IMG/VR virus record: IMGVR_UViG_3300045925_000048
Coordinates: 1 to 47,822 of that record
DNA from: a virus
Direction: 5' to 3' (one strand)
Length of the DNA stretch: 47,822 bases
In this document: piece by piece, positions 1 to 47,822 of the stretch
Position numbering within the stretch: position 1 is the first letter of the stretch
How the letters are laid out: each line of letters opens with the position of its first letter
Position numbers and translations under genes: made by a program
The notes under the pieces: model-generated
Databases searched by the model: none
Told to the model about the DNA's origin: nothing
What the model saw: only the letters and a program-made list of their open reading frames with translations

Positions 1-127
1 CGTCGGGCTCATGCTCAACGACGACGACTTCATTCACGTCATGCCGGGCCTCGACGCGGCGATCGAATCGATCACGGGGCCGCGGTGGGGTCGGCGTGTC
101 GTCGGCGTGTATCGGCATCCGGAGGTC
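1..127. repeat. Terminal direct repeat, left copy
   Basis: These 127 bases are identical to the last 127 bases of the window. The length equals a common assembler k-mer (127), and the reading frame of the NlpC/P60 gene continues correctly across the junction. The repeat is therefore most simply an assembly overlap from a circular or circularly permuted molecule, not a biological terminal repeat. Confidence 0.95.
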
Positions 128-136
128 CGGGCGTGA
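1..136 (+). CDS. NlpC/P60-family tail peptidase, C-terminal end (continues from window right end)
   Basis: This is the last 44 codons of the gene that starts at 47409; the frame begins at base 2 and stops with TGA at 134-136. The piece holds the end of the papain-like fold, including the FIHV segment with a probable third catalytic-site residue. Joined across the circle the protein is 140 residues. Its stop overlaps the GTG start of the tail-tip gene (GTGA), so the two are translationally coupled, which matches the lambda order of K-like peptidase before the tip protein J. Confidence 0.9.
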   Translation, partial: VGLMLNDDDFIHVMPGLDAAIESITGPRWGRRVVGVYRHPEVRA

Positions 137-3100
137 CGACTGAACTCCTCGACGAGCCGCTGATCCAGCTCGTCACGGCCGCGCGGCCGTTCTCCTTCGA
201 CACCACGGCGATGGAGGTCGGCCGCGCCACGATCGAGGACCTGATCACGATCGCTGGTATCCCGCCGGGCACGCCGATGCGCGTCTACGTCGACGGCGTG
301 CTGCACTATCCGGAGTTCTACCACGTGACGCGGCCGAAGGCGGGCGCGCACGTCCTGATCCGCGTGGTGCCGAGGGGCGGGGGCGGCGGGCAAGGGAAGA
401 ACATCGGGCAGCTCGTCCTCGGCCTGGTCCTGATCGTCGCCGGGACGTTCCTCAGCATCTCCACGTGGGGCTGGGGCACCACGATCGGCGTCCCCATGAT
501 CTCGATGGGCGTGGGGCTCGCGCTCTCCAGCGTCATCAACATGCTGATCCCGCCGCCTGCGAAGCCCAAACTGCGGCCGCTCTCATCCGGCAGCGCCGAC
601 CAGGAGAGCCCGACCCTGTCGATCACGGGCCAGCGGAACGACCTGCGGCCTTACGGCGTGGTGCCGCGGATCTTCGGGACGCACCGGATCTTCCCGCCGT
701 TCGCCGCGGCGCCGTTCACGGAGATCGTCGGCGCCGACCAGTACCTGCGCCTGCTGTTCCTGATCGGGCTCGGGGAGACGACCTCGACCGAGCACAAGAT
801 CGGGGAGACGCCGATCGACAACTTCGAGGGCGTCGAGATGGAGGTCCGCACCGGCGCACCGGGCGAGTCCCCGATCACGCTCTACACGAACGACGTCAAC
901 GAGCTGCCGCTGAGCGACGCGCTGACCCAGGCCGGCGGCGCGGTGATCCGGACGACCACGACGGAGACGGCGGAGATCTCCATCAGCAACGCCTTCCCGG
1001 GCGGGCTCGTGCAGTTCGACCCGAACACCGGCGAGAAGTTCTATCAAACCGTCTCGATCGACGTCGAGTATCGGCTGGTCGGGCAGACGGCCTGGGTCGC
1101 AGCGCCGAGCACGCCACTCGTCAGCTCCGAGGCCAGGCAGGCGATGGTGCGGAGCGGCCTGCGGTGGAAGCCTCAGCGCCCGGCCGGCCCTTACGTGGCC
1201 GCGAGCTGGTCGCACCTGGGCCTCGCCTCGGTCACGCTGTCGCGTTTGAACGATGGCGTCCTGAACGTCATCGCGTTCGACGCCGACAGCGCCGGGGTGG
1301 GGGCCTGGCTCGAGCTCGACGCCGGCAGCGTCGTGGAGTTCGGGCGCGTCCTCATCACGTCCGCCGGTGGCGTCACGAATGCGATCTGGGACGTGCAGGG
1401 CTCTGACGATCGGGTGACCTGGACGACCTACAAGACCGGCTTCGCGACCGGCGCGAACACCATCCAGGCTGCGGAGTGGCCGGCGGCGCGCGCCCGCTAC
1501 TGGCGCCTGCTCAAGACGAACGGCGCGACGGCCGGGCCTGACTACTACGAGGTCGAGTGGTGGCAGACGACGCCGGGCCAGTACGACGTGCGGCAGACCC
1601 GCACGACGCCCGACTCGGTGAGCCAGAACGTGATCGACGCCGTGATCTGGACCGCGCTGCGCTCCTTCCGGCTCGGGAGCCCGGTGAACCTGCCGCCGGG
1701 CCTGCCGGTGGCGCTGACCGCCATGCGGATCAAGGCGACGGACCAGCTCAACGGCGTGCTCGACAGCTACAACTGCATCGCCACCAGCCGGATGCTGGAC
1801 TACGCCACCTACGCGGGCAACGTGCAGGCGGACAAGCCGCTGGGCTACTGGCGCCTGGGGGAGGCCAACGGGTCACCCACCGCCTTCGACGCCTCAGGAA
1901 ACGGCCGTAGCGGCTCGTACGCGGGGAATCCTGGGCTAGGCGTCGCCGGGCTCGTCACGGACGATACCGACACCGCCATGCTCTGCGACGGGTCCGACGA
2001 CACCGTCACCGTCGCCCTCGTGTCAACGATCGACATGGGCAACATGAGCTTCACGATCGAGTGCGCGATCCGGCCGGAGAGCATCGCGGCCGGGACGCGA
2101 GGGATTGTCCACAAGGGCGACGGCCTGGAGTTCACGAACGATCACCTCGGCTGGGCCCTCCGCCGGTCGGCCGCGAAGCTGCAGTTCGTGCGGGCCTCGG
2201 GCAGCGGCGCGCCGACCGTCCTCGAGAGCAACGCGAACCTGGTCGTCGGGACGGTCTATCACGTCGTCGTGCAGTACGACAAGGCGACGGGGCTCGCGAT
2301 CCTCTGGATCAACGGGGTCGTCGATAACACCGTGAACCTCGGCACGGCGCCCTACGCCGACACCTACCAGTTGCAGATCTCGTATCCAGTCTCCGGCGGT
2401 GCCGTCTGGGACGGTTTCCTCGACGAGGTCGCGGTCTATCCGTCCCAACTGACCAACGTGCGCGTCGCGGCGCACGCCGCCGCGTTCACCGGCACTCGGG
2501 AGTGGATCGTGGCCGAGACGAGCAACCCGGCCAGCCACTACCGCCGCATCCTGCAGGGCCCGGAGAACGCCCGGCCGCTGGCCGACGAACGGCTCGACCT
2601 GGTGGACCTCCAGACCTGGCACATGGAGAACAGCAGCGGCGGACGCTCCTGCAACCTCGTGGTCGACTACGAGACCGGCGTCTATGACCTGCTGAAGACG
2701 GTGGCGCTCTGCGGCCGGGCGACGCCGACGATGAACGACGACCGCTACTCCACGGTCCGCGACGTCGCGCAGAGCGTTCCGCGGCAGCACTTCACGCCGC
2801 GCAACAGCCGCCGCTGGCGCGGACACCGGACTTTCGTGGATCCCGTCCATGCGCTGAAAGTGCCCTTCATCGATCGTTCCACGTGGCAGCAGTCGGAGCG
2901 GATCGTCTACGCCGACGGCTATAGCGAGGCCGGCGAAGTGGCCGGGACCGTCGCCGCTACCCGGCTCGAGGTCTTGGACCTGCACGGCTGCACCGACCCG
3001 GATATGGCCTGGCGCTACGGCCGCTACATCCTCGCCGTGGCGCAGCTCCGCCCGGAGGTCCATGAGTTCGAGACCGACGTCGAATACCTGGTCGCCCGCC

Positions 3101-4851
3101 GCGGCAACCGGATCGAGGTCGCGCACGACGTCCTCGAGCATGGTCTGACGTGGGGCCGGATCCGCTCCGTAGCGACCAGCGGGCCAAACGCCACGGCGAT
3201 CACCCTCGACGAGGTCTGCCCGATGCAGGCCAACCTCAACTACGCCGTGCGGATGCGGCTCAACGACGGCACGAGCGTCGTGGCACCCGTGCAGACCGTG
3301 GAGGGCGAGCAGAAGACGGTGACTTTCATCACGCCGGTCGTCCCGCCCATCCCGGCCGTCGGCGACCTGGTGCTGTTCGGCCTGCTCGGGCTGGAGTCGC
3401 GGTCCATGCTCGTCAGCCGGATCGCGCCGGCTCCGGACCTCTCGGCGACGCTGACCGTGGTCGACCTGGCGCCCGCCGTCCTGATGGCCGATCAGGGCTC
3501 GATCCCGCCCTGGGATCCGCAGATGACGAAGCCGCAGTTCTTCCAGCAGCTCCCGCCGACGCCGCTGATCGACAACATCGTCTCCGACGAGACGGTCCTG
3601 CTGCGAGACCTGGACGGCTCCCTGCACGCGCGCGTGGTGATCACGCTGCACTACCTGCCGACCTCGAACGTCCGGGCCGACGCCGTCGAGGCGCGGTGGC
3701 GCCTGACCGGCTCCGGGGTTCCCTTCGACAGCCTCGCCACGCTGCCGGCGGACAGCACCACGATCAGCATCACGGCGCTCGAAGAGGGCCAGACCTACGA
3801 CTTCCGGATCCGCACGGTGACCCGCGACGGGCTCACGTCGCCGTGGGCCGAAATTAACGCCTACACAGTGGTCGGCAAGAGTACCCCACCGGCCCCCCCG
3901 ACGAACTTGCGTCTGGATGGCCCCCAGACGCTCAGGTGGGATTTCCTGAACAGCCCGCCAGACTTCGCTGGCTTCGAGGTCCGGAGGAACCCGGGCACGG
4001 TCGCCAACTGGCAGACCGCGCTCGAGATGCACGTCGGCCTGGTCTTCAGCCCGTTCGCCCTGCCGGTCATGTACGGCCAGTGGACGTTCCTCGTCGCCGC
4101 GATCGACACCTCGGGGAACGCGAGCTCGCCCGCGCAGCTCACGGTCAACTTCGGAGATGTGCGACTGCATAACCAGGTCGCGACGAAGGACTACGACGCC
4201 GACGGCTACCCGGGCTCGATCACGAACGGCTCAGTCAGCGCCGGTGACCTGAAAGCGGACCAGCTCACGACGGGCTTCTGGACGGCGGACGGCAATCTCT
4301 TCTGGTCGGCCTCGGGTGCCACGCTCTTCTGGCAGGGCACCTACAAGGAGATGACGTACCTATTCACATATACGACCGGGGCCAACGCGGGCGGCACGAC
4401 GCTCTTCTTCGATACGACGGTCGTGGCCGTGGCGTGGAGCCTCGAGTACCGGGTCGGGAGCAGCGGCGACTATCTGCCGTGGCCGGGCGCTCTGGCGAAC
4501 ATCCTGCCGTCGCAAGAGTACGACTTCCGCCTGATCACCGCGGCGGGCACGGTCCAGGGCATCGTCTCGCGGCTGACGCTCTACCTCGACGCCGAGGACA
4601 TCACCGAGCATCAGGCCGGCTTCGCGACGGCCGTCACGACGGGGACCCGGCTCACCCTGCTGAACACCTACCGCTCGATCAAGCAGGTCAAGCCGACCGT
4701 CGTCGCGAGCGGCGGCGAGACGGCGATCACGGCGATCGCAGCCGACAAGCAGAACACCGCGGGCGCGGGGAACGGCCCGCTCATCAAGTCCTACGACGCG
4801 GCCGGCGCGGTCGTCGCCGGGCACGTTGACGTGGACGTGGTCGGGTACTGA
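133..4851 (+). CDS. Tail tip / host specificity protein J-like, multi-domain
   Basis: This is a 1,572-residue tail-tip protein that should form the central receptor-contacting tip. The GTG at 133 is chosen because GGAGG lies at 121-125 and it overlaps the upstream TGA; a longer in-frame GTG at 85 lacks such support. The N-terminal ~130 residues contain a hydrophobic glycine-rich segment (about residues 95-140) like that found in lambda I/J-type proteins. A discoidin (F5/8C)-like domain follows at about 350-478 and a LamG/concanavalin-like domain at about 560-785. Two fibronectin-III-like domains occupy about 1146-1340. The carbohydrate-binding folds inserted into the J scaffold suggest glycan recognition on the host. 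The J assignment is firm from length, position and the Fn3 tail; the receptor type is inference. Confidence 0.9.
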   Translation: MTTELLDEPLIQLVTAARPFSFDTTAMEVGRATIEDLITIAGIPPGTPMRVYVDGVLHYPEFYHVTRPKAGAHVLIRVVPRGGGGGQGKNIGQLVLGLVLIVAGTFLSISTWGWGTTIGVPMISMGVGLALSSVINMLIPPPAKPKLRPLSSGSADQESPTLSITGQRNDLRPYGVVPRIFGTHRIFPPFAAAPFTEIVGADQYLRLLFLIGLGETTSTEHKIGETPIDNFEGVEMEVRTGAPGESPITLYTNDVNELPLSDALTQAGGAVIRTTTTETAEISISNAFPGGLVQFDPNTGEKFYQTVSIDVEYRLVGQTAWVAAPSTPLVSSEARQAMVRSGLRWKPQRPAGPYVAASWSHLGLASVTLSRLNDGVLNVIAFDADSAGVGAWLELDAGSVVEFGRVLITSAGGVTNAIWDVQGSDDRVTWTTYKTGFATGANTIQAAEWPAARARYWRLLKTNGATAGPDYYEVEWWQTTPGQYDVRQTRTTPDSVSQNVIDAVIWTALRSFRLGSPVNLPPGLPVALTAMRIKATDQLNGVLDSYNCIATSRMLDYATYAGNVQADKPLGYWRLGEANGSPTAFDASGNGRSGSYAGNPGLGVAGLVTDDTDTAMLCDGSDDTVTVALVSTIDMGNMSFTIECAIRPESIAAGTRGIVHKGDGLEFTNDHLGWALRRSAAKLQFVRASGSGAPTVLESNANLVVGTVYHVVVQYDKATGLAILWINGVVDNTVNLGTAPYADTYQLQISYPVSGGAVWDGFLDEVAVYPSQLTNVRVAAHAAAFTGTREWIVAETSNPASHYRRILQGPENARPLADERLDLVDLQTWHMENSSGGRSCNLVVDYETGVYDLLKTVALCGRATPTMNDDRYSTVRDVAQSVPRQHFTPRNSRRWRGHRTFVDPVHALKVPFIDRSTWQQSERIVYADGYSEAGEVAGTVAATRLEVLDLHGCTDPDMAWRYGRYILAVAQLRPEVHEFETDVEYLVARRGNRIEVAHDVLEHGLTWGRIRSVATSGPNATAITLDEVCPMQANLNYAVRMRLNDGTSVVAPVQTVEGEQKTVTFITPVVPPIPAVGDLVLFGLLGLESRSMLVSRIAPAPDLSATLTVVDLAPAVLMADQGSIPPWDPQMTKPQFFQQLPPTPLIDNIVSDETVLLRDLDGSLHARVVITLHYLPTSNVRADAVEARWRLTGSGVPFDSLATLPADSTTISITALEEGQTYDFRIRTVTRDGLTSPWAEINAYTVVGKSTPPAPPTNLRLDGPQTLRWDFLNSPPDFAGFEVRRNPGTVANWQTALEMHVGLVFSPFALPVMYGQWTFLVAAIDTSGNASSPAQLTVNFGDVRLHNQVATKDYDADGYPGSITNGSVSAGDLKADQLTTGFWTADGNLFWSASGATLFWQGTYKEMTYLFTYTTGANAGGTTLFFDTTVVAVAWSLEYRVGSSGDYLPWPGALANILPSQEYDFRLITAAGTVQGIVSRLTLYLDAEDITEHQAGFATAVTTGTRLTLLNTYRSIKQVKPTVVASGGETAITAIAADKQNTAGAGNGPLIKSYDAAGAVVAGHVDVDVVGY

Positions 4852-4852
4852 C

Positions 4853-5152
4853 ATGGCGAAGATTATGAGCATCGGGGATCGCCTCAAGCTGACCGTCTCC
4901 GGCGTCGACGGCGGGCGCCGCGCGAAGCTGCTCGAGCGCCCGTCCTGGGAAGTGGCACCGGCGCTCGTGCAGCTCGAGCCGGGCGAGGACGGCCAGACCT
5001 GCCTCGTCACCGCCGCGACGGCCGGAGACTGCACGATCACCGCCCGGGTCGGTCGCTTGTCTGAGGTCTACGCGATCAGCGTCCTGCCTGCCGCGGCGAC
5101 CGCGCTGGTCATCACCGCCGAGGACGTCAAGGTCGAGGAGGCGCTCGCGTGA
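4853..5152 (+). CDS. Small Ig-like (BIG2-like) virion protein
   Basis: This 99-residue protein lies between the tail tip and the fibre genes. It begins with an ATG one base after the J stop and ends in a GTGA overlap with the next gene. The alternating beta pattern, with a tryptophan (SWEV), a central acidic turn and a closing 'TAATAGDCTITARVG' strand pair, resembles bacterial Ig-like group 2 domains, which decorate phage heads and tails. It is probably an accessory tail-tip or fibre-linked protein that binds surface carbohydrate. The fold is inferred from pattern only. No catalytic motif is visible. Confidence 0.6.
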   Translation: MAKIMSIGDRLKLTVSGVDGGRRAKLLERPSWEVAPALVQLEPGEDGQTCLVTAATAGDCTITARVGRLSEVYAISVLPAAATALVITAEDVKVEEALA

Positions 5153-6531
5153 GTAACTTCCCCGCGGCAGGGTACGTCAGCAACGCCGCCAGGACGGAGG
5201 CCGAGATGAAGACGGCCTTCGAGGACTGGCTGGCTTCGACGAAGCAGCTCCCCGGCGCGGGCGGCGCCGCGAGCATCCTGACGATCGCCAGCGACCAGGT
5301 CACGCCGACGACCGGCGTACACCTGCTGGAGACCCAGGGAGCGGCGAGCACAGACAACCTCGCGCAGATCCTGCAGACGAACATGCCGGAGGGCTCGCTC
5401 CTCTTCCTCTCGCTCAACCAGGCCTCGCACCAGGTCGTCGTGAAGCACGCGGCTGGCGGCACGGGGCAGATCCTCCTGGTCAACAGCGTCGACTTCACGC
5501 TGACGAGCACGCCGACGACCCTTGTCCTGCGGCGGTTCGGCACCAACTGGCAAGAGGTCGGCCGGTGGTTCGGGGACGCCACGGCCGCGCACCGCGCCTT
5601 CTACGGCGTGACCGGGCTCGGGCAGAACAGCTTCACCGGCCGCCAGGACTGGCGGCAGGGGAACGATCTGGCCTCCGCGAGCACGATCACCCTCGGCACG
5701 GACGGCAACTACTTCAACGTGACCGGGACGGCGACGGTCAACGGCCTGTCATCGCTGCAGGCCGGCGCGGTCGTGCGGCTGAAGTTCGCGAGTAGCGGCT
5801 GCAAGCTCGTCAACAGCGCGACCTTCATCCTGCAGGTCGGCAGCTACCTGACGCGCGCTGGGGACGTGCTGGAGTTCGTCTCCGAGGGCGCCGGCGTCTG
5901 GCGCGAGCAGGGGCCGATCGGGGCGACGCGCGTGCTGGACATCGCGACCACCGATCAAGTGGTCTCGGCTAGCATCACCGAGACGGCGGTCTACACGCGC
6001 TCCATCCCGGGCGGGGCCCTCGGCACTGGCCGGCGCTTGCGCCTGATGGTGAATGGTAGGTGGAGCTTCGGGACGGTGCAGACCTTCGGCTCGGCGACGG
6101 TCTATGGCACTCGTCTTCGTCTCAAGTACGGGGCGACGACGATCGCCGACGCCTTCATCCCGGGCGGCGTCTGGGACGGCTCGGCGAACGCCTATGCCTA
6201 CGGCGCGACCGCGTGCGCGATCTCGCTCGTCTGCAACCTCAGCGCAGACGGGGCCACGAATGCCCAAGTGGGGCACATCAGCGGCGGTGCGCTTCCGGGC
6301 CCTGGTGGTGGTGGTGGGCCAGCCGGGGGATTCTCCTCGGTGGTCACGACGTTCGGGATTCTGCTCGGCCAAGTGTGGAACGACGTGAACGGAGTCCTCA
6401 CTTCTGGCCGCGGCACGGCGACGGAAGACTCGACCGCCGATAAGAACCTCGTGCTGACCGTCGAGCACAACTTCAACAACGCGAACAACCTCTTCGCCCT
6501 CGAGCACGCAGTCCTGGAGGTTCTGCCGTAA
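5149..6531 (+). CDS. Putative tail fibre / receptor-binding protein
   Basis: This 460-residue protein starts at a GTG overlapping the previous stop. The first ~30 residues have the helical start seen in phage fibre proteins (AARTEAEMKTAFEDWL). A long beta-rich body follows, containing the 'ITLGTDGNYFNVTGTATV' type strand pattern common in phage fibre and tail-spike-like proteins. A glycine-rich loop near residues 380-400 resembles surface loops of fibre tips. No chaperone triad or hydrolase motif was seen. It sits between the tail tip and a coiled-coil fibre, so a role in host attachment is likely. A structural neck-appendage role cannot be excluded. Confidence 0.7.
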   Translation: MSNFPAAGYVSNAARTEAEMKTAFEDWLASTKQLPGAGGAASILTIASDQVTPTTGVHLLETQGAASTDNLAQILQTNMPEGSLLFLSLNQASHQVVVKHAAGGTGQILLVNSVDFTLTSTPTTLVLRRFGTNWQEVGRWFGDATAAHRAFYGVTGLGQNSFTGRQDWRQGNDLASASTITLGTDGNYFNVTGTATVNGLSSLQAGAVVRLKFASSGCKLVNSATFILQVGSYLTRAGDVLEFVSEGAGVWREQGPIGATRVLDIATTDQVVSASITETAVYTRSIPGGALGTGRRLRLMVNGRWSFGTVQTFGSATVYGTRLRLKYGATTIADAFIPGGVWDGSANAYAYGATACAISLVCNLSADGATNAQVGHISGGALPGPGGGGGPAGGFSSVVTTFGILLGQVWNDVNGVLTSGRGTATEDSTADKNLVLTVEHNFNNANNLFALEHAVLEVLP

Positions 6532-8720
6532 TGGCTGACGTCACGATCTCCGGCCTTCCGGCGGCGACGAGCGTCACCGACACCGACGTCCTCCCGGCGA
6601 GTCAGGACGGGACGACCCGGAAGGTCACGAAGAAGCAGCTCGTCTCGTCGGTCAGCGCCGCACTCGTCGCGGCGGACGCGCATGCCAGCGCAGCATCAGC
6701 AGCAGCGACTTCAGTCGACGCCCGCGTCAACACGCTGAGCCAGGCGGTGAGCATCATCTCGCAGCAGGTGTCGGCACTCTCGAGCCAAGTCGGCACGGTC
6801 GACGCGCACGCCGACGCGGCCTCAGCAGCGGCCACATCGGCGGACGCCCACGCGAACACCGCTTCGGCGGCCGCGACCTCCGCCGACGCGCACGCCTCGA
6901 CCGCCTCAGCCGCGGCGACGTCGGTCGATGCTCGAGCGACCTCGCTCGCCCAGGCGGTCAGCGTGCTCAGCGCCGCGCTCGTCGTCGTCTCGCTGAACGT
7001 CGTTTCGCTGCAGTCCACGGTGAGCCACATCCGGAGCGCGGTGTCGAACGTCTCGGCTCAGTCTGGCGGCGGCTCGGCCACCGGCCTCCAGGCCGTCATC
7101 GACCTGCTCAGTAACAAGATCTCCCAGGCTGGGGGCGGCGGGGGATCGGTGACGTCAAACGAGCTGTCCGCTGCCAGTGCCCAGGCGGCCTCGGCGATCT
7201 CCCATGAGGCGAGCGTAAGGTCAGCGGCGGACGCGGCGATGTCGGTCAACATCGTCTCGCTGCAGTCGACCGTCTCGCATATCCGGAGCGCGGTCAGCAA
7301 CGTCTCCGCCAACTCGGCCGGAGGGTCCGCGACGGGGCTCCAGGCGGTGATCGACCTCCTGAGCAACAAGATCTCGCAGGCCGGCGGCGGCGCGGGCTCC
7401 GTGACGTCGAACGAGGCCTCGGCGATTAGCAACCAGGCCAGCATCAACGACGCCTCGATATGGTCCGCCGTGTCGGTGATCCGCTCGGCGGTCTCGGCCC
7501 GCAGCGTGGGCGACGTCTCGACGCACGGCGTCCAGTCCATCCTGAATGCCCTGTCGGGGCGCATCTCGCATGCGCAGAGCGTTGCCTCGCAGGCGATCTC
7601 GGTGACGTCGGCCGCGGTGACCAGCGTCGATACCCGGCTCGTCTCGGTCAACGACCGCATCAGCGGCATCTCGACCAACATGACTTCCGTGCAGTCGACG
7701 CTGAGCCACCTGGCGTCGATCGTGTCGCTCGTCTCCGCGGTCTCTGGCGCCGGCACCGCGGTCGGCCTGCAGTCCGTGGTCAACGCCATCTCGAATCGCA
7801 TCTCGGCGCTGTCGGCGTCAGGCGTCTCGATCAATGACCGGATCTCGGGAATCTCGACGAATCTGACGTCGGTCCAGTCGACGGTAAGTCATCTGGCATC
7901 CATCGTGAGCAACGTGTCCGCGACGTCTGCGGGCGGCGGGTCGGCCACCGGGCTGCAGGCCGTCGTCAACGCGCTGTCAAACAAGATCTCGACGATCGTC
8001 GCGGGCTCGCAGAGCGTCACGTCGGCCGAGTACGTCTCGACGCTCTCGGTCGTCAGCCACATCCGGAGCGCCGTCAGCAACGTGTCGGCGCAGTCGGCGG
8101 GCGGCTCGGCAACTGGCCTGCAGGCCGTGGTCGACCTGCTGTCGAACAAGATCAGCCAAGCCGGCGGGGGGGCTGCGTCGGTGACCAGCGCCGAGCTGGA
8201 TGCCGTGAGCGCAGTGGCGGCCAGCGCGCTCGGAATCACGAAGGTCGTCCAGAACGCGCAAGTCATCTCGAGCACCGGCTTGACCAATGTCAGCGGCCTG
8301 AGCATCTCGGTCGACGCCGGCGGCATATACAGGATGGAGTCGTTCCTGTTTATCAACCGTGGTGCTGCCGCTCAGCCGACGAGGCTCGGAATGACGTTCC
8401 CGGCCATGACGCGCATCCGCGGCAAGATCTACGCAACCGCGTCGGCGGTCCAGGGCGGCGGCGGCTCGGCGACCTCGGCCGGCCTCGGCGTGGCGACCTC
8501 GGGCATCGGCTACCATGTTCCCTTTGCGGGGGACAGCGCGTCGGGATCTGTCCTTGTCTCGACCGCATCGGCTGCGCTCCTGAGCGCCTTCGCGATCTAT
8601 AACGCCGCGTTCGTCGTGAGCGCTACGGGCGTGTTCCAGATCCAGGCCGGCGCCTCGACGACGACCGCGGCGATCACGATCCAGCCCGGATCCTATCTGC
8701 AGATCTTTAGGCTCGGGTGA
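6531..8720 (+). CDS. Repeat-rich coiled-coil tail fibre protein
   Basis: This 729-residue protein starts at an ATG overlapping the upstream TAA. The N-terminus (MADVTISGLPAATSVTDTD) is the attachment-type start shared by many phage fibres. It is followed by four or five short repeats of the form SAAATSxDAHA and then by roughly six longer repeats built around 'SVVSHIRSAVSNVS' and 'GLQAVVDLLSNKISQAGG'. These are serine- and alanine-rich heptad-like segments typical of a trimeric coiled-coil shaft. The last ~150 residues lack repeats and form a beta-rich globular tip. Repeat copy number may vary between strains by recombination. Function as a fibre is strongly supported; the receptor is unknown. 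Confidence 0.8.
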   Translation: MADVTISGLPAATSVTDTDVLPASQDGTTRKVTKKQLVSSVSAALVAADAHASAASAAATSVDARVNTLSQAVSIISQQVSALSSQVGTVDAHADAASAAATSADAHANTASAAATSADAHASTASAAATSVDARATSLAQAVSVLSAALVVVSLNVVSLQSTVSHIRSAVSNVSAQSGGGSATGLQAVIDLLSNKISQAGGGGGSVTSNELSAASAQAASAISHEASVRSAADAAMSVNIVSLQSTVSHIRSAVSNVSANSAGGSATGLQAVIDLLSNKISQAGGGAGSVTSNEASAISNQASINDASIWSAVSVIRSAVSARSVGDVSTHGVQSILNALSGRISHAQSVASQAISVTSAAVTSVDTRLVSVNDRISGISTNMTSVQSTLSHLASIVSLVSAVSGAGTAVGLQSVVNAISNRISALSASGVSINDRISGISTNLTSVQSTVSHLASIVSNVSATSAGGGSATGLQAVVNALSNKISTIVAGSQSVTSAEYVSTLSVVSHIRSAVSNVSAQSAGGSATGLQAVVDLLSNKISQAGGGAASVTSAELDAVSAVAASALGITKVVQNAQVISSTGLTNVSGLSISVDAGGIYRMESFLFINRGAAAQPTRLGMTFPAMTRIRGKIYATASAVQGGGGSATSAGLGVATSGIGYHVPFAGDSASGSVLVSTASAALLSAFAIYNAAFVVSATGVFQIQAGASTTTAAITIQPGSYLQIFRLG
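7001..8170 (+). repeat. Imperfect tandem protein-coding repeats of the fibre shaft
   Basis: Within the fibre gene a coding unit for the 'VSHIRSAVSNVS...GLQAV..LLSNKIS' segment recurs near 7003, 7253, 7690, 7870 and 8045, with a divergent copy near 7490. Copies keep the amino-acid pattern while synonymous positions vary, so they are diverged rather than recent duplicates. Confidence 0.8.
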
Positions 8721-10090
8721 TGAACGAGAACCGTCTCGACTGGCGCCAGAAGCAGCCCGTCACGTATGCGGTGCCGCTCTGGCTGCGCGACGCGCAGATC
8801 GCGGCGGCGCTGGCACGGAAGCTGCCGCGCATCGAGCCGGTCAAGGAAGACCGCGGCGAGCCGATCGCCGTCGTCTGCTTCGGGCCGAGCCTGCAGGACA
8901 CGTGGGAGAAGGTCCGCGACTACCGCTACGTGATGAGCTGCTCGGGCTCACATCGCTTCCTGGTCGAGCGCGGCATCATCCCGACCTGGCACGTCGAGGT
9001 CGATCCTCGAGCTCACAAGGTTGTGCTGATCGGCGAGCCTCAGAAGCAGACCGCCTACCTCATCGCCTCCACCTGTCACCCGGCCGTGTTCGACCACCTG
9101 AAGGACTACGACGTGCGGCTCTGGCACGTCTTCGATGCGGACGCCGAGGCGCTGCGCCTGCTGCCCGCCGGCGAGTTCGCCCTCACGGGTGGCTGCGACG
9201 TCGGGCTGCGCTCGCTGGTCATGGCGGCCTTCTTCGGCTTCCGGGACCTGCACGTCTTCGGGATGGATGGGAGCGCGCGCGAGACCAAGCACGCGGCCGA
9301 GCATCCGAACACGCTCAAGAAGTTCCAGGAGTGCGAGTACGGCGGCGTCGTCTACAAGACCACGACGGGCATGCTTGAGGCCGCACGTTCGATCTGGCAC
9401 GAGCTCGATCAGATGCCGAAGGTCAAGGCGACGTTCTATGGCGAGGGCCTGGTGCAGCACATGGCGCGAGACTACCAGCCGCGTCCGGCGAAACTGGCGA
9501 AGTGGCTCGTCAACACCGTCGCCTTCGCGAAGCGGTCGCTCATCAGCGACGACTACCGAGATCAAAACGCGCGTTTACACGCGGAGAATCCGGCCTATGG
9601 CGTCGGTGGAACTCGGCACGTCGAGACCGTGCTGAAACTCGCCGACAACCCGGCGATCCGCTCGATCCTCGACTACGGCTGCGGCAAGGGCTACCTGGGG
9701 CGCGCGCTGGCGGTGAAGGGCGTACCGATCTTCGAGTACGACCCGGCGATCCCGGGGAAGCAGGAGTCGCCGCGTCCGGCCGACCTGGTAGTGTGCACAG
9801 ACGTTTTAGAGCACATCGAGCCCGATCGGCTGCTCGGCGTCCTGAGCGACATCCAGCGATGCCTCAAGGTCATCGGCTATTTCACGATCCACACCGGGCC
9901 GGCGCAGAAGACGCTGCCCGACGGGCGGAACACACACCTGATCCAGCGCGACGCGCAATGGTGGGGGCGCATGCTGAGCAAGTTCTTCGAGGTCGGCAAG
10001 ATCATCGTGAAGGGTCCCGAGCTGCACGTCGCAGTCGGTCCGCTGGTCTCGAAGCACGCGAAGGCGAAGATCTCGGCGGTGAAGGCGTGA
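8720..10090 (+). CDS. DUF115/MptE-like domain fused to SAM-dependent methyltransferase
   Basis: This 456-residue protein starts at an ATG overlapping the fibre stop (TGATG). Residues ~45-260 carry a GPSL motif and a Rossmann-like layout as in DUF115/MptE-like proteins, a family often found in glycan and flagellar modification loci. Residues ~300-440 are a class I methyltransferase with motif I DYGCGKGYLG and the post-motif DVLEHIEPD. The fusion suggests an enzyme that modifies a sugar or a glycoprotein and methylates it. With the following glycosyltransferase it probably acts on the fibre or on host surface glycan. Domain assignment is confident; substrate is unknown. A separate DUF115-like/methyltransferase gene pair occurs at 33435-34633. 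Confidence 0.8.
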   Translation: MNENRLDWRQKQPVTYAVPLWLRDAQIAAALARKLPRIEPVKEDRGEPIAVVCFGPSLQDTWEKVRDYRYVMSCSGSHRFLVERGIIPTWHVEVDPRAHKVVLIGEPQKQTAYLIASTCHPAVFDHLKDYDVRLWHVFDADAEALRLLPAGEFALTGGCDVGLRSLVMAAFFGFRDLHVFGMDGSARETKHAAEHPNTLKKFQECEYGGVVYKTTTGMLEAARSIWHELDQMPKVKATFYGEGLVQHMARDYQPRPAKLAKWLVNTVAFAKRSLISDDYRDQNARLHAENPAYGVGGTRHVETVLKLADNPAIRSILDYGCGKGYLGRALAVKGVPIFEYDPAIPGKQESPRPADLVVCTDVLEHIEPDRLLGVLSDIQRCLKVIGYFTIHTGPAQKTLPDGRNTHLIQRDAQWWGRMLSKFFEVGKIIVKGPELHVAVGPLVSKHAKAKISAVKA

Positions 10091-10761
10091 CGCCGCTCCG
10101 CATCTTCATCGGCTACGACTCGCGCGAACCGATCGCCTATCACGTCTTGGCGCATTCGATCCTGCGGCAGGCCTCCGAGCCCGTGACGATCTCGCCGCTC
10201 GTGCTGCCGTCGCTGCGCTGGATCTACAAGCGCGAGCGCGGGCCGCTCGAGTCGACCGAGTTCACCCTGACGCGCTTCCTCGTGCCGTTCCTCAGTGGCT
10301 ACCAGGGCGTGTCGCTCTATATGGACTGCGACATGCTGGTCCGAGGGGACGTGCTCGGGCTCTTCGGGACGCCATACCCTCGCCGCGCTGTCTGGGTCGT
10401 GAAGCACGACTATACGCCGAAGACCAGTGTCAAGTTTCTCGATCAGCCGCAGACCGCCTATCCGCGAAAGAACTGGTCGAGCCTGATGGTCTTCGACAAC
10501 GCGCTGTGTCGGGCGCTGACGCCGCTCTACGTGAACACAGCCACTCCGGCCGAGCTGCACCGCTTCGCGTGGCTGAAGGACGAAGAGATCGGCGAGCTCT
10601 CGAAGGAGGACAACTGGCTCGTCGGCGAGTATCCGGCGAATCCGAAGGCCCGGATCCTCCACTACACGCTGGGCGGACCGTGGTGGCCGGAGACGAAGGG
10701 CTGCGACCACGCCGACGAGTGGCTCGCCGAACAGGCGCACATGGAGGGCCTCGGTGGCTGA
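10087..10761 (+). CDS. Glycosyltransferase, GT-A fold (GT8-like)
   Basis: This 224-residue enzyme begins at a GTG overlapping the previous TGA. It opens with RIFIGYDSREPIAYHVL, the usual nucleotide-sugar strand of GT8-like enzymes. A DCD metal-binding motif in YMDCDMLVRGD and a C-terminal HYTLGGPWW segment are also present. It should transfer a sugar from a nucleotide-sugar donor in the cytoplasm. Its place directly after the DUF115/methyltransferase fusion points to a shared modification pathway. No membrane segment is seen. Family assignment is good; donor and acceptor cannot be read from the sequence. Confidence 0.8.
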   Translation: MTPLRIFIGYDSREPIAYHVLAHSILRQASEPVTISPLVLPSLRWIYKRERGPLESTEFTLTRFLVPFLSGYQGVSLYMDCDMLVRGDVLGLFGTPYPRRAVWVVKHDYTPKTSVKFLDQPQTAYPRKNWSSLMVFDNALCRALTPLYVNTATPAELHRFAWLKDEEIGELSKEDNWLVGEYPANPKARILHYTLGGPWWPETKGCDHADEWLAEQAHMEGLGG

Positions 10762-10960
10762 CCACATCCTCACGGAGAGCGGTGACCGGATCCAGGCCGA
10801 GACCGGCGACTTCCTGGTCCTCGCCCTGGATCTGCTCGGCGAGCCGATCTTCATCGCGGTCGCACGGGGCCGGCGCCGCAGCTTCGCGTCACCGTCGCCG
10901 AGCCGGACCTTGGCAGCACGAGCGCCTCGCCGAGTCTTCGCGTCAGAAGGAGGAGGGTAA
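10754..10960 (+). CDS. Small hypothetical protein
   Basis: This 68-residue protein starts at a GTG that overlaps the end of the glycosyltransferase by eight bases; GGAGGG lies at 10743-10748. It opens with a short acidic segment (ESGDRIQAETGDFLVL) of the sort found at the ends of phage late genes, and finishes in an arginine- and serine-rich basic tail. No family is recognised. Small proteins with this opening are common beside tail genes in phages of high-GC hosts, and a minor virion role is possible. Confidence 0.55.
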   Translation: MADHILTESGDRIQAETGDFLVLALDLLGEPIFIAVARGRRRSFASPSPSRTLAARAPRRVFASEGGG

Positions 10961-11262
10961 TGCTGCTGGGGCGAGTCTGGCCGAGCAAGGAGCCGGCGGA
11001 GACCTACATCATCGCGATCGACTTCGCGAAGGATCTGGACGTCGGCGAGACGATCACCGACAAGACGGTCACGTCAGCCCGTCAGGACGGCACGGACTCG
11101 AGCGGTACTTTCCTCACGTCGCCGGCGATCTCCGGAACCCAGGTCCGCGTGCGCGTGCTGGGCGGCGTCAACGGTGAAGTGCATCGTGTCCAGATGCGCG
11201 CGACGACGAGCAACGCCAACGTCTACGAGCACGAGGTCGACGTGGCGGTCGAAGAGGCCTGA
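10960..11262 (+). CDS. Small beta-rich hypothetical virion protein
   Basis: This 100-residue protein begins at an ATG overlapping the preceding TAA, after a GGAGGAGGG ribosome site. The sequence alternates short beta strands (YIIAIDFAKDLDVGETI, TQVRVRVLGG, VYEHEVDVAVEEA) and resembles single-domain Ig-like proteins that decorate phage particles. It is the last gene before the lysis block and ends in a TGATG overlap with it. No enzyme motif is visible. The structural role is inferred from fold pattern and position only. Confidence 0.55.
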   Translation: MLLGRVWPSKEPAETYIIAIDFAKDLDVGETITDKTVTSARQDGTDSSGTFLTSPAISGTQVRVRVLGGVNGEVHRVQMRATTSNANVYEHEVDVAVEEA

Positions 11263-11609
11263 TGCCGCCAGCCAGGCCCGAGCCGCTGAGCGCCTGGAAG
11301 ATCGTCGGCATCCTGCTGTCGATCGTCGGGGCGGTGTCGCTGCTGGGCTGGAACTACATCAGCAGCTCGCTCGCCGCGAACGAGAATCAGATCCATGCCG
11401 TCCAGGCCCAGGTCGCCGCCGAGAAGAACAAGACCGACGTCACCGTCACCGAGATCAAGGGCAAGCTCGACGCCGTCGAAAAAAACCTTGAGCGCGTCGA
11501 GAAGGGCCAGGAAAAAATTAAGGAGCAGCTCGAGAAGAACGCCAGCCAACAGGAGAAGCTGAACAGCAACCTCGAGCAGCTCCTGCGCCAGCGGGGCCGG
11601 ATACCGTGA
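11262..11609 (+). CDS. Membrane-anchored coiled-coil protein, possible inner-membrane spanin
   Basis: This 115-residue protein has one N-terminal membrane segment (about residues 14-32) followed by a long charged coiled coil rich in K, E and Q. This is the topology of an inner-membrane spanin (Rz-like), with the helix reaching into the periplasm. A lipoprotein that could be the outer partner is encoded at 12986, but separated by several genes, which is unusual for Rz/Rz1. The gene overlaps both neighbours (TGATG at its start, GTGATG at its end). A role as a membrane accessory of lysis is inference. Confidence 0.5.
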   Translation: MPPARPEPLSAWKIVGILLSIVGAVSLLGWNYISSSLAANENQIHAVQAQVAAEKNKTDVTVTEIKGKLDAVEKNLERVEKGQEKIKEQLEKNASQQEKLNSNLEQLLRQRGRIP

Positions 11610-11890
11610 TGTGGCCCGTCGTCCTCGAAACGGTCCTCTTCATCTCGTCGGTCGCGGCGCTGGCGGCGGCCGTCGTGCGCTGCACCCAGCGCCGCGGCTG
11701 GTCGCGCACGGCGTGGGTCCTCCTCGCGATCGTCTGGAGCTGGGTCGTCCTGGGCGAGCTCGTGCTGAACCTCATGGGCTCGAACGAACTCATCATTCGC
11801 TGGATGCGTGCGGTCCCCGCCCGGATCCTGACGGCGGTCGCGTTCTGGCTCCTCGTCTGGCACGGCCGCAAGGAGCGGAGGCGACGCTGA
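11609..11890 (+). CDS. Three-helix membrane protein, holin-like candidate
   Basis: This 93-residue protein has three hydrophobic stretches (about residues 4-22, 33-54 and 68-85) and a basic tail ending HGRKERRRR. Small size, multiple membrane helices, a positively charged C-terminus and a place directly before the lysozyme gene fit a holin. The ATG at 11609 is preferred over the GTG three bases earlier. The stop overlaps the lysozyme ATG. No specific holin family was recognised, and another candidate lies at 12687. Confidence 0.5.
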   Translation: MWPVVLETVLFISSVAALAAAVVRCTQRRGWSRTAWVLLAIVWSWVVLGELVLNLMGSNELIIRWMRAVPARILTAVAFWLLVWHGRKERRRR

Positions 11891-12330
11891 TGGATGACGT
11901 CTCCCGCCTCCGGCTGCGAGGTCAGATCGCCCGCGATGAGGGCGGCTATCAGCGATTCGCCTATCCGGACTCCGAAGGGTACTGGACGATCGGCTTCGGG
12001 CGCTGCATCGACAAGCGCAAGGGCAAGGGGATCAGCCTCGAGGAAGCCGAGCGGATGCTGGATGCAGACATTCGAGACTTCACGGCCGATGTGCTGGTCG
12101 CGATCCCGTGGGCGATGACGCTCGGTGACGCCCGGCTGGGTGCCTTGGTCAACATCGCCTTCAACGTGGGGGTCCAGGGGCTGCTCGGATTCAAGAAGGC
12201 GCTGGCCGCAATGGAGCGGGGCCAATACCAGGAGGCGCGCACACATTTTCTGGATTCCAAGTGGGCGCGCCAAGTGGGACCCCGAGCGCCACGGCTCGCC
12301 GACCAGATCGCCGACGGGGAATGGAGATGA
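11890..12330 (+). CDS. Endolysin, T4-type lysozyme (GH24)
   Basis: This 146-residue protein is a muramidase that cleaves peptidoglycan at the end of infection. The GH24 catalytic layout is clear: RDEGGYQRFAYPD gives Glu17 and Asp27, and EGYWTIGFGR gives Thr33, close to the E-D-T spacing of T4 lysozyme. The later ALVNIAFNVG segment matches the helical lobe. There is no signal peptide or SAR helix, so export should need a holin. The ATG overlaps the stop of the membrane protein upstream. Family assignment is firm. Confidence 0.92.
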   Translation: MDDVSRLRLRGQIARDEGGYQRFAYPDSEGYWTIGFGRCIDKRKGKGISLEEAERMLDADIRDFTADVLVAIPWAMTLGDARLGALVNIAFNVGVQGLLGFKKALAAMERGQYQEARTHFLDSKWARQVGPRAPRLADQIADGEWR

Positions 12331-12566
12331 CCGACCACCTGCCCGACACGCCGGTCATGGCGCGGTGGTACTGCCCAGGTTGCGAACCTGACTCGGATCC
12401 GACCCGCGAGATCCTCGAGCCGCGGTGGTGCAACGATCACGAGCCGAGCCGCGAAGGCCGCGACGACGACGCGGTCTCCGGCATCCATCTGTCAGGGACC
12501 GCCGAAGCTGGCGGTGATGACAACCGGCGCCTCTGCGCCTTGATCCATGGCACGCGGCGAGCTTGA
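12327..12566 (+). CDS. Small Cys/His-containing protein
   Basis: This 79-residue protein begins in an ATGA overlap with the lysozyme stop. A WYCPGCEPD motif and a later PRWCNDH could bind one zinc ion (CxxC plus C and H). The rest is polar and low in hydrophobic residues. It lies inside the lysis block but has no membrane segment. Comparable short zinc-ribbon-like proteins are frequent in phages of high-GC proteobacteria. Function is unknown. Confidence 0.6.
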   Translation: MTDHLPDTPVMARWYCPGCEPDSDPTREILEPRWCNDHEPSREGRDDDAVSGIHLSGTAEAGGDDNRRLCALIHGTRRA

Positions 12567-12567
12567 G

Positions 12568-12690
12568 ATGCCGCGCTGGGCCTGGACCGTCGTACTCGTG
12601 ATGCTGGCCGCGCTCGTCTGTATCGCGATCGTGCCGCGCATTGTGCCGGTCCTGATCGAACACCTACCGATTGCAGGGGAGGACCCATGA
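12568..12690 (+). CDS. Single-pass membrane micropeptide
   Basis: This 40-residue peptide is nearly all one membrane helix (WTVVLVMLAALVCIAIV) with a short acidic C-terminus. It starts one base after the preceding gene and ends in an ATGA overlap with the next. An in-frame ATG at 12547 would add seven residues. Its place among lysis genes suggests a lysis accessory or pinholin-like role, but this is inference from topology. Confidence 0.5.
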   Translation: MPRWAWTVVLVMLAALVCIAIVPRIVPVLIEHLPIAGEDP

Positions 12691-12989
12691 ACGGACAACT
12701 GCTGTTCCTGCTCTATCTGGCCGCTGGGGCGATCGGCACGGGCTGCCGCGTCGCGCTGAGCCCGACGATTGAGTTTGGCGCCAACAAGCGGACCATCGTC
12801 GAGGTCGTCGTCGGCGGCGTGTCCGGAGTTCTGCTCGGGCACTTCATCCCGGTGCTCGCGGGGCTCATCGGCATGCCGGCCGAGACCGTCACGAGCGTGC
12901 CGGCCGTCGTCAAGGCGTGTCTGGTCTTTACCGTGAGCTACGCCGGATCGTTCACGATCGGCGAGCTGCTGGCTCGGAGGACTCCATGA
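12687..12989 (+). CDS. Multi-pass membrane protein, holin-like candidate
   Basis: This 100-residue protein has three hydrophobic segments (about residues 3-21, 37-60 and 73-92) and a charged C-terminus (ARRTP). It sits downstream of the lysozyme and upstream of a lipoprotein, and begins in an ATGA overlap. Small three-helix membrane proteins at this position are often holins or antiholins. Its start pattern (short polar N-terminus, then a long hydrophobic stretch with GAIGTGCR) resembles CrcB-like or holin-type small membrane proteins. The family is not certain. Confidence 0.5.
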   Translation: MNGQLLFLLYLAAGAIGTGCRVALSPTIEFGANKRTIVEVVVGGVSGVLLGHFIPVLAGLIGMPAETVTSVPAVVKACLVFTVSYAGSFTIGELLARRTP

Positions 12990-13348
12990 AGCGCGTTCTC
13001 GCTCTGTGCGTCGTCGCCGCGATCCTCGCCGGATGCGCGCTGGTCCAAGGGTCGCAGCCCGATCCCATCACGCTCACCACCGACACGATCGCGATGGTGG
13101 GCGAGCAGGCCGTCATCACCAATGCGAATTACGTCACCCTGTGCAATTCCAAGACGCTGCCGGTCTCGCAATGCAACGCCTGGCGAAAATTCTTTGAAGA
13201 CTTCCGGGCGACCTATCCGGCGCTGGCCCGCTCCTATCAGACCTCGCTCCAGGCTGGCAAGAAGGCCGATGCGCAGGCCGCCGCGACGGCGATCCAGGCC
13301 CTGTCCAATCAACTGCTCCTCTACGTGCTCATCAAGGAGAAACGGTAA
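12986..13348 (+). CDS. Predicted outer-membrane lipoprotein
   Basis: This 120-residue protein has a classic lipoprotein signal with the lipobox LAGC; the lipid-bearing residue would be Cys17. The mature part is mostly helical with two further cysteines (VTLCN and VSQCN), which could form a disulfide. Position at the end of the lysis block makes it a candidate outer-membrane spanin, but it is longer than usual Rz1 proteins and lacks a proline-rich stretch. The ATG follows TCGGAGG at 12975-12980. Confidence 0.65.
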   Translation: MKRVLALCVVAAILAGCALVQGSQPDPITLTTDTIAMVGEQAVITNANYVTLCNSKTLPVSQCNAWRKFFEDFRATYPALARSYQTSLQAGKKADAQAAATAIQALSNQLLLYVLIKEKR

Positions 13349-13542
13349 TGGACCCGGTAGCCATCGCCGCCATCGTGACCGGCGCGACGCAGATCATCGC
13401 GCTCGCCATTGACGCCTATCAAAAGAGCGGGGCGACCGCCGAGCAAGTGGCCGAGATGCGGGAGATCGCGATGGCCCGACTCAACGCGGCCATCGCCGCG
13501 GTGGAAGCCGCAGAACCGCCGGCACCAGGCAGCGGGGCGTAG
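13348..13542 (+). CDS. Small alanine-rich helical protein
   Basis: This 64-residue protein starts at an ATG overlapping the lipoprotein stop (TAATG). The first half is a moderately hydrophobic helix (VAIAAIVTGATQIIALAI), and the second half is an amphipathic helix ending in a proline/glycine tail. It is the last plus-strand gene of the late transcription unit and is followed by a hairpin. It may be a membrane-associated lysis accessory, but no family is recognised. Confidence 0.5.
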   Translation: MDPVAIAAIVTGATQIIALAIDAYQKSGATAEQVAEMREIAMARLNAAIAAVEAAEPPAPGSGA

Positions 13543-13544
13543 TG

Positions 13545-13561
13545 CCCCCGCCGGGCGGGGG
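13545..13561. terminator. GC-rich hairpin at the convergent end of the late unit
   Basis: A perfect palindrome CCCCCGCC-G-GGCGGGGG lies three bases after the last late gene and before the 3' end of a minus-strand operon. No T-run follows on either strand, so it is a terminator-like or transcript-stabilising hairpin rather than a canonical intrinsic terminator. Confidence 0.45.
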
Positions 13562-13573
13562 AGTTAGGCCCCC

Positions 13574-13705
13574 CTATGCACCCTTCGGGCGTCCGCCCTT
13601 CTTCCCATTCTCGCGAGCGGCGCGCCGCTTCGCTGGCGTCGAGATCCCCTTCGTGGCAGCACCGCCTTTCCTCCCGAGAGCCACGGCGTGCGGGTTCTTC
13701 GCCAT
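13574..13705 (-). CDS. Small basic KGG-type protein
   Basis: This 43-residue protein is rich in lysine, arginine, glycine and alanine. It carries the repeated GRKGGAAT and GKKGGRPKG motifs typical of small KGG-type proteins in bacteria and phages, which are thought to bind nucleic acid. The ATG overlaps the stop of the next gene upstream on the same strand (TGATG), so both form one minus-strand operon. Codon choice is GC-ending throughout, which supports real coding. The exact role is unknown. Confidence 0.65.
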   Translation of the reverse strand: MAKNPHAVALGRKGGAATKGISTPAKRRAARENGKKGGRPKGA

Positions 13706-13899
13706 CACTGCTCTGGGAAGTGGGCGCATGGCCCAAGGTCCACCGTCACTTGGTCCGTGTCGGGTTCAATCAGGCGGCGATAGTGCGTCGCGCCCGCGCG
13801 GCATCGCGCCTTCTGGATGCGGACCCAGAACTCTTCGATCTGGCTGTTCGGCATGCTGAGCAGTCGGTCACGCAGGGCCTTGGCTCCTGTCCGGTTCAT
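13705..13899 (-). CDS. Small hypothetical protein of the minus-strand operon
   Basis: This 64-residue protein has a helical first half (KALRDRLLSMPNSQIEEFWV) and an acidic C-terminus (EPDTDQVTVDLGPC). The ATG at 13899 is chosen because GGAGG (from ATGGAGGGC) lies just upstream on the minus strand; an ATG at 13914 would add five residues but overlaps that site. A TTGACA box lies 45-50 bases upstream. No family is recognised. It is co-transcribed with the KGG-type gene. Confidence 0.55.
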   Translation of the reverse strand: MNRTGAKALRDRLLSMPNSQIEEFWVRIQKARCRAGATHYRRLIEPDTDQVTVDLGPCAHFPEQ

Positions 13900-13920
13900 C
13901 GTCGTGCCCTCCATGCCGAG

Positions 13921-13970
13921 AGCATCCCATATCGCTGTGGGTTTGTCAACGGCGATCTTACCAGCATAAA
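13921..13970. promoter_or_regulatory. Candidate divergent promoter pair between small minus gene and nuclease
   Basis: On the plus strand TTGTCA (13943-13948) is 16 bases before CATAAA (13965-13970), a fair sigma70-type match. On the minus strand a perfect TTGACA occupies 13944-13949, with only a weak -10 (GATGCT) 17 bases downstream. The two -35 boxes share the heptamer TTGTCAA, the same half-site found in the repressor/Cro operator at 15542-15561, so this region may also be repressor-controlled. Confidence 0.45.
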
Positions 13971-13985
13971 CACAGGGGATTCGGC

Positions 13986-14345
13986 GTGACCTGCCATCTC
14001 GCCGCCTGGGTCCTCTGCTGGCTGGTCTCGGCCCAGATGGTCCGCGTCATTGACGGCGACACCTTCCTCGCGACGGCCTCGATCTGGCCGGGCCTCGAGG
14101 CCGCGCTGACCGTGCGCGTCCTGGGCGTGGACACGCCGGAGCTGAGAGGCGAAACCCGCGCGGCGGGGGAGAAGGCCCGCGACTTCACGAAGGCCTGGCT
14201 GGACGACCAGGGCGACGTGCTCCTCGCGATCGGCTGTGGCCGACCCTCACAGGACAGCTTCGGTCGCTACCTCGCTGTCGTCACACGGGACGGCAAGAGC
14301 CTCGCCGACGATCTGATCGCGGCGGGGCTCGGGGTCAAGCGCTAG
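13986..14345 (+). CDS. Staphylococcal-nuclease-like (SNase) protein, possibly exported
   Basis: This 119-residue protein is a small Ca2+-dependent nuclease fold. The key residues are present: the DGDTF loop (Asp23, Asp25), RVLGVDTPE giving Arg44, Asp49 and Glu52, and DSFGRY giving Arg94, in the spacing of S. aureus nuclease Arg35, Asp40, Glu43 and Arg87. A short hydrophobic N-terminus (LAAWVLCWLVSA) could act as a signal peptide. The GTG start follows AGGGGA. It is the only plus-strand gene inside the minus-strand lysogeny block. Its stop overlaps the converging stop of the PDZ lipoprotein (CTAG shared). Likely an accessory (moron-type) gene. Confidence 0.8.
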   Translation: MTCHLAAWVLCWLVSAQMVRVIDGDTFLATASIWPGLEAALTVRVLGVDTPELRGETRAAGEKARDFTKAWLDDQGDVLLAIGCGRPSQDSFGRYLAVVTRDGKSLADDLIAAGLGVKR

Positions 14346-14791
14346 CGCTGGCGCAACGTAGGCACGAACTCGATCGGCGAGCCCTCGCGCACGACGACTA
14401 CGGTGACCCGGTCTCCCGCCTTCCGCTGCCGGAGCACGTTCGCCAGATCGCGGTAGGTCTTCACCGAAAAGCCCTCGACGCTCTGGAGCAGATCGCCGCG
14501 CTTGATGCCTGCCTGCGCGGCCGGCGAGTCCGGCTCGGTGCTCGTGATCTGGGGCGGGTCTGATCTATCGAACAGGACCCCGAGCACCACGTCCGGGAGT
14601 TCAAAGTAGCCGACCTTGCGGTAATTGCTGACGCACTGGTCGTGGGTGGTGGCCGCCATGGGCGCGCCCACGTACCCCCAGCCTGTCGCTGAGCAGAGGA
14701 CCGCTTGGCCCTGGTTGTTCGCCAGCCACGTCGAGGGCGTCGCGCAGCCGGCCAGGCCGAGGGCGATCGCGAGGAGCATCGAGCGCTTCAT
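14342..14791 (-). CDS. PDZ-domain lipoprotein
   Basis: This 149-residue protein starts at an ATG preceded by AAGGAG seven bases upstream; an upstream in-frame ATG at 14812 has no such site. The signal ends in LAGC, so Cys16 should be lipidated and the protein anchored in the host envelope. Residues ~75-140 form a PDZ domain with the SPAAQAGIKRGDLLQSVEG core and a VTVVVVREG closing strand, as in HtrA-type periplasmic proteins, but no protease domain is present. It lies third in the apparent repressor operon, so it is probably made in the lysogen and changes the envelope or blocks superinfection. That role is inference. Confidence 0.82.
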   Translation of the reverse strand: MKRSMLLAIALGLAGCATPSTWLANNQGQAVLCSATGWGYVGAPMAATTHDQCVSNYRKVGYFELPDVVLGVLFDRSDPPQITSTEPDSPAAQAGIKRGDLLQSVEGFSVKTYRDLANVLRQRKAGDRVTVVVVREGSPIEFVPTLRQR

Positions 14792-14829
14792 TGCAGGCTC
14801 CTTTGTCTTCATACATGATTAGTCCTCGT

Positions 14830-15141
14830 CTAGCAGACGCCGAGGATGATTGTCGAGGCCATGACGAGGATTCTCGTCGCCCGGCTCCGTCGGCTTGGCA
14901 TCTTCTTCGGCTCAGGTCGGAGAGCCTTGCTGAAGTGAGCGACGAGCTGCGATGCCGAGAGGTGATGCGTGATGAGCATTGTGACCAAACCGGCGGGAAT
15001 CGCGCCGCAAAAGGTCGTGCCGCGCCATACTTCGATGACATCACCCTCACGCAACGGCCAACGCATCCCACGATCTCTGAACCGCACCATCATCTCAAGA
15101 CGGCCGCTCATCTCTCTTTGAGAATAGGCCGTGGCGCTCAT
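14830..15141 (-). CDS. Hypothetical protein coupled to the repressor
   Basis: This 103-residue protein begins in an ATGA overlap with the repressor stop, so it is translationally coupled to it. A conserved-looking segment 'GDVIEVWRGTTFCGAI' is followed by a basic stretch (PEPKKMPSRRSRATR) and a short hydrophobic C-terminus (ILVMASTIILGV) that may insert in the membrane. No family is recognised. Because it is cotranscribed with the repressor it may act in lysogeny, for example in immunity or exclusion. Confidence 0.6.
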   Translation of the reverse strand: MSATAYSQREMSGRLEMMVRFRDRGMRWPLREGDVIEVWRGTTFCGAIPAGLVTMLITHHLSASQLVAHFSKALRPEPKKMPSRRSRATRILVMASTIILGVC

Positions 15142-15518
15142 ACGGCCCGCGCTAATTCCTGCCGCCGGGCTCTAACTGACATAATCCCTAATAGCCCCGC
15201 GTTAGGCGACAGCATCGCGCCGAGGCCGACACCTAGCGCGAGCAAGAGGCCTTTGATCTTTCCCCGTCCCTGACGGGGCGATGCTTTTGGGCGTTCGGCT
15301 CCGGTGAGAAGCCATTCCGCGCTACAGTCGAGCGCCGCACACAAGCGGATCAGGTCCTTGAACGGCGTGCCCCGATCGTTGAGCCAGTTGTAGACGAGCT
15401 GCGTCGTGAAGCGCCAATCCCAACAGAAGCGCTGCACGTCGGGCTCGCCGTCCTCCTTGCGATAACCGCGCGCCAGCATCCGCTCCCTCAGCCGCTCGCC
15501 GACCCGCTCATAGCCCAT
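15138..15518 (-). CDS. CI-like XRE repressor with C-terminal hydrophobic segment
   Basis: This 126-residue protein should bind the operator between itself and the Cro-like gene. The ATG at 15518 follows GGAGG; an upstream ATG at 15548 falls inside the promoter and is rejected. The N-terminal ~75 residues look like an XRE helix-turn-helix domain (RFTTQLVYNWLNDRGTPF, DLIRLCAALDCSAEWLLTG). Instead of the usual LexA-like cleavage domain there is a short linker and a hydrophobic helix (about residues 90-112). There is therefore no obvious self-cleavage site for RecA-type induction. Transcription is opposite to the early operon. The repressor role is well supported by context. Confidence 0.8.
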   Translation of the reverse strand: MGYERVGERLRERMLARGYRKEDGEPDVQRFCWDWRFTTQLVYNWLNDRGTPFKDLIRLCAALDCSAEWLLTGAERPKASPRQGRGKIKGLLLALGVGLGAMLSPNAGLLGIMSVRARRQELARAV

Positions 15519-15533
15519 CGCACGCCTCCGGAA

Positions 15534-15569
15534 ATTAGTCGTTGACAAAACTTCTTGTCAACATGTAAT
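15534..15569. promoter_or_regulatory. Divergent lysis-lysogeny promoters with palindromic operator
   Basis: A perfect inverted repeat TTGACAA-N6-TTGTCAA occupies 15542-15561. The left arm is the plus-strand -35 (TTGACA, 15542-15547), with a TGTAAT -10 sixteen bases later (15564-15569). The right arm is the minus-strand -35, with ACTAAT (complement of 15534-15539) sixteen bases downstream. The operator thus covers both -35 boxes. Predicted start points lie within about ten bases of both start codons, so both mRNAs would be nearly leaderless. Confidence 0.8.
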
Positions 15570-15580
15570 CTGCACGACCA

Positions 15581-15805
15581 GTGAGTATTAATACTACCAA
15601 GAACTCCGGCGCGCAAGCCCGTCGTATCCGCCATCTCCCGGCCTATCAGCTCGTCAAGCGCTATCGCCGGGCCGGCTATACGCAGGCCGCAATCGCGACG
15701 GCGGCGAACACGACGCAGGGCACCGTGACAAACGCCATCAATCGCACGAAGAAGGGCCCGGCCGTGGAGCGCGTCTGGGAAGTCCTCGAGCGGATCCTGG
15801 GATGA
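15581..15805 (+). CDS. Cro-like / Ner-like HTH regulator
   Basis: This 74-residue protein is the first early gene and is divergent to the repressor. Residues ~30-60 form a helix-turn-helix (GYTQAAIATAANTTQGTVTNAI) flanked by basic residues. It likely binds the same palindrome to shut off the repressor. The GTG start has no Shine-Dalgarno site and lies about twelve bases after the -10 box, so translation may be leaderless. The stop overlaps the next ATG (GATGA). The role is inferred from motif and position. Confidence 0.75.
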   Translation: MSINTTKNSGAQARRIRHLPAYQLVKRYRRAGYTQAAIATAANTTQGTVTNAINRTKKGPAVERVWEVLERILG

Positions 15806-15903
15806 GCGCGCGGGCGCTGTTCTACGGCGGGCTCTTCGCGGCGGCGACGTGGCTCGTCGTTGTCGGGATCGTCTACTTGGTCTCGCGCTGGCTGCTGTCA
15901 TGA
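15802..15903 (+). CDS. Single-pass membrane micropeptide
   Basis: This 33-residue peptide consists almost entirely of one membrane helix (GLFAAATWLVVVGIVYLV). It begins in an ATGA overlap with the Cro-like gene and ends in an ATGA overlap with the next gene, which supports it as a real coding unit despite its size. Its function is unknown; early single-helix peptides of this kind can act in superinfection exclusion. Confidence 0.5.
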   Translation: MSARALFYGGLFAAATWLVVVGIVYLVSRWLLS

Positions 15904-16127
15904 CGTTCACGATCCGTCGCCTCGTGCTCGGCCCGCCGCCGCAGAAGGTGAACCCGGAGCCGCGCGTGCTCGCGGAGCACTGGATCAATCTCCAGTATGC
16001 CGCGCTGTGCATCAACGAGCTGCCGGAGCGCGAGCTGATCTTCGACCTGCGCGAGCGGACGTGTCCCTCGTGCGCGTCGTCCAACTGGACGCCACTCGCA
16101 CGTTGGCTGCAGGAGCAGCGCGCGTGA
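15900..16127 (+). CDS. Small hypothetical early protein with CxxC
   Basis: This 75-residue protein starts in an ATGA overlap. It opens with basic and proline-rich residues (RRLVLGPPPQKVNPEP), then has a helical part and a C-terminal TCPSC motif that could bind zinc together with an upstream cysteine. It is coupled to the next gene through a GTGA overlap. No family is recognised. It is one of many small early genes that are usually host-interaction factors. Confidence 0.55.
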   Translation: MTFTIRRLVLGPPPQKVNPEPRVLAEHWINLQYAALCINELPERELIFDLRERTCPSCASSNWTPLARWLQEQRA

Positions 16128-16612
16128 TCGCCGTGACGCTCCAGGCTGAGATCCGGGTTGACGGGCGCCCGGCTGCGCTGCTGACGATCGAGAATGCGCA
16201 CACCGGAAGTTCGGATCTCTTCGTCGACTACCGGGTCACCCTCGACGTCTATCGCGAGGCGCGGACGCTCAGCGCCGAGATCAAGCGCTTCCCGATCGCC
16301 GTGAAGCAGCGGCTCGACCTGCTCGCCGAGGCGTTCCGAGTCGTTTGCTGCGTTGGAGCGGACATGAACACCCTTCTGCCACCGGCCTTCGCCGAAGCGA
16401 CCCTGATCCCGTTGCCGGATCGAACCGGCTACATGGCGTTGATGCCGATGGAGGGCCTCGGCGTCGATTGCCCGAGCTGCGCCGATGGCCGTGCGCTCGG
16501 CCTCGCGGTCCTACGCCAGGCGTGGCCGAGCGGTCGATGGTCCTACTGCTGCCTTATCTGTGATGCCACCGCGGTCGAATCCGCGGTGCTGGAGGACGTG
16601 ACGCATGGCTGA
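16124..16612 (+). CDS. Hypothetical early protein, zinc-ribbon-like C-terminus
   Basis: This 162-residue protein starts at a GTG overlapping the previous TGA. The first ~60 residues look like a beta/alpha domain (LQAEIRVDGRPAALLTIENA). The C-terminal third has two cysteine pairs, DCPSCADG and YCCLICDATA, which could form a zinc ribbon. It overlaps the ERF gene start by eight bases. No function is recognised; a DNA-recombination accessory role is possible because of its neighbour. Confidence 0.55.
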   Translation: MIAVTLQAEIRVDGRPAALLTIENAHTGSSDLFVDYRVTLDVYREARTLSAEIKRFPIAVKQRLDLLAEAFRVVCCVGADMNTLLPPAFAEATLIPLPDRTGYMALMPMEGLGVDCPSCADGRALGLAVLRQAWPSGRWSYCCLICDATAVESAVLEDVTHG

Positions 16613-17399
16613 GACCGAGATCGTCGAGACGACCGCGCTCGCGCGGCTCGAGCCGCAGGATCTCCTGAAGACCGCCATCGAGAAGGGCTCCGACATCGCC
16701 ACGATCGAGCGCTTCGTCGCGCTCGCGGAGCGGGTCCACGCGATCCAGGCGAAGGACGCCTACCTGCGCGCGATGGCGAAGTTCAAGGCGAAGTGCCCGC
16801 CGCTCGTGAAGATGAAGGTCGCGCGGATGCCGAAGTACTCGTACAAGTTCGCGCCGCTCGGCTACATCGCCGATCAGATCGATCCGGTTCTCGGCGAGTG
16901 CGGGCTCTCGTACCGCTGGACGACGCCGAAGATCCAGGCCGACAAGGTCACGATCGCCTGCATCGTCGCACACGAGCTCGGCCACGAGGAGTCCTCCGGC
17001 GACCTCGAGATGCCGATCCCCACGGCGACGCAGCGCACCGACGGCACCGGCGAAGGCGGGGCGAATCCGATGCAGCGGGTCGGGATCGCGATGAGCTACG
17101 CCGAGCGCTACAGCCTGATGGCGGTGCTCGGTCTGGCAGCGGAGGACGATACCGACGGGCACGATCACCACGGCGGCGATGCCGGCGACACGGCAGCCGC
17201 TGACGACGGGCCGATCCCGCAGGCAGCAATCAACAAGCTGAAGGCGATCCAGCGCGGCCAGGGCTGGACGGATGATGACCTCGCGGCGCTGCTGAAGAAG
17301 CACGGGCTCGCCAGCGTCGCCGACATCCCGAACCCGAAGAAGTACGACGAGATCCTGAACGCGATCAAGGCCGAGAAGAAGGCAGTACCGACCGCATGA
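16605..17399 (+). CDS. erf: ERF-family single-strand annealing protein
   Basis: This 264-residue protein matches the ERF family of phage ssDNA-annealing recombinases. The N-terminal ~170 residues contain the typical KYSYKFAPLGYI segment and the late 'GIAMSYAERYSLMAVLGL' helix that is characteristic of the family. The C-terminal part is an acidic, histidine-containing linker (DDTDGHDHHGGDAGD) followed by a small helical domain, a common layout. The protein acts on DNA ends with the exonuclease encoded next, in genome circularisation and recombination. Start ATG overlaps the upstream gene. Confidence 0.88.
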   Translation: MAETEIVETTALARLEPQDLLKTAIEKGSDIATIERFVALAERVHAIQAKDAYLRAMAKFKAKCPPLVKMKVARMPKYSYKFAPLGYIADQIDPVLGECGLSYRWTTPKIQADKVTIACIVAHELGHEESSGDLEMPIPTATQRTDGTGEGGANPMQRVGIAMSYAERYSLMAVLGLAAEDDTDGHDHHGGDAGDTAAADDGPIPQAAINKLKAIQRGQGWTDDDLAALLKKHGLASVADIPNPKKYDEILNAIKAEKKAVPTA

Positions 17400-18031
17400 G
17401 GGGGGGTGATCGCCCGACACGTGACGCACAACTAGGCTCGCAATCGGAGACGGTGCCGGCGGTCGTCACGCCGACGATGGAGCCGCCGGCGCCAATTTAT
17501 CCGCGCGTGACCGAGATCCTCAAGGCCTGCGGCTTGGGGTCTGACCTCTCGATGGTGCCGGACGACGTCCTGACGGCCGCGCAGGATCGCGGGAAGGCCG
17601 TGCATGAGGCGGTCGAGCTGATGACCTATGGCGGCTTCGACCCGTCGACCTTCCCGCCCGAGCATGAGGGCTACCTCGCGGCCTGGCGCGCCTTCCTGAA
17701 GGACTCCGGCTATGAGCCGAAGTATGCCGAGATCGAGGTCCGCAGCGAGCGCTGGCGGTTTCGAGGTCATCCCGACAACGTCGGCTTCCTGAATATGCGG
17801 CGCACGCTGATCGATCTCAAGTCGGGGACGTTCGACCGCGTCGACCTCCAGCTCGCCGGCTACGTGCACGCCTGGAACGAGGAGCGGCCGGCCGAGCCGG
17901 TCGAGGCCGCGCTCGCCGTCCAGCTTCGCCGCGACGGGAGTTATCGCGTCACCGAGGCCGACCTGGGAGCCGCAACGCCGATCTTCCTGGCGGCCGTGCT
18001 CGTCCACCGAGCACAACAGAGGAGCGCCTAA
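17396..18031 (+). CDS. PD-(D/E)XK exonuclease, RecB/Cas4-like
   Basis: This 211-residue protein probably resects double-stranded ends for the ERF annealing protein. It has the restriction-fold core: AVHEAVEL helix, FRGHPDNVGF carrying the first catalytic Asp, and TLIDLKSG with the D-x-K signature, followed by a 'DLQLAGYVHAW' helix with the QxxxY-like element seen in RecB-type nucleases. No iron-sulfur cysteine cluster is present, so it is not a classic Cas4. The ATG is in an ATGA overlap; an ATG at 17477 would remove a polar N-terminus. Confidence 0.8.
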   Translation: MRGGDRPTRDAQLGSQSETVPAVVTPTMEPPAPIYPRVTEILKACGLGSDLSMVPDDVLTAAQDRGKAVHEAVELMTYGGFDPSTFPPEHEGYLAAWRAFLKDSGYEPKYAEIEVRSERWRFRGHPDNVGFLNMRRTLIDLKSGTFDRVDLQLAGYVHAWNEERPAEPVEAALAVQLRRDGSYRVTEADLGAATPIFLAAVLVHRAQQRSA

Positions 18032-18790
18032 ATGGCCGAGACGACCGCGATCGCCATCGTCAGCCCGGAAGAGCGCGCCGAGCGCGAGCGCGAAGGGCAG
18101 GGAATCGTCGTCGCCGCGAACGAGATCCAGATCTCCGACGGCGACACCTTCACGAAGGCCGCCGCCTGGCTGCGCGACGTCGTCGTGCCGATGAAGAAGC
18201 GCATCAGCGACACCTTCCGGCCGCGCATCAATCAGGCGTTCGAGCTGCACAAGGGCCTGCTCGCCGACGAGAAACGCTTCCTGTCACCGGTCGAGGGCGC
18301 CGAGCGCGTCGTCCGCGGCAAGCTCGCCGCCTACGAGGCGGAGCAGGATCGTCTCCGGCGTGAAGCCGCGGCCGCCGCGCGCCGCGAGCAGGAGCGTCTC
18401 GAGGCCCTCGAGCGCCAGCGCGTCGAGACCGAGCGTCAGCGGCTGGCGAAGGAGGCCGAGGACAAGCGCCTGACCGAAGCTGTCCAGGCCGAGCAGCGCG
18501 GCGACGTCGAGACGGCCGAGCGCCTCATCTCGGCGCCGATCGAGACGCCGGTCGTCGCGCCGCGGCCAGTCTTCGCGCCGCCGCCGACCGTCCAGGCGCC
18601 GCCGAAGGTCGAGGGCCTGTCGTTTCGCGAAGAGTGGGACTTCGAGATCGAGAACGTCGATCAACTGCCGCGCGACTATCTGAAGCCCGATGAGGTCAAG
18701 ATCCGAAGCGTCGTCAAGGCGATGAAGGGCCAGACGAAGATCTCGGGCGTGCGCGTCTTCTCAAAGCGCGTGCCATCGGTGCGCGGGTGA
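18032..18790 (+). CDS. Coiled-coil recombination-associated protein
   Basis: This 252-residue protein directly follows the exonuclease. It has an N-terminal helical domain and a long highly charged coiled coil (about residues 95-160, rich in ERQR), then a proline-rich linker and a C-terminal ~60-residue domain (EEWDFEIENVDQLP...). This layout recurs beside phage annealing proteins and nucleases, where such proteins are often labelled DUF1351-like or nuclease inhibitors. A role in protecting phage DNA ends or modulating nuclease is inference. Confidence 0.65.
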   Translation: MAETTAIAIVSPEERAEREREGQGIVVAANEIQISDGDTFTKAAAWLRDVVVPMKKRISDTFRPRINQAFELHKGLLADEKRFLSPVEGAERVVRGKLAAYEAEQDRLRREAAAAARREQERLEALERQRVETERQRLAKEAEDKRLTEAVQAEQRGDVETAERLISAPIETPVVAPRPVFAPPPTVQAPPKVEGLSFREEWDFEIENVDQLPRDYLKPDEVKIRSVVKAMKGQTKISGVRVFSKRVPSVRG

Positions 18791-19056
18791 TGGAACCGAT
18801 CAGCCATAGCCTGCGCGCGGCCGTCTCCGCTGAAGTGCGCTATCGCTTCGCGCTCAAGGCGATGACGGTCGGCCGGGCGCTCGTCGGTCTCGCCAAAGCC
18901 CGGAAGCCGCTGGTGAGGATCCTCCGCCGCCCGATCATCTGCCTGGGGTGCGGCCGCGGCGACCACCAGGATTGCTCCGGAATCACCTTCCGTCGTTCCG
19001 GTAAGAACCGGCGGCAGCCCTGCGGCTGCCGCTGTCGAAAGGCTAAGTCGGCGTAA
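18790..19056 (+). CDS. Small basic Cys-rich protein
   Basis: This 88-residue protein starts at the ATG overlapping the previous TGA (GTG three bases earlier is an alternative). It is strongly basic, with a helical first half and a C-terminal cysteine/histidine cluster (CLGCGRGDHQDC and CGCRC) that probably binds zinc. Such proteins could bind DNA or RNA. No family is recognised. A 76-base gap follows, in which only an unconvincing TATATC box was seen. Confidence 0.55.
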   Translation: MEPISHSLRAAVSAEVRYRFALKAMTVGRALVGLAKARKPLVRILRRPIICLGCGRGDHQDCSGITFRRSGKNRRQPCGCRCRKAKSA

Positions 19057-19132
19057 CGACGATGCTCAGCGGCGGGTCGCGCGCACTCCGTATATCTCTC
19101 GGTACTAAGCACAAGCCGACCGGTAATCGCCT

Positions 19133-19783
19133 ATGAGCCTCGCCTGCACGCGTTGTCTAGGGCCGTTCCCGGACGACCGCGCGCTGACCCGCCATCTGAT
19201 CGACGCCGAGCTCGTCTCGCCGTCGACGGCGATCGAAATGGTCCGCAAGGCCCGCGCCGTTGCCGTGGTGCCGCCGCCCGGTTTCGAGGAGTCCAGCAAT
19301 GGAGCCCATTCTGCCGAACGTCGCCCGGATCGAACACCCCCACAACCGCTACATGGCCCAGATATTCGTGCTGTACGCGAGGACGCTCGCCGAGTTCTGC
19401 GAGCAGATCGGCATGCTGAAGCGCCTGATCGAGCGCCACGAGCTGAACTGAAGGAGGCCACGATGCCCCGAGTCGACGGCGGCACGATTGCGTGCTCGAA
19501 GTGTCCTGAGAAGTTCGCCCGACCGAACGGGCTCTCGCGGCACATGCGCGAGACGCACGGCATCCCGTCGAACAAGCGCGAGGCGGCGAAGTCGGCCGCG
19601 CAGACCGGGAAGAAGCGCGGACGTCCTCGCAAGGGCCAGGCCATAGCGCCGGGCGTGGCGGCAGCCGTGGCCGAACTCGGCGCCAAGGGGACGGCGCTCC
19701 GCCTCCTGCGACAGCTCAAGGAGATTCGCAGCAAACTCGACCAGCGGATCGGCGCGGTCGAGGAGCTGGTCGAGGTCCTGTGA
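19133..19783 (+). CDS. C2H2 zinc-finger and AT-hook protein
   Basis: This 216-residue frame has an N-terminal degenerate finger (Cys5, Cys8, His21) and a full C2H2 finger of the eukaryotic type, C-x2-C-x12-H-x4-H (Cys121, Cys124, His137, His142). An AT-hook-like KKRGRPRKG follows at 160-168, and then an alanine-rich helix. A strong AAGGAGG and ATG at 19463 allow a short form starting at residue 111 that keeps the finger and hook. The linker (residues ~57-108) has poor codon choice because another gene overlaps it in a second frame. DNA binding is likely; the target is unknown. It is not Ros/MucR-type, whose finger spacing differs. Confidence 0.6.
   Translation: MSLACTRCLGPFPDDRALTRHLIDAELVSPSTAIEMVRKARAVAVVPPPGFEESSNGAHSAERRPDRTPPQPLHGPDIRAVREDARRVLRADRHAEAPDRAPRAELKEATMPRVDGGTIACSKCPEKFARPNGLSRHMRETHGIPSNKREAAKSAAQTGKKRGRPRKGQAIAPGVAAAVAELGAKGTALRLLRQLKEIRSKLDQRIGAVEELVEVL
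19299..19451 (+). CDS. Nested small gene in alternative frame
   Basis: This 50-residue gene lies within the zinc-finger frame but in another register. Its codons are strongly GC-ending, as in surrounding genes, while the host frame loses that bias here. GAGGAG is just upstream of the ATG, and the stop directly precedes the AAGGAGG of the internal start at 19463. The product is a small helical protein (YMAQIFVLYARTLAEFCEQI). Function is unknown. It suggests that the true gene order may be a short finger gene, this gene, and the C2H2 gene. Confidence 0.6.
   Translation: MEPILPNVARIEHPHNRYMAQIFVLYARTLAEFCEQIGMLKRLIERHELN
19451..19465 (+). promoter_or_regulatory. Strong internal ribosome binding site for the C2H2 short form
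   Basis: AAGGAGG is followed five bases later by the ATG at 19463, in frame with the 216-residue reading frame. This is one of the best ribosome sites of the early region and decides that at least a 106-residue C2H2/AT-hook protein is made. Confidence 0.7.
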
Positions 19784-20268
19784 AACGCGCGGCAGGCCCT
19801 CAGAATCGCCTGCTCGATCGTTTGGAGACCGTCAAGGCTCGCCTGCGCGGATGGGAACTACCGGAGACCGGCGCGCAAGACGTGCGGGTCGATCGGGCGG
19901 GCGGCAATGACGGCGACGTCGCGGCGATGGTCGATCGTGATCTCGCCTTCGCCGACCGCGAGCGGCTGCTCGCCGAGGTCGCGTCGCTGGCGGCGGCCAT
20001 CGAGCGACTGGCCGATGGGACCTACGGCGAGTGTCAAACGTGCGGCCTGCCGATCAGCGACAAGCGCCTGGCTGCGATTCCGGAGGCCGAGGAATGTATC
20101 GCGTGCGCTGAGGCCCGAGAGATCCGGCGTCGGCATCGGGGCGTGCTCGACGAGGAGGACGACGAAACAGTGACCTGGTGCAGCGTCTGCCACCACGAGC
20201 CCGCCGTCGAGGGCTTCGACTTGGGCGAAAAATGCCTGCAGCTCGGCTCCCAGCCCGAACTCGACTAA
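19780..20268 (+). CDS. TraR/DksA-like zinc-finger protein
   Basis: This 162-residue protein carries the DksA/TraR C4 finger: GTYGECQTCGLPISDKRL with Cys85 and Cys88, then EAEECIACAE with Cys106 and Cys109, preceded by a coiled helix. The family binds the RNA polymerase secondary channel and changes initiation, so it may redirect host transcription. A second cysteine pair (WCSVCHH) near the C-terminus is additional to the family. The GTG overlaps the previous stop. Family assignment is good; its effect on host promoters is inference. Confidence 0.8.
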   Translation: MKRAAGPQNRLLDRLETVKARLRGWELPETGAQDVRVDRAGGNDGDVAAMVDRDLAFADRERLLAEVASLAAAIERLADGTYGECQTCGLPISDKRLAAIPEAEECIACAEAREIRRRHRGVLDEEDDETVTWCSVCHHEPAVEGFDLGEKCLQLGSQPELD

Positions 20269-20386
20269 CGCGCCGGCCGCGGCGCGCCCAGAGTTCGGCC
20301 TCCTCGATCGCCGGCCAGCGGGGATAGGTCATGACCTGGCCCTCGGCGTCGCGGAAGACGCCGTCGTAGGAGGTGGTGGGCTACTT
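20269..20386 (-). pseudogene. Orphan coding-like fragment on the minus strand
   Basis: This 118-base gap holds no plus-strand gene. On the minus strand it reads as strongly GC-ending codons (DGVFRDAEGQVMTYPRW, then PAIEEAELWA), which look like real protein, but the frame is closed by a stop near the right edge and runs into the DksA-like gene on the left. It is probably a remnant of a lost gene or an unrecognised short gene. Confidence 0.35.
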
Positions 20387-20740
20387 ATGAACGAAGAAAA
20401 ACGGCGGCTCAGCGAAACCACATCGGGGAAGCCCCCCGAGCCTGGCTTTGAAAACGCTGCGGCTCCCGCTCCGATTAACCCGGAGACGGGACAGCATCGC
20501 GCCTACTGGATCCTCTCGGCCGAGGAGCGCGCCAAAGGGTTCATTCGACCCGTGCGCGGCTCATACAAGCATCTCGTCTGCGGCACGGTCACGACGATGA
20601 GCCAGCCGATCGCCGAGACCTATGCCCGCGACCCGAAGTTCTACGGCGCAACGTTCTGCGTGACGTGCCGATCGCACCTGCCGGTCGGCGAGCGCGGCGA
20701 GTTCGTCTGGATCGACGACGGCACGAAGGTGGGCACGTAA
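20387..20740 (+). CDS. Conserved phage hypothetical protein, Cys-containing
   Basis: This 117-residue protein starts at an ATG after GGAGGTGGTGGG. The signature parts AYWILSAEERAKGF, 'SYKHLVCGTVTTMSQPIAETYA' spread over residues ~60-80, and FCVTCRSHLPVGERGEFVWIDD are those of a hypothetical protein found widely in phages and prophages of high-GC proteobacteria. The cysteines (Cys in LVCG and FCVTC) suggest a zinc site. No function is known for the family to my knowledge. It begins a run of small accessory genes. Confidence 0.65.
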   Translation: MNEEKRRLSETTSGKPPEPGFENAAAPAPINPETGQHRAYWILSAEERAKGFIRPVRGSYKHLVCGTVTTMSQPIAETYARDPKFYGATFCVTCRSHLPVGERGEFVWIDDGTKVGT

Positions 20741-21085
20741 ATGGAGGCGCGTCACTGCTCCTGCCGCAACACCACGCACGAGCCCAACTGCGTGCTTAGC
20801 CCGCTCTACATGCGCCCGGTCCAAAGCGCAGGTAATCGTTCTCGCACGCCAGCCGCGTGGGACGCCGAACTGGCGAGGGTCGAGGAACACATGCGGCATT
20901 TCGTGACCCACAAACCGAGCGCGTTGGTAGCGGTAGCAGTGGACGACGACCAAAAGGCGGACTACTTCCGCCCGAGGCTCCAGAGGATTCTCAACCGTCA
21001 CCCGGAGTTGAAGGATTTGACCGTGCGCCTGGTGCCGATGGTCGGGGCCGTAACCGAGCTACGGGCCGAGCGGGCCGAGCGGTGA
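20741..21085 (+). CDS. Hypothetical protein with N-terminal Cys motif
   Basis: This 114-residue protein starts directly after the previous stop. The first 15 residues contain CSCRN and a further cysteine that may bind metal. The rest is helical, with a short acidic segment (AVDDDQKADYFRPR) and a C-terminal amphipathic strand. Its stop overlaps the radical SAM start (TGATG), so the two are coupled. No family is recognised. It may be a partner or substrate of the radical SAM enzyme, which is only inference from coupling. Confidence 0.55.
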   Translation: MEARHCSCRNTTHEPNCVLSPLYMRPVQSAGNRSRTPAAWDAELARVEEHMRHFVTHKPSALVAVAVDDDQKADYFRPRLQRILNRHPELKDLTVRLVPMVGAVTELRAERAER

Positions 21086-22032
21086 TGACCGAGGCGGGCG
21101 CGGCGCGGCCGGTCCGTCGAGCGCGTCCAGCCAAGGAGCGAGTTCCTGTGAGAGATGGCTGGGTCGGCGGGCTCGCCGAGTGGCAGGACGGCGAGACGGT
21201 CTATTTGTCCGTCGCCTTCACGTGGCGTCTGGCGGATGCGGGCGAGCGTGCTGATATAGCGACTCTCCTCGGCAAGCGGGTACGAATTGGCGGCCCGGCG
21301 CTCTTCACCCGGCATGACGTCCGTGATGCGTTTGCCAAACTCGGTTGGAAGGTCGGCGGCGATCTCCCGGATGCAATCCGTCATCATCACCCGAGCGCCA
21401 CGATCGCCAGTCGCGGCTGTCCCGTCGGCTGCTGGTTCTGCATCGTCCCGAAGATGGAGGGCCGCGCGTTCACACTGCTCCCTGACTTTCCGGTGCGTCC
21501 GATCCTGTGCGACAACAACCTCTCCGCGCTGCCCGCTGACTATCAGGATCATATTGTCGGGCGCTACAAGGCGACCGGCATCCCGCTCCTCGATGCCAAC
21601 AGCGGCTTTGAGCCCAAGACTTTCACCGACGAGGTGTACGCGCGCTGGAAACCCATCAATCGCGGGCCGTGGCGCTTCGCCTATGACGAGAGCGGCGAGC
21701 GGGCCGACGTCGAGCGCGTGATGCGGATGCTCAAGACTGAATCGCCGAAGCGCAAGCGCGTCTATGTGCTCATCGGTAATGAGCCGCAGGCGGCCTGCCT
21801 TGAGCGTATCCGCGAGGTGATCGCGTGGGGTGGTGAGCCCCACGTCCAGCCCTATATGAAACTGAACGCGCTGGAGCGTAAGCCATATCCGCGCTTCGAC
21901 TGGACATCGCAGGCACTGACCAACGTGGCCAGGTGGGCGAATCGCCGACTCTGGCGCTACATGCCCTTCGACAAATACAACCGGCATTTCAAACGAGACC
22001 GCCGACTCGCTGTGAGGAGTGAGTTCCTGTGA
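21085..22032 (+). CDS. Radical SAM enzyme
   Basis: This 315-residue protein has the radical-SAM CxxxCxxC motif in ASRGCPVGCWFCIVP (Cys112, Cys116, Cys119), which holds a 4Fe-4S cluster and starts radical chemistry with S-adenosylmethionine. The later alternating strands (RVYVLIGNEPQAACLERI) fit the partial TIM barrel. It has no B12, SPASM or PqqD-like domain. No preQ/7-deazapurine genes are nearby, so it is not an obvious QueE. Candidate roles are nucleotide or DNA modification, or modification of a small coupled protein. The fold is firm; the reaction is unknown. Confidence 0.85.
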   Translation: MTEAGAARPVRRARPAKERVPVRDGWVGGLAEWQDGETVYLSVAFTWRLADAGERADIATLLGKRVRIGGPALFTRHDVRDAFAKLGWKVGGDLPDAIRHHHPSATIASRGCPVGCWFCIVPKMEGRAFTLLPDFPVRPILCDNNLSALPADYQDHIVGRYKATGIPLLDANSGFEPKTFTDEVYARWKPINRGPWRFAYDESGERADVERVMRMLKTESPKRKRVYVLIGNEPQAACLERIREVIAWGGEPHVQPYMKLNALERKPYPRFDWTSQALTNVARWANRRLWRYMPFDKYNRHFKRDRRLAVRSEFL

Positions 22033-22220
22033 CCCCCGACGTCTGCATCTGCTCCTGCCCATGCCCCTGCGCGATCCCCGTCGTCGAGGACGGCGATATG
22101 TGCGCCCGCTGCGCCGACGGCGACTGCCTTGACGACGACACGATCGACAACGGCGATCACTATGACCCGGACGCCGCGGTGAAGTTCCAACGCGAGAACC
22201 CCAAGGAGACTGAACGATGA
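22029..22220 (+). CDS. Small cysteine-rich protein
   Basis: This 63-residue protein begins at a GTG overlapping the radical SAM stop. The first 35 residues contain eight cysteines (CICSCPCPC, then CARCADGDC), followed by a strongly acidic middle (DDDTIDNGDHYD). The cysteine density could support a zinc or iron-sulfur site. Coupling to the radical SAM gene makes it a candidate partner, carrier or substrate peptide. No family is recognised. Confidence 0.6.
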   Translation: MTPDVCICSCPCPCAIPVVEDGDMCARCADGDCLDDDTIDNGDHYDPDAAVKFQRENPKETER

Positions 22221-22546
22221 GCGACGGACAGGGTAACGCCTTCGAGGGTTGGGCCATCCTCGAGCTGATGGGCCACCGGCGGCTCGCCGGCTACGTGCGC
22301 GAGGTCGAGATCGCCGGTGCCGGCCTGCTGCGCATCGACGTCCCAGGCGCCGGCGCCGAGCCGATCGCGACGCAGTTCTATAGTCCGGCGTCGCTCTACT
22401 GTCTGACGCCGACCACCGAGGAGATGGCGCGCGCCGTGGCGAAGCGCAGCCGGCCCGAGCCCGTGCACCGCTGGGAGCTGCCGGCGGCGACCGTTCCAGC
22501 CGGAGTCGGTCACGACGCCGTCGATGACGACGACAGGCCCTTCTGA
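22217..22546 (+). CDS. Conserved phage hypothetical protein
   Basis: This 109-residue protein has the conserved pattern 'FEGWAILELMGHRRLAGYV' and 'TQFYSPASLYCLTPTTEE', spread across residues ~8-70, that I recall in many phage and prophage proteins from proteobacteria. It is mostly beta-rich with an acidic C-terminal tail (HDAVDDDDRPF). No catalytic motif is seen. It is coupled to both neighbours by overlaps. Some relatives are labelled as acetyltransferases, but nothing visible here supports that name. Confidence 0.65.
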   Translation: MSDGQGNAFEGWAILELMGHRRLAGYVREVEIAGAGLLRIDVPGAGAEPIATQFYSPASLYCLTPTTEEMARAVAKRSRPEPVHRWELPAATVPAGVGHDAVDDDDRPF

Positions 22547-22758
22547 TGGCCGACCAGGAACCCGCGCAGCCGCCTCTGGTCGCTCTCACCGAGGACGAGG
22601 TCGCCGAGTACCAGCGCCAGCTCCCGCTGCTGATCGGCGAGCTCGAGGCGCTGAAGACGAAGCACGCCGGCCTGCGCTCCGAGATGAAGCAGGAGCGGAG
22701 CGACCTGCAGACCCGGATCAACAACATCGCGCAGCAGCTCCGGGACTCGGGCCGATGA
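22546..22758 (+). CDS. Small coiled-coil protein
   Basis: This 70-residue protein is almost wholly helical, with a long coiled coil (LLIGELEALKTKHAGLRSEM and KQERSDLQTRINNIAQQLRD). The start overlaps the upstream TGA and the stop overlaps the next ATG. Such short coiled coils are often partners or inhibitors of host enzymes. No function can be assigned. Confidence 0.55.
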   Translation: MADQEPAQPPLVALTEDEVAEYQRQLPLLIGELEALKTKHAGLRSEMKQERSDLQTRINNIAQQLRDSGR

Positions 22759-22931
22759 GCCTCGTCCACTTCGTGCCGGAGCCGACCTCGATCCTCGGCA
22801 TCTGCTGCCGGCACGGCCTGCACCTCGCCTGTCAGTTCCCTGGTTGCGCGTGCTCCTGGCCTGGCCACCTCGGCAAGCCACATCGCGTCCCGGCGGACGC
22901 CGAGGTCGACCCGCGGGTCTTTCCGGAATGA
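22755..22931 (+). CDS. Small Cys/His-rich protein
   Basis: This 58-residue protein carries ICCRHGLHLACQF and PGCACSWPGH, a set of cysteines and histidines likely to bind one or two zinc ions. It starts in an ATGA overlap and ends in an ATGA overlap with the ASCH gene. No family is recognised. The gene is short but firmly placed by these overlaps. Confidence 0.5.
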   Translation: MSLVHFVPEPTSILGICCRHGLHLACQFPGCACSWPGHLGKPHRVPADAEVDPRVFPE

Positions 22932-23395
22932 GAGCCCTCACGCTGACGCAGCCCTGGGCGCAGCTCGTCGCGATCGGCGCGAAGCGGATCGAGACGCGAG
23001 CCTGGTCGACCACGTACCGCGGGCCGCTCGTGATCCACGCCGCGCGCCGGTCGACGCTGAAGGAGATCGTCGCCGCGCAGCATCCGGCCTTCGTCGACAA
23101 GCTGCGCGCCGCGGGCTTCGCGCTCGAGGGCCCGGTCATCTGCCGGGAGTGGAATGTTCCGCGCGGTGCCGTGGTCGCCGTCGTCGAGCTCGTCGACGTC
23201 GTCCGCGTCGAGGCGCTCGAGGCCCAGCCGATCGACGTCTTTGAAGGCGCCTTCGGCGACTACACGCCCGGCCGCTACGCCTGGAAGCTCGAGCGCGTGC
23301 GGCCGCTCTCAACGCCGCTGCCGCTGCGCGGGATGCAGGGGCTCTGGCTGGTCCCCGACGGCGCCGCGCGCAGCATCTCGAGGAGGACCCAATGA
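22928..23395 (+). CDS. ASCH-domain protein
   Basis: This 155-residue protein has the ASCH opening MRALTLTQPWAQLVAIG and AKRIETRAW, followed by RGPLVIHAARR, which marks the RNA-binding-like beta-barrel of the ASCH superfamily. Some members act on modified nucleosides (for example N4-acetylcytidine amidohydrolase), others are translation or RNA-binding factors. The C-terminal 'GLWLVPDGAA' closes the barrel. It lies between small zinc-type genes and RusA. The fold is well supported; substrate is unknown. Confidence 0.82.
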   Translation: MRALTLTQPWAQLVAIGAKRIETRAWSTTYRGPLVIHAARRSTLKEIVAAQHPAFVDKLRAAGFALEGPVICREWNVPRGAVVAVVELVDVVRVEALEAQPIDVFEGAFGDYTPGRYAWKLERVRPLSTPLPLRGMQGLWLVPDGAARSISRRTQ

Positions 23396-23904
23396 GCATC
23401 CGCTTCTTCGTCGCCGGCGTCCCCAAGTCGATGTCGGTCGGCAAGACGGTGCGCTGGAAGACGGGCGACGGCTCGAGGCAGGGCAGCTTCCAGAAGCGCG
23501 AGCACACCGAGTGGGCGACGCTGGTCGGCGCGATCGGCCGGCAGCATGCGCCGGCGCGGCCGCTCGGGGGCGCGCTGATCTTCGTGGCGAAGTTCTACGT
23601 GCCGCGGCCGGCCTCGCTGCCGAAGAAGAGCGCCCACCTGGCCATGCCGATCAAGCGGCCCGATCTTGACAACCTCTTCCACAAAATCACGGATCAGTGG
23701 AACGGCGTCCTGTGGACGGACGACAGCGTGATCACCGACGTCGTGCTGCTGAAGCGCTACCCGCTGGACGGCCGGACCGGCGTCGAGATCATCGTCGCCC
23801 CGGTCTCGAACGCGCACGGCCAGGCCGAAGTTGAGCAGCTCCTGCTCGATCGCGATCTCGAGCTCGTCGACGTCACAGCTAGGAAGGGGGTGAGCGAACA
23901 ATGA
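23392..23904 (+). CDS. rusA: RusA-family Holliday junction resolvase
   Basis: This 170-residue protein cuts four-way DNA junctions and branched DNA. The active-site segment KRPDLDNLFHKITDQW provides Asp91 and Asp93, and LWTDDSVITDV provides the second acidic pair and conserved aspartate, as in RusA. It completes the phage recombination set with ERF and the PD-(D/E)XK exonuclease and should help debranch DNA before packaging. Start in ATGA overlap with the ASCH gene. Confidence 0.88.
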   Translation: MSIRFFVAGVPKSMSVGKTVRWKTGDGSRQGSFQKREHTEWATLVGAIGRQHAPARPLGGALIFVAKFYVPRPASLPKKSAHLAMPIKRPDLDNLFHKITDQWNGVLWTDDSVITDVVLLKRYPLDGRTGVEIIVAPVSNAHGQAEVEQLLLDRDLELVDVTARKGVSEQ

Positions 23905-24203
23905 GAATCGGTGACCACGTCGTCTACGTGGATCCGTTCAGCAAGCCGCAGCAGGCGGTGCTGACCGCCGTGTGGGACAGCGGGCACGAGGAGATCTACC
24001 CGAGCCCGGCCGTCAACGTCGTGTGGGTCAGCGCGGATCCCGCACGGACAGACTCCTACGGCCGCCAGGTCGAGCGAGCGACGTCCGTGCCGCACGTCAC
24101 GTCTCAAAGCGCGCCCGGAAGCTACTGGTGCCGGCCCGCCGAGTACGACGAGATGCGCGATCGGCAGCTTCGAGAGGCCGAGGCGAAGGAGCAGCAGGCC
24201 TAA
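23901..24203 (+). CDS. Hypothetical protein
   Basis: This 100-residue protein starts in an ATGA overlap with RusA. The N-terminus (MRIGDHVVYVDPFSKPQQAVL) resembles a small SH3-like beta barrel of the kind that opens many phage hypothetical proteins, with helical charged residues at the end (MRDRQLREAEAKEQQA). No catalytic motif is present. The 62-base gap that follows contains no gene that I can support, only the ribosome site of the next one (GGAGG at 24256). Confidence 0.55.
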   Translation: MRIGDHVVYVDPFSKPQQAVLTAVWDSGHEEIYPSPAVNVVWVSADPARTDSYGRQVERATSVPHVTSQSAPGSYWCRPAEYDEMRDRQLREAEAKEQQA

Positions 24204-24265
24204 CCCCTAACCCGTCGCGTGGAACCGATGAGGGACCGACAGCGCGGCGGCCAACGGAGGACCGG

Positions 24266-24793
24266 ATGAGCGACACGACCTACCAGGAGATCCCGCTTTC
24301 TCGTTTACACGAGAGCCCGCTGAACCCGCGGAAGACCTTCGCCAAGGGCCCGCTCGACGAGCTCGCGGCGTCGATCAAGGCCAAGGGGATCATCGACCCG
24401 CTGATCGTTCGGCCGAACAAGGACGGCTTCGAGATCGCGGCCGGGAATCGGCGGTACCGGGCGGCGAAGCTCGCCGGCCTCGAGGCGGCGCCGGCGATCG
24501 TGCGGCCGCTCTCATGGGCGCAAAGTGAGGTCTGGGAGGCCAACGGCAATCACTGTTCATTCTGCGGCAAGAGCAGGGCTCTGTGTGAGCGCCTCGGCAT
24601 TGGCCTCACTGCGCAGCATGTGGTGCCGTTCGCTGAAGCGGGTGACGAGTGGCCGCTGATCCCGTTCTGTTCGCGCTGTCAGCAACAAAGCGCTGCCGCG
24701 CTCGCCGAGACCCGCCGGGTCCAAGAGACCGTCGGCGGGCTCGACGAGATCATTCAACGCATCCAGAAGAACAACCCGGAGCTGTTGGGCTAA
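24266..24793 (+). CDS. ParB N-terminal domain fused to HNH/zinc-finger-like domain
   Basis: This 175-residue protein starts at an ATG after GGAGG. Residues ~5-85 are a ParB/Srx-like domain (NPRKTF, GIIDPLIVRP and AAGNRRYRAAKLAG). The usual ParB helix-turn-helix is missing. Instead residues ~96-140 carry CSFC (Cys97, Cys100), AQHVVPF with His118 and CSRC (Cys135, Cys138), a treble-clef arrangement like HNH or ClpX-type zinc domains. No ParA is encoded. It may be a nuclease or a DNA-binding factor for replication, given that the primase and helicase follow. The fusion itself is clear; function is inference. Confidence 0.72.
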   Translation: MSDTTYQEIPLSRLHESPLNPRKTFAKGPLDELAASIKAKGIIDPLIVRPNKDGFEIAAGNRRYRAAKLAGLEAAPAIVRPLSWAQSEVWEANGNHCSFCGKSRALCERLGIGLTAQHVVPFAEAGDEWPLIPFCSRCQQQSAAALAETRRVQETVGGLDEIIQRIQKNNPELLG

Positions 24794-24802
24794 GGAGCCC
24801 GT

Positions 24803-25636
24803 GTGGTGGAGTGGCTTGTGCCTCGGCCCGAGGAGATTCCTGCGCCCTTGCGGGCTCTCGGATGGGTACTCTGGCGTGCCGAGCAGCGTGGCGAGGGCAA
24901 GCCCACCAAAGTTCCCTATAAGGTAACAGACCCATGGGTGCGCGCATCGAGCACCGATCCCTCGACGTGGTCGTCCTTCCAAGATGCCGTAGACGCCTAT
25001 AGTGCTGTCGGCGCCGATGGCATCGGCCTGGTGCTCACTGACAAGGCGCACATCACCTGTATCGATCTCGACCGTGTGATCGGGGAAGACGGAACGCTTG
25101 ACGCGCGCGCTCAGACCATCGTCGATCTCTGTGACTCCTGGACCGAGATCAGCCCGAGCGGCACCGGCCTCCATGTGTTCGTGCATGGCCGAACCGCCGA
25201 AGCGTTGAAGGCGCCCCAGATCGAGGTCTATTCGACCGCGCGCTATATCGCCGTCACCGGGCATCACTGGCCCGGCACGCCTGACTTGGTCCGCATCCAG
25301 CAGGCCTACATCGACCACCTGGTCTCGCTCGCACGCCACGCGGTGCAGCGGCGGGCCTGGACCGGCCCCTCGACTCCGCCTCCCGAGGATCTTGTCGGGG
25401 CCCTGACGGCGAAGCTCGAGGGCTGGGGTGTCCGCGGCGCGCGCCTGAAGCGCTGGGGCGGCGGCGTCCTGGTCGAGCTCGACGCCTGCCCCTGGGCGTC
25501 TGAGCATACGACGGGCGAGCAAGGCGCGGCCGTCATCCTGCATCCCTCCGGCGCCTTTGACTTCACCTGCCTGCACGCCCACTGCTCGGGCCGCACCTGG
25601 CGAGACTTTCGCGCCGTCATGGAAAGCCGAGGCTAG
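24803..25636 (+). CDS. Primase-polymerase (NrS-1-like / prim-pol domain)
   Basis: This 277-residue protein has the archaeo-eukaryotic prim-pol fold of the NrS-1 phage type. Motif I is CIDLDRVI (Asp88, Asp90), motif II is SPSGTGLHVFVHG (residues ~117-129), and the tail of the fold carries 'EVYSTARYIAVTGHHWPGTP'. A small C-terminal zinc-like part contains CPWASEH and CLHAHCSG. It should start or extend DNA chains at the phage origin. GTG at 24803 follows TAAGGAG; a GTG three bases later is an alternative. A helicase-like ATPase follows. Confidence 0.85.
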   Translation: MVEWLVPRPEEIPAPLRALGWVLWRAEQRGEGKPTKVPYKVTDPWVRASSTDPSTWSSFQDAVDAYSAVGADGIGLVLTDKAHITCIDLDRVIGEDGTLDARAQTIVDLCDSWTEISPSGTGLHVFVHGRTAEALKAPQIEVYSTARYIAVTGHHWPGTPDLVRIQQAYIDHLVSLARHAVQRRAWTGPSTPPPEDLVGALTAKLEGWGVRGARLKRWGGGVLVELDACPWASEHTTGEQGAAVILHPSGAFDFTCLHAHCSGRTWRDFRAVMESRG

Positions 25637-26731
25637 ATGGTGTTCGATCTCGGAAGCGCCGCGAGTGCGCCAGGCCCGAGCAGCAACAAGATCCCCGAGG
25701 ACTATCTCCAGCCCATCAGCGCATTCCTCGCCGAAGAAGATCCGCCGATCGAGTGGATATTTCCCGGCCTTCTTCCTCGCAACGTCATCATGCTGATGCA
25801 CGGCGAGCCCAGAGCCCGGAAGAGCCTCTCAGCCTTCGAGCTCGGGCTCGCCGCGGCGACCGGCACCGCGGCCTTTGGACTTGCCCGCTTCAGACCTCCC
25901 GAGCCCGTCAGCGTCGTGTACATCCAGGAGGAAGATCCCCGCCAGCTCACCAGGCCGAGGCTGCGTCATCTCGTGGCCGAGCGCTGTGGATACACGCCGC
26001 CGGCCAACCTGCACGTGGCGGTCCGCCGTGGCGTCGATCTGGACGAGAAGATCTGGGTCTCCCGCCTGATCGATGACCTGCGCGCTCGGGCTGCCAGGCT
26101 GCTCATCCTGGACGCAGCGCGTCGACTCTCCGCCAAGACCGATGAAGGCCCGGCCAAGGTCCGCGAGCTGATCGCCGTCCTGCGCCAGATCGTGACCTTC
26201 GCCGAGGTGTCGATCATCGTTGTCCACCATGACATCAAGCCGCCCACGAATTCGAATGACCAACGCAGACGGAGCCAGAGGGCCTCCGGCGGCGACTGGT
26301 TCGCCGGATGCGAGTGCCCCGTGCATGTGGAGAAGATCGGGGCCAAGGACTCGCTCGTCTTCCCGGAGGACTACAAGTTCACCGCCGACCCTGCCCCGTT
26401 CACCTTCACCTGTGAGACCGCCGGCGGATTCATCAATCGCCTGGTCGGCACCGATACCTCGACCGACGATGCCGAGCGCGCCGGCATCAAGGGCAAGCTA
26501 TTCGACTGGCTCCGCCTGAACGGCCCAGCCACCAAAAGCCAGATCCAGAAGGCCGGCATCGGTCGCTGGGAGACGTTCGCTCCCCTACTGGACGTGCTGT
26601 GCAAGGAGGGCAAGATCGACGCCTCACCCGGGCGTCAGAAGGGCTCGCTGAAGTACTTCGTGATGAGTCCTACAGCGAATCGGGAAGGACTCGGCCAAGA
26701 AAACGGAGATTACTCATTACCCAATCACTAG
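25637..26731 (+). CDS. RepA-like AAA ATPase / replicative helicase
   Basis: This 364-residue protein has the RecA-like AAA_25 layout of RepA helicases. Walker A is GEPRARKS (residues 56-63), lacking the usual middle glycine, and Walker B is RLLILDAARR. A histidine-rich 'VVHHD' sensor strand and a DnaB-type ending follow. The C-terminal ~90 residues form a winged-helix-like domain (KGKLFDWLRLNGPATKSQI). It starts directly after the prim-pol stop, and the pair should form a primosome. The last ~60 coding bases already contain GGAAGGAC repeats, continued downstream. Confidence 0.85.
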   Translation: MVFDLGSAASAPGPSSNKIPEDYLQPISAFLAEEDPPIEWIFPGLLPRNVIMLMHGEPRARKSLSAFELGLAAATGTAAFGLARFRPPEPVSVVYIQEEDPRQLTRPRLRHLVAERCGYTPPANLHVAVRRGVDLDEKIWVSRLIDDLRARAARLLILDAARRLSAKTDEGPAKVRELIAVLRQIVTFAEVSIIVVHHDIKPPTNSNDQRRRSQRASGGDWFAGCECPVHVEKIGAKDSLVFPEDYKFTADPAPFTFTCETAGGFINRLVGTDTSTDDAERAGIKGKLFDWLRLNGPATKSQIQKAGIGRWETFAPLLDVLCKEGKIDASPGRQKGSLKYFVMSPTANREGLGQENGDYSLPNH

Positions 26732-26742
26732 TTAACCCCTAC

Positions 26743-26850
26743 GGAAGGACTGGGAAGGACTCGGAGTCCTACAGTCCTTCACCCCTTTATAGAGAAAGGG
26801 GTGAGGAAGGACTGGGCTGGAGACTCACGGATCCGAGCATAGGAAGGACG
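26743..26850. repeat. GGAAGGAC iterons, candidate replication origin
   Basis: GGAAGGAC occurs in direct orientation at 26743, 26753, 26805 and 26842, and also at 26683 inside the end of the RepA-like gene; one inverted copy (GTCCTTC) is at 26774. The 13-base string GGGAAGGACTCGG and the 11-base string GAGTCCTACAG each occur twice. The 145-base gap 26732-26876 has no gene. Repeats and a hairpin behind a primase/helicase pair fit an origin or a control region. Confidence 0.6.
26772..26814. other. Long hairpin in the iteron region
   Basis: The arm CAGTCCTTCACCCCTTT (26772-26788) pairs with 26795-26814 over 17 base pairs, interrupted by a two-base GG bulge, with a six-base loop ATAGAG. The stem embeds one inverted and one direct copy of the iteron. 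No T-run follows, so a simple terminator is unlikely; initiation or regulatory cruciform is more likely. Confidence 0.6.
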
Positions 26851-26879
26851 AAGCGCTGCTCTCCAGAGGCTACCGTGTG

Positions 26880-27080
26880 ATGACCGATCGCAACGGAGTC
26901 CGCTGGTACACGATCCGGGAGATCGCCGTGGCTGTAGACCGTTCGGTGAAGACCGTGCGTCGAGCTCTTCGCCCGTACCGGGATGAATGCCGATTGACCC
27001 GAACGAACCGACACCCTCGCCGTCTGCTCGTCATGCCTGAGTTGGTCGCGAAGGCGTTGCGGGAAATCTTCGCCCGCTGA
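26880..27080 (+). CDS. Small HTH DNA-binding protein
   Basis: This 66-residue protein has a helix-turn-helix in YTIREIAVAVDRSVKTVRRAL and a strongly basic second half (LTRTNRHPRRL). The ATG at 26880 is used; a GTG lies three bases earlier. It lies directly after the iteron/hairpin region and before the packaging genes, so it may bind the iterons, control replication, or serve as a small terminase-like DNA recognition protein, since no clear terminase small subunit was found. These roles are inference. Confidence 0.6.
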   Translation: MTDRNGVRWYTIREIAVAVDRSVKTVRRALRPYRDECRLTRTNRHPRRLLVMPELVAKALREIFAR

Positions 27081-27102
27081 AACCCCCTGTCAAGATCTTT
27101 CG

Positions 27103-27150
27103 ATGTCCACGGTGTGTCGTCAGGAAAATGTCCACGGTGTGTCGTCAGGA
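27103..27150 (+). repeat. Tandem 23-bp direct repeat upstream of packaging genes
   Basis: The 23-base unit beginning ATGTCCACGGTGTGTCG and ending TCAGGA occurs at 27103-27125 and exactly again at 27128-27150, with a period of 25. It sits in the 115-base gap between the HTH gene and the HNH gene. The rest of the gap shows no gene. A role as a terminase/cos binding site is suggested by position. A control site for late transcription is an alternative. Confidence 0.65.
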
Positions 27151-27195
27151 GCCTCGATCCGGTCGTGAAGTTCCACGTGGATACTGGCCGCGTCG

Positions 27196-27648
27196 ATGTC
27201 AGGGTTCTACAGCGACCGGCGTTGGCAGCGCGCCAGGCTTGAGTTCCTTGCGCTTCACCCGCTCTGTCGCTTCTGTGAGGGAGAAGGCCATGTAACACCA
27301 GCGACTGTCGTCGATCACGTCCTCCCGATCGCTCTCCGGCCTGATCTAGCGTGGGATCCTGACAATTGGCAGGCGCTCTGCGCTCCCCACCACGACAGCA
27401 GGAAGCAGCAGCAGGAACGCAAGGGCTACTCCGACCAGGTCGGCGCCGACGGCTACCCGATCGACGCTGCGCATCCTGCGAATCTCTCACGCGCACCGCT
27501 TGGGCCACCTCCTGCCCGCGTCAACCAGGCACCGAGGACCCGGGGGGAGGTCGCAAGCTGGCGACTCGGGGACGTAGACCGGCGTGGCAGCCTGAAACCC
27601 ACGGAACCTGCTCCGGGAGTCGTTCTGGGGGCCCCAGATGGCCGCTAG
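27196..27648 (+). CDS. HNH endonuclease, packaging-associated
   Basis: This 150-residue protein has a standard HNH core: CRFCEGEG, then TVVDHVLPIA with the catalytic His, DPDNWQALC with the Asn, and HHDSRK with the last His. HNH proteins at this position, just before the large terminase, are required for cos cleavage in HK97-type phages. The C-terminal 55 residues are proline-rich and overlap the terminase start by 11 bases. It differs from the two zinc-repeat HNH genes at 32662 and 46746. The cos role is inferred from location and family precedent. Confidence 0.82.
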   Translation: MSGFYSDRRWQRARLEFLALHPLCRFCEGEGHVTPATVVDHVLPIALRPDLAWDPDNWQALCAPHHDSRKQQQERKGYSDQVGADGYPIDAAHPANLSRAPLGPPPARVNQAPRTRGEVASWRLGDVDRRGSLKPTEPAPGVVLGAPDGR

Positions 27649-29326
27649 GAAGACTCCGGCGAAAGTCTCGGCCTCCGAGTCGCAGGATTGGAAAAACCGG
27701 CCTGGAAATCCCGGCGGCGCGCGCAGCGAGGCGCAAAAGCAGGGACTGGCGGCCTCCGATCCGGTCCTGACCTACGCCTGGGACGACCCGAAGCTGTCGC
27801 GCGTCGAGCGCGTGGTCGTCTTCCTCGAGTCGCTGCCGATCACGAAGGGGATCCTGCTCGGCCAGCCGATGCGGCTGCTGCCGACTCAACGAGAGTTCGT
27901 CGAGCTGGTCTACGGCGAGGGCTCGATCGCGAAGATCGGCGTGCAGTCGGAGCCGCGGGGGAACGGGAAGACGGGCCTGGTCGCCGGCCTGGCGCTCTGC
28001 CATCTGCTCGGGCCTGAGGCTGAGGAGCGCGGGGAGATCGACTCGGCGTCGATCGACCGGGACATGGCGGCGCTGATCTTCGCGGAGATGGTGGCGATCT
28101 GCCTGGCGGTGTCCTCGTTTGCGGCGCGGGTGAACATCCAGCGCGTGCCGAAGCGGATCGAGGTCCTCTGGGGCCCGGGGAAGGGCTCGGTGTACGGGGC
28201 GCTCTCCGCGGACGTTCGACGCGGGCACGGCCTGGCGCCATCGCTCTGGATCTACGACGAGCTCGCGCAGGCGAAGGACGGCGAGCTGCTGTCGAACCTC
28301 CGGACGGCGATGGGCAAGCGGGCGCGATCGCTCGGCCTGGTGATCTCGACCCAGGCGCCGGAGGACGATCACCCGCTGTCGCAGCTCATCGACGACGGGC
28401 TGTCGGGCGCGGATCCGTCGATCGTGGTGCAGCTCATCGCGGCGGATGCCGAGGCGGACATCTACGACCCGGCGGTCATCCGCTCGGTCAACCCGGCGAT
28501 GGGGATCTTCCTCGACGAGTCGGTCGTGATGGCCGAGGCGTCGCAGGCGAAGCGGCGGCCGATCTGGGAGCCGAAGTTTCGCAACCTGCGGCTGAACCAG
28601 CGCGTCGACGCCGAGACCGATAGCCGGCTGGCCCAGGCGGTCGACTGGAAGGCGGCGCAGCGCGAGATCGACCCGGAGGCGCTGCTGGGCCGGCGCTGCA
28701 TCGGCGCGCTCGACCTGTCCGGAAAGTTCGACTACACGGCGCTCGTGCTGGCGTTCCCGGACGACCAGCCCGAGGTCGGCTACGACCTGCTGGCGTTCTT
28801 CTGGACGCCGGAGGGCCAGCTTCGCGCGCGGCCGTCGGGCGAGACCGAGCGCCTCCTGCAATGGATCGACGCCGGGCACATGGAAGTCGTGCCGGGCCCG
28901 ACGATCCGCTACGCCGTCGTTGCGAAGAAGATCCTCGAGGTCACGCAGCGCTACGAGATGCAGACGCTGGCCTACGACCGCTGGCGGATCGAGGACCTCA
29001 AGCAGGACCTGGCCGAGCTCGGCCTGGACGACCTGCCGCTCGAGCCGTTCGGCCAGGGGCATTCGAAGGTCATGGCGCCGGCGATCGAATACTTCAGCGA
29101 GTGCCTCGTCACGGGCCGGCTGCGTCATCCAGGCAATCCCGCGCTGACGTCGTCGATCCTGAACGCGGTCGTCGTGCTGGACCGCGGCGGCAACCCGATG
29201 CTCGACAAGTCGCGCACGCGGCGCGGCGTGGGTCGGATCGACGGCGCGGTTTCGACGGTGATGGCGCTGGGGACGGCGCGGCGTGCGGTGGGCGAGCACG
29301 TCGAGGGGAGCCTGATAGCGGTATGA
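27638..29326 (+). CDS. terL: Terminase large subunit
   Basis: This 562-residue protein is the DNA-packaging motor. The ATPase has Walker A SEPRGNGKTG (about residues 105-113) and Walker B PSLWIYDELAQ (about 202-210). The nuclease domain shows LDLSGKFDYTA (about 357-367), the YDRWRIEDL segment near 447 and a closing acidic residue in GRIDGAVSTVMALG (near 535). The alanine/glycine-rich N-terminus could contact a small subunit, but no convincing small-subunit gene lies upstream. The ATG overlaps the HNH gene. HK97-type head genes follow. Confidence 0.93.
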   Translation: MAARKTPAKVSASESQDWKNRPGNPGGARSEAQKQGLAASDPVLTYAWDDPKLSRVERVVVFLESLPITKGILLGQPMRLLPTQREFVELVYGEGSIAKIGVQSEPRGNGKTGLVAGLALCHLLGPEAEERGEIDSASIDRDMAALIFAEMVAICLAVSSFAARVNIQRVPKRIEVLWGPGKGSVYGALSADVRRGHGLAPSLWIYDELAQAKDGELLSNLRTAMGKRARSLGLVISTQAPEDDHPLSQLIDDGLSGADPSIVVQLIAADAEADIYDPAVIRSVNPAMGIFLDESVVMAEASQAKRRPIWEPKFRNLRLNQRVDAETDSRLAQAVDWKAAQREIDPEALLGRRCIGALDLSGKFDYTALVLAFPDDQPEVGYDLLAFFWTPEGQLRARPSGETERLLQWIDAGHMEVVPGPTIRYAVVAKKILEVTQRYEMQTLAYDRWRIEDLKQDLAELGLDDLPLEPFGQGHSKVMAPAIEYFSECLVTGRLRHPGNPALTSSILNAVVVLDRGGNPMLDKSRTRRGVGRIDGAVSTVMALGTARRAVGEHVEGSLIAV

Positions 29327-30597
29327 GGCTCTTCGGCTTCGACATCCAGCGCAAGAGCGCGACGCTGACGCTCGATCAGTTCATCCAGCGCCTCGAAGCC
29401 GCCTACGGCACGGCCGCCGGCGTTCCCGTGGATCCCGAGTCTGCACTCCAGGCGCCGACCGTCCAGGCCTGCATTCGCGCGATCGCCAGCACGATCTCGA
29501 CCCTGCCGGTGCACGTGTACCTGAAAACCGAGAGCAATGGCCGAGAGAAGAAGGAGCTGTTGACGAGTCACCCAGTAGCAAGGCTGATGGCAAGGCCGAA
29601 CGACAACCAGGACCGGGTGAACTACTGGCTCGACGCGACGAGCTGGCTGATGCGGTACGGCAACTTCTACGCCTTCAAGGCGCAGGGCAGCACGGGTCCG
29701 ATCCGGCGCCTCGAGCCCATGCGTCCATCGGCCGTGACCGTCGAGCAGACCGACAGCGGCCGCGTGCGCTACCGCGTGACGCAGGCAAACGGCGGCCAGG
29801 TGCTCTATGACCGCGACGAGGTCCATCACGTGCGCCTGGCGAGCCGCGACGGCGTGATCGGCGACTCCCCGATCGTGAACGGGCGCGACTCGATCGCGCT
29901 CGAGATCGCGGCCGAGCGCTTCGGCGCCTCGTTCTTCGGCAACGGTGCGATGCCGTCGGTGATCTTCCAGTACGCGGCCGCATCCGCCGGGCACCGCACG
30001 AAGGAAGAGCGCGAGAAGTTCATCGAGGACTACAACCAGGCCTTCTCGAGCGCACGCGGCCGCTTCAAGGCGCTCCTGCTGCCGAAGGGCATCGAGGTCG
30101 CCGGTGACCCGATCGGCGTCGAGAACGACAAGGCGCAATCCCTCGAGACGCGCAAGCACCAGCGGACGGTGATCGCGGGCTTCCTGGGCGTGCCGCCGCA
30201 GTATGTCGGCGACCTGGACCGCGCGACCTACAACAACGCCGAGCAGCAGAGCATCGGCTTCATCACGACCTGCGTGCTGCCCTACGTGCGGATCTTCGAG
30301 GCGGCGATGGAGCACGACCTATTGACCGTCGAGGACCGGCGCGACGGCGTCATCGTGCGCTTCAACGTCGACGGCGCGCTGCGCGGCGACTTCAAGACGC
30401 GCCAGGAGGGTCTGAAGATCCAGCGCGAGGCCGGCGTGATCAATCCGAACGAGTGGCGCGAGCAGGAAGGGATGAATCCGCGCACCGACCCGGGCGGCGG
30501 GGACTACTGGGACCAAGGCCCGAGCGGGCAGCAGCCACGCAGCGGCACTGAGCCGAAGCCGGTCGGCAACGGCAACGGGAACGGCGGGGGGCGCTGA
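29323..30597 (+). CDS. Portal protein, HK97 family
   Basis: This 424-residue protein forms the dodecameric DNA channel at one capsid vertex. It has the HK97-type sequence run: VQACIRAIASTISTLPVHVY, 'YGNFYAFKA', 'VIGDSPIVNGRDSIAL' and the FLGVPPQYVGDL stem region, ending in a glycine/asparagine-rich tail. Start overlaps the terminase stop in an ATGA. The gene is directly upstream of the prohead protease, as in HK97. Assignment is firm. Confidence 0.93.
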   Translation: MRLFGFDIQRKSATLTLDQFIQRLEAAYGTAAGVPVDPESALQAPTVQACIRAIASTISTLPVHVYLKTESNGREKKELLTSHPVARLMARPNDNQDRVNYWLDATSWLMRYGNFYAFKAQGSTGPIRRLEPMRPSAVTVEQTDSGRVRYRVTQANGGQVLYDRDEVHHVRLASRDGVIGDSPIVNGRDSIALEIAAERFGASFFGNGAMPSVIFQYAAASAGHRTKEEREKFIEDYNQAFSSARGRFKALLLPKGIEVAGDPIGVENDKAQSLETRKHQRTVIAGFLGVPPQYVGDLDRATYNNAEQQSIGFITTCVLPYVRIFEAAMEHDLLTVEDRRDGVIVRFNVDGALRGDFKTRQEGLKIQREAGVINPNEWREQEGMNPRTDPGGGDYWDQGPSGQQPRSGTEPKPVGNGNGNGGGR

Positions 30598-31376
30598 TGG
30601 ATCGACTCGAGGTCAAGCTGCTCGACATCAAGGCCGAGTCTGACGCAGCGCCGGGCACGTTCTCCGGCTACGGCGCGGTCTTCGGCAACCTCGATGCAAC
30701 GGGCGACGTAATCAAGGCCGGCGCGTTCAAGGACTCGCTCGAGGACTGGCGCGGCCGCGGCAAGTATCCGCCGATGCTCTTGCAGCACGGCGGCGGCTTC
30801 TTCGGCGGTGGCGCCGACGACATGCTGCCGGTCGGCCAGTGGACGAACATGCAGGAGGACCGGCGCGGTCTGAAGGTCGACGGGCAGCTCTTCGCGCTCG
30901 GCACGGAACGCGGCCAGTACATCTACGAGGGCCTGAAGGCTGGCGTGCTCGACGGCCTGTCGATCGGCTTCAAGACGCGCGAGTTCGTCGCAGGCACGCG
31001 CCCGGGCGAGCCCGATCGCACGCTGACTGACATCGACCTCTGGGAGGTCTCCATCGTGACCTTCCCGGCGAATCCGAAGGCGCGCATCACCGGCGTCAAG
31101 ATGCTCGACAGACTGCGCGAGGTGGAGGACGCCCTGCGGGATGCAGGGTACTCGGGCTCCGAGCGCAAGAGCATCGTCGCGATTATCCGAGAGTGGATCC
31201 AGCGGGACGCTGGTCCTATGTCCAGGCCCCTTCCGCATCGCGAGCAGCGGGACGCTGCTGCGGCGGGCGAGATCAGTCAACTACTGGAGGCCATGCGCGG
31301 GCAGGCGTCCGCGCTGAACACGGCGGCGCTCCAGTCTTATCTCTCAACCACCGCAGCAGGAGGCATGCACCGATGA
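30597..31376 (+). CDS. Prohead maturation protease (U35/HK97 type)
   Basis: This 259-residue protein is the serine protease that trims the capsid scaffold domain. The herpesvirus-like fold has FSGYGAVFGNLDATGDV near the start, catalytic His64 in MLLQHGG and catalytic Ser122 in VLDGLSIGF. The C-terminal ~70 residues are a likely self-processed tail. Starts in a TGATG overlap with the portal gene and ends in an ATGA overlap with the capsid gene, which it processes. Confidence 0.92.
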   Translation: MDRLEVKLLDIKAESDAAPGTFSGYGAVFGNLDATGDVIKAGAFKDSLEDWRGRGKYPPMLLQHGGGFFGGGADDMLPVGQWTNMQEDRRGLKVDGQLFALGTERGQYIYEGLKAGVLDGLSIGFKTREFVAGTRPGEPDRTLTDIDLWEVSIVTFPANPKARITGVKMLDRLREVEDALRDAGYSGSERKSIVAIIREWIQRDAGPMSRPLPHREQRDAAAAGEISQLLEAMRGQASALNTAALQSYLSTTAAGGMHR

Positions 31377-32662
31377 GCGTCCCAACTTTCCAAGAGATCA
31401 AGCAAACGCTCGAGGACCTGGGGAAGGCGAACCACGAGTTCCGCGAGGCCAACGACCGCTCGATTGCCGAGATCAAGAAGGGCAACGAGACGCTGGCGCG
31501 CGAGTTCAGCGAGAAGGCCGACAAGTTCAACAAGGAGGTCGGCACGCTCGCGGACGCCGCGAAGAAGCTCAGCCTGCAGCTCGACGTCCAGAACGAGCGC
31601 ATCGAGGAGCTGGAGTCCCGCGCGAAGTCGCCCGGCAAGACGATCGAGCAGAAGCGCCGCGACGACCACAAGGGCGCCTTCAACGCTTGGATGCGTCAGC
31701 CGTCGCCGATGACCGAGTCGAACCTGAAGCAGGCCGAGAACAAGCTGATCGAAATGAAGGACGTGACGATCGGTACTGGCGCGCAAGGGGGGTTCGCCGT
31801 TCCTGAGGAGATCTCCCGGGAGATCGGCCGGCTCGAGCGCCTCAAGTCGCCGGTGCGCCGCCTCGTGAAGGTCGTCCAGGCCGGCACCAGCGACTACAAG
31901 GAACTGGTCAGCAAGCGCGGCACGACGGCCGGATGGGTCGGTGAGACCGGCACCAGGTCGGCGACGCTGACCTCGCAGCTCCGCGAGCGCGCCATGACGC
32001 ATGGGGAGCTGTATGCCTACCCTCAAGCGTCCGAGTGGAGCCTTGATGACATCTTCTTCAATGTCGAGGCGTGGCTCGCCGAAGAGGTCGCCGACCGCTT
32101 CGCCGAGGAAGAGGGAATTGCGGTCATATCAGGCAACGGAACGTCGAAACCAACGGGCATGATAAATACAGCCCCGGTTACGACGGCAGACTTTGCGAGC
32201 CCCGAGCGTGCGGCCGCGGCCTACCAGTCAGTCACGACGGACCTCACGCCGGGCGGCGTCAGCATCCTGCCCGACGATCTGATCACGCTCGCGGCGACGT
32301 TGCACTCGGTCTATCGGGGCAGCTCGACGTGGGTGATGAACTCACTGACCGCCGCCACCATCCGGAAGCTGAAGGAGACCACGAATCAGTACCTGTGGCA
32401 GCCGGGTCTGCAGATGGGAACGCCGGACATCCTGCTCGGTCGACCCGTCGAGATCTGGGAGAACATGCCAGCAATCGGTGCTAACAACTTTCCTGTCGCC
32501 CTGGGCGACTGGAGGCGAGCGTACTATCTCGCCGACCGAGTCGGTCTCCGCATCACCCGTGACAACGTCACCAACGTAGGTTTCGTCCGTTTCTACGTCC
32601 GCCGCAGAGAAGGCGGAATCGTGCTCGATAACCACGCAGCCAAGTTCCTGCAGACGCTCTGA
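31373..32662 (+). CDS. Major capsid protein, HK97 fold with N-terminal scaffold domain
   Basis: This 429-residue protein carries an N-terminal ~105-residue coiled-coil delta domain ([20 protein letters not shown] and following) that serves as an internal scaffold and is removed by the protease. The capsid domain follows, with [13 protein letters not shown] near 140-150 and the typical P-domain and E-loop run ([17 protein letters not shown]). The ATG follows AGGAGG and overlaps the protease stop. A large hairpin and an HNH gene come next. Assignment is firm. Confidence 0.93.
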
Positions 32663-33438
32663 TGCATAGCGGGCCTGCTGCGGTGGTCACTGGAAATGCG
32701 GCGATGCCGCAGCAGGCCCGCGTCTGTTCAATCGAGGGCTGCGACCGGCATGCATCTATGCGCGGGTGGTGCAACAAGCACTACAAAAGATGGCGGAAGC
32801 ACGGAGATCCGCTCAAGACGCTGCTCAACCGCGAGAAGAATCAAATCTGTTCTATCAAGGACTGTGGGAAGCGCGTCAAGGGTGTTGGTTTGTGTGCGAA
32901 CCACTACCAGCAAAGGCGCCGCCCGAAGTTACCCCGCAACGCGTGCTCTGTGTCTGGATGCAGCAACATGGCGAACCCCTACCGAACTATTTGCGCAACC
33001 CATGACTGGCGCAAAAGAAAGTACGGCCATCCGGAGGCGGTGCTTCTGAAGACGCAGCGCAGTGAACGTGTTCGGGTGGCCGGGATCATCACCCACGAAG
33101 GCTATCGCAGAGTTTATAGGCCGGGGCATTCAGAAGCGCGCCAGCGCTCCGGTGGTAATACGGGGCCTCGGGTGTGGGCTCTTGAGCATCGCGCTGTGAT
33201 GGCAGATCACCTCGGTCGAGCACTCCTGCCGAACGAGAACGTCCACCACAGAAACGGCGACCGCACCGACAACCGCATCGAGAACCTCGAGCTCTGGGTA
33301 AAGTCGCAGCCGTCCGGCCAGCGCGTCGAGGATCTCGTCGCGTGGGCGCATCAGATCCTCCGGCTGTACGGGCGCTTCAACCCGAAGCGCGGCGCACCCG
33401 AGAACAAGGTCGTCGGGATGCTGGAGCGGCTCGGATGA
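32662..33438 (+). CDS. HNH homing-type endonuclease with three zinc-finger repeats
   Basis: This 258-residue protein has three N-terminal repeats of a C-x4-C...C-x3-H layout ([19 protein letters not shown], then CSIKDCGKR...CANH, then CSVSGC...CATH). A linker carries [11 protein letters not shown], and an HNH core contains [17 protein letters not shown], '[20 protein letters not shown]'. The first ATG overlaps the capsid stop; ATG 32704 would start behind the hairpin. It is a likely mobile, free-standing homing nuclease inserted behind the capsid gene and has a paralogue at 46746. It is followed by a sugar/methyl-transfer cassette. Confidence 0.85.
32669..32721. other. Perfect 15-bp stem hairpin behind the capsid gene
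   Basis: GCGGGCCTGCTGCGG (32669-32683) is perfectly complementary to 32707-32721, enclosing a 23-base loop. It starts seven bases after the capsid stop and spans the start region of the HNH gene. It could end or stabilise capsid mRNA, or hide the HNH start. No T-run follows. Confidence 0.75.
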
Positions 33439-34064
33439 TCACCGCCGTCGCGTCGCGCGGCTGGACCGAGATCATCGTCGCCGCGCCGGGTCCGTCGTTG
33501 ACCGAGGCGCTCGCCGAGCGCTGCCGCGGCAGTCGCGTCATCGCGGTGAACCTGGCCTATCGGCGCGTGCCGTGGGCCGATGTACTGTACGCGGGCGATC
33601 GCGATCTGATCGAGGCGTACAACGGCTTTCCGGACTTCGCCGGCGAGAAGTGGACGGCGCACGAGCCCAAGCTGAACAACAAGCTCGACGTCGCCATGCG
33701 CTACGGCCTGCAGCTCGTCGCAGGCCCGCGCCAGATCGACGCACCCGGTTTTTCGCTTCACCCGGCGGTGATCCACTACGGCAACTCGAGCGGCTTCCAG
33801 GCGATCAACCTCGCGATCCATTTCGGCGCGACGCTGATCAAGCTCGTCGGCTTCGATATGCGGACGCCAGATCCAGGGCAGCCGCGGCACTTCCACGAGG
33901 ACTACCCGGATCCGGCGATGAACCTGTCGAAGTACGAGCACTTTCACCACGCCTTCGCCGTCGCATCGAAGATGCTGCCGGCGCACATCCGGATCGTCAA
34001 CTGCACGCCGGGCTCCGCACTGCGGTGCTTCCCGACGGGCGACCTCGATCCGGTGATGGCATGA
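33435..34064 (+). CDS. DUF115/MptE-like Rossmann protein
   Basis: This 209-residue protein has the GPSL motif in [16 protein letters not shown] and the following Rossmann-like strands ([20 protein letters not shown]). It resembles the N-terminal domain of the fusion protein at 8720. Members often occur with glycan or flagellin modification genes. A further '[20 protein letters not shown]' segment could be the sugar or acceptor site. The ATG is in an ATGA overlap with the HNH gene. It is the first gene of a three-gene cassette. Family is likely; substrate unknown. Confidence 0.72.
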
Positions 34065-34633
34065 CGACCGTCGAGGCACGCCAGGTCGAGCACGAGAAAT
34101 ATACGCGCGCCTATGCGCTGGAAACCTATCGCATGGGCGAGCGTCGACATCAGGACGCCGTCTCGGCGCTGGCGGATCTGCCGAACCGCGGCCCGTACCT
34201 CGACGTCGGCTGCGGCCGCGGCGAGATGCTGAAGTGGGCGCGGCAGTTAGGCTTTGCATCCGTGCTCGGCGTGGAGGTTGTCCCGGCGCTCATCGACGGT
34301 GTCAGCGTGATCTACGGCGAGGCGTATTCCCTGCCGTTCTCCGAGAAGAGCTTCGACGTCGTCACGCTGTTCGACGTCCTCGAGCATCTGCTGCCTGGAG
34401 ACGACGAGGCGGTCTGCCGCGAGCTTGCCAGGGTGGCGCGACGGCACGTTCTGCTCACAGCGAACAATCATGAGTCCAAGCTCCCAGACGGCACGGCGCT
34501 GCATATCAATCGGCGGCCGTATCCCGAATGGGATCGCCTCGTGCGTGAATGGTTCTCGCCAGCGGCGGCCGCCGTCGTGGCCTGCCCAAATATCTCCTAC
34601 GAGAATTCGCCGATGTGGAGGGTCGACCTGTGA
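34061..34633 (+). CDS. SAM-dependent methyltransferase
   Basis: This 190-residue enzyme has class I methyltransferase motif I (YLDVGCGRGEML), a GVEV strand end, and motif IV/post-motif FDVVTLFDVLEHLLPGDD. It starts in an ATGA overlap with the DUF115-like gene and is coupled to the next by GTGA. Its partner genes suggest methylation of a sugar or sugar-linked molecule rather than DNA; no DNA methyltransferase motif was seen. It parallels the C-terminal domain of the protein at 8720, but is a separate chain here. Confidence 0.85.
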   Translation: MTTVEARQVEHEKYTRAYALETYRMGERRHQDAVSALADLPNRGPYLDVGCGRGEMLKWARQLGFASVLGVEVVPALIDGVSVIYGEAYSLPFSEKSFDVVTLFDVLEHLLPGDDEAVCRELARVARRHVLLTANNHESKLPDGTALHINRRPYPEWDRLVREWFSPAAAAVVACPNISYENSPMWRVDL

Positions 34634-35415
34634 AGGCCGCGCTCCACGTCAACCATCACGAGCACCAGCAGCGCTACGGCGCCGCGATGAAGGCCGGCCT
34701 CGAGCGTCACGGCGTGGAGGTCATCGTCGCCGCGCCGCACTCGCCGGAGCCCTGCGACTTCGCCGTCCTCTGGGGCTGGAAGCAGCCGGAGGTCGTCAAG
34801 GCGGCGCCGCACGTGCTCGTGATGGAGGCGCCGCATCTTCGCCAGGGCGATCCGCAGCACCTCGCCGAGGTCTCGTGCGGCTGGGACGGGCTGGCTCGAC
34901 ATGGGCGCTACCCCAAGGCCCCAGACGGCGAGCGGTGGCAGCGCCATGCGCACCTGATGCGGCCGTGGGCAGACAAGTGCGACGGCTACGCGCTTATCAT
35001 CGGGCAAGTCGAGGGCGACGCCGCTCTGCACGGGATGAACATCCAGCTCTGGGCAGACGACATGGAGCGCGCGCTCGTCGATTGGAGCTGGTCGGTGAAG
35101 TTCCGGCCGCACCCGCTGACGCGGAAGTCGCGCACGACGCTCGAGCAGGATCTCGCCGGCGCGTCGCTCTGCGTGACGTTCAACTCGACCGCGGGCGTCG
35201 AGGCCGTGCTCGCCGGCGTGTCCACCGTGACGCTCGATCCGGGTGCGATGGCCTGGCCCGTCGCGCGGCATTGCCTCTACGAGCAATCCTTCCGGCCCTT
35301 CCAGCCCGACCGGCGCACGTGGGCCTGGGACCTCGCCTGGGCGCAATGGAGCCTCGACGATATTGCGACGGGCGAGGCGTACTCGCACCTGGCTCCGATC
35401 ATGGAGACCGCGTGA
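34630..35415 (+). CDS. Glycosyltransferase-like protein (GT-B-type C-terminal pattern)
   Basis: This 261-residue protein begins at a GTG overlapping the methyltransferase stop. The sequence 'HVNHHEHQQRYGAAMKAGL' opens a Rossmann-like half, and the C-terminal half has the run FRPHPLTRKS, LCVTFNSTAGVEAVLAGVS and TLDPGAMAWPVA, which is the nucleotide-sugar or glycerol-phosphate transferase pattern of many capsule biosynthesis enzymes. The enzyme should use a sugar-type donor. It closes the cassette inserted between capsid and connector genes. Confidence 0.7.
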   Translation: MKAALHVNHHEHQQRYGAAMKAGLERHGVEVIVAAPHSPEPCDFAVLWGWKQPEVVKAAPHVLVMEAPHLRQGDPQHLAEVSCGWDGLARHGRYPKAPDGERWQRHAHLMRPWADKCDGYALIIGQVEGDAALHGMNIQLWADDMERALVDWSWSVKFRPHPLTRKSRTTLEQDLAGASLCVTFNSTAGVEAVLAGVSTVTLDPGAMAWPVARHCLYEQSFRPFQPDRRTWAWDLAWAQWSLDDIATGEAYSHLAPIMETA

Positions 35416-36014
35416 ATTACGGGCTGCGGCTGATCACGGGACCGACCGTCGAGGCGCTCACCGTCGACGAGGTCAAGAAGCACCTGCGCATCGACCGCAC
35501 CGACGAGGACCAGTATCTCGCCGACCTGATCAAGGCGGCGCGCTCCGACCTCGACGCGCGCGAGGGCCGGCTGATGGGTGTCGCGATGATCGAGCAGACC
35601 TGGGAGCTGGTGCTCGATTGCTTCCCGGTCCTCGGCAGCTCGTACTACGGGCCCGAGATCGAGATCCCGCTGCGGCCGCTGAAGAGCATCACGAGCATCA
35701 AGTATGACGACGCCGCCGGTGCCGAGCAGACCTTCCCGTCGACGGACTACATCGTCGACACGGCGTCGTGGCAGGGCCGTGTCGTCCTGGCGCCTGACAA
35801 GTCATGGCCCGGCACGCGGAACGCGATCCAGGCCGTGCGCGTGCGCTTCGTTTGCGGCTACGGGACGAAGGGCACCGACGTCCCCTACTACCTGCGCCAA
35901 GCGATGCTCGTGAAGGTCGCGCACCACTACCGCCACCGCGGCGACGGCGGCCAGGAGCCCGGACTGCCGCCGGCGTATCACGCGCTGATCGGCGTGCGCG
36001 GGAGCGTCGTCTGA
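35412..36014 (+). CDS. Head-tail connector protein (HK97 gp6-like)
   Basis: This 200-residue protein starts at a GTG overlapping the upstream stop. The N-terminus 'LTVDEVKKHLRIDRTDEDQYL' and IKAARSDLDARE are the signature of phage gp6-like/DUF-type head-tail adaptors, with a beta region (EIEIPLRPLKSITSIKYDD) and a final helix VKVAHHYRHRG. It forms the ring beneath the portal. Position before two further connector genes agrees. Confidence 0.85.
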   Translation: MNYGLRLITGPTVEALTVDEVKKHLRIDRTDEDQYLADLIKAARSDLDAREGRLMGVAMIEQTWELVLDCFPVLGSSYYGPEIEIPLRPLKSITSIKYDDAAGAEQTFPSTDYIVDTASWQGRVVLAPDKSWPGTRNAIQAVRVRFVCGYGTKGTDVPYYLRQAMLVKVAHHYRHRGDGGQEPGLPPAYHALIGVRGSVV

Positions 36015-36358
36015 TGGCCGAGAGCGGCCTCCTACGAGAGCGGATCCGGATCGAGCGCCACGACACGGCGACCGACACCTGGCTGCCGCTGGCGTCGATG
36101 CCCGAGGTCAACGCCGCCGTCGAGGCGCTCGGCGACGAGCGCTACCGCGTGCAGACCCACTACCGCGACGACCTGGCCGGAATGCAGGACGCGCAGCCGG
36201 CGCTGCGCATCGTTTACCGCGGCCGCGTCCTCGAGGTCCTCCTGATCCGCGAGGTCGGCTGGCGTGAGTCTCTCGAGCTCGACGCGCAGGCGAACCGCGT
36301 CCTCGTTGACGACCTCGGCAGTTCGGCGCGTCAGACGACGCAATGGCCGCAGCCATGA
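36014..36358 (+). CDS. Head-tail adaptor / stopper
   Basis: This 114-residue protein starts at an ATG overlapping the previous stop. The pattern LLRERIRIERHD followed by 'DTWLPLASMPEVNAAVEAL', and then ALRIVYRGRVLEVLLIREVG, is that of SPP1 gp16/HK97 stopper-type proteins that close the portal and join the tail. It is followed by the tail-completion gene. Assignment rests on pattern and gene order. Confidence 0.82.
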   Translation: MAESGLLRERIRIERHDTATDTWLPLASMPEVNAAVEALGDERYRVQTHYRDDLAGMQDAQPALRIVYRGRVLEVLLIREVGWRESLELDAQANRVLVDDLGSSARQTTQWPQP

Positions 36359-36807
36359 TCGAGACCCGGGTCGAGTTCAAGGGGCTCGATCAGATCGACG
36401 AGGCGCTGAAGCTGCTGCCGATGCAGGTCCAGCGTCAGGTCCTACGCCGCGGCCTGGTGCTCGCCGCGCGCCACCTGCAGGACGGCATGATGCGGCGGGC
36501 GCCGCAGTCGGCGATGCACCGGATCATCCGAGCCGGCAAGCACTACCCGCGCAAGCTTGCGCACGCGATCGGCTACCGGGTCCGCTTCCGGAAGGACGGC
36601 GATCCGACGGCAGAGGTCGGGCCGCTCACGTCGGCCTATTGGGGGATGTTCGTCGAGCTCGGGACGCGGCACCAGGCTGCGCGCCCATTCATTCGACCCA
36701 CGCTCGATCAGGACGGGCAAATCGCTGTCGCCGCCTTTGTGGCCGGCGCGCGCGAGCAGCTCGATGCGGTCGTGCGGCGGATGCGCCGCATGGCCCGGAG
36801 GGGATAA
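36355..36807 (+). CDS. Tail completion protein (HK97 gp10-like)
   Basis: This 150-residue protein starts at the ATG in an ATGA overlap; an ATG at 36343 would add four residues. IETRVEFKGLDQIDEALKLL followed by a basic helical middle and the 'YWGMFVELGTRHQAARPFIRP' end is the family signature of HK97 gp10-type proteins. It should cap the tail and join it to the head stopper. The run of arginines at the C-terminus (RRMRRMARRG) is typical. Confidence 0.85.
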   Translation: MIETRVEFKGLDQIDEALKLLPMQVQRQVLRRGLVLAARHLQDGMMRRAPQSAMHRIIRAGKHYPRKLAHAIGYRVRFRKDGDPTAEVGPLTSAYWGMFVELGTRHQAARPFIRPTLDQDGQIAVAAFVAGAREQLDAVVRRMRRMARRG

Positions 36808-36811
36808 CGCG

Positions 36812-37321
36812 ATGAGCATCAGCGGCGAGATCGGCATCCACGCGAACATTAAGCAGGTCGAAGCGAAGGATCTCGGCACCGCCGAGCTGCCGCTGGCCTG
36901 GGCCAAGGCCTGGTCGCTCCTGAACGGGACCGGCGCCAACCAGGCCGACAAGATCTATCACGACAAATTCACCATCGGCGCCAGCGCGACGGTGACGCTC
37001 GACCTCGCCGGCGTGCTGACCGACCTGCTCGGCGTCGCGTTCACGCTCGCGAAGCTGAAGGCCATCCTGGTCTTCGCCTCGGCAGCCAACAACCCGAGCA
37101 ACAACGTCAACGTCCAGCGCCCCGCGTCGAACGGCGTGCCGATCTTCCTCGCGGCGAGCGACGGGATCGCACTCCGACCGGGCGCCGCGTTCGCGTGGTT
37201 CTCGCCAGATGCGACCGGCGTCGCGGTCACGGCCGGCACGGGCGACCTGATCGACTTCGTCAACAGCGCCGGGACCAACACGATCGAAGCCGAGGTCATC
37301 CTCGTCGGCACCAGCGCCTAA
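36812..37321 (+). CDS. Phage structural protein, small beta-rich
   Basis: This 169-residue protein lies between tail completion and tail tube genes. It has a polar N-terminus and then beta strands rich in alanine and valine (KAILVFASAANNPSNNVNVQ, GIALRPGAAFAWFSPDATG). This gene position often holds a terminator or minor tail protein. No enzyme motif is visible. The ATG follows GGAGGGG at 36797-36803. A short gap before the next gene holds only a strong AAGGGGGAG ribosome site. Confidence 0.65.
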   Translation: MSISGEIGIHANIKQVEAKDLGTAELPLAWAKAWSLLNGTGANQADKIYHDKFTIGASATVTLDLAGVLTDLLGVAFTLAKLKAILVFASAANNPSNNVNVQRPASNGVPIFLAASDGIALRPGAAFAWFSPDATGVAVTAGTGDLIDFVNSAGTNTIEAEVILVGTSA

Positions 37322-37346
37322 GCGGCTGAAAGGGGGAGAGCGCTAA

Positions 37347-37775
37347 ATGTCTCAGAACGCGGTTCTCACGCAGGGGACGCTGCTGAAGCGCGGTGATGGC
37401 GGCTCGCCGGAAGTCTTCGTCACCGTGCCGGACGTGGTCTCGATGTCGGGGCCCGATTCCAGCAAGGGTGAGATCGACGTCACCGACCTCGCCTCGACGG
37501 CGATGGAGTTCAAGGGCGCTCTCCAGGACTTCGGCCGTCTGACGCTCGAGATGAACCTCATCCCCGGCAACGCCGTGCATACGGCGATGAGGAACGACTT
37601 CAACAACGGCTCGAGCCCGATCCGCAACTGGCGCATCGCGTTCGTCAACGGCTACCGCTGGGCCTTCCAGGCGTATGTCGCGTCGTTTCCCGGAAACATC
37701 CAGGGGAACAGCGTGCAGAAGGCCTCGGTGGTGCTCAGGATCAGCGGCGCCGTGACTGAGGAGCTGGGCTCGTGA
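37347..37775 (+). CDS. Major tail tube protein
   Basis: This 142-residue protein follows an AAGGGGGAGAG site. Its beta sandwich pattern (SKGEIDVTDLASTAMEFKGA, FGRLTLEMNLIPG, IRNWRIAFVNGYRW) is that of TP901-1/lambda V-type tail tube subunits, including the 'GEIDVTDLASTAMEF' segment. Hexamers of it build the tail tube. It is directly followed by the frameshifted chaperone genes, as in lambda V-G-T. Confidence 0.85.
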   Translation: MSQNAVLTQGTLLKRGDGGSPEVFVTVPDVVSMSGPDSSKGEIDVTDLASTAMEFKGALQDFGRLTLEMNLIPGNAVHTAMRNDFNNGSSPIRNWRIAFVNGYRWAFQAYVASFPGNIQGNSVQKASVVLRISGAVTEELGS

Positions 37776-38200
37776 GCAGCGATCTCCGCGCGCGGATCCT
37801 CAATCGCAAGGCGCAAAAAGGCCCCGCCGACACGCTGGAGGTCCCGGAATGGGGCGAGAAGGTCGGCGTGCGCCGGCTCTCACTGCGCGAGCGCCTCAAC
37901 TTCGAGAAAGAGAACGGCACCCTCGACTCGATCGACCGCAAGCAGGACCCGGAGGGCTACAGCCGCTGGCTGGTGCGCTACTGCCTGGTCACGGCGACGG
38001 ATCTGCAGGGCGAGCGACTCTTCCATCCCGAGGACGAGAAGACGCTCGAGGACGCGAGCGCCACATCGATCGAGCGCGTCGTGCTGAAGGCGATGAAGGT
38101 CAACGTCGTGACGGCTGACGAGGTCCGCGAGCTGGGAAACGCCTCAAGCGAAGTCCGGAATGGGGCTTCGCCTTCCGCCTCGCAGGCCATCTCGGACTAA
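37772..38200 (+). CDS. Tail assembly chaperone, gpG-like (0-frame product)
   Basis: This 142-residue protein is the short product of the lambda-like G/T tail chaperone pair. It starts in an ATGA overlap with the tail tube gene. The helical core (RRLSLRERLNFEKENGT, SRWLVRYCLVTATDL) fits the G-type chaperones. A GGGAAAC slippery site at 38134-38140 lies in the correct register (G GGA AAC) before its stop, so a part of the ribosomes should shift -1 to make the G-T fusion. It coats the tape measure protein and recruits tube subunits during tail growth. Confidence 0.85.
   Translation: MSSDLRARILNRKAQKGPADTLEVPEWGEKVGVRRLSLRERLNFEKENGTLDSIDRKQDPEGYSRWLVRYCLVTATDLQGERLFHPEDEKTLEDASATSIERVVLKAMKVNVVTADEVRELGNASSEVRNGASPSASQAISD
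38134..38140 (+). promoter_or_regulatory. -1 ribosomal frameshift site GGGAAAC
   Basis: The heptamer reads G GGA AAC in the gpG frame, the canonical X-XXY-YYZ slippery form (lambda uses GGGAAAG). A shift at this point joins the frame at codon 38140 to the gpT-like frame, which has no stop between the site and 38478 and has coding-like codons from the shift onward. Confidence 0.88.
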
Positions 38201-38478
38201 CGGTCGAGGAGCTGGTCGATCGGATGTCGGGCGAGGAGTTCGCGGCGTGGCGCGCTTGGGACTCCATCAGCCCACTCGATCTCTCAGAACGGCTGGAGGC
38301 CATGACGGCGGCAATTCTCGCGAACGTGCATCGCGATCGCACCGAGCGGCCGCAGGGCTATACGGCCGATGACCTGATCGCGATGGCGTCGATCCGGTCG
38401 ACGCGCCCGACGCGCGAGCAGGAAGAGCAGCGCTTCCGTGAGGCCTTCCAGAGGGCCGGCCTCGTGAGGCGGAACTGA
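38140..38478 (+). CDS. gpT-like extension of the tail chaperone, made by -1 frameshift
   Basis: After the shift the fused protein continues for 112 residues, giving about 235 residues in all (joined from 37772). The extension starts RLKRSPEWGFAFRLAGHLGL and continues VEELVDRMSGEEFAAWRAW, a typical T-type segment that ends with a charged helix. A separate start at 38224 (ATG) is possible but lacks a good ribosome site, so it is most likely made only as the fusion. The tape measure gene follows directly. Confidence 0.82.
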   Translation, partial: RLKRSPEWGFAFRLAGHLGLTVEELVDRMSGEEFAAWRAWDSISPLDLSERLEAMTAAILANVHRDRTERPQGYTADDLIAMASIRSTRPTREQEEQRFREAFQRAGLVRRN

Positions 38479-38507
38479 TGGGCCGGGAGGGCTGAGCCAT
38501 CGCACTG

Positions 38508-40703
38508 TTGGGGCAGGTCCTTATCGAAATCGCGGCAAATTCTGCCGCCTTCCGCTCCGAGCTCGAGAAGGCCCGCGGGCAGTTCTCCTCGTTCACGGGC
38601 GCGATCAAGTCGGGGCTCGCGACGATCGGCGTCGCCGCCTCGGTCGCCGGTCTGACGGCGCTGGTCAAGTCCGCGATCGACGCCGGCGCGGCGACTCGCG
38701 AAATGGCGACCCGGATGGGTATCGGGACGCGCGAGCTGCAGGAGCTGCAGCATGCCGCGCGCGACACCGGCACCGACCTCGAGGCGCTCGAGACCGGCGT
38801 CCGCAACCTGAGCCGCCGGATCGACGAGGCAGCGAACGACTCGGCCGAGGCCCGCGAGGCCTTCGCGCGCCTGGGCGTGAGCTGGCGCGACAGCACCGGG
38901 AACATTCGCGACGTCCTCGACGTGCTCGACGAAGTCGCCGACAAGCTGAACCTCCGCGGGCAAGCCGAGCGCGCGGCGCTCGCGGTGCAGCTCTTCGGCC
39001 GCAGTGGCGCCGGGATGCTCACGCTCTTGAGCGAGGGCTCCAAGGGGATGTCGGAGCTGCGCGCTGAAGCGCACAAGCTCGGACTGGTGCTGACCGACGA
39101 GGCGCTGAAGGCGCTCGACGAGACACAGGACGCCTTCGACAAGGCCACGCACAGCATCAAGGTCGAGTTCATGAAGGCGGTCGTCGAGGCGAAGCCGGCG
39201 CTCTTGGATCTGGCGACCGTGCTGCAGTCGATCGGCTCGCTGATGTCGTGGGTCACCGGGAAGGCGAAGCAGCTCAGCGACGTGCTCGGCCTCGGTGTCC
39301 TCCGCGACGAGCTGAAGGAGTGGCTCGGTCGCGGTGGCTCCGGATCCAACCTGGTGCTCCCTCCTGGGATGTTTCCGTCGGCCTTCGTGCCGGAGGAGGA
39401 CCGTCAGCGCCCCAGGCAGGTCACAACAGCCCAACTACTCCAGCGTGCCCAGCTCGCGGCTGCGGCCGCGCAGAACCGCTTCGCGATCGGCAGCGCGGCC
39501 AGCCTCGCCGCGCCGGGCTCCGAGGTCGACCTGCTGCAGCGGCAGATCACGCTCTCGCAGCAGAAGCTGCGGGTCGACCTCGATGGGCTCGCTGCGCAGC
39601 GCCAGGCGGAGATCACCGACAAGGGGCGTCTTGAGGTCACCCAGAAGGCCGAGAAGGTCGTCGCGGACTTCATCGTCGAGCAGGTCCGACTCTACAAGGA
39701 CCTGACGGACGCGATGAACACCGCCGCGCAGGTCGAGGCCAGCCTCTTCGACTTCTCGGGCGAAGCCGTCGCCGCGCAGCGTGACCTGGATGTCGTCGCC
39801 GACGCCGCAGGCCGCTATGCCGAGGCGCTGAAGGAAGCCAAGCGCCAGGGGCTCGGGGTCGGCGAGAGCGAGGTCCTCTTCGACGTGCCGCTGATGACCG
39901 AAGCCGACGCGACCATGCAGCGGCTGGGGAGTCGCCTCAACGATGTCGCAAACCTCAGCCGGGTCATGGGCTCCAGTTTCGACTCGATCGGCGGCCGGAT
40001 TGCCGCGATCGACGAAGCGCTGCAGGACCTCGCTCAGCAGGGGATCGCCGAGACCGATGCGCGAGTGCAGTCGCTCCGTGGCGAGCTCGACCGACTGATC
40101 GCGACGCGGGACGCGCTGTCGGACATCTTCGGCGGGCTGCGTAGCGCCGTCTCGGGCACGGTGCAGGGGATCGTGCAGGGCACGCTCACGCTGAAGGAAG
40201 CGTTCGCCAACATGGGCCGCTCGATCGCGGCCTCGATCCTCGAGAACGTCATCAATCGCGGGCTCGCGGTGGCGCAGAAGGCGCTCGAGGAGTTCATCGA
40301 CAGCCTGATCCGCTCGGGTCTCATCCAGGCCGGCGTCAAGGCGGGCGTCGGCCTCCTAGCCGGGATAGCTGGCGCCGGGCAGATCTCCGTCGGTCAGACC
40401 GGGACGCCGGCGACGCTCCATGCCTTCGCTGAGGGCGGAGTCGTGACCCGGCCGACCCTTGGGCTCTTCGGAGAATCCGGGCCCGAGGCGGTCATCCCGC
40501 TCGACCGATTCACGGGCGGCGGAACCGTCGTGAACATCTACAACCAGGCCTCCGGCACGGAGGTCGAGCACCGCGAGACGACCGACGGTCGGCGTCAGAT
40601 CCACGACATCGTGATTCGCGAAGTGCGCCGGAGCATCGCCAGCGGCGAGATGGACTCGGTCCTCTCGCCCTACGGTCTGGGCCGCCAGCCGGTGCGGCGC
40701 TGA
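38508..40703 (+). CDS. Tape measure protein
   Basis: This ~731-residue protein sets tail length. The start is TTG here because no ATG/GTG is available, but a GGGAGG site at 38485-38490 is spaced correctly only for an ATC at 38499, which would give IALLGQVLIEI at the N-terminus. An ATG at 38478 in the same frame is cut by a TGA at 38493. The protein has heptad coiled coils, a membrane-like helix near residues 33-55 (GLATIGVAASVAGLTALV), and the tape-measure C-terminal 'TRPTLGLFGESGPEAVIPL' motif. Function is firm; the start is uncertain. Confidence 0.85.
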   Translation: MGQVLIEIAANSAAFRSELEKARGQFSSFTGAIKSGLATIGVAASVAGLTALVKSAIDAGAATREMATRMGIGTRELQELQHAARDTGTDLEALETGVRNLSRRIDEAANDSAEAREAFARLGVSWRDSTGNIRDVLDVLDEVADKLNLRGQAERAALAVQLFGRSGAGMLTLLSEGSKGMSELRAEAHKLGLVLTDEALKALDETQDAFDKATHSIKVEFMKAVVEAKPALLDLATVLQSIGSLMSWVTGKAKQLSDVLGLGVLRDELKEWLGRGGSGSNLVLPPGMFPSAFVPEEDRQRPRQVTTAQLLQRAQLAAAAAQNRFAIGSAASLAAPGSEVDLLQRQITLSQQKLRVDLDGLAAQRQAEITDKGRLEVTQKAEKVVADFIVEQVRLYKDLTDAMNTAAQVEASLFDFSGEAVAAQRDLDVVADAAGRYAEALKEAKRQGLGVGESEVLFDVPLMTEADATMQRLGSRLNDVANLSRVMGSSFDSIGGRIAAIDEALQDLAQQGIAETDARVQSLRGELDRLIATRDALSDIFGGLRSAVSGTVQGIVQGTLTLKEAFANMGRSIAASILENVINRGLAVAQKALEEFIDSLIRSGLIQAGVKAGVGLLAGIAGAGQISVGQTGTPATLHAFAEGGVVTRPTLGLFGESGPEAVIPLDRFTGGGTVVNIYNQASGTEVEHRETTDGRRQIHDIVIREVRRSIASGEMDSVLSPYGLGRQPVRR

Positions 40704-41062
40704 TGGCAACCTGGCCCGGGACCCTGCCGCCGCGCCTCCTGCTCGAGGGCTACCAGGAGCGGCTGCCGCGCAACAAGGTCCGCACGGAGATGGACGCCGG
40801 GCCCGCGAAGCAGCGGCGCCGCTACACCGCCGCCGTGCGCCCGATCGCCGGCGCGCAGATCCTCACCACGGCCCAGGTCGCCTCGCTCAAGACGTTCCAT
40901 GACTCGACGCTGCAGGGCGGACAGGACGCCTTTGACTGGACGGACCCGATCCCGAACTCCGGCCTGTTCAGTTTCCGCTTCGTCTCCGAGCCGCACATCG
41001 ACCGGGCCTTGGGCGGGGGCCTCTACCACGTGACCTACGAGCTGGAGATCTTGCCCTCGTGA
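40703..41062 (+). CDS. Minor tail protein (M-like position)
   Basis: This 119-residue protein begins in an ATG overlap with the tape measure stop. The pattern LLLEGYQERLPRNKVRTEMD, 'AGPAKQRRRYTAAVRPI', HDSTLQGGQDAFDWTDP and the final beta strands resemble small tail proteins that follow the tape measure in siphoviruses (lambda M position). It should help cap the tape measure at the tail tip. Family name is inferred from order and pattern. Confidence 0.7.
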   Translation: MATWPGTLPPRLLLEGYQERLPRNKVRTEMDAGPAKQRRRYTAAVRPIAGAQILTTAQVASLKTFHDSTLQGGQDAFDWTDPIPNSGLFSFRFVSEPHIDRALGGGLYHVTYELEILPS

Positions 41063-41073
41063 TGGGAGGCGCC

Positions 41074-42186
41074 ATGAGATACGTCGCGGTCCTCGTCGTC
41101 GCGGTGCTGGCGTGCGCGTCAGCGGCCTCGGCGGACATCTCGGTGAACTCGGCGGGCGTGACGGTCGGCTCGCCGACGTTCCGGTCGTACCTGCCGAACG
41201 GCACCGCGCACCTGCAGGGCATGGTGATCTGCGACAAGACGACGACGGATCGCTGCATCACCGTCGACGCCAACGGGGCGATCTCCGCGACTTTGCCAGC
41301 GGGGATGCTCGGGACGGCCGGGAGCGCCGCGGCCAGCGTGCTGACGATCCAGGGCATCGCGTCGATGACGCCGGTCACGACGACGATCAGCGGCTCGCTG
41401 CCGACGGGCAGCAACGTCATCGGCCACGTGATCTGCGACTCGGGCTGCTCGTCGACGCCGTCGCCGTCCTTCGGCGCGGCCTTCCCCTCGACCGGCACGC
41501 CGATCGGTGTCACGGACGGCACGAACCTGGTCGCGCTGCGCGGGCGCACGGGGCTCATCGGGTCAAGCGACGTCGGCCTGGTCGTGCGGCCCTTCATGCC
41601 GTCGGACGGCACGAACACGATGCCGGTCGGCGACAGCTCGGCACGCTCGATCCACGTGACGGTCGACAACGGCTCGGTGGCGGTCACGGAGAACGGCAAC
41701 GTCACGCTCGGCACCGCGGCCGTGGCCGAGACGGTGTCAATCCAGTACGGCCAGGCGATCACGACGCCGTCGACGATGACCCTCGGCACGAACGGCAGTG
41801 GCATGCGCGCGACGTTCGCGCTGGCCGGCCAGCAGATCATGCAGCTCAACGCGCCGATTGGGGACTGGACGGGCGGCAAAGCGAACGCCACCGGCACCTC
41901 GGACACCTCGCTCGTCGCGGCGCTCGGCTCGGGCGTGAAGTTCTGCATGACGGACTGGTTCGCGACGAACGACTCGGCGACCGACTCGTCATTTCGATTC
42001 CGCGATGACGTCGGCGGCTCCCCGGCCGATCTGACCGAGCGAATCATGGTCCCGAACAAGGGAGCGAATCAGAAATCGCTTACCACGCCTATCTGCTCGT
42101 CGGCGAACAAGGCGCTCGGATTCCAGGCCGACACGGGCGTGACGACGATGCGCGTGACCGTGCGCGGTTACAAGACGAAGGAGTAA
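41074..42186 (+). CDS. Exported beta-rich protein with signal peptide
   Basis: This 370-residue protein starts at an ATG after GGGAGG. The first ~21 residues (MRYVAVLVVAVLACASAASA) are a Sec signal peptide ending in an AxA cleavage site, unexpected for a tail gene. The mature part is a long repetitive beta-rich stretch rich in T, S, G and N, with several cysteines (ICDKTTTDRC, CDSGCSS), like a fibrous or solenoid domain. It is the first of a row of exported proteins placed between minor tail genes. It could be a surface-exposed protein or an appendage. Function unknown. Confidence 0.7.
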   Translation: MRYVAVLVVAVLACASAASADISVNSAGVTVGSPTFRSYLPNGTAHLQGMVICDKTTTDRCITVDANGAISATLPAGMLGTAGSAAASVLTIQGIASMTPVTTTISGSLPTGSNVIGHVICDSGCSSTPSPSFGAAFPSTGTPIGVTDGTNLVALRGRTGLIGSSDVGLVVRPFMPSDGTNTMPVGDSSARSIHVTVDNGSVAVTENGNVTLGTAAVAETVSIQYGQAITTPSTMTLGTNGSGMRATFALAGQQIMQLNAPIGDWTGGKANATGTSDTSLVAALGSGVKFCMTDWFATNDSATDSSFRFRDDVGGSPADLTERIMVPNKGANQKSLTTPICSSANKALGFQADTGVTTMRVTVRGYKTKE

Positions 42187-42192
42187 GGCGCC

Positions 42193-42735
42193 GTGATCTG
42201 CACGCACGACTACTACAGGCACACAGTGGGTCTCCGCTGCGGATGGCGTCGATGGCTCGACCCGGCCCACATGCCGGCGTGGTGGTACGTGCTGAGCGCG
42301 ATCTTGCCCTGGCTTGTGGCCTTGGCTCTGCTGCTGTCCGCTCCGGCCTGGGCGCAGTTCCAGTCCGTCGACGTCATCGTCAAGGCCAACCGCAACAACG
42401 GGACCTTCAACTTCCCCAACGTCACCGTCCCGACTGGCGTCCGCGGACTCCGGGCCGTGATGGACATCTCCGAATCCGTCGATCCGCTGCCGGCGATCAG
42501 CGTGACGCTGGAAGGTTCTCTCGATGGGGGTAGTACGTGGATGCCGGCTGGAGCCTTCACGCGGTCGGCCGGGCCGAAGGGTCTCGACAAGTCGGGCAAT
42601 CTCCAGACGACCACGGCGGCGACGTTCACGGGCGGGACTTTCTGGAGCGACACGACGAACGCCAGCCGTCGCCTGCGAGGCAACGCGACGATCAGCGGGG
42701 CGATGCGCTTCGGCGTCACGGTGCAGCCCCTGTGA
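42193..42735 (+). CDS. Exported or membrane-anchored small jelly-roll-like protein
   Basis: This 180-residue protein starts at a GTG. After about 27 residues with His, Cys and Trp, a hydrophobic stretch (WYVLSAILPWLVALALLLSA) ends in PAWAQ, which could be a signal peptide or an anchor. The rest is a compact beta sandwich with a sugar-binding-like pattern (ISVTLEGSLDGGSTWMPAG). It is coupled to the next exported gene by a GTGA overlap. Likely part of the same exported unit. Confidence 0.65.
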   Translation: MICTHDYYRHTVGLRCGWRRWLDPAHMPAWWYVLSAILPWLVALALLLSAPAWAQFQSVDVIVKANRNNGTFNFPNVTVPTGVRGLRAVMDISESVDPLPAISVTLEGSLDGGSTWMPAGAFTRSAGPKGLDKSGNLQTTTAATFTGGTFWSDTTNASRRLRGNATISGAMRFGVTVQPL

Positions 42736-43481
42736 GACGACTGATTGTCGCCCTGACCCTGGTCCTGCTCGCGTCATCGCCAGCCCAGGCAGCGATCGCG
42801 CACGTGCAGACAGTCTCATGCTCGGCCCATGGCGCGACGTCCTGCACCACGGGCGCGGTCACGACGACGAATGGCAGCCTGTTCATCGTGAGTACGTCGT
42901 TCTGCTGCGTTTCGGGGGATTTCACGTCGATCACGGACAGCAAGTCCAACACCTACGTCAACGCGGTGCCGGCGTTCAATCAGGACTCCGCGTGGGCGCG
43001 CCAAGACTACATTGCCAGCGGGACCGGCGGGGCTTCGCACACCTTCACGGTGAATGGCACGGTCAACCTGTTCGCGACGATCAGCGTGCATGAGGTCTCT
43101 GGGGCCGCCGCATCGCCGCTCGATAAGATCGCATCAAATTCTATCGTCGTGGACACGAGCCACACGTCGACGGCGACGACGACCACGAGCCAAGCCAACG
43201 AGTTGTTGGTCGGGGCCGGCGGCTCCACCGACACCACGACCTATACAACGGATACGGGCGCGGGCTGGACCGAGCGGACCAACGTCGCCACGGACGCGAA
43301 TACGGAGGGGGGTGTGTTTGGGACGCGGATCGTGGCGGCGACCGGCACCTACGCCTACACATATACAACGGGCTCAAGCGCGCGATCGGTGTCGCTCATC
43401 TCGACGTGGAAAGAAGCCGCGGCGGCCGGAGTCCGCCAGCGCTGCATCGGCTGCGGGGCGGATAGCAAGGTGATCGAATGA
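42732..43481 (+). CDS. Exported beta-rich protein with signal peptide
   Basis: This 249-residue protein begins at a GTG overlapping the preceding stop. Its signal peptide (MRRLIVALTLVLLASSPAQA) is followed by a beta-rich body with threonine and serine repeats (TATTTTSQANELLVGAGGS). Cysteines near residues ~30-60 and CIGCG at the C-terminus may form disulfides. It resembles secreted adhesion or sialidase-like beta domains, but no active-site motif is seen. It is the third of the exported row and couples to the fourth. Confidence 0.65.
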   Translation: MRRLIVALTLVLLASSPAQAAIAHVQTVSCSAHGATSCTTGAVTTTNGSLFIVSTSFCCVSGDFTSITDSKSNTYVNAVPAFNQDSAWARQDYIASGTGGASHTFTVNGTVNLFATISVHEVSGAAASPLDKIASNSIVVDTSHTSTATTTTSQANELLVGAGGSTDTTTYTTDTGAGWTERTNVATDANTEGGVFGTRIVAATGTYAYTYTTGSSARSVSLISTWKEAAAAGVRQRCIGCGADSKVIE

Positions 43482-45607
43482 TCCGCTGGTGGCTGGTCCT
43501 GCTGCTGCTCCTGGTGGGTGGCGGCGTCACGTCGCCGCGCGCGGCGACGACGTTTGTCGCCTCACCCACCGGCAACGATGCCGCCGGAACGCCCTGCACC
43601 GACGCGCAGCCGTGCTCGGTGCGGCGCGGGCTCCTCACGATGAGCTGTAGCAACAACGACGCGCTGGAACTCCTCGACGGCGTCTACCGCGGCGACAACT
43701 ACATGCTCAATCTTGCTTCGCACGTGCCGAACAAGAGCGGCACGGGGGCCGGGGCGCGCTGCACGGTGCGGGCGCGTAACGACGGCGGCGTGTTCATTGA
43801 CGGCCAATTCGCGCGGATACCCTTTTGGACTGACCGGAACAACTGGTGGCTCTTCGAGGGATTTGACGCCGGAAACTCCAACGATGGCGTGGCGACGGTC
43901 TTCCAAACCAACAACACGCTCTTGCGCCGCATCTGCTTCTCGAACAACATCAACACGAACCCGGGCACGAATGTGCATGTCTTCCAAGTCGGTGGCGCAG
44001 GCGACGCCACGGGCACCGCGAACAACACGTTCGAGGATCTGTGCATCTTTGGCGTCGGAAGAAATACGATTATCGACTACATCAATGCCGGCGCGAATAC
44101 CTTTCGCCGCGTCTGGGCCCGGCATGAGGGCTGGTTCTCGACGGCCACCAACGGCGGGAGCCCGGTGCTGCAACTTGGCTATGACTCGCAGCACAACGCC
44201 ACCCTGGAAAACGTCATCACCGTCCTCGCCACGCGCGAGCAGATGGAGACAGATACCGCGTGCATCGGCGAGTGTAATAGCTCGATCACCATCCGCAATG
44301 ACGCACCCGGTGGGGCAGCGGGCTACAAGTTCTTCGGCTGGATTGCCTACGGGCAGGACAACTCGCGCATTCCGCTCAATGGGCAGTATATGTCGCTTCG
44401 AGGCCAAGGCGCCGCGAAGGTCGAGACGACGGATGTCTTTCTCGATGCGCGAGCGGCCCCAGCAAATGTCCGCGGGCTGGTGACAGACTCAGCGACGCAA
44501 ACCGTAACCCGCGCCACGATCATCAAGCTGTCGTCGACGCCCGCCTCCACACAAAACAATGGCGTCTGGACCAATGTCAACGAATGCAATACGACCGCCG
44601 GGACCGTCGGCCCCTTATTCGGTTCGTGCCCCAACTTTTACACGGGTGACACCCCAGGGACCGGCGCGCGTAACTGTTTGGAGTACCTCAACGGCACGCT
44701 GACCGGCACGAAACTCTGGCCATGGCGGATGGACGACCGGATCAAGGCCGCGCTGGCGCGCGCCAACGCGGCAGGCACTGGCGGCGGCGCGCTGCAAGGT
44801 GGAGCGGGTGCGGGCTATGCACCAAATACTGTCACGAGCGAGATCGCCGCACGCTATGGCCCGATCCCGACGGCATGCAACCGCGCCGGCTCGTTCACGC
44901 CCAACTTCCCCGTAGCGACCGACTTTCCCTCGACGCCGGTGCTGGACGACTTCAATAGGGCGAATGGTGCGCTGGGCGCGAACTGGGTCAACACCTTTAC
45001 GCCGAACACGCCGTTCACGATCGTCAGTAACCAGGCCGCGGCCGACGGGGGCGGTAACAACGCGCGCATGCAATGGGTCGGCGGGCTGTTCTCCGGGACA
45101 CATGAGGTTTGGGCGCTCTGGCCGGCACCGCCGAACTGCTGCACGGCGCTTTCCTTCGCCGGAGAGAACGGGACCGAGGGGAGCCAGTGGCGCCTGGGGC
45201 TCGACATATCAGGCGGTAACACGCACGCGATCATCCGCAAGATCGACAGCGGGGGCAACCTCGCGGCGCTGCTCCTCGACGTGGACCTCGGGACCGATGT
45301 GTCGGCGACTCCGAATCAGGGCTTCGGGATCCGGGTCAGCTCGACGCAGACGATCTCGATCTACTGGAAGTGGACGGACGGTAACTGGTATCGGGTCGGC
45401 TCCGTGATCGACACGAGCCTGCCGATGGCCAATACGGCGATTGGGTTTGCAGGCGTTGGGGCCTTTATCCGTGTCGACGACTTCGGCGGTGGCACGTGCT
45501 GCGGCGGCGCGATCAGCCCGTCAAGCGTCGGGCGGCTCGGGACGCAGTTCCCGAAGCCGCGCCGGCGGCGCTTCGCAACGAGGCTTCCACTCAAGAGGGC
45601 GGCGTGA
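43478..45607 (+). CDS. Exported right-handed beta-helix protein with C-terminal LamG-like domain
   Basis: This 709-residue protein starts in an ATGA overlap. It has a signal peptide (MIRWWLVLLLLLVGGG and on to AA near residue 23). The next ~400 residues have the repeated short strand pattern of right-handed beta helices or pectin-lyase-like folds (NWWLFEGFDAGNSNDGVAT, NNTFEDLCIFGVG, GSPVLQLGYDSQHNATLENV). The last ~230 residues look like a LamG/concanavalin domain (LDDFNRANGALGANW). It may bind or cut polysaccharide, but catalytic residues cannot be assigned. It is the largest exported protein of this cassette. Confidence 0.7.
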   Translation: MIRWWLVLLLLLVGGGVTSPRAATTFVASPTGNDAAGTPCTDAQPCSVRRGLLTMSCSNNDALELLDGVYRGDNYMLNLASHVPNKSGTGAGARCTVRARNDGGVFIDGQFARIPFWTDRNNWWLFEGFDAGNSNDGVATVFQTNNTLLRRICFSNNINTNPGTNVHVFQVGGAGDATGTANNTFEDLCIFGVGRNTIIDYINAGANTFRRVWARHEGWFSTATNGGSPVLQLGYDSQHNATLENVITVLATREQMETDTACIGECNSSITIRNDAPGGAAGYKFFGWIAYGQDNSRIPLNGQYMSLRGQGAAKVETTDVFLDARAAPANVRGLVTDSATQTVTRATIIKLSSTPASTQNNGVWTNVNECNTTAGTVGPLFGSCPNFYTGDTPGTGARNCLEYLNGTLTGTKLWPWRMDDRIKAALARANAAGTGGGALQGGAGAGYAPNTVTSEIAARYGPIPTACNRAGSFTPNFPVATDFPSTPVLDDFNRANGALGANWVNTFTPNTPFTIVSNQAAADGGGNNARMQWVGGLFSGTHEVWALWPAPPNCCTALSFAGENGTEGSQWRLGLDISGGNTHAIIRKIDSGGNLAALLLDVDLGTDVSATPNQGFGIRVSSTQTISIYWKWTDGNWYRVGSVIDTSLPMANTAIGFAGVGAFIRVDDFGGGTCCGGAISPSSVGRLGTQFPKPRRRRFATRLPLKRAA

Positions 45608-45945
45608 GGGCGCTGGTCGCCGGCCTCGGGCTCCTGGCGCTCGCGTCTCAGGCTACCGGCGCCGATGCGCCGAAGCCCCTCGCCGAGCTCGACGCGCTTC
45701 GCATCGGCAAGCTATACGCCGAGCGCCAGATCTTCGAGCAGGCGCTGCTGAAGCTCCAGGCCCAGCAGGAGAACCTCAGACTGCAGGCGCAGAGCACGCG
45801 CCGCGACTACGAGGTCAAGAACGCCGAGCTGCAGGCGGCGATCGCGGCGGCCGCTACCGCGTCAGGCGTGACGGCCGAGGACCTCAAGGCCGGATGGCAG
45901 CCGGCGCCGGAGCAGCGCCAGTGGATCAAGGCGCCGACGCCATGA
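45604..45945 (+). CDS. Exported coiled-coil protein with signal peptide
   Basis: This 113-residue protein starts at a GTG overlapping the previous stop. A signal peptide (MRALVAGLGLLALASQATGA) is followed by a coiled coil (QALLKLQAQQENLRLQAQST and following), and then a short acidic tail. Its topology is that of a small periplasmic or particle-linked helical protein. It ends in an ATGA overlap with a further small gene. Function is unknown, but it completes the run of signal-peptide genes. Confidence 0.62.
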   Translation: MRALVAGLGLLALASQATGADAPKPLAELDALRIGKLYAERQIFEQALLKLQAQQENLRLQAQSTRRDYEVKNAELQAAIAAAATASGVTAEDLKAGWQPAPEQRQWIKAPTP

Positions 45946-46151
45946 CGCCGATCCCGCTCCTGCCGGGAGAGACAGACGGCGCGCCGGAGGTCGAGCTCCC
46001 ACCGATCACCGTCATCGTCTCGAAGAAGGCGACCGTGACCACGAACCGTAAGGACAGCGTGCCGAGCGGCGCCGTCCAGATTTCAGGAGGCCGCGTGACG
46101 CTCACCGTCAATCCGGAGCAGCCGCTCGTCGTCTTGAGGGAGTCGTCCTGA
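45942..46151 (+). CDS. Small hypothetical protein
   Basis: This 69-residue protein starts in an ATGA overlap. It is short, with beta-like strands (ITVIVSKKATVTTNRKD, AVQISGGRVTLTV) and no signal peptide. Small Ig-like or tail-linked proteins of this size are common before tail-tip genes. The following tail gene starts directly after its stop. Confidence 0.5.
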   Translation: MTPIPLLPGETDGAPEVELPPITVIVSKKATVTTNRKDSVPSGAVQISGGRVTLTVNPEQPLVVLRESS

Positions 46152-46673
46152 TTGGCGCCGCTTCCGCTACTTCCGGGCGGGCCGGGTGGCGGCTCGACCT
46201 TCGGCCGCAACCTGTCGGCCGCCGCGAAGCAGGCGATCTTTGCCCAAGAGACGGGCGAGGTCTTCCTTCACCTGCTCGAGATCTCGCACGACTCGATCGA
46301 GACGCTGCGCTTCGTCGACAACACGGAGCAGATCGTCAGCAACGGCGACACCTATCTGCCCTACGCCTTCCGGATCGCGCTGCCGGGGGAGTTCGACGAC
46401 CAGCTCCCGACGGTCCATCTCGAGATCGACAACGTCGACCGGGTGATCCTCGAGGGCATTCGGGCGCTGCCGTCCTCGCCGTCGATCAGGATGGCCGTCA
46501 TCCTCGCCAGCAGCCCGGACACGATCGAGGCGGGCCCGTTCACCTTCACGTTGAAGGCCGTGGATTACGACGCCATGTCGATCAGCGGGACGCTGGCCTT
46601 CGAGGACACGCTCAATGAGCCGTATCCCTTCGTTAGGTTTTCGCCGGGGCTGTTTCCCGGCATTTTCCCCTAA
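46152..46673 (+). CDS. Minor tail protein, DUF1833-like (L-like position)
   Basis: This 173-residue protein has TTG start directly after the preceding stop, with GAGGGA about 10 bases upstream. The pattern 'AKQAIFAQETGEVFLHLLEI', 'ETLRFVDNTEQIVSNGDTYL' and 'PYAFRIALPG' is that of the DUF1833 family found beside NlpC/P60 and J genes. The C-terminus is RFSPGLFPGIFP. A near-duplicate ending, DQFPGIYP followed by TGA, lies after the inserted HNH gene (47388-47411), so the original 3' end seems to have been displaced. Confidence 0.8.
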   Translation: MAPLPLLPGGPGGGSTFGRNLSAAAKQAIFAQETGEVFLHLLEISHDSIETLRFVDNTEQIVSNGDTYLPYAFRIALPGEFDDQLPTVHLEIDNVDRVILEGIRALPSSPSIRMAVILASSPDTIEAGPFTFTLKAVDYDAMSISGTLAFEDTLNEPYPFVRFSPGLFPGIFP

Positions 46674-46745
46674 AATGAGAACACAGGGGTTGTCAGCCAA
46701 TTCTAGTGGAAACGCCGTGTTAAGATCGCATCGAGGAGGGGTGCG

Positions 46746-47387
46746 ATGCGATGCCGAGTACGTAGATGCGGTAAAGAGCGGATCGCGAAGGGCCTCTGTC
46801 CGATGCATTACAAACGAATGCGAGAGCAGGGCGCAACTGGTCCGGCCGGTCCCATCTCTCGGAAACTGCCGCGGGGGCGTTGCGCGTTTGGGTTATGTAC
46901 CGCGCGAGCAGCGCACGCTGGACTCTGTAATCCTCATTATAAAAAGGCGTGGCGACGGGGCGAGCGCGGTCATATCGAAGCGCGGGGCCAATGCTCCGTT
47001 CCCGAGTGCAATGCTGCGCACGAAGCTAGGGGCTATTGTCGCAACCATTACCACCGCTGGCGGGCGCACGGTTCGCCGTTTGCGGAAATGCGTCGCTATC
47101 GCCGTCGGCCCGATAACCGCTTCGTCGACAGGCACGGATATGTTCAGGTTCGGGTCGACGATGGGCGCCCGGCCAGGAAGAACGGATACGCCCAGGAGCA
47201 TCGCATCGTTATGTCGGCGGCACTGGGGCGACCACTCGAAAAGTTCGAGAGCGTCCACCACAGAAACGGAAACCGCGCCGACAACCGGATCGAGAACCTG
47301 GAACTATGGGCCACGCTCCATCCGTCGGGTCAGCGTGTCGAAGACCTCGTCGTCTTCGCAAAGGAGATTCTGGCTAGGTACGGCTGA
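46746..47387 (+). CDS. HNH homing-type endonuclease with zinc-finger repeats, second copy
   Basis: This 213-residue protein is a paralogue of the one at 32662. Three repeats carry C-x4-C and C-x3-H pairs (CRVRRCGKERIAKGLCPMH, CAFGLC...CNPH, CSVPEC...CRNH). The HNH core is EHRIVMSAALGRPLEKFESV, followed by [18 protein letters not shown]. The ATG follows GAGGAGGGG. It sits between DUF1833-like and NlpC/P60 genes, with the 3'-end motif of the former repeated downstream. It is likely a mobile element that targets this tail gene. Confidence 0.87.
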   Translation: MRCRVRRCGKERIAKGLCPMHYKRMREQGATGPAGPISRKLPRGRCAFGLCTARAAHAGLCNPHYKKAWRRGERGHIEARGQCSVPECNAAHEARGYCRNHYHRWRAHGSPFAEMRRYRRRPDNRFVDRHGYVQVRVDDGRPARKNGYAQEHRIVMSAALGRPLEKFESVHHRNGNRADNRIENLELWATLHPSGQRVEDLVVFAKEILARYG

Positions 47388-47408
47388 CCAGTTCCCGGGG
47401 ATCTACCC
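47388..47408 (+). other. Leftover 3' end of the DUF1833-like gene
   Basis: Just after the HNH stop, bases 47388-47411 read DQFPGIYP then TGA in a frame that would continue the DUF1833-like gene. The upstream copy has FPGIFP then TAA at 46655-46673. The two ends share TTCCCGG and the same amino-acid pattern but differ in third positions, so this looks like a displaced native terminus, not a copy from the same event. Confidence 0.6.
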
Positions 47409-47822
47409 GTGAGAACGCTCCCAGCTTGGGCGTCACGTTACGTCGGGCTGCCGTTCGCGGACGGCGGGCGGACTCTGGACGGGCTTGATTGCTTCGGACT
47501 CGTTCGAATCATCATGCTCGAGCAGTACGGTGTCGATCTGCCGAGCTACTCGGGCGACTACGTGAGTTCGACCGAGCGCGAAGAAGTCTCCGCCCTCATC
47601 GCGGCCAACACGCCGGCGCTCGGCTGGACGCCAGCGGCGAAGCCCTACCGAGCCGGGGACGCCGTCGTGCTCCGCGTCGAGAATCGCCCGTGGCACGTCG
47701 GGCTCATGCTCAACGACGACGACTTCATTCACGTCATGCCGGGCCTCGACGCGGCGATCGAATCGATCACGGGGCCGCGGTGGGGTCGGCGTGTCGTCGG
47801 CGTGTATCGGCATCCGGAGGTC
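47409..47822 (+). CDS. NlpC/P60-family tail peptidase, N-terminal part (continues at window start)
   Basis: This gene begins at GTG 47409 and continues across the circular junction to base 136; the total is 140 residues. It has the papain-like NlpC/P60 layout: catalytic Cys28 in GLDCFGLVRI, and His96 in RPWHVGLML. It should cut the peptide stem of peptidoglycan at the tail tip during DNA entry, as lambda K. Its neighbours are the DUF1833-like gene and tail tip J. The start TGA overlap with the displaced tail-gene end (CCGTGAG) supports the GTG. Confidence 0.92.
   Translation, partial: MRTLPAWASRYVGLPFADGGRTLDGLDCFGLVRIIMLEQYGVDLPSYSGDYVSSTEREEVSALIAANTPALGWTPAAKPYRAGDAVVLRVENRPWHVGLMLNDDDFIHVMPGLDAAIESITGPRWGRRVVGVYRHPEV
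47696..47822. repeat. Terminal direct repeat, right copy
   Basis: These 127 bases are identical to 1-127, inside the NlpC/P60 gene. The overlap closes the contig to a 47,695-bp circle. Confidence 0.95.

Follow-up and report, generated by a model that had tools for sequence, protein, structure and literature searches.

Candidate exported, disulfide-bonded fibre proteins in a transferable late-operon cassette of phages

Why would a tail operon encode five consecutive proteins that begin with export signals, when tailed-phage virions are held to be assembled entirely in the reducing cytoplasm? We addressed this question in a window of 47,822 nucleotides that constitutes an entire IMG/VR virus record (IMGVR_UViG_3300045925_000048, positions 1 to 47,822). 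Since an exact 127-base direct repeat is common to both of its ends, the window is probably a complete genome of ~47.7 kb. Gene calling, with the caller trained on the clear-cut genes of the window itself, yielded 69 genes, and the backbone is that of a lambda/HK97-type siphovirus (terminase, portal, protease, capsid, tape measure, M-like, DUF1833, C40 peptidase and J), with a J protein whose closest counterparts include those of Bradyrhizobium, Rhizobium and Rhodobacter phages.

Predicted export signals in the tail operon

Between the M-like minor tail gene (40703-41062, + strand; phrog_384, 3e-19) and the DUF1833 tail gene (46152-46673, + strand; PF08875, 5.8e-21) we located five successive genes on the + strand, here called A to E, encoding ~1,620 aa in total. 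These are A (41074-42186; 370 aa), B (42193-42735; 180 aa), C (42732-43481; 249 aa), D (43478-45607; 709 aa) and E (45604-45945; 113 aa). The original prediction of five signal-peptide genes at this place was borne out, with every open reading frame found in position and every signal scored. C, D and E each overlap the preceding gene by 4 bases (ATGA/GTGA), in keeping with its description of a coupled block within the tail operon.

Signal peptides were scored with an in-house rule rather than SignalP. A, C and E, together with B when read from an ATG at 42271, scored 6.8-7.9, whereas 273 control genes had a median score of 2.6 and only three of them reached 6.5 or more (3/273). All five N-termini have a positively charged or short start followed by a hydrophobic core, and a good AxA-type site is found in four of the five. 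On the + strand, and with a slash marking the predicted cut, the signal peptides span 41074-41133 in A (MRYVAVLVVAVLACASAASA/D, cleaved at ...LACASAASA/DIS), 42271-42354 in B (...LLLSAPAWA/Q, cleaved at ...LLSAPAWA/QFQ), 42732-42791 in C (MRRLIVALTLVLLASSPAQA/A, cleaved at ...SSPAQA/AIA) and 45604-45663 in E (MRALVAGLGLLALASQATGA/D or one residue before, cleaved at ...LASQATG/ADA). For B, the 'EGSLDGGSTWMP' protein, a GTG at 42193 has the better Shine-Dalgarno sequence (AAGGAG), and a start there puts 26 extra residues before the signal; the signal is best read from the ATG at 42271, which would give a protein of 154 aa. In D the hydrophobic core is clear (KD 3.4) and the top automatic cleavage score is 5.0; its predicted signal (43478-43546, + strand; MIRWWLVLLLLLVGGGVTSPRAA/T), with a less sure cleavage site, is probably cut at ...TSPRAA/TTF.

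None of the other structural genes of the window passed the signal rule (0/26), and its remaining hydrophobic N-termini fall mostly within 11262-14812, where they are expected because this is the lysis region. Homologues of A-E in three further phages (L026, L047 and L048) all have a hydrophobic, signal-like start, though the signal sequence itself varies. Since the other structural genes fail the rule and N-terminal hydrophobicity is kept across these three phages, the signals of A-E are not a chance occurrence. A VLAC lies inside the signal of A, and we considered a lipoprotein of the exclusion type, such as T5 Llp; this reading was rejected because the Cys is missing from the L026 homologue and the site is not kept. 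No lipobox ([LVI][ASTVI][GAS]C) was found at the cleavage site in B-E. The N-termini might alternatively be membrane or virion-interaction segments of proteins that stay in the cytoplasm and whose cysteines are incidental. Such a reading draws on the weak predicted cleavage of D and of some homologues (B and D of L026), and is countered by the AxA sites that stand at the right distance in most of the proteins, as well as by the distribution of cysteines.

Paired cysteines and their link to export

Gram-negative exported proteins favour even cysteine numbers (PMC7678975). The predicted mature form of A has six conserved cysteines (residues 53, 61, 121, 125, 291 and 341), that of C also has six and that of D has 16, while B and E have none. 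Cysteine is enriched in the cassette (28 of 1,496 mature residues, 1.9%) relative to the morphogenesis proteins of the window (21 of 6,661, 0.3%; p 1e-9). For a wider test of parity, one scored rule was applied in eight phages to every gene encoding 100 aa or more. The exported class was defined by a signal score of at least 6 and by the absence of both a lipobox and any membrane segment further along the protein. In this class the mature cysteine count was even in 33 cases, odd in one and zero in six; the other genes of the same phages were even in 63 cases, odd in 87 and without cysteine in 86. Thus, among cysteine-bearing genes, 33/34 exported and 63/150 other products were even (Fisher p 7e-10), and as many of the 33 even-cysteine exported proteins are homologous to one another, parity was also counted by family, where 17/18 were even. 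The sole odd case, at 33435 of the window, appears to have been misclassified as exported by the rule. An earlier, cruder rule that took the first AxA-like site had given 28 even and 4 odd, and was superseded by the scored rule.

Proteins that occur both with and without a signal allowed export and cysteines to be compared within families. Two genes right after J in Bradyrhizobium phage ppBdUSDA122-1 (T1 and T2) encode signal peptides and 6 and 18 cysteines, respectively. Both the signal and the cysteines at those sites are absent from their post-J homologues in RHph_TM16 and RHph_Y3_1, two Rhizobium phages. On contig 3300045968_000057 (G004), the exported protein encoded at 14449 has C162 and C191; these positions are occupied by G and F in two homologues without a signal. 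In the family of C, a C30/C38 pair is common to the signal-bearing members of the window, L026, L047, L048, L060 and L062, and is missing from the signal-less members of L063, L064 and L066; the L065 member has a signal but a different set of four mature cysteines. Signal and matching cysteines are thus jointly present or jointly absent, as export to an oxidising compartment predicts. Given the even-cysteine bias and the absence of these cysteines from signal-less homologues, we strongly disfavour the membrane-segment reading and consider it very improbable. We strongly infer from these patterns that A-E form a disulfide-protein cassette whose products would be both exported and oxidised.

Some of the exported relatives have recognisable domains. 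A collar domain is present in T2, which also matches tail-fibre PHROGs, and two exported proteins of another phage (G005) match collagen-like tail-fibre PHROGs. The C family extends over siphovirus-, podovirus- and PRD1-like contigs. One of these, L062, is tailless and encodes a PRD1-type P3 capsid protein (PF09018, 1.6e-50) and several exported even-cysteine proteins, one of which is the C-family member; its presence there implies that no tail is required. The same member would also fit a free secreted role.

Insertion and transfer of the block

Over 30 related viral loci, as well as ppBdUSDA122-1, have M-like abutting or overlapping DUF1833, with nothing in between, and the A-E block is therefore a 5.1-kb insertion whose left border is the M-like gene and whose right border is DUF1833. 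The block fills this gap only in the window (5,093 bases) and in contig 3300049733_000130 (5,389), the latter represented by several loci. A single unrelated insert of ~3 kb lies between the two genes in L045, and L027, which is without the block, has flanking genes 67% and 62% identical to those of the window. A search for the same block in related phages, as the original prediction had suggested, recovered an ordered cassette: A-E occur in the same order in L026, L047 and L048, together with further exported genes. Among these, an extra exported gene F sits between D and E in L026 and L048, and E is the last cassette gene in every relative. L047 and L048 have another backbone ahead of the cassette, and a podovirus-like portal of the SU10 type (PF23899 in L048) comes directly after it. 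Protein identity to the window is 75-82% for A, 46-50% for B, 51-66% for C, 44-53% for D and 59-72% for E, with N-termini the least conserved.

In all four phages the gene after E begins with M-x-P-L/I-P-L/I-L/I-P-G or a sequence near it, whether that gene is DUF1833, a portal or, as in the window, a small ORF (45942-46151, + strand; 69 aa, MTPIPLLPGETDG...) bearing the form M-x-P-L/I-P-L-L-P-G. The first codons of the window's DUF1833 gene (MAPLPLLPGG) also fit this motif, which is missing from the block-less L027. Because the motif is shared by the post-E genes and missing from L027, the transferred unit seems, from the four junctions, to extend into the opening codons of the gene downstream of it.

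A tblastn search with A, C and D against 50,697 phage records gave no match, and a single-sequence viral scan with D recovered no relative. A scan of 84,980 species genomes returned one distant A-like gene, on an Oleiharenicola MAG contig (L055), which has a signal but only one cysteine and so falls outside the disulfide signature; no further relatives were present among 289 genomes of that phylum. Positions 6432-7487 of L062 were tested as a candidate A-like gene and the relation was not supported. These counts bear on whether A-E might be lysogenic-conversion (moron) genes from a host secretome, expressed from the prophage and altering the host surface. Movement of the cassette between unrelated phages would suit such genes, and host secretomes typically contain exported proteins with paired cysteines (PMC7678975). 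Besides the single relative in the species genomes, this origin is opposed by the same-strand, translationally coupled layout of the block, around which sites resembling promoters or terminators do not exceed chance expectation, and by a GC content near that of the remaining phage genome; we regard it as improbable.

Possible roles and comparison with known systems

A-E have no significant match in Pfam or PHROG, so the term fibre is drawn from where they lie, from their folds and from their sister genes. None of the five has a recognisable attachment domain, and PDB sequence searches with profiles of A, C, D and E returned nothing significant. Structure models were of low confidence except over short regions. 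The C-terminal 105 residues of A were modelled as a small beta-domain (pLDDT 62-82) with a TMt of 0.6-0.7 to phage proteins of ~110 aa, one of them named a virion protein; no relative of solved structure is available for B or C, and E, a short protein, appears from its sequence to be helical or coiled-coil-like. The D model has a right-handed beta-helix in its N-terminal half, the start of which is of good confidence, and a C-terminal jelly-roll, with a middle below pLDDT 50. Its best solved matches, which are weak and come from a low-confidence model, are pectate lyase Pel9A (1ru4) and PL6 lyases, that is, secreted PL9 and PL6 beta-helix enzymes, and the CBA120 tailspike. A description of the five as beta-solenoid or LamG-like therefore suits D and does not extend to A, B, C or E. 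Ordinary tail folds lacking an export signal would have counted against the original prediction; fibre-like folds do appear among the models, together with the export signals. Our best reading of these sequences is that A-E are Sec-exported, disulfide-bonded fibre and adhesin proteins, with D a lyase-like beta-helix.

We lean, modestly, towards a transferable late-operon cassette of exported, disulfide-bonded fibre, adhesin and depolymerase-type proteins with which virions would be loaded at lysis. Strong sequence indications point to A-E being made late alongside the tail proteins, crossing the inner membrane by Sec and losing their signal peptides, and equally to A, C and D folding with paired disulfides in an oxidising compartment. 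D would be a polysaccharide-binding or lyase-like beta-helix protein, and E a possible helical partner or chaperone. The exported fibres may then be stored in the periplasm until lysis, when the holin would open the inner membrane and cytoplasmic virions could capture the waiting fibres before or during outer-membrane rupture, so that released particles would bear disulfide-hardened adhesins and a polysaccharide-degrading spike. The lysis region of the window encodes a lysozyme without a signal (PF00959), which is consistent with holin-type lysis. Capture at lysis is a proposal; it fits this lysozyme, the fibre-type domains and the tail/portal operon position. The original prediction had already raised a coating of particles once lysis has occurred, and this idea is the mechanism that we favour.

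The main rival holds that the proteins are exported and never join the particle, acting at the surface of the infected cell or being secreted into the matrix before lysis, whether in receptor masking, in exclusion or as a free depolymerase or adhesin that aids spread. It is supported by clean Sec signals and a disulfide signature, and it gains from the C-family member of the tailless PRD1-like contig and from the resemblance of D to secreted polysaccharide lyases. We nevertheless think it unlikely, though a serious contender, since the cassette sits within the late tail/portal operon of both backbones, sister exported genes directly after J are recognisable tail fibres, the domains also exist in signal-less versions among ordinary phage proteins that include tail fibres, and a Pfam scan of A-E found no outer-membrane anchor, sortase or autotransporter domain. 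The roles first put forward for the block (receptor masking, exclusion and cell-cell spread) are weakened by these same sister genes and signal-less homologues. Loading at lysis would be independent of virion type and thus fits the spread across sipho-, podo- and tailless phages; that tailed and tailless phages share a two-compartment assembly, with A-E as a mobile, architecture-independent kit, we judge to be an even call.

Our results suggest that some phages mature surface fibres outside the cytoplasm, contrary to textbook assembly. If true, there would be a second maturation compartment, a dependence on host Sec and Dsb, and fibres interchangeable among phages of differing architecture; a signal peptide with even cysteines would be a simple signature revealing exported fibres in many unannotated phages. 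Among open-licence papers, none was found that describes fibres exported by Sec and bonded by disulfides in phages with or without a tail; those on DsbA in phage infection deal with receptors of the host rather than phage proteins.

Several known systems share part of this picture. PblA and PblB of streptococcal phage SM1 are tail proteins that also act at the cell surface; unlike A-E, they are not known to have signal peptides, and they reach the surface through lysis. Phages are known to encode exported proteins that serve in lysis or surface change, for example lambda Lom, a signal-peptide gene within the tail-fibre region (PMC12309495). Lom differs in being a single outer-membrane beta-barrel expressed by the lysogen, whereas A-E are multi-gene, soluble and cysteine-rich. 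Cytoplasmically assembled Caudoviricetes fibres and tailspikes (CBA120 TSP2, the RHph_TM16 collar protein) share domains, operon position and beta-helix or collar architecture, and the RHph_TM16 and RHph_Y3_1 homologues stand apart from the exported set in their lack of signal peptides and of paired cysteines at matching sites. Siphophage particles are shed spontaneously by cultures of Bradyrhizobium diazoefficiens USDA 122 (PMC10127595), in a report whose main text contains neither 'signal peptide' nor 'tail fiber'. Phage ppBdUSDA122-1 (OP596612) has a lambda-like siphophage tail operon like that of the window (TMP, M-like, DUF1833, C40 and J), and its exported genes, annotated 'hypothetical protein' and 'tail fiber protein', combine a signal peptide with a high, even number of cysteines as the cassette does; they differ in lying after J instead of between M-like and DUF1833, in being non-homologous to A-E and in having a collar domain.

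A start motif shared downstream of gene E

Two consecutive genes of the window, at 45942-46151 and from 46152 on, open with the same motif, M-x-P-L/I-P-L-L-P-G. In three other phages this start motif likewise follows gene E, the last gene of the signal-peptide cassette, and there it stands ahead of unrelated genes. The motif may be a scar left at the junction, or it may serve as an N-terminal tag with a function.

Predicted exported genes in other contigs

The PRD1-like tailless phage contig L062 encodes, between 6450 and 18427, at least four predicted exported proteins with even cysteine counts (10, 8, 2 and 2 in four of them), not counting its relative of window gene C. A further phage (contig 3300047160_003551) carries a run of predicted exported genes (4097-5905, 9506-14035), and two of their products are collagen-like tail fibres. 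An Oleiharenicola MAG contig with head and tail genes of phage appearance has signal peptides on two genes (1951-2520 and 9629-12049), one of them between head-like genes; the paired-cysteine signature was absent from both.

Genome ends, lysis region and operon interruptions

Positions 1-127 and 47696-47822 form an exact direct repeat of 127 bases, one copy per end, and the record is therefore probably a complete, circularly permuted genome whose join falls at the C40 and J genes. Adjoining the lysis genes, an SNase-like gene with a hydrophobic N-terminus (13986-14345; PF00565, 3e-6) possibly encodes an exported nuclease. Two genes are lipoprotein-like: 12986-13348 (+), which could be an outer-membrane spanin, and 14342-14812 (-), PDZ-like in appearance and opposite in strand to most window genes. 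The head and tail operons are each broken by an HNH-like, cysteine-rich ORF (32662-33438 and 46746-47387, respectively); the two are related (38% identity) and, as operon interrupters, resemble homing endonucleases.
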